Below, in pieces: positions 1 to 35,277 of a DNA stretch of 35,277 bases. The notes beneath the pieces were generated by a model. The model was not told the DNA's origin and did no database searches. It saw only the letters and a list, made by a program, of their open reading frames with translations. Position numbers and translations under genes: made by a program. Every line of letters starts with the position of its first letter. Positions within the stretch are counted from its first letter, which is position 1. This DNA is from Acidobacteriota bacterium (GTDB lineage Bacteria > Acidobacteriota > Blastocatellia > Pyrinomonadales > Pyrinomonadaceae): positions 1 to 35,277 of the forward strand of contig JAHEEZ010000001.1 in NCBI GenBank assembly GCA_024640445.1, in the 5' to 3' direction.

Positions 1-158
1 GGTTCCAGGTTCAAATTATCTGGTTCCAAAGAGTCTTTCCGTCACAATTGGAAAAGGAAACTCTCCTATCCACTTGGGCGCGGTTCGGGAATTCCTTGTC
101 TGAGTTCAGCAATCTTGAAGCTAGGTAAATCCCTATTCTTAATTTCAAACCTGGAACC
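1..158. repeat. inverted GGTTCCAGGTT / AACCTGGAACC repeat flanking the intergenic region downstream of the S9 peptidase gene
   Basis: GGTTCCAGGTT at 1-11 and its reverse complement AACCTGGAACC at 148-158, extended by a tandem CTGGAACCTGGAAC. Confidence 0.5.
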
Positions 159-170
159 TGGAACTCGCGT

Positions 171-2360
171 TCATTGCCCTCGGTTGATCTTGATCTCGTA
201 ATTCACCGGCGGGATGCCGCCCTGCAGATTCCTCACGAAATAGTCCCAGCGCCTTCTCATCATATACAGGCTGTCCGCGCCGTATCCGTGCCTCGCGTTC
301 GGGAAAATGATCAGGTCAAAATCCTTGTTCGCTTTGACCAAAGCGTCCACAACCAGATACGTGTTGTAAGGCGGAACATTATCGTCCACTCCGCCGTGAG
401 CCAGGAGCAGTTTGCCCTTCAGGTTCTTGGCGTAATTCTGGTTGGCCTGCTCATCATAATTGGATTTGCCTCCCTCTCCTTCTTTTAAGAGACCTATGTA
501 TCGCTCGCCCCAGTCGTCCTCGTAGTTGCGGTTGTCGTGGTTGCCGGACTCAGAGATCCCGACCTTGTAAAAGTCCGGATACCTGAACATCGCCGCGGCG
601 GTCGCGAATCCTCCGCCGGAATGCCCCCAGATCCCTACTTTGTCGAGATCGATGAACGCAAATCGCTCTGCGAGCTGTTTCAAAGCCCCGATCTGGTCTT
701 CAAGCGTGTTGTCCGCCATATCCCCGTAGCAAGAATCGTGAAATGATTTCGAACGGTCGGGATTGCAGGTCCCGTCGACGACGACTACCACAAATCCGAG
801 TTCCGCGAGCGACTGATGATCGCCCCTGGAAGCCGAGAACGACCTGGAGCCGACACCTCCGCCCTGCGGTCCCGGATAGATGTAATTCACGACCGGGTAT
901 TTCTTCGCCGGATCAAGGTTCGTCGGAGTGAACATAAGGCCGTAAAGGTCGGTCTTGCCGTCGCGCGCCTTGACCTTGATCGGCTGCGGCGGTTTCCAGC
1001 CCGTCGATGCGAGCCTGGCGACGGAAGTCTCTTCCAGCTTTGTGATCAGTTTTCCGTTCGCGTCTCTAAGGACCGTTACAGGTGCGATATCAGGCCTTGA
1101 ATAAGAATCAATGAAGTAATCACCGTCGGGAGAAAGCGTTATCTGGTGATTTCCATTCTCAGGAGTAAGCAGTGTCAGGTTCTTGCCGTTGAATCCGACC
1201 CGGTAGAAATGGCTGAAGTAGGGATCATTTCCCTCTTCCCGACCGTTCGCCTCAAAGAAAAGGACGCGATTCTTCTCGTCCACTTTTAGCAGGCGCGTCA
1301 CCACCCAATCGCCGCTCGTGATGGCGTTCTTCACTTTCCCGGTCTTCAGGTCATATAGGTAGAGGTGGCCCCAGTCGCTGCGCTCCGAATACCATATGAA
1401 CTCGTCCGTTTCCGGCAAATAACGCCAGTTGATAGTCCCCTGACCCGATTCATATTGCGTGTCCACCTTCTCTTCGTAAACGTCCCGCACGTCGCCTGTG
1501 GCAGCGTCCGCGATCCGCAAATTTGCCTGCTTGTGGTCGCGCGTCGTAGAGACAAAAGCCAGTTTCGATCCGTCCGCGTTCCACTCGTTGTCGTCGAACT
1601 GCCCCGTGCAGGAAATGTCGTCGCATAGGGTTCCCCGGCGCGCATCGGGTTTCATTTTAAGCGGAACGATCTTGCCCGAATCGACTTCGATGATGATGCG
1701 CTCGATCCTGATTATGTCCTTATCCTGCGGGATCGGATATTTCCAGGCCTGCAGTTTCGGTTCGCCGACATTGGTCGAAACAAGATACATGTCGCTGACG
1801 TGGCGCTGGTCCTGACGGAAAGTAGCGATCTTCTTTGAATCGGGAGACCATATCAGGACCGGATTGTCGCTCTTGCGCCAGCCGGCGTTGTCGGTCGAGT
1901 AACCGTAGTTCTCGATCCCGTCTTTTGTCAGCTGCTTTTCTGATTTTGTTTCGGTATCGCGCACCCACAGGTTGTAGTCCCGGATGAATGCCTCGTACCT
2001 GCCGTCCGGAGAAGCCGCTCCGCCGCCGAGGGATCTTCTTCCTCCGTTTTCCGCTCCACCTTCAACACCGATCTCAGCAAGCGTCTTCCCGCTTGTGCGT
2101 TTGCCGCTCCGGGGATCGACAACTACAAACTCCTGACCTTCTGCGGTCGAGACCCTGTACCAGAACCGCCCGTCCTCCATCCATACAGGCCGGCCCGGAA
2201 GCCGGTCCACAAGCTTGTTCGTATTGAAGCCGAGCATCTCGACCGCCCGGTCATAATCTTTTTCTGTAAGCTGGCGATGCGGCGATGCCATCTGTTGACC
2301 AAATGCCGCCGCACACAAAATCGACACTAAAAGTACCGTAAATAGTCTTGCTTTCATCAT
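171..2360 (-). CDS. S9 family peptidase (dipeptidyl-peptidase IV / prolyl oligopeptidase-like), secreted
   Basis: 729 aa ORF with N-terminal signal peptide; DPP-IV beta-propeller-like N-terminal part; GHSGGGFAT nucleophile motif and C-terminal HGxxDDNVP / NARHGY motifs typical of S9 peptidases. Confidence 0.93.
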   Translation of the reverse strand: MMKARLFTVLLVSILCAAAFGQQMASPHRQLTEKDYDRAVEMLGFNTNKLVDRLPGRPVWMEDGRFWYRVSTAEGQEFVVVDPRSGKRTSGKTLAEIGVEGGAENGGRRSLGGGAASPDGRYEAFIRDYNLWVRDTETKSEKQLTKDGIENYGYSTDNAGWRKSDNPVLIWSPDSKKIATFRQDQRHVSDMYLVSTNVGEPKLQAWKYPIPQDKDIIRIERIIIEVDSGKIVPLKMKPDARRGTLCDDISCTGQFDDNEWNADGSKLAFVSTTRDHKQANLRIADAATGDVRDVYEEKVDTQYESGQGTINWRYLPETDEFIWYSERSDWGHLYLYDLKTGKVKNAITSGDWVVTRLLKVDEKNRVLFFEANGREEGNDPYFSHFYRVGFNGKNLTLLTPENGNHQITLSPDGDYFIDSYSRPDIAPVTVLRDANGKLITKLEETSVARLASTGWKPPQPIKVKARDGKTDLYGLMFTPTNLDPAKKYPVVNYIYPGPQGGGVGSRSFSASRGDHQSLAELGFVVVVVDGTCNPDRSKSFHDSCYGDMADNTLEDQIGALKQLAERFAFIDLDKVGIWGHSGGGFATAAAMFRYPDFYKVGISESGNHDNRNYEDDWGERYIGLLKEGEGGKSNYDEQANQNYAKNLKGKLLLAHGGVDDNVPPYNTYLVVDALVKANKDFDLIIFPNARHGYGADSLYMMRRRWDYFVRNLQGGIPPVNYEIKINRGQ

Positions 2361-2550
2361 CTTGTTTCTCTTTTCTTAGAAGGGATTTTTGGTGAACGTA
2401 TGATATGCCCAAGCAAAATAAATGACAACCGAACCGGCCGGACATTGTGTTTGAACCGATCGCGAAGACAGCGGCCCCTGCGCACCGATATAGTTGTTGC
2501 GCAACGCAGTTTTCTAATCTACACTCCATAAAAATCAGGAGGTTCAACTT

Positions 2551-2823
2551 ATGCCGAAATACGTGATCGAAAGGGAAATTCCGGGTGTAGGATCGCTTTC
2601 ACCCGAGGAACTGAAAGGCGTGTCACAAACATCCTGCGGGGTCCTTAGCCAGATGGGACCGCAGATCCAGTGGGTTGAGAGCTTCGTGACCGCGGACAAG
2701 GTCTATTGCATCTACATAGCCCCCGACGTCGATTCCGTCAGGGAACATGCTGAAAGAGGCGGCTTTCCCGCAAACAGTATTTCGGAAGTTAAGACCAAGA
2801 TCGATCCTACAACTGCCGAGTAG
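2551..2823 (+). CDS. DUF4242 domain-containing small protein (SCO4226-like)
   Basis: 90 aa ORF preceded by RBS (aggaggttc); MPKYVIEREIPGVGSLSPEEL...WVESFVTADKVYCIYIAPD pattern of the DUF4242 family. Confidence 0.85.
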   Translation: MPKYVIEREIPGVGSLSPEELKGVSQTSCGVLSQMGPQIQWVESFVTADKVYCIYIAPDVDSVREHAERGGFPANSISEVKTKIDPTTAE

Positions 2824-2851
2824 TTGAGACACACCAGCTCCTGAACTGACC

Positions 2852-2885
2852 AGACAGTGCCGCCGTGCGGCGCTGTCTTTGTCGT
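2852..2885 (+). terminator. putative rho-independent terminator
   Basis: AGACAG-T-GCCGC-CGT-GCGGC-G-CTGTCT hairpin followed by a T-rich run (tttgtcgtttt), ~30 nt after the DUF4242 stop. Confidence 0.7.
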
Positions 2886-2949
2886 TTTGGGGCGAAAGCG
2901 TTAGAATTTTGGTTTGAGCTTTTTTGTTTATTTCATTCAGTTATCATAG

Positions 2950-4749
2950 ATGTCCGGAGATTTTATGAGCGTCGAAGTCGTAATGCCGCAGATGGGAGAG
3001 TCGATCACGGAAGGCACCATCTCAAAATGGCTTAAGAAGGTTGGCGACAAGGTGGAGCGTGACGAACCTCTTCTTGAGATCTCGACCGACAAGGTCGATG
3101 CCGAGGTGCCGGCGCCGCAGTCCGGAACACTACTCGAGATCAGGTATCAGGAAGGCGATACGGTCGAGGTTGATACGGTTGTGGCTGTGCTCGGCGCGGA
3201 AGGCGAGCAGCCCGCTGCCGCGGCTTCCAATGGAAACTCCTTGGAAGTAGATTCCCCCGATCCGGAACCTGTCGAAGAAGCAGCCGCGCCTGAGCCGGCA
3301 GCCGAAACACCGGCTCCAGTCGAAACTCCCGCCGCGCCCGCGGTATCCGGAAGCGCCACCGACGTCGTGATGCCCCAGATGGGAGAGTCGATCACGGAAG
3401 GTACAATTTCAAAATGGCTTAAGTCGGTAGGTCAAAAAATCGAACGCGACGAACCTCTTCTCGAAATCTCCACGGACAAGGTCGACGCGGAGGTTCCCTC
3501 TCCCGTTGCGGGCACGCTTTTGGAGATCATCCACGGTGAGGGTGAGACGGTCGAGGTTGACAAGGTCCTGGCAAGGATAGGCGCAGAGGGCGGCGTTGCA
3601 GCCCCTTCGATGCCGGCATCAACACCCGCTCCAAAACCTGAACCGGTCACTGTGCCGGAACCCGTCAAAACCGAAGCTCCAGCCGAGATCCGGCAGGCTC
3701 CTGCGGCTGCATCGGTTGCCGCATCGGGTTCGAACGGACACGGAAAAGCTCAGAAGGATATGACGGCGGCGGAACTGCGAAAAACCAAGAGCAGCCCTCT
3801 CGTCAGAAACATCGCCAAAGAACACGACATCGACATCTCACGGATCGATGGCACCGGAATGAACGGCAGGGTGACCAAAAAGGACATTCTTTCGTTTATC
3901 GAATCCGGCGCCGCCCGCTCGCCTCAGGACCTAATTGCGAAACCGGCGGTCATCGAGACCCCTTCGCCTGTGGTACAGCCATCGCCTGAACCGGTCCGAG
4001 AGGAATCCCGGCCCGTTGTGCCGGCCGCTCGTCCGACGTCGACGGTCGGAGACCGGGTCGAGCCAATGTCCGTGATGCGGAAGAAGATCGCGGAACATAT
4101 GACGTCGTCTAAGCAGACTTCGGCCCACGTTTCGTCGGTTTACGAGATCGATATGACGAACGTCGTGAAGTTCCGCGACCGAAACAAATCCGATTTCCAT
4201 CAGCGGTACGGCACAAAGCTTACGTTCATGCCCTTCATTTTCCAGGCCGTCACGGCGGCGCTGAGAAAATTTCCGATCGTCAACTCTCAGGTCGCCGGAG
4301 ACCAGATCGTTTACAAGGGAGACATCAACCTTGGAATGGCCGTGGCGCTGGACTGGGGACTTATCGTTCCGGTCATACGCCGCGCGGATTCGCTTTCGCT
4401 TGCAGGACTCGCCCAGACGGCGAACGACCTTGCTGAGCGAGCCCGCACCAAGAAGCTTAATCCTGACGAGGTGCAGGGCGGAACGTTCACGATCACGAAC
4501 CCGGGAGTGTTCGGGGGACTTTTCGGGACACCGATCATCAACCAGCCGCAGGTCGCCATCCTTTGCGTGGGAACGATCGAAAAGAGGCCCAAGGTGATGA
4601 CCACCGCTGAAGGTGACGACTATATAGGTATCAGGTCAATGGCTTACTTCGCGCTGACGTACGACCATCGTGTCGTTGACGGCGCCGACGGAGAACAATT
4701 CCTTTCGTTTGTGAAGGAATATCTGGAAAGCACGGAGTTCAGCATTTAG
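2950..4749 (+). CDS. sucB: 2-oxoglutarate dehydrogenase complex E2 (dihydrolipoyllysine-residue succinyltransferase-type), two lipoyl domains
   Basis: Two biotinyl-lipoyl domains (VVMPQMGESITEGTISKWLK...EISTDKVDAEVP), Ala/Pro linkers, E3-binding domain (SSPLVRNIAKEHDIDISRIDGTGMNGRVTKKDI), catalytic YDHRVVDGADGEQFL. Start may be 2965 (MSVEVVMPQ). Confidence 0.92.
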   Translation: MSGDFMSVEVVMPQMGESITEGTISKWLKKVGDKVERDEPLLEISTDKVDAEVPAPQSGTLLEIRYQEGDTVEVDTVVAVLGAEGEQPAAAASNGNSLEVDSPDPEPVEEAAAPEPAAETPAPVETPAAPAVSGSATDVVMPQMGESITEGTISKWLKSVGQKIERDEPLLEISTDKVDAEVPSPVAGTLLEIIHGEGETVEVDKVLARIGAEGGVAAPSMPASTPAPKPEPVTVPEPVKTEAPAEIRQAPAAASVAASGSNGHGKAQKDMTAAELRKTKSSPLVRNIAKEHDIDISRIDGTGMNGRVTKKDILSFIESGAARSPQDLIAKPAVIETPSPVVQPSPEPVREESRPVVPAARPTSTVGDRVEPMSVMRKKIAEHMTSSKQTSAHVSSVYEIDMTNVVKFRDRNKSDFHQRYGTKLTFMPFIFQAVTAALRKFPIVNSQVAGDQIVYKGDINLGMAVALDWGLIVPVIRRADSLSLAGLAQTANDLAERARTKKLNPDEVQGGTFTITNPGVFGGLFGTPIINQPQVAILCVGTIEKRPKVMTTAEGDDYIGIRSMAYFALTYDHRVVDGADGEQFLSFVKEYLESTEFSI

Positions 4750-5023
4750 CAGCACCGCGTGGGGTTCGCGGCGGCTTCGGTTGGAATCTCCGCCATGTTG
4801 ATCATTTTTTAAACCAATGCGCCAGGAAAGGAATTGGCCGAAAACGCCAATCTCCTTAACAAGTTACGATCCCCAAATTCTAAGAACCCGGTTCACTGAC
4901 AATTGCCGGAAAAATAAATTGTCGTTGACAACTCATTTTCTAATTTGGTACGTCTTAGGGGTGCTCTCTCAAAGCGACTTTTTCAACCAGTACAATCAGG
5001 CCCTTTCTTCAAGGAGTTACATC

Positions 5024-6016
5024 ATGTTGCGTAAAATCAATGGTATTCGTTTTTCGGCGTCCTTGCTGGCGCTTTCTATGATCTTTGGAATTGCGACCGT
5101 CTTCGGACAGGACAATCAGGTCAGGTCGCTGGCCAACGGCCAGAAATACAAGATCGAGGGTGTTGTCGTCGCAACTGACGCCAACAGTTTTTTAGTTCGC
5201 GACGAGACGGGCAATGACACCAAAGTGATAATTTCGCCCAATGCGAGCATTAAGTCGAACAGCTTTTGGGGAAGCGGCGATTCGTTCCCTGCCACAAGCA
5301 TCATTCGCGGCTTGAATCTCAAGGTTGAGGGACGAGGAGACAGTTCCGGAGCGTTGGCGGCCACCAAGATCCGCTTCGACAAGAGCGATCTGGAGACCGC
5401 GCAGTCGATCGATACCCGCGTGGCTCCGGCCGAAGAGAGGATCACTGCCACCGAGCAGAATGCCGAGAGAATGTCCGGTCAGATCGATGAACTGATGGCT
5501 ATTTCGAACGCCGCCAAGGGCGGCGCAAAGGCCGCCCAGGACACCGCTGACGCGGCTGTCGCAGGTGTTAACGCGACCAACCGCCGCATCTCAGCGATCG
5601 ACGATTTTGTCGTTCAGTCCTCGTCTACTGTGAACTTCAAAGTGAACAGTTACAAGCTTTCCAATGAAGCCAAATCCGAATTGGACGGCGTGGCCGCTAC
5701 GGCGCTTACGCTTAGAGGATACGTTCTCGAGGTAACGGGTTTTGCTTCTGCAGACGGAAGCGCCCAGAAGAACAAGGTTCTCAGCGAGCGCAGGGCACAG
5801 GCCGTTATCGATTACCTCGTCACGACCCACAACATTCCGCTCCGAAGGATCGGTCGCGGCTACGGCTACGGTGAAACCAACGCAGTTGCTGACAACAGTA
5901 CTCTCGAGGGTCGCCAACAAAACCGTAGGGTTGAGGTAAAAGTCCTCGTCAGCCGAGGAATCAACCAAAACGTTGAGGTTCGCTCGACCGCTGACGCCGA
6001 CGACGGAACTCGCTAA
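5024..6016 (+). CDS. OmpA family outer-membrane protein with N-terminal DUF5666-like domain
   Basis: Longest ORF begins 4817, but ATG 5024 has RBS AAGGAG and a signal peptide (MLRKINGIRFSASLLALSMIFGIATVFG); C-terminal OmpA motif (VTGFASADGSAQKNKVLSERRAQAVIDYL...NRRVEVKVL). Confidence 0.88.
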   Translation: MLRKINGIRFSASLLALSMIFGIATVFGQDNQVRSLANGQKYKIEGVVVATDANSFLVRDETGNDTKVIISPNASIKSNSFWGSGDSFPATSIIRGLNLKVEGRGDSSGALAATKIRFDKSDLETAQSIDTRVAPAEERITATEQNAERMSGQIDELMAISNAAKGGAKAAQDTADAAVAGVNATNRRISAIDDFVVQSSSTVNFKVNSYKLSNEAKSELDGVAATALTLRGYVLEVTGFASADGSAQKNKVLSERRAQAVIDYLVTTHNIPLRRIGRGYGYGETNAVADNSTLEGRQQNRRVEVKVLVSRGINQNVEVRSTADADDGTR

Positions 6017-6031
6017 CTCGTACGAAGAATT

Positions 6032-6078
6032 TGCCCCGGCAGGGCCTGACAAGAATTTGATCCGCCGGGGCATTTTCA
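6032..6078 (+). terminator. putative terminator hairpin downstream of the OmpA-like gene
   Basis: TGCCCCGGC (6032-6040) pairs with GCCGGGGCA (6064-6072), followed by ttttcatttt. Confidence 0.7.
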
Positions 6079-6220
6079 TTTTCAAGGAATTACGGGCGGA
6101 CGATCTGAAAGGGTTGTCCGCCCTCCCATCCATCTCGGGGAAACCCGTTTGCCTCCCTTTCCGTAACAACGCCGGTCATATTTCGCATTCATACTCCCCT
6201 TAGGCCAAGAGGTACCAGCA

Positions 6221-7336
6221 ATGATTCGAGTTTTTCCAATAGTTTCAATCGTGCTCATTTCCGTCTTGGCGGCGATGGCCCAAAATCCGGTCGGCACGCC
6301 TCCGCCGCTTGTGGTTGAGGACAACGAGGTTCTGAAGATCGATTCGCGTCTGGTGGTCGTCCCCGTCGCTGTTGTCGATGGAAACGGTCAGCCCGTTCCC
6401 GGACTGACAATGGAAGACTTCATTATTAAGGAAGGTTCGAGGATCCAGCAGATCACGGAAGTGTCAGCTGCTGAAAAGGTCCCGCTGGAGATCGCCGTTC
6501 TCTTCGACATTTCGGGAAGCACTGATCCAATGTTCAAGTTCGAGCAGGAGACGGCGGCAAAGTTCCTGCAGGAGGTGATGCGTCCTATCGACCGCGCCAC
6601 GATATTTACAATAGGGGAAGAACCAAATCTGGTTCAGAACCGCAACGTAGCTTTCGAGTCGATTGCGACGATCAAAGGGCTGCAGCCTACTAAAGGGCAC
6701 ACCGCCTTTTTTGACACGGTTTCGGCCGCTGCCGTTTATCTTCGTCTGAACGCTCCCCCGAAAAGCCGCAAAGTCATCATCACGATCTCGGACGGCGAGG
6801 ACAATACAAGCGACGGGATCAGGCAGGGAAACCTCAAGATCTATGCCGAACTCGACCGACAGAAGAACACTTTGACCACCGCTAAACTTCGCGACTTCCT
6901 CTCCGAACGAAGGAACGCCGTGCGGCTCGCCGAGCAGAGGCGCACACTGCAGAAGCTGCAGGATGCGGACACGGTCTTCTATTCGATCAACCCGGCCGGC
7001 AGTTCGTATAAGCTCAACAAGATCAGCGTCGCGGGACAGGACAATATGGAGAAGTTTGCGGTGGATACAGGTGGAATGGCCTTTCTTCCCAAATTTCTGC
7101 CGATTGACCTGAAAAGCAGCTACGAGTCGAACGCCAACCTGCAGGCAAATACAACCACTCTTGAATTGATCTTCCGGCAGCTCGCAAATGAACTGCAGGC
7201 GCAGTACCTGGTTCAGTATTATTCGGACGGCGATTATCAGCTGAATGAATACGTCAATCTTGACGTCACGCTAGGCGGCGGGAAGACGCACCGTGTAAGA
7301 GCCCGGCAGGGATACTTCGTAAAGGAACAGCAGTAG
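6221..7336 (+). CDS. VWA domain-containing protein (VWFA-related Acidobacterial-type)
   Basis: Signal peptide, LVVVPVAVVDGNGQPVPGLTMEDFIIKE, MIDAS-like FDISGSTD, ITISDGEDNTSD, C-terminal HRVRARQGYF typical of acidobacterial VWFA-related proteins. Confidence 0.9.
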   Translation: MIRVFPIVSIVLISVLAAMAQNPVGTPPPLVVEDNEVLKIDSRLVVVPVAVVDGNGQPVPGLTMEDFIIKEGSRIQQITEVSAAEKVPLEIAVLFDISGSTDPMFKFEQETAAKFLQEVMRPIDRATIFTIGEEPNLVQNRNVAFESIATIKGLQPTKGHTAFFDTVSAAAVYLRLNAPPKSRKVIITISDGEDNTSDGIRQGNLKIYAELDRQKNTLTTAKLRDFLSERRNAVRLAEQRRTLQKLQDADTVFYSINPAGSSYKLNKISVAGQDNMEKFAVDTGGMAFLPKFLPIDLKSSYESNANLQANTTTLELIFRQLANELQAQYLVQYYSDGDYQLNEYVNLDVTLGGGKTHRVRARQGYFVKEQQ

Positions 7337-7346
7337 TGATTGAAAA

Positions 7347-7377
7347 GGCCCGCTGATCAATTTCCGATCCGCGGGCC
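7347..7377. terminator. possible bidirectional terminator between convergent genes
   Basis: GGCCCGC (7347-7353) / GCGGGCC (7371-7377) inverted repeat in the gap between convergent CDSs; flanking A-run on the left, weak T content on the right. Confidence 0.45.
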
Positions 7378-7399
7378 CATACTTTGAATCAGACAGCGA

Positions 7400-7930
7400 T
7401 CACTTATCGTCGATCGCGACCTTTCCCATGGTCATGTTTGCGTTGTCGGGTTCCACTTCTCCCATTACGTAAGGATCGTCGATCGCAACATTCCCCATCA
7501 ACGGCTCGATTCCCCCCATCGTCGGATACTCCTCGACAGGCCTTTCAACAGCGACCGCCCCCATAACCATTGGTGATTCTTCGCGTCCGAACAACGAGGT
7601 AAAGCCGATCCCCGCCATGAATGCCAGCAGCACACTTGCGACGGCTCCCCATATCTTTCGCATCCTCTGCTTCGCCGCCCGCCAGCCAACAGGACAGTCT
7701 TTTGTAATAACTGTGCCGTCAGTTCTGCGGTAAAATCGCGCGCAGACGCGCCCTTCCGCGTTCATTATCAGGCTTTCCGCTTCGGCCCTTGTCATCGCCG
7801 AAAGATTGTAAACATTCATGTTGCAGTCGCCGCAAAGCCTTTTGCGTTCCGTGCCGTACATCTCGTCCCAGTTCGCTGAACAGGGGCTTGCTACTTTTAT
7901 GTTGTTGAGCGGGCTTGTATACCGTGCCAT
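7400..7930 (-). CDS. Cys-motif membrane protein of unknown function (CSANWDEMYGTERKRLCGDCNMNVYNLSAMTRAEA...GRVCARFYRRTDGTVITKDCPVG)
   Basis: Start chosen at 7930 (MARYTSPLNN) rather than 7999; conserved-looking Cys/Trp motif, one TM helix, low-complexity MG-V-AIDD C-terminal tail. Confidence 0.75.
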   Translation of the reverse strand: MARYTSPLNNIKVASPCSANWDEMYGTERKRLCGDCNMNVYNLSAMTRAEAESLIMNAEGRVCARFYRRTDGTVITKDCPVGWRAAKQRMRKIWGAVASVLLAFMAGIGFTSLFGREESPMVMGAVAVERPVEEYPTMGGIEPLMGNVAIDDPYVMGEVEPDNANMTMGKVAIDDK

Positions 7931-8053
7931 TTTTCCTTTCCTCCGTGTTGTCGCGTGACACGCCGACGGCGTGAAATGTTCCGTCTGAACGGACCGCACG
8001 GGTTCGCTTGCAGCACAAACTTGAAAAGTATTTGGAACGGACAGGAACCGGAG

Positions 8054-9712
8054 CTACGGATTTCGCTTGAACTTGTGGGTGACCGGCCGGCGCCTTCCGA
8101 GGCCAATGGCGTTCTTCGAGATGATAAGCGTAGGTGGAAGCTGACGACGCTTGAATTCATTGGGGGGAGATTCGACCTTGTTCAAAAGGCTGTAGACCAG
8201 TTCTGAGTCGTGACCGCGATCGATTATCTCCGAAGGGGGCAGTTTGTTTTCGAAGTAGAGTTTCAGGATCGGGTCCATCACCTCATAAGGCGGAAGAGAA
8301 TCCGAATCGTACTGATTCGGCGCAAGCTCTGCAGAAGGAGCCTTTTCAATTATTTCGTGCGGAATGATCTCCTTGTCCGCGGCAGCGTTTATCTGGCGGG
8401 CGACGGCATAGGCCTCTGTCTTCAGCACATCGCCGATCACGGCGAGCCCTCCGTTCGTATCGCCATAAAGTGTGCAGTATCCAACCGCGAGTTCCGATTT
8501 GTTGCCCGTTGCAAGTACGAGCCTCCTTTCAGCGTTTGAGATCGCCATCAGGATCACGCCCCTCAACCGCGACTGCATATTCTCTGCCGCCAGGTTTTCG
8601 CCGCCTTTTTCGGGCTTTCTGAATTCGAGTTGATCGAGAAGCGTTTCAAAGGCGTCCGAGATCGGCTCTATCCTCGATTCGCAACCGAGATTCGCGACGA
8701 GTTTCTCGGAATCCTTCACGCTGCCTTCTGAGGAAAAAGGCGACGGCATCATCACACACAACACGTTTTCCGGTCCGAGCGCCTCGCACGCGAGAGCAGC
8801 GACCAATGTCGAATCGATTCCGCCGGAAAGCCCGAGAACCGCTTTTTGGAAGCCATTCTTGTGAGCGTAATCGCGTATCCCGAGCACGAGAGCTCGGCGG
8901 ACCGATTCGATCTCGTCACCGGTGATCCCACGCGAGTCCGGTTTTCTGACGTCAAGTTCGACAGTTTCGACGAACTCTTCAAATGCCGTTGCCTGAAGGA
9001 TTATGTCGCCTTCCTCGTCAGCAACCAGGCTTGCTCCGTCAAAAATAATTCCGTCATTGCCTCCGACAAGGTTTACGAAGACGATCGGCACTTTCTCCGT
9101 CCTCGCACGATGGGCGACCATGTCGCAGCGCAGTTTGATCTTGCCCTTGTTGTACGGCGAAGCGTTCACCGAGACGATGAGGTCGGCGCCCATTCCGATC
9201 AGCTCATCCGTCGGATCGTTCTCGTACAGCCTCCCCTTCCAGAACGTCTTGTCATTCCAGAAATCCTCGCAAACGGCGACGCCGATCTTCGTACCGTCGA
9301 TCTCGAACAATCGGCGATCCTTCCCCGGCTCAAAATACCTCGGGTCGTCGAATACGTCGTATTCCGGAAGGAGCGTCTTGTCCGCGTAGCCCAGAAGCAC
9401 GCCATCGTGGATAACCGCCGCGGAGTTGAACAGCCGCCGCCCATCCTCTTCCGGATTAGGACGAATAGTTCCGATAATGGCGGTAATACCTTTGGTAGCG
9501 GGTATGATCTCTTCGAGCGGGTCGGGAGAATGCCTGATTATGTCGGGGTCCTGGAACCAGTCCTGCGATGTGTAGCCATGGGTTGAAAGCTCCGGAAGGA
9601 CGACCAGATCGGAACCTTCGCGCTTCGCAGTTTCGATCGCGCGCAAAATTTTAGCGACATTTCCATCAATGTCGCCGTTCGTCGTGTTGATCTGGCCGAT
9701 CGTAACCTTCAT
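8054..9712 (-). CDS. nadE: glutamine-dependent NAD+ synthetase
   Basis: 552 aa; N-terminal nitrilase/glutaminase domain (LPELSTHGYTSQDWF, CEDFWND, VNASPYNKGK) and C-terminal NAD synthase domain (LGLSGGIDSTLVAALA, ATGNKSELAVGYCTLYGDTNGGLAVIGDVLKT). Confidence 0.96.
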   Translation of the reverse strand: MKVTIGQINTTNGDIDGNVAKILRAIETAKREGSDLVVLPELSTHGYTSQDWFQDPDIIRHSPDPLEEIIPATKGITAIIGTIRPNPEEDGRRLFNSAAVIHDGVLLGYADKTLLPEYDVFDDPRYFEPGKDRRLFEIDGTKIGVAVCEDFWNDKTFWKGRLYENDPTDELIGMGADLIVSVNASPYNKGKIKLRCDMVAHRARTEKVPIVFVNLVGGNDGIIFDGASLVADEEGDIILQATAFEEFVETVELDVRKPDSRGITGDEIESVRRALVLGIRDYAHKNGFQKAVLGLSGGIDSTLVAALACEALGPENVLCVMMPSPFSSEGSVKDSEKLVANLGCESRIEPISDAFETLLDQLEFRKPEKGGENLAAENMQSRLRGVILMAISNAERRLVLATGNKSELAVGYCTLYGDTNGGLAVIGDVLKTEAYAVARQINAAADKEIIPHEIIEKAPSAELAPNQYDSDSLPPYEVMDPILKLYFENKLPPSEIIDRGHDSELVYSLLNKVESPPNEFKRRQLPPTLIISKNAIGLGRRRPVTHKFKRNP

Positions 9713-9745
9713 CAGTTGCGCCGGTTGGCCCGCAAAATCGCCGCG

Positions 9746-10543
9746 CTAGTCGCCTTTCTCGGAATGCTTGACCATCGTCAAACGGTTGCCGCGTTTGTTG
9801 TAGCTGACCTTGTCCATGATGTTGTAAATGAACATCACTCCGCGTCCGGATGTCTTGAAGAGATTCTCCGGATCCCTCGGATCCGGGATCTCGTTCACGT
9901 TGAAACCCTCGCCTTCGTCTTCGATCGTGAATTTCGCTTTTTTTGGCGAGATGTCGACCGAGATCCTTACAAGTTTGTTCGAGTCGAACTTGTTTCCGTG
10001 TTTGACGGCGTTGACGAACGCCTCGTCCAAGGCGACAAAGAGATTCGAACGCTCGGGTTTTATCACACCCAGTTTCTCCACCCTTTTCATAAGGTATTCG
10101 AGAATGTCATCCATCAGGGTGATGACGCTCGGCACCTCGAAATCGATCTTTTCCCGGCGTTCCTTCATTTCAGGGCCGCGATCGATGAACTTTGATTTGT
10201 AGTTGAGGGCCGTCTTCACGAGGCTGACAAGCTCTTCTTCGTTGAACTCGTCGCGTTTGAAATGCTTCAGACAGATCTTGAAAGCCTTTAGGTCGCTTCT
10301 TTTCTTGCCCGAGATCTCCGGCAGGCATTCCAGCTCTTGATGGCCGTTGCTGCCCGAACCGAGGACAAGATGATTCCCGTCGAGATCCGTGATCACCACA
10401 TCAAAATCACCGCCTTCTGCAAGTTCAACGGCTTTTTCAAGCTGGTCGGTGGTTATGACCTCGTGCCCGAGCTTCGTATACTCTTCGTTAAGAGCTGAAG
10501 CCAGGTCGTCATAATCATCGATTATTAGAATCTTTCTGGGCAT
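9746..10543 (-). CDS. receiver-like domain fused to RsbW-type HATPase (ATP-binding / anti-sigma-factor-kinase-like)
   Basis: N-terminal MPRKILIIDDYDD...DVVITDLDG receiver-like; C-terminal LFVALDEAFVNAVKHGNK...FTIEDEGEGFNVNEIPDPRDPENLFKTSGRGVMFIYNIMD, an RsbW/SpoIIAB-type HATPase_c. Start taken at 10543. Confidence 0.85.
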   Translation of the reverse strand: MPRKILIIDDYDDLASALNEEYTKLGHEVITTDQLEKAVELAEGGDFDVVITDLDGNHLVLGSGSNGHQELECLPEISGKKRSDLKAFKICLKHFKRDEFNEEELVSLVKTALNYKSKFIDRGPEMKERREKIDFEVPSVITLMDDILEYLMKRVEKLGVIKPERSNLFVALDEAFVNAVKHGNKFDSNKLVRISVDISPKKAKFTIEDEGEGFNVNEIPDPRDPENLFKTSGRGVMFIYNIMDKVSYNKRGNRLTMVKHSEKGD

Positions 10544-10664
10544 TCTCGGCAGACTTCCGGAATATACTGTTGCTTTGGGAATAAAAGGCCTTTGCAAAAA
10601 ACCCTACGTTCAAATAAAGTCTTTGGTTGCAGATAATAACTCAACCCGCCCCCCTTATCCACCG

Positions 10665-11411
10665 ATGACGCGGCAGTCTTCAAGAATACACGACCACCTC
10701 TTAAGCTTCAAACCGCTTTCGCAGTACAGTTTTAAGGAACGGATGCTGATCCGCAGCGCCGATCTGGGACTCTATTCGGTGATCTCTGCGATCGGAAAAA
10801 CTATAAGGTTTGACAAGATGGAAGGGTGGACTGACCTTAAGATCGAGGGCATGGAGACCTTTGAAAAGGCGTTTGCCAAAATGCCTCCTTCTATCAACGC
10901 ATTCTGGCACAACAGGCTGTTCCTGATGACCTGGTTCTGGCGCGGTTTCGATTCCGGCATCGTCGCATCCGACAGTTTCGACGGCGAATACATTGCGAGA
11001 ACCGCCCAGAGGTTTGGATTCAAGGTGATCAGGGGTTCGTCGACCCGCGGCGGATCGAGGGCGCTCAAGCAGATGGTGCGGTACACAAGAGAAGGGCTGA
11101 GGATGAGTCTTACCGTTGATGGTCCGAAGGGGCCCCGGTACAAGGTCAAGCCCGGGATCATAATGCTCGCGGCGAAGACCGGGGTGCCCATAGTCCCTAT
11201 GCTGCCGGAAGCGAAGAAGTTCTGGGCGGTGAACAGCTGGGACAAACTGCAGATCCCAAGGCCTTTCACACGGGCGAAGATGTTTGTCGGGGAACCTGTT
11301 TTCGTGTCAGAGAAAGATGCGGAACACAGTCTCAACGAGAAGCGGGAAGAGCTTCAGTCGGGACTCGACCAGCTTGCAAAGCGGGGAGAGGAATGGCGTC
11401 TAAGCGACTAG
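10665..11411 (+). CDS. lysophospholipid acyltransferase family protein (DUF374-like)
   Basis: FWHNRLFLMTWFWRG...RGSSTRGGSRALKQMVRYTREGLRMSLTVDGPKGPRYKVKPGIIMLAAKTGVPIVPM. Start codon uncertain (10575, 10665 or 10743). Confidence 0.85.
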   Translation: MTRQSSRIHDHLLSFKPLSQYSFKERMLIRSADLGLYSVISAIGKTIRFDKMEGWTDLKIEGMETFEKAFAKMPPSINAFWHNRLFLMTWFWRGFDSGIVASDSFDGEYIARTAQRFGFKVIRGSSTRGGSRALKQMVRYTREGLRMSLTVDGPKGPRYKVKPGIIMLAAKTGVPIVPMLPEAKKFWAVNSWDKLQIPRPFTRAKMFVGEPVFVSEKDAEHSLNEKREELQSGLDQLAKRGEEWRLSD

Positions 11412-11475
11412 AGGTTGATTTTCCATTACCGCTTGTTGGCGATAGAATGTTTCCGGAAGACCCTTCCAGGGAGGC

Positions 11476-12453
11476 ATGACAATAGGCACGGGCGTACAAA
11501 CTCGAAACTCGCGCAGGCGCGAATCAGGAAGCCTAACCAAACTCAAGATCGCGCTCGGCCTGACTTTCGTCTATATGATCGCGGAGGCCGCCGGAGGATG
11601 GGTCACCAACTCCCTCGCGCTTCTGGCAGACGCCGGCCACATGCTTACCGACGTCGCTTCGCTCAGCCTCACACTCGGCGCGATATGGTTTGCCGAACGT
11701 CCCGCGCCTCCAAACAAGACTTACGGATATTACAGACTTGAGATACTTGCCGCCTTCGTGAACGGGGTCGCACTTGTCGCGATCTCTATCTGGGTCATTT
11801 ACGAAGCCTATTCACGCTGGATCTCTCCTCCGGAGATCTTTGGAGCGGGACTAACTGTCATCGCTGTCGGAGGCCTCCTTATCAACCTTGCCGCAGCGTG
11901 GCTGCTCCACGGCGACCACAAGCACGACCTGAATCTTAGAGGTGCCTGGCTCCACGTTATGGGAGACGCTCTCGGATCGGTCGCCGCTATAGGCGCCGGC
12001 GCGCTGATCCTCATCTTCGGATGGCTTTGGGCGGACGCGGCGGCGAGTATTCTAATAAGCCTGATCATCATCTTCGGAGCTTGGAAGCTTATCCGCGACT
12101 CGGTCAACGTGCTTCTCGAAGCCACTCCGTCGCATATACACGTTGTGGCGGTCGAAGATTCTCTGCGGCGTGTGGACGGCGTGCTCGACGTCCACGACCT
12201 TCACGTCTGGACGATCACATCCGGTATGGAAGCGCTGAGTGTCCACGTTGTGCACGACGAGACCGTTTCCCAGAACGAACTTCTTGGGAAGATACGGGAC
12301 AGGATCTCCGCCGATCACGGCATCGACCATCTGACGGTTCAGGTAGAGACCGCAACCGGAGAAAGTGCTGAAGCACATCCCTGCTTCTCAGGCGTCAATT
12401 GCTTCGAAACGGTACCAGGCGGGGCCGATGTTCGAAGTGCAGGCGCAGAGTGA
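11476..12453 (+). CDS. czcD: cation diffusion facilitator family transporter (CzcD-like)
   Basis: Multiple TM segments; LADAGHMLTDVASLSLTLGAIWFAERPAPPNKTYGYYRLEILAAFVNG; HGDHKHDLNLRGAWLHVMGDALGSVA; C-terminal cytoplasmic domain HDLHVWTITSGMEALSVHV. Confidence 0.93.
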   Translation: MTIGTGVQTRNSRRRESGSLTKLKIALGLTFVYMIAEAAGGWVTNSLALLADAGHMLTDVASLSLTLGAIWFAERPAPPNKTYGYYRLEILAAFVNGVALVAISIWVIYEAYSRWISPPEIFGAGLTVIAVGGLLINLAAAWLLHGDHKHDLNLRGAWLHVMGDALGSVAAIGAGALILIFGWLWADAAASILISLIIIFGAWKLIRDSVNVLLEATPSHIHVVAVEDSLRRVDGVLDVHDLHVWTITSGMEALSVHVVHDETVSQNELLGKIRDRISADHGIDHLTVQVETATGESAEAHPCFSGVNCFETVPGGADVRSAGAE

Positions 12454-12478
12454 GCGTCGCCCGGCAGGCTGAAGAGAT

Positions 12479-14719
12479 ATGAACGACCACGAATCCAATG
12501 ACGAACTGATCGACAAACTGCTTGAAAAGATAGATCTGGAAGAACTCGTATCGAAGGTCATAGACAAGCAAAAGCAGGAGGCCTTGAAAGCCGCGCCACC
12601 GGAAGCATGGTTTTTGGGTCCGAAGGCGGAACACGGTGAGGTGTGGCTGGCGACGATCGACCATATCCTCCGCGACTACATTCACTGGCGCCGCAACTAC
12701 TTTCCCGAAGATCCGATCATCGTCGACCGCGAAAGACTTAAATCGCACGAGCCTTGGGTCGAGACCTTGAAAGGCGAGATCGATTCTATTCTGAACCAGC
12801 TGAAAGCGCACTTCCCTTTCTATTCCCCGCGCTACATCGCCCATATGATCTCGGAACAAACGTTTCCGAGCGTCGTCGGGTATTTCGCGGGAATGCTTTA
12901 CAACCCGAACAACGTGACGGAAGAGTCTGCACCGATCACGGCCTCTCTTGAACTGGAGGTCGGAAGGATGATCGCCGAAATGCTCGGCTACAATCCCAGG
13001 AAGGCGTGGGCGCATATCTGCTCTGGAGGAACGCTCGCGAACCTTGAAGCTCTATGGATCGCCAGGACCGTACAGTTCGTTCCTTTGATGGTCCGCGATT
13101 ACTGCGAATCTCATGACGTCCGTGACTTCGGGGCGAGAACGCCGGACGGAAACTCCGCACCGATATTGGAACTGTCCCCCGCTGAACTGATCGGCCTTCG
13201 GCCAAACGATTCGATAGGAATGATACGGGCGCTCGCCGAGCATATGATCGGCCGGGTCGGCGACGGAGTCTATTCGGACATCAACGCATTCATGGCGCAA
13301 AGCCGCTTTAACGTCGCGCATTCCGGACTTCATGCGATCTTCTCAGAAACCGGGCTCAAACCCGTGGTCTTCGTGTCAGAGGCGGCGCATTACAGCATTC
13401 GGAAAGCGGTAAATATTCTCGGTTATGGCGAGGACTGCGTCCGTTCCGTACCTGTCGAACCGCATTTCCGAATGAACGCAGACGTGCTGAAAGAAAAATT
13501 GTTTGGACTTGATGAAAACCTGTACGTCGCAGCGGTGATAGGCGTCGCGGGCACGACTGAAGAAGGCGCGGTCGATCCGATACATAAGATCAAGTTCATC
13601 CGCGACGAACTTGAGACCAAAAAGAACCGTTCGTTCTGGTTCCACATAGACGCTGCCTGGGGAGGCTATGTCAGGAGCGTATTCACGGGACTCGGCCTCG
13701 AAGAGGACGGCGACCCGCGAAAACCCCTAAAAGACATCTGCGAGGAATACAAGAACGCCGTCGCGATAAGTGAGGAAACCGAGGTCCGGCTGCTTCATTT
13801 CGAAGAGAATGGGATGAATGAGGGCCACAAGAAACTACATTTGGAGTGGGCGGATTTTGAGGTCTATTCTGCGTTCCTCGCGATGCCTGACGCAGATTCG
13901 ATCGCGGTCGATCCGCACAAACTCGGCTACATTCCTTATCCGGCAGGTGTGATCGCGTTCCAAAACAAGCTTGTGACTGAATTGGTGATCCAGAAGGCGC
14001 AGTACATTACCGATGAGATCGGCGGCATAAAGAGCACGGAAAAGGAAGCCGAAGTCACGGCAGTCGGGCCGTACATCATCGAGGGCTCAAAACCCGGCGC
14101 GGTCGCCGCCGCGTGCTGGCTGTCCCACAAAACGATCCCGCTTACATACCAGGGACACGGTCGTCTCATAAAGACGTCGCTTCTGAACACGCAAAAGCTT
14201 GCGCGTTACATCAATCTTCACAAGAAGCTGTTCGACACGATCGAATACGACCTGTACGGCCAGCTTAGGCCCGGGATTCAGAAATTCACATTTGAGATCC
14301 TCTGCGAGCCGGATACGAATCTTGTCTGTTTTCTTTGTGTTCCGATGAAAGATGACAAGGACGGAGAACTCGTTCGCGACGGCTACTTCAAACTCGCCGA
14401 GATCAACGAACTTAATGAAAGCATTTACAAGCGGGCGACGATCAGAAACCGGCCGGGAAAGAGAAAAACGCCATACTCGCAGGAATTCTTTGTCTCAAGA
14501 ACGATCCTGACACACGAACAATATCACCCGGGATCGATCTCCGGCCTTCTTGAAAAACTCGATTTCAGCATCTTCGAATACGAGAAGAATGGACTTTTCG
14601 TCCTTCGCTCCGTCGTGATGAACCCGTGGCACTTCCTCGCTGAAAAGCAGGGCAAGAACTATCTTTACGACTTCATCGTGAACCTCCACCAGATCGCCCG
14701 GGACATTCTGAATCCCTGA
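12479..14719 (+). CDS. pyridoxal-dependent (group II) decarboxylase, long form
   Basis: 746 aa; SGGTLANLEALWIAR, FHIDAAWGGYVRS, DPHKLGYIPYPAG (PLP lysine) motifs; C-terminal VVMNPWH. Confidence 0.88.
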   Translation: MNDHESNDELIDKLLEKIDLEELVSKVIDKQKQEALKAAPPEAWFLGPKAEHGEVWLATIDHILRDYIHWRRNYFPEDPIIVDRERLKSHEPWVETLKGEIDSILNQLKAHFPFYSPRYIAHMISEQTFPSVVGYFAGMLYNPNNVTEESAPITASLELEVGRMIAEMLGYNPRKAWAHICSGGTLANLEALWIARTVQFVPLMVRDYCESHDVRDFGARTPDGNSAPILELSPAELIGLRPNDSIGMIRALAEHMIGRVGDGVYSDINAFMAQSRFNVAHSGLHAIFSETGLKPVVFVSEAAHYSIRKAVNILGYGEDCVRSVPVEPHFRMNADVLKEKLFGLDENLYVAAVIGVAGTTEEGAVDPIHKIKFIRDELETKKNRSFWFHIDAAWGGYVRSVFTGLGLEEDGDPRKPLKDICEEYKNAVAISEETEVRLLHFEENGMNEGHKKLHLEWADFEVYSAFLAMPDADSIAVDPHKLGYIPYPAGVIAFQNKLVTELVIQKAQYITDEIGGIKSTEKEAEVTAVGPYIIEGSKPGAVAAACWLSHKTIPLTYQGHGRLIKTSLLNTQKLARYINLHKKLFDTIEYDLYGQLRPGIQKFTFEILCEPDTNLVCFLCVPMKDDKDGELVRDGYFKLAEINELNESIYKRATIRNRPGKRKTPYSQEFFVSRTILTHEQYHPGSISGLLEKLDFSIFEYEKNGLFVLRSVVMNPWHFLAEKQGKNYLYDFIVNLHQIARDILNP

Positions 14720-14721
14720 AA

Positions 14722-14765
14722 CCCGGCTTGCCAAATATGATTCAAATCATATTTGGCAAGCCGGG
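14722..14765. promoter_or_regulatory. 44-bp perfect inverted repeat containing an FNR/DNR-like box (14737-14750, ATGAT-TCAA-ATCAT) upstream of the respiratory operon
   Basis: CCCGGCTTGCCAAATATGATT-CA-AATCATATTTGGCAAGCCGGG; 21-nt arms match perfectly, 2-nt centre; begins 3 nt after the decarboxylase stop and ~70 nt before the next CDS. Confidence 0.7.
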
Positions 14766-14837
14766 CCGATAATAGACTTCCAGTTGAGCTAAATCCAGAC
14801 CACTTGTAAGCCTGCCAGTCGCGACTTCGCGGCGAGC

Positions 14838-16769
14838 ATGTTCCGGAGACGGGTGCTGATGCTTCAACTGAAAGTCCAGGTACCGGATGCCGAATATCAC
14901 CAAAATCTGATCTCGTGTCAGGTCGCCTGCCCTGTCCACACCGACGCGAGGGGTTACGTCCGTGCCATCGCGCGGGGTGATTTCGAAGAGGCTTACCTGA
15001 TTGCTCGCGGCCCAAATCCGTTCGCATCGATCTGCGGTCGTATCTGCGGCGCTCCGTGTGAAGCGGCGTGCCGGCGAGGCAAGGTCCCTAGGGTTGACGA
15101 TGACGGGAAGTTCGTCTCTGCGGACCGGCCGATCGCGATCCGCGCCCTAAAACGGTTCGCCTGTGAGGAAGCGGGCCCGGAATCCGTGCCGGTGCCGGAA
15201 CTCCTGGAAAAAGTAAAGAATTTTGTGCCGCCTGTCGCAGCCCGAGCTGATGAGATGGCGGCACTTCTGCGTTCGGGGATCAAAGGGTCTTTCGACAAGG
15301 CGGAAGGAAAGATCGCGGTCATCGGGGCGGGACCCGCAGGCTTGTCGGCCGCGCACGATCTCGCGCTGATGGGATTTTCTCCGGTCGTGTTCGAATCGGA
15401 ACCCGTTCCGGCGGGAATGCTGGCGCTGGGCGTCCCCGCATACAGATTGCCGCGCGAGATCATCGAGAAGGAAATAGATGTTATCCGGGCACTCGGAGTC
15501 GAGATCCGCTGCGGCGTCAGGATAGGCAAGGATATCTCGTTCGCCGACCTCAGAAAGGAATATGCGGCAGTGATAATTGCCGTCGGGGCTAAGTCTTCAA
15601 GGAGCCTCGGGCTGAAAGGTGAGAACGGCCCTGGTGTTTTCGGCGGGGTAGACATCCTTAGGTCGGTCTCGCTCGGAGAGAAGCTCGAACTCGGGAATGA
15701 GGTTGTGGTCATCGGCGGCGGCAATGTCGCCTATGACGTGGCAAGAACCGTGATCCGGCAGATCGCCTACGACACGGCCAGAACCGCGGCCAGGCTTGAG
15801 GGCACGTCGCGCGTCCGACTCGTTTCGCTGGAAAGCAGCGAAGAGATGCCGGCCGATACCGTTGAAATAGTCGAGGGCGACGAAGAGGGGATCGAGCGCC
15901 GCAACGGCTGGGGGCCCCTCGAGATCGTTCGAAATGGGGAAGGTATCGTAACCGGGGTCTCTTTCCGTAAATGTCTGAGCGTTTACGATGAATCGCACAA
16001 GTTCGCGCCAGTGTACGACGACAACGACCGGATGACAGTGGAATGCGACACGGTCCTTCTCGCCGTCGGCCAGTCGCCCGTGCTCGATTTTCTGAAGGAT
16101 GGGGGCGAGGACATCGCAATATCCGGCGGAGGATGGCCGCAGGTCGACGGAAACACACTTCAATCTTCCGCAAAGGATGTTTTCGTCACAGGAGACCTAG
16201 CGCACGGTACGAAGCTGCTCATCGACGCCGTAGCATCGGGAAAGGCGGCGGCTCGTTCGATCTACAGGAGTCTGACAGGAAAACGGCTGGAACAACACGC
16301 CGTCACCTCTCACATAGTTCTTGAAAGGTACCGTCGGGAACAGGGTTACGAGTCGATCCGCCGGGTCGGCGTCCCCGTCGCCGATCCCGGTGACCGGCTT
16401 TCGGAACCCGAAAAGATCGTTGAGACCGGTTATACGCCGGAGCTTGCCATGCGCGAAGCGTCGCGCTGTCTGGACTGCGGAGTAACGCCGGTCTTTGACG
16501 GCCTGCGCTGCGTCCTGTGCGGCGGCTGTGCGGATGTCTGTCCGACGCAGTGCCTGAAGCTGGTCTCCCTTTCCGACATTTTCCCGAGCAGCGAGATTGA
16601 CGATCTGATAGGGCAGGCGATCGGCATTGAAGCCGATCGGGACGCCAATTCCGCGATTCTCAAAGACGAGGACCGGTGCATCCGCTGCGCCCTTTGCGCC
16701 ACGCGCTGCCCGGTGGAGGCGATCACTATGGAAAGGGTCGCGTTTTCAACCAACTGGAGTTCAGTATGA
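14838..16769 (+). CDS. FAD-dependent NAD(P)H oxidoreductase (GltD/NfnB/DsrL-like) with N-terminal Fe-S and C-terminal 2x[4Fe-4S] ferredoxin domains
   Basis: CQVACPVHTDARGYVRAIARGDFEEAYLIARGPNPFASICGRICGAPCEAACRRGKV; GAGPAGLSAAHDLALMG; VVIGGGNVAYDVART; CVLCGGCADVCPTQC and CIRCALCATRCPVEA. Start may be 14859. Confidence 0.92.
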   Translation: MFRRRVLMLQLKVQVPDAEYHQNLISCQVACPVHTDARGYVRAIARGDFEEAYLIARGPNPFASICGRICGAPCEAACRRGKVPRVDDDGKFVSADRPIAIRALKRFACEEAGPESVPVPELLEKVKNFVPPVAARADEMAALLRSGIKGSFDKAEGKIAVIGAGPAGLSAAHDLALMGFSPVVFESEPVPAGMLALGVPAYRLPREIIEKEIDVIRALGVEIRCGVRIGKDISFADLRKEYAAVIIAVGAKSSRSLGLKGENGPGVFGGVDILRSVSLGEKLELGNEVVVIGGGNVAYDVARTVIRQIAYDTARTAARLEGTSRVRLVSLESSEEMPADTVEIVEGDEEGIERRNGWGPLEIVRNGEGIVTGVSFRKCLSVYDESHKFAPVYDDNDRMTVECDTVLLAVGQSPVLDFLKDGGEDIAISGGGWPQVDGNTLQSSAKDVFVTGDLAHGTKLLIDAVASGKAAARSIYRSLTGKRLEQHAVTSHIVLERYRREQGYESIRRVGVPVADPGDRLSEPEKIVETGYTPELAMREASRCLDCGVTPVFDGLRCVLCGGCADVCPTQCLKLVSLSDIFPSSEIDDLIGQAIGIEADRDANSAILKDEDRCIRCALCATRCPVEAITMERVAFSTNWSSV

Positions 16770-17245
16770 CTACCAAACCCGGAGAAAAGAGATCGCGTTT
16801 CGATCCGGATCCGATGCCCAGGCGGGATTTCCTCGGCCTCTCGGCGCTTGGCGCCGCGGCGGCCGCTCTCCTCTTCTCAATGTTCGGCATGCTCAGACTT
16901 CCGAAGGCGGCAGTACTTACTTCACCTTCGAAGAAGTTCAACGTATCGCTGCCGGACACACTGCCGGAAGGGGAGGCCTTTGTTCCCGAGGGAAGGTCGG
17001 TCGCGGTGTTCAAGGACACCGCCGGAGTTTTCGCTATCTCGACCACCTGCACTCACCTTGGCTGCGTCGTGAAACCGACCACCCAGGGTTTTGAGTGTCC
17101 TTGCCACGGTTCGCGATTCGCCAAGGACGGCGTAGTAACCAAAGGACCCGCGCCGAAGGCATTGCCGTGGCTTAAGATCACCGAAAGCGGAGGCACCTAC
17201 CAGGTCGACGAAGAGGATCAGGTGGCGCCGGGGACGAAGATATGA
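16766..17245 (+). CDS. Rieske [2Fe-2S] protein with Tat-type signal anchor
   Basis: ATGA overlap with the preceding gene; PRRDFLGLSALGAAAAALLFS Tat anchor; CTHLGC and CPCHGS Rieske motifs. Confidence 0.95.
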   Translation: MTTKPGEKRSRFDPDPMPRRDFLGLSALGAAAAALLFSMFGMLRLPKAAVLTSPSKKFNVSLPDTLPEGEAFVPEGRSVAVFKDTAGVFAISTTCTHLGCVVKPTTQGFECPCHGSRFAKDGVVTKGPAPKALPWLKITESGGTYQVDEEDQVAPGTKI

Positions 17246-18795
17246 GTTCGGAAGCCGCAAACCCTTCCGCCCTTCGCGGAATATGGGACAACCTGAAGAG
17301 CACTCCGAAGCGAATGTATGGGTCCGCGTTCCGGTCGGGATCTCCCAAGACTGACCGGACCCGTTCTTCGTTTGTGTTCGGCAACGTATTCCTTCACCTC
17401 CATTCAGTCAGGACCCACATATGGAGCCTGAAGTGGAGCACGACAATGGGGCTCGGGATCATGACCACGGCGGCGTTCTTCATTACGCTGGTCACCGGCA
17501 TACTCCTGATGTTCTATTACAAACCGTATCCGGATGTCGCCTATCAGTCGATGAAGGACATACACTTCGTCGTTCCGACGGGCCGGTTCATAAGGAACAT
17601 TCACCGCTGGGCCGCCAATCTCATGGTCGTTGCGGTGATACTCCATATGGCGAGGACGTTCTTTACCGCGTCCTACAGGAAGCCGAGAGAGTTCAACTGG
17701 CTTGTCGGATGGGGACTTCTTGTAACGACGCTCGCTCTGTCGTTCACGGGCTATCTCCTTCCCTGGGACCAGCTTGCATACTGGGCGATCACAATCGGCG
17801 CAAACATCGCACAGTCGCCGAGGGAGATCACCGACGCTCTTGGAATGACCCAGTATCTGGACATTGGCGGGCTGCAAAGGATGATCCTCCTGGGCTCCGA
17901 CGAGGTCGGGGCGGAAGCGCTCATACGCTTCTATCTCCTCCACGTAATGCTGCTTCCGATCGTCCTCTTGCTTCTTATGGCAGTCCATTTCTGGAGGATC
18001 AGAAAGGACGGCGGGATTGCCAGGCCCGACGACGCAGACGAGCTTGTGAGCACCGACCCGAAAGAGAACTACCCCGTCTTCACGGACGATCCCCAGAAGA
18101 CCTATCAACTCGCGGCGGTTGTAAAAGGAACGACTCCGGCGGTAGGAAACGGTCCTGAGCGCACGCTGCCCTCGATGCCCCACCTTTTCTATGCAGAGCT
18201 TGGCGTCCTTATGCTGACGACCTTGATATGCCTTGCGCTGGCTCTCATCTCTGACGCTCCTTTGAAGGAAATAGCGAACCCGATGATTCCGGAGAATCCG
18301 GCGAAGGCCCCCTGGTACTTCCTCGGACTTCAGGAGATCGTCTCGTTCTCGGCGTTCACGGGCGGGATTGGGATTCCCGCGCTCTGCTGGCTGGGACTGG
18401 GACTGATCCCCTTCCTGGACCGGGAGCGGTCAGGCTCCGGCAAGTGGTTCGGAGGGCCGGGGGGATGGACGCTGTTCAAATGGTCTTTGCTTGTCGGTTT
18501 CGGCGCCTCGGTCGGCATCGAGGCGTTTGCAATACACTTTGGCTGGCTAAGGGAGTGGTTCCCTTCAATTCCACAGCTCGCCATAACGTTTATTAATCCG
18601 GGAACGGTACTGACCCTGATCTACGCACTCTTTTCGGTCTGGACCGTACGCCGGTACAACTCCACCAGGGCCGGCGCGGTCGCGCTGTTCACCTGTTTCC
18701 TTTGCGGTTTTGTCGTGCTGACCGTTGTCGGCACTTACTTCCGGGGGCCAAACTGGGAGTTTTACTGGTCGCCGTCGGATTGGCCGGGGCACTAG
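17242..18795 (+). CDS. cytochrome b (fused cyt b / subunit IV-type) of a bc-type complex
   Basis: ATGA overlap with Rieske gene; RNIHRWAANLMVVAVILHMARTF heme-ligand helices, FTGYLLPWDQLAYWA, NPAKAPWYFLGLQEIV (PEWY-region variant), multiple TM helices. Confidence 0.94.
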   Translation: MSSEAANPSALRGIWDNLKSTPKRMYGSAFRSGSPKTDRTRSSFVFGNVFLHLHSVRTHIWSLKWSTTMGLGIMTTAAFFITLVTGILLMFYYKPYPDVAYQSMKDIHFVVPTGRFIRNIHRWAANLMVVAVILHMARTFFTASYRKPREFNWLVGWGLLVTTLALSFTGYLLPWDQLAYWAITIGANIAQSPREITDALGMTQYLDIGGLQRMILLGSDEVGAEALIRFYLLHVMLLPIVLLLLMAVHFWRIRKDGGIARPDDADELVSTDPKENYPVFTDDPQKTYQLAAVVKGTTPAVGNGPERTLPSMPHLFYAELGVLMLTTLICLALALISDAPLKEIANPMIPENPAKAPWYFLGLQEIVSFSAFTGGIGIPALCWLGLGLIPFLDRERSGSGKWFGGPGGWTLFKWSLLVGFGASVGIEAFAIHFGWLREWFPSIPQLAITFINPGTVLTLIYALFSVWTVRRYNSTRAGAVALFTCFLCGFVVLTVVGTYFRGPNWEFYWSPSDWPGH

Positions 18796-18798
18796 ATT

Positions 18799-20454
18799 AT
18801 GAAAAAGAATAAGTATCTGCTGCTGTTTTCCAGCATTGGGGTGTTCCTTCTTTTGGTCTACGCCGCGGCTTCCGAGAATTTCTTTAAGGAATGGCAGGCG
18901 ATCCAGGCTGAGGCCAAGTCTTCGGAGGGACCGATCGATGTCCGTCTGCGGCAGATAATCAATCCGTCCCTCAAGACCACTGACCGGTGCGTCTCCTGCC
19001 ATGTCGGAATGGCGCCGGGCGAGACGGTCGTATCCCATCTGCGTGTCGCCGCGCCTCACAAGCCGGTCGTGCATTCGCCCATCGAGATGGGCTGTACGAC
19101 CTGTCATGCCGGTCAGGGCCTCGCTACTGAAAGACTGGACGCTCACGGAGACGTGGATTTCTGGCCGGAACCGATGCTTCCGGCGAAGTACGCCTACGCA
19201 AGTTGCGGGAGGTGCCATACACCTTTGGAAGTGCCGAACACCAAACGGCTAGAGGCGGCAAAGAATACGTTCGAGCGACTGGATTGCTACGCCTGTCACA
19301 GACTCGACGGAAGGGGCGGAACGATCCGTCCGGGCGGCAAAACAGGGATGGAAGGTCCCGACCTGTCCCACACCGGGATCAAGGGATTCAATAAGGAATG
19401 GTACGAAGGCCATCTGGCGAAGAAGCAGGCGGACACGAGCGGGCTATGGGAGAACGCTTTCGCCGAGATCGGAGAAGGTGACCGCGCATTGCTGGATCAG
19501 TTTCTTGGCCTTCAGATGGGTGCCCCGACCCTGATCGCGGCAAAGGCTGAATACAATTCAGTCGGATGCGCCGGATGCCACATAGTCGGGAATTTCGGAG
19601 GCGATACGGGTGTCGATCTCTCGCAGGTCGGGGAAAAGGACCCGAACCGGCTTTCATATATCAACGTCCCGGGGAGCAAGACGTTCCCAAACTGGATCGC
19701 ACAGCACTTCCGGCTTCCCGTTTCCACGGTGGCAGGCTCGCAGATGCCTGCGCTCGGACTGTCGGGAGATCAGATCGACCTTCTGACAATGTATATCCTC
19801 TCGCTGAAGAGAAGAAGCCTTCCTGACATCTGGCTTCCAAAAGACAGGGTCAAAGCGATGAGATTTGGCGCCCGCGAGTTCACGACGGATGGCGAGACCA
19901 TCTATACGGCGGTCTGTTCCGGCTGTCACGGTGCCGGCGGCAACGGAATGAGGTACCCGGGCCTGCCTCCATATCCCTCGATCACGAACCGCGATTTCCT
20001 CGAGCTCGCATCCGACGAATTCGTCTTTCAAACGATAAAACAAGGCAGGCCGGGCAGGCCGATGCTTCCCTGGGGCGTCCGGCAGAACGGATTCAGCGAT
20101 GAAGAGATCCGCTCGGTCGTGACCTATATTCGGGCGCTCGGCGGCATTGACGCCGTTCCCGACGAAAAGCCGGCCCGATGGGCGGGAGGCGATGGAAAAC
20201 TGGGATCCAGGCTTTTCGCCGCCAACTGCGCCGGCTGCCATGGTGCGATGGGCGGCGGAGGCGAGGGACCCGCTTTGAGCAACAAGAACCTGCTCGCCAG
20301 CGCCACTGACACGTTCCTGTACGAAACGATAAGCAAAGGCAGGCGCGGAACGGTGATGAAAGGCTTCACGGAACCGTCTCCTGTCCGAAAGTCGCTTACC
20401 GGGTACGAGATCGAATCGATCGTCACATATCTGCGTTCGATGAACGCGAAGTAG
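18799..20454 (+). CDS. membrane-anchored multiheme c-type cytochrome (7 CXXCH)
   Basis: CXXCH motifs: CVSCH, CTTCH, CGRCH, CYACH, CAGCH, CSGCH, CAGCH; N-terminal TM anchor; tandem class I cyt c domains in the C-terminal half. Confidence 0.92.
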   Translation: MKKNKYLLLFSSIGVFLLLVYAAASENFFKEWQAIQAEAKSSEGPIDVRLRQIINPSLKTTDRCVSCHVGMAPGETVVSHLRVAAPHKPVVHSPIEMGCTTCHAGQGLATERLDAHGDVDFWPEPMLPAKYAYASCGRCHTPLEVPNTKRLEAAKNTFERLDCYACHRLDGRGGTIRPGGKTGMEGPDLSHTGIKGFNKEWYEGHLAKKQADTSGLWENAFAEIGEGDRALLDQFLGLQMGAPTLIAAKAEYNSVGCAGCHIVGNFGGDTGVDLSQVGEKDPNRLSYINVPGSKTFPNWIAQHFRLPVSTVAGSQMPALGLSGDQIDLLTMYILSLKRRSLPDIWLPKDRVKAMRFGAREFTTDGETIYTAVCSGCHGAGGNGMRYPGLPPYPSITNRDFLELASDEFVFQTIKQGRPGRPMLPWGVRQNGFSDEEIRSVVTYIRALGGIDAVPDEKPARWAGGDGKLGSRLFAANCAGCHGAMGGGGEGPALSNKNLLASATDTFLYETISKGRRGTVMKGFTEPSPVRKSLTGYEIESIVTYLRSMNAK

Positions 20455-20498
20455 AAATCCCGCGGAGGGCCGCGGAGCCGTATGAACGGGGCTAAATT

Positions 20499-23400
20499 AT
20501 GAAGAACGAACTTTCAAGACGTGAATTCCTCGCCAGGATCTCGGCTGCGGGATTCGGTGCTTTCGTGCTGTCCTCGACAAATGCCTGGGGCCTGGACAAC
20601 GTTACGAACCCGCTTGCGGTTTATCCGAACCGGGACTGGGAAAAGGTGTACAGGGACCTTTGGAATTACGACTCGAAGTACACATTCAGCTGTGCGCCGA
20701 ACGACACACACAACTGCCTGCTGAACGCTTACGTTCGACAGGGGGTCGTGACGAGGATCGGACCGACAATGCGTTACGGCGAGGCGACCGACCTTCTCGG
20801 AAACCAGGCGACCCACCGCTGGGACCCGCGTGTGTGCCAAAAGGGGCTCGCTCTGACCCGAAGATTCTACGGCGACCGGCGCGTCAACCAGTGCATGGTA
20901 CGCGCGGGGTTCAAACGCTGGCACGACGACGGGTTCCCCCGCGGAAGCAATGGCAAACCGGACCCTGATTATTTCCAAAGGGCACGGGACGAGTGGGTCA
21001 GGGTTTCCCACGACGAGGCGGCCGCAATCGTGGCGGCGGCACTGAAGAACATTGCCGAAACATACTCGGGGGAAGAAGGGATTCGCCGGCTGAAAGAGCA
21101 GGAGTACGACCCCGCGACCATCGAGACGATGGGGGGAGTCGGCACCCAGGTGATGAAGTTCAGGGGCGGGATGCCGCTGCTTGGGATGACGAGGGTGTTC
21201 GGAATGTACCGGATGGCCAATGCAATGGCGCTTTTGGACGCAGCGGTCAGGAAGGTCGGTCCAGACAAGGCTTTGGGCGGACGCGGCTTCGACAATTATT
21301 CATGGCATACCGACCTGCCCCCGGGCCACCCGATGGTCACGGGTCAGCAAACCGTTGAGTTCGACCTGAACTCCGTCGAACACGCGAAGACGGTGGTGGT
21401 ATGGGGAATGAACTGGATAACCACCAAGATGCCCGATGCCCACTGGCTGACCGAAGCAAGATTGAAAGGTACGAGGATCGTCGTGATCGCCTGCGAATAC
21501 TCGGCAACGGCGACAAAGGCGGACGACGTTGTAGTCGTCAGGCCGGGCACAACACCGGCTCTCGCGCTAGGGTTCTCAAATGTCATCCTCCGCGAAAAGC
21601 TTTATGACGAAGAGTTCATAAAACAGTGGACAGATATGCCTATCCTCGTCCGGATGGACGATCTGACCTACCTGAGGGCAAAGGACGTCTTCGGCGGCGA
21701 TCTGGCGGCAATGAAGACAACCACGGTCTTAAAAGAGGGGCAGCAGCCACTTCCTCCCGCGAAACAGGATTCCAACAACATCGTGCCCGAGAAACTGCGT
21801 ATGGAGTGGGGCGATTACCTCTGGTGGGACACGGAAAGCGATTCGCCGAAACCGCTGAACCGCGATGATGTCGGCAAGAATTCGACGATCGGGGACGCGA
21901 AACTCGAGGGCGCGGTAAACGTGAAGCTTGCGAACGGAAAGACCGTCCGCTGCAGGCCGGTGTTCGACCTGGTCAAAGAATATGCCGCCCATTTCGACCC
22001 GAAAACGACCGAAGAGCTGACCTGGGCGCCCGCAAAGGCGATCGAGGAACTCGCGAGGTTGTTTGCAAAAGACCCGGGGACGACGCTGTTCGCCATCGGA
22101 ATGGGACCCAACCAGTTCTTCAACAACGACAACAAGGACCGCGACATATTTCTGCTTGCCTCGCTCACGGGAAACATGGGCAAGATAGGCGGCAACGTCG
22201 GCTCTTACGCGGGCAATTACAGGGTCTCCCTGTTCAACGGCGCGCCTCAGTACATTAACGAGAATCCGTTCGATATTGAGCTTGATCCGGCAAAGCCGGC
22301 AAGGCCGAAACAGTACTGGAAGGCGGAGTCCGCTCACTTCTATAACCACGAGGACCATCCGCTCAGGGTCGGCAAGAAGCTTCTCACCGGAAAGACGCAC
22401 ATGCCGACGCCGACCAAATCGCTGTGGTTCGCGAATGCGAACTCTATTCTCGGCAACGTCAAATGGCATTACAACACCGTGGTAAACGTTCTGCCGAAGA
22501 TCGAGATGATCGCCGTCCAGGAATGGTGGTGGTCTACCTCGTGCGAATGGGCAGACGTCGTTTTCGGCGTTGATTCGTGGGGCGAGCTCAAGCATCCAGA
22601 CATGACGGCGTCGGTTACGAACCCGTTCCTCATACTGTTTCCGCGGACGCCGATCGAACGAATATTCAATACCGTGGGAGACATCGACGTATTCGCGCTC
22701 GTTTCCTCCAAGCTCGGCAAACTGACCGGCGACAAGCGGTTCGAGGACTACTGGAAGTTCGTCAGGGAGGACAAGACGGATGTCTACCTTCAAAGGATCC
22801 TTGACCAATCGACGAACACGAAGGGATACAGTTTCAAGGACCTCCACGACAAGGCGCTTGAAGGCGTTCCCGCGCTGATGAACAGCAGGACAACGCCGAA
22901 ATCGGTCGGCTATGACCAGATCACGGACTCAACGCCCTGGTATACGAAGAGCGGGCGCCTGGAATTCTACAGGGAAGAACCGGAGTTCATCGAAGCGGGA
23001 GAGAACCTGCCCGTCCACAGGGAACCGGTCGACTCAACCTTCCTGGAACCGAACATCATCATCGCACCGAAACACGAGGCCCTGCGGCCCTCCGGACCGG
23101 AGGCCTACGGGGTGGCGCGCGACGACCTGACCTGCGACACGAGATGCGGCAGAAATGTCGTGATGACCTGGCCGGAGGCAAAGGCCACCCAGCATCCGAG
23201 GATAAAGGAAGGCTACAAGTTCATTTTCCACACTCCGAAATACAGGCACGGAGCGCATACGACACCGATCGACACCGATATGGTGGCGGTGCTGTTCGGT
23301 CCCTTCGGAGACATCTACCGCCACGACAAGCGGAGTCCTTTCGTCGCTGAAGGATATGTGGATATGAATCCGGCTGATGCCCAGGAACTTGAGATCGCCG

Positions 23401-23939
23401 ACGGCGATTATGTCTGGATCGACGGCGATCCCGAGGACAGGCCGTTCCGTGGATGGCAGACGAACAGCAAGGATTACGAGTTCGCCCGCCTGCTGTGCAG
23501 AGCGCGCTACTATCCCGGAACTCCGAGGGGGGTCACCAGGATGTGGTTCAACATGTACGCGGCCACACCTGGCTCTCAGCAGGGTCAGAAAGAACGTGAG
23601 GACGGACTCGCGAAGAATCCCCGAACCGGATACCAGGCGATGTTCAGGTCCGGTTCCCATCAGTCGGCCACAAGGGGATGGCTCAAGCCCACATGGATGA
23701 CCGATTCACTCGTTCGCAAGGGGATCTTCGGACAGTCGATAGGAAAAGGGTTCCTGCCTGACGTTCACTGTCCGACAGGCGCGCCCCGCGAAGCGATCGT
23801 CAAGATCACAAGGGCGGAGGCCGGGGGTATCGGCGGCGAAGGTCTTTGGAGACCGGTGAAGCTTGGAATCAGGCCCAGAGCGGAATCGGAAGAAATGAAG
23901 AAGTACCTTGAGGGCGGCTATTTGGCCAAGGAAGCGTAA
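20499..23939 (+). CDS. Tat-exported molybdopterin oxidoreductase catalytic subunit, type II DMSO reductase family, NarG/NXR-like nitrate reductase alpha
   Basis: Tat signal [46 protein letters not shown] (FS0 region); [19 protein letters not shown] (Mo-Asp region equivalent to NarG YSWYCDLPP); [56 protein letters not shown]; 1146 aa. Confidence 0.92.
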
Positions 23940-24040
23940 ATGGCGCTGTGACGTCATCGACGAACTTTTTCACATAGTGCGGCGAACGGTCCAGGGTGAG
24001 CCGGAAGCGCAAATTCAACTTACCACCCGGAGAAAAAGAT

Positions 24041-25186
24041 ATGGCACGCGTAAACAACTGGCAATTGGGAAGAGAGATGTCCTACTGGTATCCGGAGAGC
24101 CGTCCTGACAAACAGTTCGCGGCGGTTTTCGACATCAACAAATGCATAGCCTGCCAGACCTGTACGCTGGCCTGCAAAACGACATGGACATCCGGCAAAG
24201 GCCAGGAGTACATGCTCTGGAACAATGTTGAAACAAAACCATACGGTTTTTATCCGCTCGGCTGGGACTTGAAGCTTCTTGAGATGCTTGACGGTCAGAA
24301 ATGGGACCAGAGCGGCGAAAAGCCCGTGTACGGCGGAAGCACGATCTTCGAGTCGGCTCCGGCCGGCGAAAGAGTGCTGGGCTGGCGTCCCGAGGAAGAG
24401 GATTATGCCTACCCGAACGTCGGAGAGGACGACTGCGCGGGACAGATCGACGGCGGCACGAGTTTTCAGATGCCCCACATGGCATGGTTTTACTACCTTG
24501 CGCGGATCTGCAACCACTGCACGTATCCGGCCTGTCTCGCAGCGTGTCCGCGGGGATCGATCTACAAACGGCCGGAAGACGGAATTGTACTTGTAGATCA
24601 GGGCCGGTGCCGCGGTTACCAGGAGTGCGTCCGGGGCTGCCCCTACAAGAAGGTCTTCTTCAACCCGATGAGCGGCACCTCTGAGAAGTGCATAGCGTGC
24701 TACCCGAAGATGGAACAGGGCCTTCAGCCGCAGTGTTTCGTGAACTGCATCGGAAAGATCAGGATGGCGGGCTGGATATCCAAGCCTGAGGAGGCACGCG
24801 AAGACAATCCTATAGATTATCTCGTCCACGTGCGCAAGATCGCCCTTCCGCTATTTCCCCAATTCGGACTGGAGCCGAACGTTTACTACATTCCCCCGAT
24901 CCACGTCCCGACATCGTTCACACGGCAGATGTTCGGACCGGGCGTCGACGACGCTATCGCTGCGTACAAGAAGGCGATGAGTGAGGGAGACGATGACCTG
25001 GCGGGTCTGCTTGGATTATTCGGCTCGACCGAAGAGGTTATGTCGCGGTGGACAAGGAACGGTGAGACCATAACCGGTTTTAACGACAAGGGTGAGGAGG
25101 CCGTCCGCGTGCCGCTGAGAGAGCCGGTGAACATAAGGCCGGCGTACGACAAGCTCTACCAGATCACCCGTGTCAATTGCCCGTAA
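24041..25186 (+). CDS. nitrate reductase / NXR-like beta subunit, 4 Fe-S cluster electron-transfer protein (NarH-like)
   Basis: Start 24041 (RBS ggagaaa) rather than 23996; [101 protein letters not shown]. Confidence 0.94.
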
Positions 25187-25203
25187 CAGCGAGGGAGTTT
25201 GAA

Positions 25204-26064
25204 ATGAAGACACTTTTTAAGCTGACTGTAGTTTGCATGATCGCCGTGGCAGTCCTTGCCGCCTGCCGAAGCCGTACCATTTCGCCTTCGGAAGTGGTGG
25301 CGGTCACGGGTCAGACGATCACGGATGACCCCGCGGCAGGGGTCTGGTGGGGGCTTCCATACCATCCCGCCAAGCTGATACTTCAGGATCTTGTCGAACC
25401 CCGGTTGATGGAGCCGTCCACACAGGAAGTCGAGGTTACCGCCATGACCGACGGGAAAACCGTCGCGTTCAGGCTTGAATGGATCGACGACTCGCAAGAT
25501 GACCTTCCGGGACCTCAGAAATTCATCGACGGGTGCGCGGTCCAGCTGCCGCAAAAGATGGAAACGAATGTGCCCGCCCCTCAGATGGGTGAAGATGCCA
25601 AGACAGTTGAGATCGCCTATTGGCGAGCCGACTGGCAGGCGATCGTCGACGGCCGGGTGGACGAGATCACAAGCCTCTATCCGAATGCGTCGGTAGACCA
25701 CTACCCGTTCCGAGCTGAATCGCTGAAGAAGGATCCCAAGGCCCAGGGTGAAATGGAGCAGAGATACGCACCGGCAAGGCGGCTCGGCAATTCCAGATCA
25801 GGACCGCGCAAACAGCCTGTGGAGGATATGCTCGCGGAAGGTCCGGGAACGCTGACGCGCACCAATGCCGTGTCACGGGGCCGGGGCGTCAAGACGCCGA
25901 AAGGCTGGGCGGTCGTTATCATCAGGCCTCTGCCCGAAGGCATCAGCGTGCAGAAGGGCACGAACATCGCGTTCGCTGTCTGGCAGGGCGCCCGCAGGGA
26001 GACCGGGGCGAGAAAGATGCGGACGGGATGGATACCCTTGATATTGAAGGAGCCGGGAAAATGA
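25204..26064 (+). CDS. ethylbenzene dehydrogenase-related heme b gamma subunit, predicted lipoprotein
   Basis: Start 25204; signal MKTLFKLTVVCMIAVAVLAAC (lipobox LAAC); YAPARRLGNSRSGPRKQPVEDMLAEGPGTLT and ARKMRTGWIPLILKE typical of EbdC/DdhC/ClrC-type subunits. Confidence 0.85.
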   Translation: MKTLFKLTVVCMIAVAVLAACRSRTISPSEVVAVTGQTITDDPAAGVWWGLPYHPAKLILQDLVEPRLMEPSTQEVEVTAMTDGKTVAFRLEWIDDSQDDLPGPQKFIDGCAVQLPQKMETNVPAPQMGEDAKTVEIAYWRADWQAIVDGRVDEITSLYPNASVDHYPFRAESLKKDPKAQGEMEQRYAPARRLGNSRSGPRKQPVEDMLAEGPGTLTRTNAVSRGRGVKTPKGWAVVIIRPLPEGISVQKGTNIAFAVWQGARRETGARKMRTGWIPLILKEPGK

Positions 26065-26714
26065 AAGAAAAACCGAACATGGATGCAAGGCTTGCCGGCC
26101 TCTTGGTTGAGGCGGCGGAATGGCGGATGATCAGCCTGCTGTTCGATTGTCCCGTAGAGGAATGGTCGAAGGACGTCGCGGAACTCGCCGGCGAGATCCG
26201 CGACCCGAAGCTCCAAAAGGCCTCGAAACGGGCTCTCGAAGAAGCGACGGAAGGAACGTACCATTCCATTTTCGGGCCCGGCGGCCCGGCACCCGGCCGC
26301 GAGGTAAGCTACCGAACGTGGGTCCAGCCAGGCTATCTGATCTCGGAGATCACGGCGTTCTACAATGCTTTCTCCTTTACGCCCCGTACCCTTGAAACGC
26401 CGGATCACGTGTCGGTCGAGGCCGGCTTTATATCGTATCTGAAACTGAAGGAGGCTTTTGCACTTTCCTTCGCCGACTCCGAAAACGCAGGGATCACGGC
26501 GGCCGCGGCCCGGACCTTCACCGAATCGCATTTGGTGAAGATCGCCGAACCCCTCGCCAAGTCCCTGTCGGCCTCGGGCGTCGACTACCTGTCAATCGCA
26601 GCGGAGACCCTGCTTGAGCGCACCGGTCCCGATAAGGACAAGAAGGTCCGCGAGTTCCTGCCTGTCCTTTCGGATTCCGAAGACGAGATATTCGAATGCG
26701 GCATTACACCGTAG
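26061..26714 (+). CDS. TorD/NarJ-family molybdoenzyme chaperone
   Basis: ATGA overlap with gamma gene; EEATEGTYHSIFGPGGPAPGREVSYR...EITAFYNAFSF...PDHVSVEAGFISYLKLKEA, a TorD/DmsD/NarJ-like pattern. Confidence 0.88.
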   Translation: MKEKPNMDARLAGLLVEAAEWRMISLLFDCPVEEWSKDVAELAGEIRDPKLQKASKRALEEATEGTYHSIFGPGGPAPGREVSYRTWVQPGYLISEITAFYNAFSFTPRTLETPDHVSVEAGFISYLKLKEAFALSFADSENAGITAAAARTFTESHLVKIAEPLAKSLSASGVDYLSIAAETLLERTGPDKDKKVREFLPVLSDSEDEIFECGITP

Positions 26715-26746
26715 GCCATCTGCATCCCGGAAGCGCAGACTTTAAG

Positions 26747-26772
26747 GGCGGGCGCAAGGCCCGCCTTTTTTT
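26747..26772. terminator. rho-independent terminator between convergent operons
   Basis: GGCGGGC (26747-26753) / GCCCGCC (26759-26765) with 7-T tract 26766-26772. Confidence 0.85.
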
Positions 26773-26774
26773 CT

Positions 26775-27623
26775 TCAATTTCCGGTTCCCCAGGCTCCCA
26801 GGTAGTAGCCGAGAACGACGGTTAGAACCAGCATCGCCCCATAAACGGTCTCCCTTATCCCGAGTTGTACCGCTTTCATTTTCGTCCGGCCTTTCGAAAG
26901 ACCTCTGACGGCACGCCAAAGCAGAAAAGCAAACATTGTCAGCGGCAGTAACGGGATCAGCCCATAGATTGCCAAAACGATACATGCACCTAACGCAAGC
27001 AGATGAAGAACGGCAGACGGCAACGACCGGAAATCTTTTCCCTTCTCCAGCCTGAGTCTTTGTCGGATATAGACAAACGACGGTATCGACCGTGCGGCGA
27101 ATATGCACCCCAGCGCCGCAGCCTCTGCAGGATGCCATCCCGCCGCCAGGGCTATCGCGGGCGCCGAGGCAGAAAGCGCTGCCGCGCCCGCAAGTTCGGG
27201 GACAAGCTCCCGGCTTCTCCGGGAAACATCGTTGAAGAGCTGAAAGGCGCCGAATGGCACCAGTGCGGAAACGGGCAGCAGATTGGCAGGATTGGTTGAA
27301 AGGAACGCGGCCAACAGACCGGCAGCGGCTACGGCGCACGCCACCGCGGCCAGGAGTCCCGCGACCCTTGTCTGCGGCAGGTTTCTTCCGGTCACAAGGT
27401 CTGAAATCAGAATGCGAAGCGGCTGTCTCAGAAGAAACGCGCCAATGACGGCAATGGCAATGTAAACACCTGCCGCCGAGGGCGCGACGGCAAGGGCCGC
27501 GACAACAGGTTCGAGAAGGATGCCCCAGGAACCGTGCTCATTCGGGAGCGCGATTCCCCTGATCCTCACCTTTCTTGATTTTCTACTTCCGTCCAAATCG
27601 CTCCGGCGAGGATTATAGACCAT
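26775..27623 (-). CDS. YwiC-like family integral membrane protein
   Basis: RGIALPNEHGSWGILLEPVVAALAVAPS, multiple TM helices; YwiC-like N-terminal motif. YwiC lies in the nar-fnr region of Bacillus subtilis. Confidence 0.8.
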   Translation of the reverse strand: MVYNPRRSDLDGSRKSRKVRIRGIALPNEHGSWGILLEPVVAALAVAPSAAGVYIAIAVIGAFLLRQPLRILISDLVTGRNLPQTRVAGLLAAVACAVAAAGLLAAFLSTNPANLLPVSALVPFGAFQLFNDVSRRSRELVPELAGAAALSASAPAIALAAGWHPAEAAALGCIFAARSIPSFVYIRQRLRLEKGKDFRSLPSAVLHLLALGACIVLAIYGLIPLLPLTMFAFLLWRAVRGLSKGRTKMKAVQLGIRETVYGAMLVLTVVLGYYLGAWGTGN

Positions 27624-27641
27624 CGTCTGCCGGTCTGTCCT

Positions 27642-28379
27642 CTAGAACGGAAGCAGGGGATATACCATCCGTTCGAGCTCAAGCGCCTTCGGGAAGAGTA
27701 TGTTGTTTTCGAGATGTATGTGCTGATGAAGATCGCGCTCAAGCGCCTCGAGTCTCGCGAACAGCGCGGTGAAGCTCGGGCATGCCCAGTCCGGAAGATC
27801 GTAATCGGCGGTGACCGTCCTCATTCGTTTGAGAACTTCGCCCGCCCGGTCGTGCTCTGCCGACATCACCTGGATGGGTCCCCGTACCGACCCCAAAGGC
27901 GGATCGCCGGCCGAAGGTGAGTTTCCGCGGGACGCAAGTTCTCTCACATAAGGAAACAAGATGGCTTCCTCCTTTCTCATATGCGAGTCAAGGTCTGTAA
28001 AGAGCACACCTGTCAGATGCTTCAGGATCATCAGAGAGGGATGAGTCTCCCCATGTCTTTCCGCCACCTTCTCCATAAGCGGCGTAAGCTGAATCATCTC
28101 CGTCCGCGTGTAAGCGTGATGGGTCTCGAGAATATGGTCGACCAGATCCTCAAGTGAATACTCCGTGAATCGTTCAGCCGCTTCAAATGAGCTGTTATCG
28201 GAAAGCCTGTCCAACCGCTCCTCGATTTCTTCCGGTGTTACCCCGGCATCGCCGCAGGCCTCGGCGAAAGGCTTTCTCCCTCCGCAGCAGTAATCGATAT
28301 GATATTCCTCAAAAACCCTTGTGGAAAGCGGCATCTCAAGGGCTATTTCGCGAACTGTCTTGGTTTGTAATCCTTCCAT
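27642..28379 (-). CDS. ric: iron-sulfur cluster repair di-iron protein (RIC/ScdA/YtfE, DUF542 + hemerythrin)
   Basis: KTVREIALEMPLSTRVFEEYHIDYCCGGRKPFAEAC (DUF542) plus hemerythrin-like His/Glu motifs (HHAYTR, LDSHMRKEEAILFPYV, LHQHIHLENNILFP). Confidence 0.94.
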   Translation of the reverse strand: MEGLQTKTVREIALEMPLSTRVFEEYHIDYCCGGRKPFAEACGDAGVTPEEIEERLDRLSDNSSFEAAERFTEYSLEDLVDHILETHHAYTRTEMIQLTPLMEKVAERHGETHPSLMILKHLTGVLFTDLDSHMRKEEAILFPYVRELASRGNSPSAGDPPLGSVRGPIQVMSAEHDRAGEVLKRMRTVTADYDLPDWACPSFTALFARLEALERDLHQHIHLENNILFPKALELERMVYPLLPF

Positions 28380-28414
28380 TGTGCTCCTTTGCGATATCCC
28401 GTCCGGGACAAATT

Positions 28415-29878
28415 CTAGAAACTATACGCCGCGCCGAGATTGATATGGCCCGCGTCGCGGTCGCCGGTAAGAAAATAGGTGGTGTGGAATCTCCGGAACT
28501 CGCCGCCTATTGAAAGTTGCGGTATCGGCTTGAAGATCACGACGAATGCGTAAGACAGATTTCTGGCTCGCCAGTTCCTTGGCGTAACGCTTAAGAGATC
28601 GTCGTTTTCAGGATCATCAATTCCCGCGGACCCGTATAATGACAGCCGGTCCCGGAGAACAGGGGGTGTAAAGGACACCTGCGCCCAACCGCCGCTCGTG
28701 CGAATCCCACGAACGGTTGCCGGCGGCGACAAACCGGCCTGGGAAACTCCGTAATCCGGGTTGTATCCCTGAAAGATCGCTCCCTGCAAGCCACCCAGAT
28801 TCCTGCCGAAGAACGCTTCGCCCGTGATTCCGATCCGTTTGGCAAGCGGGAAATTCCAATCGAGCGCCAACGCATAGGAGGGAATTCCTTCGGATCCGAC
28901 CTTGGCACGGCCAAGGTGGCCTGACACTGCGAGCGAGCCCGGTTTCCCGGTTCCAAACCAATTCTTTCCCGTATAGGCGAGACGGCTTTCGAATGAGGGA
29001 ACGCCGGACCTGGAAGCCGCGCCGGGCTGCAGCAGAAACGGTGAATCAGCACCAGATGGAAAGTCTCCCGAGGTCGGGGCGAGCACCGCTCCCTGAAAAA
29101 GGAACCGGCCACCCGAGAACTTTCGTTCGACCCTCACCTGGGGCAGCCGCGACCAAAGATTTCCGGAGGCGGCAAATTGAGGGATGGCGGCGGCGGCGAT
29201 CGAAGCTGGATTCAGGGGAGCAAACACAACCCAATCCTGTCCGACCGTAAGTGAGGTCTTTTCCCAATCAAATTTGAGCTTGGCGACCCTCAGGCGGACG
29301 ACCCCGAAATTCTCGCCGACGCCGACGGCAGGCAAACCACCGTAGAAATCCGCCTCGACCACTCCGGTCAACGACGAGTTGCCAATCCGGCCCCCTTCAA
29401 CACGAACGCCGAATCTGGTCTGCCGCAAACTGGCGCCTGAATTCGACTGATCCGAAGATGTCGCCCAAAGCGGTACGTCAGTATTGTTTGTTCCCGAAGT
29501 ATTGCCGAAAGCGTTGAAATAGACGGTGCCGTATGGGATCAGCTTGAGGTTGTTTCCGAGGCTGATTCCAATCTGCTGCGCAGCTTGCGCGGTGGATGTC
29601 TTTGAGCCGGCGTCAACCGCTCCATCTTTAGCACCACCCTTATCGCCGTTAGCGACTTCTTCAGCTTTAGCGGCTTCTTCAGCAGGTATAGCTTTCGAAT
29701 CTTTCGCTATCTCCGTTTTGAGTCTTTCAAGTTCCTCGCGGAGCGCAGACACCTGCCCCTCCATCACCTTCAACCGCTCAAGAAGTATCTGTTCGGTTGG
29801 AGAGGCAGGTGCTTGGGCTTCGATGCCGTATGAAAATGCGGCGGTCATCAGGATCACCGCGAAAAAGATTCTTCGCAT
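28415..29878 (-). CDS. porin-like outer-membrane beta-barrel protein with N-terminal coiled coil
   Basis: Start 29878 (MRRIFFAVILMTAAFSYGIEAQA signal peptide); coiled coil ERLKVMEGQVSALREELERLKTEI; alternating aromatic/Gly-rich beta segments; C-terminal GAAYSF ends in Phe. Confidence 0.8.
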   Translation of the reverse strand: MRRIFFAVILMTAAFSYGIEAQAPASPTEQILLERLKVMEGQVSALREELERLKTEIAKDSKAIPAEEAAKAEEVANGDKGGAKDGAVDAGSKTSTAQAAQQIGISLGNNLKLIPYGTVYFNAFGNTSGTNNTDVPLWATSSDQSNSGASLRQTRFGVRVEGGRIGNSSLTGVVEADFYGGLPAVGVGENFGVVRLRVAKLKFDWEKTSLTVGQDWVVFAPLNPASIAAAAIPQFAASGNLWSRLPQVRVERKFSGGRFLFQGAVLAPTSGDFPSGADSPFLLQPGAASRSGVPSFESRLAYTGKNWFGTGKPGSLAVSGHLGRAKVGSEGIPSYALALDWNFPLAKRIGITGEAFFGRNLGGLQGAIFQGYNPDYGVSQAGLSPPATVRGIRTSGGWAQVSFTPPVLRDRLSLYGSAGIDDPENDDLLSVTPRNWRARNLSYAFVVIFKPIPQLSIGGEFRRFHTTYFLTGDRDAGHINLGAAYSF

Positions 29879-29903
29879 TGTTTCCCTCTTGGTTCCGACT
29901 GTT

Positions 29904-30266
29904 TCAAGCGCCCGGGAAATTCTCGAATCTGAGAACGGTATTGTGACCTTTGTCGTCACGTATCTCCAGGAAATCGTCCTCGCTCAACACGCCAAGTTCG
30001 AATCGCAACGATTTAGCGTTCGAGATCATATGGGTAAAAGGCCTTTCGTCCGGATCGGACTTTCCTCCGAATATTATCTCGACATCGGTTTTCCCGCTCT
30101 TGGTCTCGACAGTCACCGATTTAATGGGCAGCCCGTCTTCGATCCAAAAATCCTGCGTTCCCCTGTCTTCCTCAACAAAAACCGCCAGTCTTGTGGGACG
30201 ACCCCTGTTTCGTGCCAGAAACAGGTCAAGGAAACGCGACCATTCGTGTGTCGTCTTCGTTTCCAT
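29904..30266 (-). CDS. DUF5335-like small protein
   Basis: Start 30266 with RBS AAAGGAG 8 nt upstream (longer ORF to 30371 less likely); HEWSRFLDLFLARNRGRPTRLAVFVEEDRG...NTVLRF resembles DUF5335. Confidence 0.65.
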   Translation of the reverse strand: METKTTHEWSRFLDLFLARNRGRPTRLAVFVEEDRGTQDFWIEDGLPIKSVTVETKSGKTDVEIIFGGKSDPDERPFTHMISNAKSLRFELGVLSEDDFLEIRDDKGHNTVLRFENFPGA

Positions 30267-30324
30267 ATCGATTCTCCTTTGCGGCCAGGCAGTACCGGGC
30301 CGACTGATCAAACCGGCATAAGGA

Positions 30325-30663
30325 TCAATGGTGTCGACCCCTGAGAGTTCGTCTCCCAAGGTCCTTTTCAACCGTGATCTCTAACTTCCGGTCTTTGAAA
30401 TGCTGGATCGCTTCGATGCCGACGTCGCCCGACGTCGTCCAGCGTCTTACCGCTGGTTTCGGAACGGCGATCGTCAATAAGCCATCTTCGAGGCTCGCAC
30501 GAACCTCGTCCTCGTCCGAGCTCTCCAGCGCGAATCTGAGGCTTCCCGCCTCCCCGGGACCGAATTCAACCGTTTCTTCGATCCTTCCGAGGACTGCAAA
30601 ATCATTCAACTCGGCGCTTTCAAGCCGCAAACGCACGGCATTCTCGGTCAAACGCAGTTTCAT
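30325..30663 (-). CDS. DUF7009-like small protein
   Basis: MKLRLTENAVRLRLESAELNDF...VEETVEFGPGEAGSLRFALESS...VGIEAIQHFKDRKLEITVEKDL resembles DUF7009. Confidence 0.6.
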   Translation of the reverse strand: MKLRLTENAVRLRLESAELNDFAVLGRIEETVEFGPGEAGSLRFALESSDEDEVRASLEDGLLTIAVPKPAVRRWTTSGDVGIEAIQHFKDRKLEITVEKDLGRRTLRGRHH

Positions 30664-30733
30664 TAAAGGCGTTCCTCCCCTTGATACAAAGATAGCTGCA
30701 TATCAATGATAGGCGCGGAGGAAGGCCTTCAAT

Positions 30734-30747
30734 ATGATTTAAATCAC
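30734..30747. promoter_or_regulatory. FNR/DNR-like box (ATGAT-TTAA-ATCAC) upstream of the DUF7009-DUF5335-porin-ric-ywiC operon
   Basis: AATATGATTTAAATCA (30731-30746) is 15/16 identical to AATATGATTCAAATCA (14734-14749); centre ~77 bp upstream of the start at 30663. Confidence 0.65.
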
Positions 30748-30784
30748 TTTTCGCGAAGTGTTTTGGAAGAGGGTGGAAGGGTAG

Positions 30785-31429
30785 CTAACGGACGAAATCT
30801 TCGAGAGGTCCAGCGCTGTCAATGAAGATCTTTCCGTGAACGATCCGCACAAGTTCCTTGTCGGCAAGCTTACGGATCGTGCGGATCGCGGTTTCTGTAG
30901 CGAGGCCCGCCATCTCGGCGATATCCTGGCGCCTTAGGGCTATTCTGACCGGCCAGCCCTGTCTTGAGCCCGATGCGAGCTTGAGGAGCACCTTACCGAC
31001 CCGAACTTCCGAAGACAGGGTGCTGTGGATCTGAACTGAGGATGTACGGTCCCTCAGCAGACCGCACATTTGGTCGAGAATCGCAGACTTGAACTCATCG
31101 GATTCATCCATCAATCGTCCAAACTCCCGTCTCGACAACAGAAGGAGTTCGGAAGCCTCCATTGCAACGGCAGTCGCCGGAAATCTCTTTCCATCGAGCG
31201 CCGGCGGTATCGCAAAGACCTCTCCCTCGGAAAATATCCCGATGATGACTTCTTTTCCGTCGGCGGGATAGCGAACCAGCTTGATCCGGCCTCTGGAAAC
31301 GATGGGGAGAAATTCAGCCTTCTCCCCCTCGGTAAAGACGCACTGGTCCTCGCCAAACGTTCGGACACTGCACGAACCCACGACCGTTGTTTTCAGTCCG
31401 GGACTTATGCTTTGTAAGAGTGAATTCAT
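30785..31429 (-). CDS. Crp/Fnr family transcriptional regulator
   Basis: cNMP-binding-like domain (FTEGEKAEFLPIVSRGRIKLVRYPADGKEVIIGIFSEGEVFAIPPAL) and HTH (LRRQDIAEMAGLATETAIRTIRKLADKELVRI). Confidence 0.93.
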   Translation of the reverse strand: MNSLLQSISPGLKTTVVGSCSVRTFGEDQCVFTEGEKAEFLPIVSRGRIKLVRYPADGKEVIIGIFSEGEVFAIPPALDGKRFPATAVAMEASELLLLSRREFGRLMDESDEFKSAILDQMCGLLRDRTSSVQIHSTLSSEVRVGKVLLKLASGSRQGWPVRIALRRQDIAEMAGLATETAIRTIRKLADKELVRIVHGKIFIDSAGPLEDFVR

Positions 31430-32145
31430 TGAGCAACGCCAGGCGCGGCCTGTCCTGCCTTTCCGATCTCTTCCTTCAGCTTCGGAATCGCCTGGTTTCC
31501 GGGATCCGCCTGTTCAAGCCTCGCGAGCGTCGCGTTGGCATTCGGGACGTCGCCTTTCTTCGTGTATGCGACGACCAGGTTCTGGAGCGTCTGCGGATGC
31601 TTTGGATCGATCTCGAGAGACTTTGTGAAATCGGCGACCGCGCGATCATAGTCGGGCGGCTGGCGGAAAATGTATGTCAGGCCCATATCCGTTCGCACGC
31701 TGACGTCGTCCGGCTTCAGTTCAAGGGCTCTCGCGTACCACTTCTCCGCTTCCTCGAACTTGCTTGCGTCAAAGCTCGCGTTCCCGAGATTGACGATCAC
31801 GGGATAGTCGTCCGGCTTAACCTTGTTTGCCTGCGTGTAATACTTGATCGCGTTGTCGAACTGTTGTATCTGGTAATGGAGTTCGCCTGCCTTCACCTGA
31901 GCGTCGAAGTTGTTCGGGTCCTTGTCTGCGGCCTCAATGGCGGCCTGAACTTCCTGCATCGACGCGGCGGGCACTTGTCCCGGCTGGCCGGGAAACTGCG
32001 GATGATCCTGGGGCAATCCGAGCGGGTTAGCGGCGACCGCTCCGGGAGGAACGGCATTCTTGTTCAGATAGTTCGCTCCCATGAACCCGATTATAAGACC
32101 GGCCAGCAAACCAACGACTACAAATAGGACATTTTCTTTGTTCAT
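31426..32145 (-). CDS. membrane-anchored TPR protein (NrfG/CcmI-like)
   Basis: N-terminal TM (VLFVVVGLLAGLIIGFMGANYL), several TPR repeats (FDNAIKYYTQANKVKPDDYPVIVNLGNASFDASKFEEAEKWYARALELKPDD); 4-nt overlap with the regulator gene. Confidence 0.88.
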   Translation of the reverse strand: MNKENVLFVVVGLLAGLIIGFMGANYLNKNAVPPGAVAANPLGLPQDHPQFPGQPGQVPAASMQEVQAAIEAADKDPNNFDAQVKAGELHYQIQQFDNAIKYYTQANKVKPDDYPVIVNLGNASFDASKFEEAEKWYARALELKPDDVSVRTDMGLTYIFRQPPDYDRAVADFTKSLEIDPKHPQTLQNLVVAYTKKGDVPNANATLARLEQADPGNQAIPKLKEEIGKAGQAAPGVAQ

Positions 32146-32257
32146 TATCTCTTCGATCCAGTATTTTAAGGGCCCGCGGATCCCGCCGGCCGAATTCTTC
32201 TGATTTCAAAAACCCAATTATATCAAACGCGCCGGGCGTCTGCCTCCGCGGCGCGAA

Positions 32258-33742
32258 CTAGTCTTCATAAAGATCGTCGGAAATTTCACCTGAAAATTTC
32301 TCGAACAGTGCCGGAAACTTGTCATACGGCCGATTCGTGTCGCCCGCGATCCTGACCCTAATGCCCTCGGCCTCAGTGTCGGCGCGGAACCAGATCCGCT
32401 TGTGCGAAAAGAGAAACAGACCCATCAGTGAAATAACAAGGAGCCCGAATCCTGCATAGAGAAAAGGCTGGCCCGGATCTCTCCTGATGAAGAGAATGTG
32501 CCGGTCGGCTACCCTTTCGAAGTCCTTTATTCGAAATGTATAGCCGGCGACAGGATTATTCGCAATGGGCGTTTCAGCCACAACACCGCCGAATGCGAAA
32601 GCAGTGTGTTTCTTTCCATCCGGTGAGACTACCTCAATAACCGCCGCCGGGCTTTCATAATCCGAGGTATCGTCTGCCGGATTTTCATTCCGCATATCAA
32701 AACCGGCCCGGAAATCGACAAAGCGCAGCTCGGTCCCGTCCTTGAGTACCACGCTTCCACCCCTCTTGATCGAGACCGATTCGGGCGTCCCTTGTTCGGG
32801 AATCGCGGTCAATGTAAGCACTCGAGCCTTTCCGAGCGGCACGACGGACGAATGAAAGATCCTGTAGCCCTTGTAATCGAATGGGGAATTGACACTTACC
32901 GTCGCCCGGGTCTCCTTCTTCCCGTCGATGATCGTGAGGTCCGTTATCCAGTCCAAAGTGTTCGAGGCTCTTATCGAGCCGCTCGTATCTATCAGCTTTT
33001 GCCGAATATCGCTGCAATGCACCTCGAACGGAAGATCAATCGTCATCCGTCTCGTCTGGTCAGGAGAAACCACGTTTGTAGTGATCTGCCGTGACGTCAT
33101 GCCGGGACTTAGCGTCATTTCGCCGCTTTGCGCCGACCAGGAAGTCAAAAGTCCGCCCAAGAGAATCAGTAAAAGCGATACGTGAGCGGCATATGTGCCC
33201 AGCACATTCCATGCGCCCTTTTGGGCGAAGACGAACCGTGCACCGCCCGCCGATTCTGTCCTGATGTCACGGAATCTGCGCTTTTGGAGCCGCTCTGCCG
33301 CAGCACTCGCCGCACTGTCCACGTCGCCAGAAAAAAGGAAATAGTCTTTGAAATGCGGTTTGGCCTCGAAGCCCGAAGGCGACATTGTCACACTCGGTTT
33401 AGTGATCAGTTTCCAGGATGAGGGAAACAGATCGATCGATGAGAGTATGATGTTTAGCGAGAGCGCTGCCAGAAGGAGCCTGAAATACCAGGAATGGTAG
33501 ATATCGAACAGATCGAGCCAAACGAACACTTTGCGCTGATACGGCCCAAGTTCTGCTAGAAAAGCGGGAAAACCGGCTACGTTTTCCTGAACGACGAATA
33601 TCCCGATCAGGCTTAGAATCCCTATAGCGATAAGCAGAAAGATCCCGAAGCGGACAGAACTGAAGAACCGCAGGAACCTGGACACTGGGTCCATGAACTT
33701 TCTTCTCTTTTGCCCGCTTCTTTTCGATTCCGACATTCGCAA
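32258..33742 (-). CDS. resB: cytochrome c biogenesis protein ResB/Ccs1
   Basis: RFFSSVRFGIFLLIAIGILSLIGIFVVQ N-terminus, several TM helices, NSPFDYKGYRIFHSSV, GFGLLVISLMGLFLFSHKRIWFR C-terminus. Confidence 0.93.
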   Translation of the reverse strand: MRMSESKRSGQKRRKFMDPVSRFLRFFSSVRFGIFLLIAIGILSLIGIFVVQENVAGFPAFLAELGPYQRKVFVWLDLFDIYHSWYFRLLLAALSLNIILSSIDLFPSSWKLITKPSVTMSPSGFEAKPHFKDYFLFSGDVDSAASAAAERLQKRRFRDIRTESAGGARFVFAQKGAWNVLGTYAAHVSLLLILLGGLLTSWSAQSGEMTLSPGMTSRQITTNVVSPDQTRRMTIDLPFEVHCSDIRQKLIDTSGSIRASNTLDWITDLTIIDGKKETRATVSVNSPFDYKGYRIFHSSVVPLGKARVLTLTAIPEQGTPESVSIKRGGSVVLKDGTELRFVDFRAGFDMRNENPADDTSDYESPAAVIEVVSPDGKKHTAFAFGGVVAETPIANNPVAGYTFRIKDFERVADRHILFIRRDPGQPFLYAGFGLLVISLMGLFLFSHKRIWFRADTEAEGIRVRIAGDTNRPYDKFPALFEKFSGEISDDLYED

Positions 33743-33795
33743 ATCTGGTCTTTTTTGGCTAATTCAAATACTAACAAGCGTTTCCCCAAAGGCTT

Positions 33796-33811
33796 TGTGA
33801 CTAACGTCACA
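33796..33811. promoter_or_regulatory. CRP/HcpR-type operator TGTGA-CTAACG-TCACA in the divergent resB / nonaheme cytochrome promoter
   Basis: Perfect TGTGA-N6-TCACA inverted repeat centred ~62 bp from the resB start and ~73 bp from the cytochrome start. Confidence 0.6.
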
Positions 33812-33876
33812 TCAATTCCCAAACCGGCATTTTATTATTGTGACGTCTTAGAAATGGACATTCAGTCCTTGCGGAA

Positions 33877-35067
33877 ATGATATCTATCAGAAAAAGAAAG
33901 ACGCTCATCGGACCTTTGGTTGCGCTCGCATTCTTTGCGCTTGCAGGGTCCGTTTTTCTTTATTCAACTGCTTCGCGGACGGTCGGCGCCGCCCCCGGCG
34001 GACCGGTTGACGACAAAGCGCAGCCGGCCGCGCAAGGCTCCAAATACTCAAAGTTCTCGCACGACGTCCCTGAACACAAGAAGAAGGAGTGCGCCGAATG
34101 CCATAAATTCCCATCGTCGAACTGGGAAAAGGTGAGACCGGAAGGTGAGGCGATCCCCGACATCACAGATTATCCGAAGCACGACTCCTGCGTCGGCTGC
34201 CACAGGCAGCAGTTCTTCAGCGGACCGAAACCCGCGATCTGCACCAACTGTCACACGAATCCAGGTCCCAGGGACAGTTCCAGGCACCCGTTTCCAAATC
34301 CCCGGGAGCTCTATGACGAGTCTCCGAAAGGCAAGCGTTCATTCTCAGCGTTCGCGGTAAACTTCCCGCACGAGATGCACGTGGCGATGATGGGTTCCAA
34401 CACAGTGTCTCCGGACCGTTCAATTTTTGCAAAGGTCGGATTTCGCAAAACGGTCCAGTCGGAAACCTGTGCGATGTGCCATCAGGTCCTGAAACCTCAA
34501 GGTGACGGCGAAGAAGAATACGTGACCAAACCGCCGGAGAAATTGGGCGATGCATTCTGGCTTAAGAAGGGGACATTTATGTCCGCGCCTGTCGGCCACA
34601 CTCAGTGCTTCACCTGCCATTCCGCCGATGGGGGCTTGAGTCCCTCGCCGCAAGATTGCGGGACGTGCCACAAACTGCAGCCAAAGGACGCGAAGACAGA
34701 TTTCGATCCGGCAGCTGCCGCAAAGATGGAAGTCATCGACAAACTCCTGATCGCTTCCTGGAGACGCAGGACCTCGTCCGCCACTTTCAGGCACGAGTGG
34801 TTCAGTCATGCCGACCAGGACTGCACGGCATGCCACAACATTTCAGCACTTTCCCCATCTGACCCAAAGGTCAAAGCGGTGTCGGTCACCGCGTGCAGCG
34901 GTTGCCACATTACAGCGACATCGGACGATGGCGGAATATTGAATTTTGAGATCGATTCGAGGACGAAGGACCCTAAGTTCGAGTGCGTCAAGTGCCATCT
35001 TGGATACAGTTCGCTCCTGATCCCTGAATCGCATCCGCAGGCGATCAAGTCGATGGGTGGAGACTGA
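33877..35067 (+). CDS. membrane-anchored multiheme cytochrome c (9 CXXCH)
   Basis: N-terminal TM/signal anchor; CAECH, CVGCH, CTNCH, CAMCH, CFTCH, CGTCH, CTACH, CSGCH, CVKCH. Confidence 0.93.
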   Translation: MISIRKRKTLIGPLVALAFFALAGSVFLYSTASRTVGAAPGGPVDDKAQPAAQGSKYSKFSHDVPEHKKKECAECHKFPSSNWEKVRPEGEAIPDITDYPKHDSCVGCHRQQFFSGPKPAICTNCHTNPGPRDSSRHPFPNPRELYDESPKGKRSFSAFAVNFPHEMHVAMMGSNTVSPDRSIFAKVGFRKTVQSETCAMCHQVLKPQGDGEEEYVTKPPEKLGDAFWLKKGTFMSAPVGHTQCFTCHSADGGLSPSPQDCGTCHKLQPKDAKTDFDPAAAAKMEVIDKLLIASWRRRTSSATFRHEWFSHADQDCTACHNISALSPSDPKVKAVSVTACSGCHITATSDDGGILNFEIDSRTKDPKFECVKCHLGYSSLLIPESHPQAIKSMGGD

Positions 35068-35077
35068 ACTGGGGAGA

Positions 35078-35277
35078 TTGAAGATCAGAACACAGTCCAC
35101 GAAGCGGCTCCCGAACTTCAGACCGGTGCAATCATTGATCGTAGTGATCTTTTTGGCGGCGGTTTTCGGTTACGGATTTTCAGGATGCGGAGGTTCGGAA
35201 GAGCAGTTGGCGGACAACTCGAACCAGAATACGGAAGTTAACGATCAGTCAGGCCTTCCCGCCAACCTGACGAACGC
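35078..35277 (+). CDS. partial CDS, predicted lipoprotein (TTG start, runs off window)
   Basis: TTG 35078 after ggggag; LKIRTQSTKRLPNFRPVQSLIVVIFLAAVFGYGFSGCGGSEEQLADNSNQ with lipobox FSGC; open to the window end. Not in the supplied ORF track. Confidence 0.6.
   Translation, partial: MKIRTQSTKRLPNFRPVQSLIVVIFLAAVFGYGFSGCGGSEEQLADNSNQNTEVNDQSGLPANLTN

Follow-up and report, generated by a model that had tools for sequence, protein, structure and literature searches.

An eight-gene block in Acidobacteriota and their neighbours predicted to join an outward-facing nitrate-reductase-like enzyme to an NAD-linked complex III

Introduction

It is from anammox bacteria that a role for NAD(P)-linked Rieske/cytochrome b complexes has been argued; of the two complexes described there, one lacks a proposed high-potential partner (PMC12954380). 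In Kuenenia stuttgartiensis these are encoded by Kuste4569-4574, which has an HAO-like octaheme protein, and by Kustd1480-1485, to which no acceptor is assigned; that they form NAD(P)H by quinol bifurcation is a proposal (PMC12954380). The haloarchaeal pNar genes on a plasmid of Haloferax larsenii place a Rieske protein and a cytochrome b directly 5' of an outward-facing NarGH, with an EBDH-type gamma subunit and a TorD-type chaperone. Methanoperedens, a nitrate-respiring organism, has a nar operon with exported NarGH, NarJ and Orf7 (gamma), for which a separate Rieske/cytochrome b complex with multiheme cytochromes has been proposed as donor (PMC4683180). In Campylobacter, the menaquinol-cytochrome c reductase QcrABC feeds a periplasmic nitrate reductase (PMC6195509). 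NXR-like genes of Planctomycetota have been proposed to encode nitrite oxidases (PMC10732223).

The locus described here is an inherited eight-gene block of Acidobacteriota and their neighbours which, as judged from its sequence, joins an outward-facing nitrate-reductase-like enzyme to an NAD-linked complex III of its own.

The operon and its products

The MAG that supplied the window, a stretch of 35,277 nucleotides, belongs to the Acidobacteriota (kin of Pyrinomonadaceae/Blastocatellia). Eight genes, all on the same strand and assigned to families by profile matches, occupy positions 14838-26714. An earlier note had described a co-directional operon with ATGA overlaps and short gaps; all eight genes are indeed present, their order is kept among relatives, and the junctions agree with that description after re-reading. 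The window contains the following features.

14722..14765, no strand: perfect 20-bp inverted repeat (loop of 4 nt) separating the operon from the upstream decarboxylase gene
14838..16769, + strand: NAD(P)-linked flavoprotein, GltD/NfnB-like, with FAD and about four Fe-S clusters (GltD/Pyr_redox_2 family)
16766..17245, + strand: TAT Rieske [2Fe-2S] protein with invariant cluster residues
17242..18795, + strand: cytochrome b of 517 aa, b6 and C-terminal part in one chain (b6-like family)
18799..20454, + strand: heptaheme c-type cytochrome (7 CXXCH), anchored by a hydrophobic N-terminus and ending in two class I cytochrome c domains
20499..23939, + strand: molybdopterin alpha subunit with a TAT export signal, from the sister clade of NXR
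23996..25186, + strand: beta subunit of the NarH/NxrB type, in which 15 Cys are invariant
25204..26064, + strand: EBDH/NXR-C-like gamma lipoprotein (EB_dh), a predicted heme b protein in which M137 and K280 are invariant (numbered from the ORF start at 25177; the gene starts at 25204)
26061..26714, + strand: NarJ/TorD-type chaperone (family match)
27642..28379, - strand: RIC/ScdA di-iron Fe-S repair protein, a recurrent neighbour in the family that provides a nitrosative stress context
30785..31429, - strand: Crp/Fnr-type regulator, a recurrent neighbour in the family

ATGA overlaps connect the flavoprotein and Rieske genes (Rieske start 16766), the Rieske and cytochrome b genes (at 17242) and the gamma and NarJ genes (NarJ start 26061). 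The remaining gaps measure 3 nt (cytochrome b/heptaheme cytochrome), 44 nt (heptaheme cytochrome/alpha), 56 nt (alpha/beta) and 17 nt (beta/gamma). A Rieske start at 16676, at which the ORF is open, was rejected as too long. The inverted repeat gives a hairpin of -36.2 kcal/mol (z = -8.64) that was equalled by none of 200 shuffles and occurs once in the genome; it is likely the boundary between the operon and the upstream decarboxylase gene. A search of the window and 57 relatives for Fnr-type sites found none upstream of the window operon and two elsewhere, and this line of evidence on regulation was dropped.

The flavoprotein, presumed to be the cytoplasmic arm of the complex, has its best PDB match in NfnABC (9bov/9bp5), of which Kuste4570 is a relative as well (PMC12954380), and it carries SLE where GltD has YRR. 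Its 17 cysteines C27, 31, 66, 70, 74, 78, 544, 547, 558, 561, 564, 568, 572, 614, 617, 620 and 624 are each retained by 80 or more of the 81-82 sequences and suffice for about four Fe-S clusters, which corrects the two [4Fe-4S] clusters assumed before. The Rieske protein has invariant C96, H98, C101, C112, C114 and H115 (numbering from 16763), and Ser117 with Phe119 near the cluster, a pair also found in Kustd1480. In cytochrome b, the conserved H121, H135, H234 and H249 are the expected heme-b ligands; H52 and H59 are additional invariant residues, and APWY stands at the Qo motif. H52 is conserved across nearly all module types and is a candidate counterpart of the extra N-terminal histidines Kuste4571 His43 and Kustd1481 His62, and might bind the proposed interface heme. 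All seven CXXCH motifs and the candidate distal His/Met of the heptaheme cytochrome are conserved in 92-94 loci.

The resemblance to the Kuenenia clusters that had been suggested for this module thus extends from subunit content (Rieske protein, b6-like cytochrome b, multiheme cytochrome c and NfnABC-related NAD(P) oxidoreductase) to details such as the Ser/Phe pair. Unlike the Kuenenia complexes, the window has a single-chain cytochrome b, a heptaheme cytochrome and a following set of NXR-like ABCD genes. The Cys at the b6 heme-cN position is also absent from the window-clade cytochromes b, which have Met or another residue there; it is present in the complexes of L151/L153 and Brocadiia.

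The alpha subunit is best matched to Kuenenia NXR-A (7b04; E 8e-251, residues 5-1142). Its FS0 ligands C65/D69/C73/C113, substrate Asn N68 and Mo-ligand Asp D272 align with C67, D71, C75, C115, N70 and D275 of KsNXR (PMC8387239), with which it has full-length homology, and the beta subunit, the EBDH-like heme b gamma subunit and the FS0 ligation by three Cys and one Asp are common to both systems. The identity to characterised NXR is only about 40%, and a branch with 100% support splits the window clade (26 rows) from the NXR clade that includes Kuenenia (17 rows). By this phylogeny, the window alpha belongs to a well-supported sister clade outside the Nitrospira/anammox NXR clade proper, and the flavoprotein/Rieske/cytochrome b module was absent beside alpha from the NXR-clade loci examined. 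The H. larsenii NarG groups with PcrA-like enzymes, and the FS0 motif is CxxxDxxxC in the window alpha versus HxxxCxxxC in the pNar/PcrA branch (pNar motif: PMC8301774). Kinship of alpha with haloarchaeal pNar was rejected on the basis of the tree. The pNar operon also differs in lacking a flavoprotein and a multiheme cytochrome. The earlier idea of a pNar/Kuenenia hybrid consequently holds for the architecture, in which Rieske protein and cytochrome b lie 5' of an exported NarGH-like enzyme with an EBDH-type gamma subunit as in pNar, but not for the ancestry of alpha.

Best NCBIfam matches of the enzyme are TIGR03479/03478/03477/03482, all under the curated cut-offs, and the traits of the type II DMSO reductase superfamily are all present (related alpha, four-cluster beta, EBDH-type gamma, NarJ/TorD chaperone). 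It differs from canonical NarGHI in the TAT signal of alpha and in the lack of a NarI-type cytochrome b among the scanned ORFs of the window; as noted before, these include no nitrate/nitrite transporter either.

Conservation and re-use of the module

The upstream gene order was scored only in named loci with at least 6.5 kb of upstream DNA, and in 55 of 56 such loci flavoprotein, Rieske protein, cytochrome b and multiheme cytochrome c precede alpha in the same order. Beta, gamma and NarJ are kept in all 62 loci with enough downstream DNA, so the operon has not arisen by chance. Among 396 genomes of the phylum, cytochrome b (at least 70%) occurs in 26 of 27 with alpha at 70% or more and in 0 of 369 others (Fisher 1e-38), and alpha distances correlate with those of the flavoprotein and cytochrome b (r 0.82) as they do with beta (0.84). 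Module and molybdoenzyme are one inherited, co-evolving genetic unit, which supports this part of the earlier interpretation.

Close alpha homologues without the module, which by the earlier note would have refuted a single complex, were almost never found. The few exceptions are L142 (genome G421; alpha 68%), where only a distant b6 match exists elsewhere in the 5.4 Mb assembly, G335 (75%) and the deepest branches L056, L057 and L213 (56-60%). G335 was not counted as a counter-example, given a truncated alpha and an assembly of 74% completeness. In L056 and L057, COX2-like and Fer4_5 (NapH-like) genes follow A-B-NarJ-gamma or A-B-gamma, the arrangement of the Methanoperedens nar operon, in which HCO II and NapH genes take the place of the module (PMC4683180).

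The same module type adjoins a PcrA-like reductase, a cbb3 oxidase or NosZ at other loci. In the trees, each partner type corresponds to one module clade, and the modules of NXR-like enzymes fall into two clades or more (AU p 7e-50 for the flavoprotein, 2e-5 for cytochrome b); by these trees, the NXR-like enzyme acquired the module at least twice. What is new here is that the flavoprotein/Rieske/cytochrome b/multiheme module is a cassette, with separate clades beside different terminal reductases. Its close copies beside oxygen, nitrous oxide and chlorate-type reductases suggest a plug-in power unit, which may tap the acceptor that it happens to serve for the energy to form NADH.

Proposed electron flow and alternatives

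We think it rather probable that the operon encodes an extracytoplasmic Mo nitrate reductase (ABC and chaperone D) and an electron-supply complex dedicated to it. The latter would consist of Rieske protein and cytochrome b, with the NAD-linked flavoprotein facing the cytoplasm and the heptaheme cytochrome c outside. Menaquinol would be oxidised at the Qo site; the first electron would pass via the Rieske protein, the heptaheme cytochrome, the gamma heme b and the beta/alpha Fe-S clusters to Mo and nitrate, and the second via the b hemes and the flavoprotein to NAD+. In this scheme, the reduction of nitrate would drive NADH formation at the expense of menaquinol, with an energy balance of about -50 kJ per NADH at standard potentials. 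Gene content, intact cofactor motifs, constant gene order, joint inheritance and re-use of the module beside other terminal reductases are observed; we infer nitrate as substrate, the reductive direction, NAD rather than NADP, the bifurcation and a physical complex. Taken alone, the NADH-forming step is put forward tentatively and falls short of even chances; its direction is modelled by analogy on the putative Kuenenia scheme. Campylobacter QcrABC resembles this proposal, but it is shared among acceptors (Nap/Tor), has no NAD-linked subunit and feeds NapA, another molybdoenzyme.

The genomic context bears on the direction of the reaction. NrfA is found in 16 of 24 alpha-positive versus 8 of 31 alpha-negative genomes and, at the loci L039 and L059, is encoded a few kb 3' of the operon; the window's own genome (91% complete) yielded no NrfA. 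All partners identified so far reduce high-potential acceptors, and together with the NrfA enrichment this therefore favours nitrate reduction fed by menaquinol. Electron flow in the opposite direction, with nitrite as donor and NAD(P)+ as acceptor, which the earlier note had allowed for, is judged less likely in view of these partners and this enrichment, and of RuBisCO-family matches in only 4 of the 27 genomes checked.

The dedicated complex III could also feed the nitrate reductase with a flavoprotein that oxidises NADH, in which case NADH would enter at the b hemes/quinone site and quinol would leave via the Rieske protein with ordinary Q-cycle proton pumping, amounting to NADH:nitrate respiration and no NADH production. 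GltD/NfnB-type flavoproteins are able to work both ways, and the conserved order and co-inheritance fit equally. Haloarchaeal pNar and Campylobacter nitrate respiration also use Rieske/cytochrome b without NADH formation (PMC4683180, PMC6195509). Such a complex would, however, duplicate complex I, and the Kuenenia Rieske potentials are unusually high (+303 and +335 mV), which fits a very low heme bP (PMC12954380); the window shares the Ser/Phe pair with Kustd1480. We regard NADH oxidation as unlikely on balance. A working nitrite oxidoreductase, which would pass electrons from nitrite to the heptaheme cytochrome, mostly on to oxygen and some uphill via the b complex to NAD+, appears improbable. 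NXR-type enzymes are reversible, alpha is sister to the NXR clade with the FS0/Asn/Asp features in common, and heme-copper oxidases occur in 27 of 27 genomes checked. NXR assignments have moreover been proposed for Planctomycetota (PMC10732223). Against this stand the pairing of the same module with PcrA-like, cbb3 and NosZ reductases, the NrfA enrichment in alpha-positive genomes, the 23 of 27 genomes without RuBisCO and the likeness of the deepest members to the Methanoperedens nitrate reductase operon.

The catalytic range of type II DMSO reductases is wide, and with just about 40% identity to characterised NXR the molybdoenzyme might turn over some other oxyanion such as chlorate or selenate, or a different compound such as a hydrocarbon (the EBDH case), nitrate being a secondary substrate. 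The substrate-coordinating Asn N68 is nevertheless conserved, where EBDH has Ile (PMC8387239), the RIC and NrfA context speaks against such a substrate, and neither chlorite dismutase nor an EBDH pathway was seen among the window genes scanned, so that this appears very improbable. Mere co-regulation, in which two separate machines, a soluble nitrate reductase and a quinol:cytochrome c complex of general use, would share a regulator, could account for ABC(D) without the module in L142 and the deepest members. It is hardly probable given that module clades are partner-specific, that NXR-like enzymes recruited modules twice, and that separate NXR-type and cbb3-type modules coexist within the genomes G105, G243, G275, G051, G063 and G230.

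Returning to the nitrate reductase with a dedicated supply complex, a partner of the Rieske/cytochrome b module is given explicitly here, with four different ones outside anammox bacteria, and the bifurcation idea thus becomes testable by acceptor swapping. The proposal would explain nitrate respiration without NarI in common soil and wastewater Acidobacteriota and Planctomycetota. It also serves as a warning: an NXR-like gene in a MAG of this kind probably encodes a nitrate reductase and should not be taken as the sign of a new nitrite oxidiser. More tentatively still, and with some doubt, we consider a family of acceptor-dedicated quinol-bifurcating complexes, in which the NAD-linked Rieske/cytochrome b cassette was duplicated and re-wired to several reductases. 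If so, nitrate, (per)chlorate/nitrate, oxygen and nitrous oxide reductases would each directly drive NADH formation from menaquinol, and cells would hold several such complexes in parallel, one for each acceptor.

Some loci required separate treatment. A Natronococcus occultus plasmid alpha (48.5%; A-B-TorD without the module, no annotated gene) gave a two-piece alignment, did not keep its frame when translated and was excluded from the final tree. Contig ends truncate the loci L166 and L214, which were for this reason relabelled as NXR-type; no partner is therefore seen in L214. At the generic module loci L175-L187, to which no terminal enzyme is assigned, several of the larger nearby proteins are regulators or lack a Pfam match.

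The operon and its surroundings

The 3.7-Mb metagenome-assembled genome (MAG) to which the window belongs, as contig C43, is 91% complete. The eight co-directional genes that an earlier note had described are present at 14838-26714, in the order flavoprotein, Rieske protein, cytochrome b, heptaheme cytochrome (MHC), alpha, beta, gamma and NarJ. Re-reading of the junctions and the upstream flank gave the following features, the remaining intergenic gaps in the operon being 3, 44, 56 and 17 nt:

16766-16769, ATGA overlap
17242-17245, ATGA overlap
26061-26064, ATGA overlap
14722-14765, hairpin with a perfect 20-bp inverted repeat between a decarboxylase gene and the operon, with no second copy in the genome

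To regard this inverted repeat, which has no T-run, as a terminator is a guess. Also as described earlier, the scanned window ORFs include neither a NarI-type cytochrome b nor a nitrate transporter.

The upstream gene (12479-14719) encodes a PLP-dependent decarboxylase of 746 aa, a relative of tyrosine decarboxylase that scores below the curated NCBIfam cut-offs and is syntenic in L127, the locus with the nearest named alpha. A probable porin-like outer-membrane protein without Pfam match is encoded at 28415-29959, with homologues close to the operon in several relatives, and a second multiheme c-type cytochrome at the window end (33877-35067) adjoins a ResB-like cytochrome c maturation gene.

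The molybdoenzyme

The alpha subunit matches Kuenenia NXR-A over its full length (E 8e-251), whereas PcrA (E 5e-50), EBDH and NarG are all far weaker. Its FS0 ligands C65/D69/C73/C113, together with N68 and D272, have as counterparts C67/D71/C75/C115, N70 and D275 in KsNXR (PMC8387239). A 48-member alpha tree, which omits Nitrospira, Methanoperedens, Thermogutta and Hydrogenobaculum sequences and takes a partial Kuenenia alpha from the alignment, separates the window clade from the NXR clade, in which Kuenenia falls, with 100% SH-aLRT for either clade.

The NarG of Haloferax larsenii, whose pNar operon includes Rieske and cytochrome b genes, falls among PcrA-like enzymes, apart from the window alpha. 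The earlier reading as a single pNar/Kuenenia hybrid supercomplex is partly supported, the likeness to pNar holding for the architecture but not for alpha. What is combined are known kinds, an NXR-like molybdoenzyme and an NAD-linked Rieske/cytochrome b complex, and we found no description of this combination in the literature searched.

In the gamma subunit, M137 and K280 are invariant. The heme b of EBDH gamma is ligated by Met and Lys, and by analogy these residues would be the heme b ligands. A haloarchaeal alpha on a Natronococcus occultus plasmid (L206:14001-17479; 48.5% identity to the window alpha, two-piece match, frame discontinuous) has no annotated gene and adjoins beta and TorD genes. 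The best molybdopterin match of the genome, at L001 (G000 C353), is a frame of 920 aa that contains a single in-frame TGA and may encode a formate dehydrogenase with selenocysteine.

The electron-supply module

The best structural relative of the flavoprotein is NfnABC (9bov/9bp5), as is reported for Kuste4570, an NAD(P) oxidoreductase of Kuenenia (PMC12954380), and the cysteines conserved in the flavoprotein suffice for about four clusters. Where GltD/NfnB have the YRR motif, the flavoprotein has a segment whose Glu is conserved among the aligned sequences, which suggests from sequence that NAD rather than NADP is used. The Rieske protein has a Ser/Phe pair in common with Kuenenia Kustd1480, for which a potential of +335 mV is reported (PMC12954380). 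Cytochrome b keeps the four heme-b histidines, has invariant additional N-terminal His52 and His59, and shows APWY where PEWY is expected; the window clade lacks the heme cN cysteine of b6f, but L151/L153 have it, and so do Brocadiia complexes.

Linkage of module and molybdoenzyme

Close alpha homologues without the module, for which the earlier note had proposed to look, are rare. Of the named loci with 6.5 kb or more of DNA before alpha, 55/56 keep the order flavoprotein-Rieske-cytochrome b-MHC, and beta, gamma and NarJ are kept in all 62 named loci with enough downstream DNA. An alpha of at least 70% identity occurs in 27 of 396 genomes of the phylum; a cytochrome b of at least 70% occurs in 26 of these 27 (G258 being a split match) vs none of the other 369 (Fisher 1e-38 for the table 25/1/0/370, relatedness ignored). 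The exceptions are L142 (= G421; alpha 68%, the locus lacking the module and the sole b6 match of the genome being distant), G335 (alpha truncated, assembly 74% complete) and, on the deepest branch, L056, L057 and L213 (alpha 56-60%), L057 beginning at a contig end.

Over 41 loci, alpha distances correlate with those of the flavoprotein (0.82), cytochrome b (0.82), MHC (0.80) and Rieske protein (0.72) much as with beta (0.84) and gamma (0.83); 500 permutations reached 0.25 at most. The co-inheritance of module and molybdoenzyme is thus comparable in tightness to that of alpha and beta.

Reuse of the module with other reductases

The key finding is that the module is a cassette. It was surveyed by a search with cytochrome b only, after which neighbourhoods were read; partners were labelled by Pfam/NCBIfam scan at some loci and by BLAST to these scanned examples at the remainder.

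Partners of flavoprotein-Rieske-cytochrome b-MHC modules
(a) NXR-like alpha, beta, gamma and chaperone
(b) PcrA-like alpha with beta, gamma and chaperone (best PDB 4ydd/5e7o): L155-L158
(c) cbb3 oxidase CcoN and CcoO: L159, L160, L164, L167, L169-L173
(d) nitrous oxide reductase, at several loci with NosD: L161, L162, L174, L180, L181; L168 by BLAST only
(e) terminal enzyme not identified beside the module: L165, L175-L179, L182-L187

We found no description of this modular pattern across acceptors in the literature searched. In the flavoprotein and cytochrome b trees, the cbb3, NosZ and PcrA modules form one clade each (at least 99%), and the NXR-associated modules at least two separate clades; a single origin of the latter was rejected (AU p 7e-50 for the flavoprotein, 2e-5 for cytochrome b). 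L053 and L154 have a distant split-cytochrome b module, yet window-clade alphas. NXR-type and cbb3-type modules occur together in six genomes.

The loci under (c), in Acidobacteriota, share a conserved cluster Rieske-cytochrome b-heptaheme-CcoN-CcoO-flavoprotein, in which the cbb3-type oxidase has an NAD-linked Rieske/cytochrome b module of its own. At L161, L162, L174, L180 and L181, flavoprotein, Rieske, cytochrome b and a pentaheme cytochrome precede the nitrous oxide reductase cluster, and each flavoprotein has one CXXCH motif. L056 (8950-18285) and L057 (387-9220) carry COX2-like and Fer4_5 (NapH-like) genes in place of the Rieske/cytochrome b module, which looks like an exchange of one electron-delivery module for another.

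Direction and energetics

All identified partners are reductases of high-potential acceptors. The earlier note had considered nitrate reduction or reverse flow from nitrite to NAD(P)+; the likely role is the reduction of nitrate to nitrite, and onward to ammonium in many hosts. Strong NrfA matches occur in 16/24 genomes with alpha vs 8/31 relatives without (p 0.003; p 0.02 when limited to the same family and class), and in two genomes the operon is followed by NrfA at a distance of a few kb; NrfA was not found in the window's own genome (91% complete). RIC and Crp/Fnr genes are recurrent operon neighbours within the family, RuBisCO is absent in 23/27 genomes including that of the window, and heme-copper oxidases are present in 27/27. 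The deepest window-clade loci have the order alpha-beta-(NarJ)-gamma followed by the COX2-like and Fer4_5 genes, an arrangement that in L056/L057 matches the nar operon of Methanoperedens, a nitrate reducer (PMC4683180).

From standard potentials, we compute -97 kJ for two electrons from menaquinol to nitrate and +47 kJ for two to NAD+, and a nitrate-bound electron pair could pay for an NAD+-bound pair. We infer the substrate, the direction, the specificity for NAD, the bifurcation and the physical association.

Distribution

The nearest named alpha (L127, 89%) is from a MAG labelled Aridibacter famidurans and has the same upstream decarboxylase and CDF transporter as the window. By MAG label, the best 80 of 475 named-genome relatives comprise 58 Acidobacteriota, 16 Planctomycetota, one each of Actinomycetota, Myxococcota, Verrucomicrobiota, Poribacteria and Hydrogenedentota, and one unplaced; according to record titles, many relatives are MAGs from groundwater, wastewater and reactors. 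On a single contig of a Brocadiia-class genome (G401 C92; L215/L216), a window-clade alpha (66%) lies about 15 kb from an NXR-clade alpha (42%).
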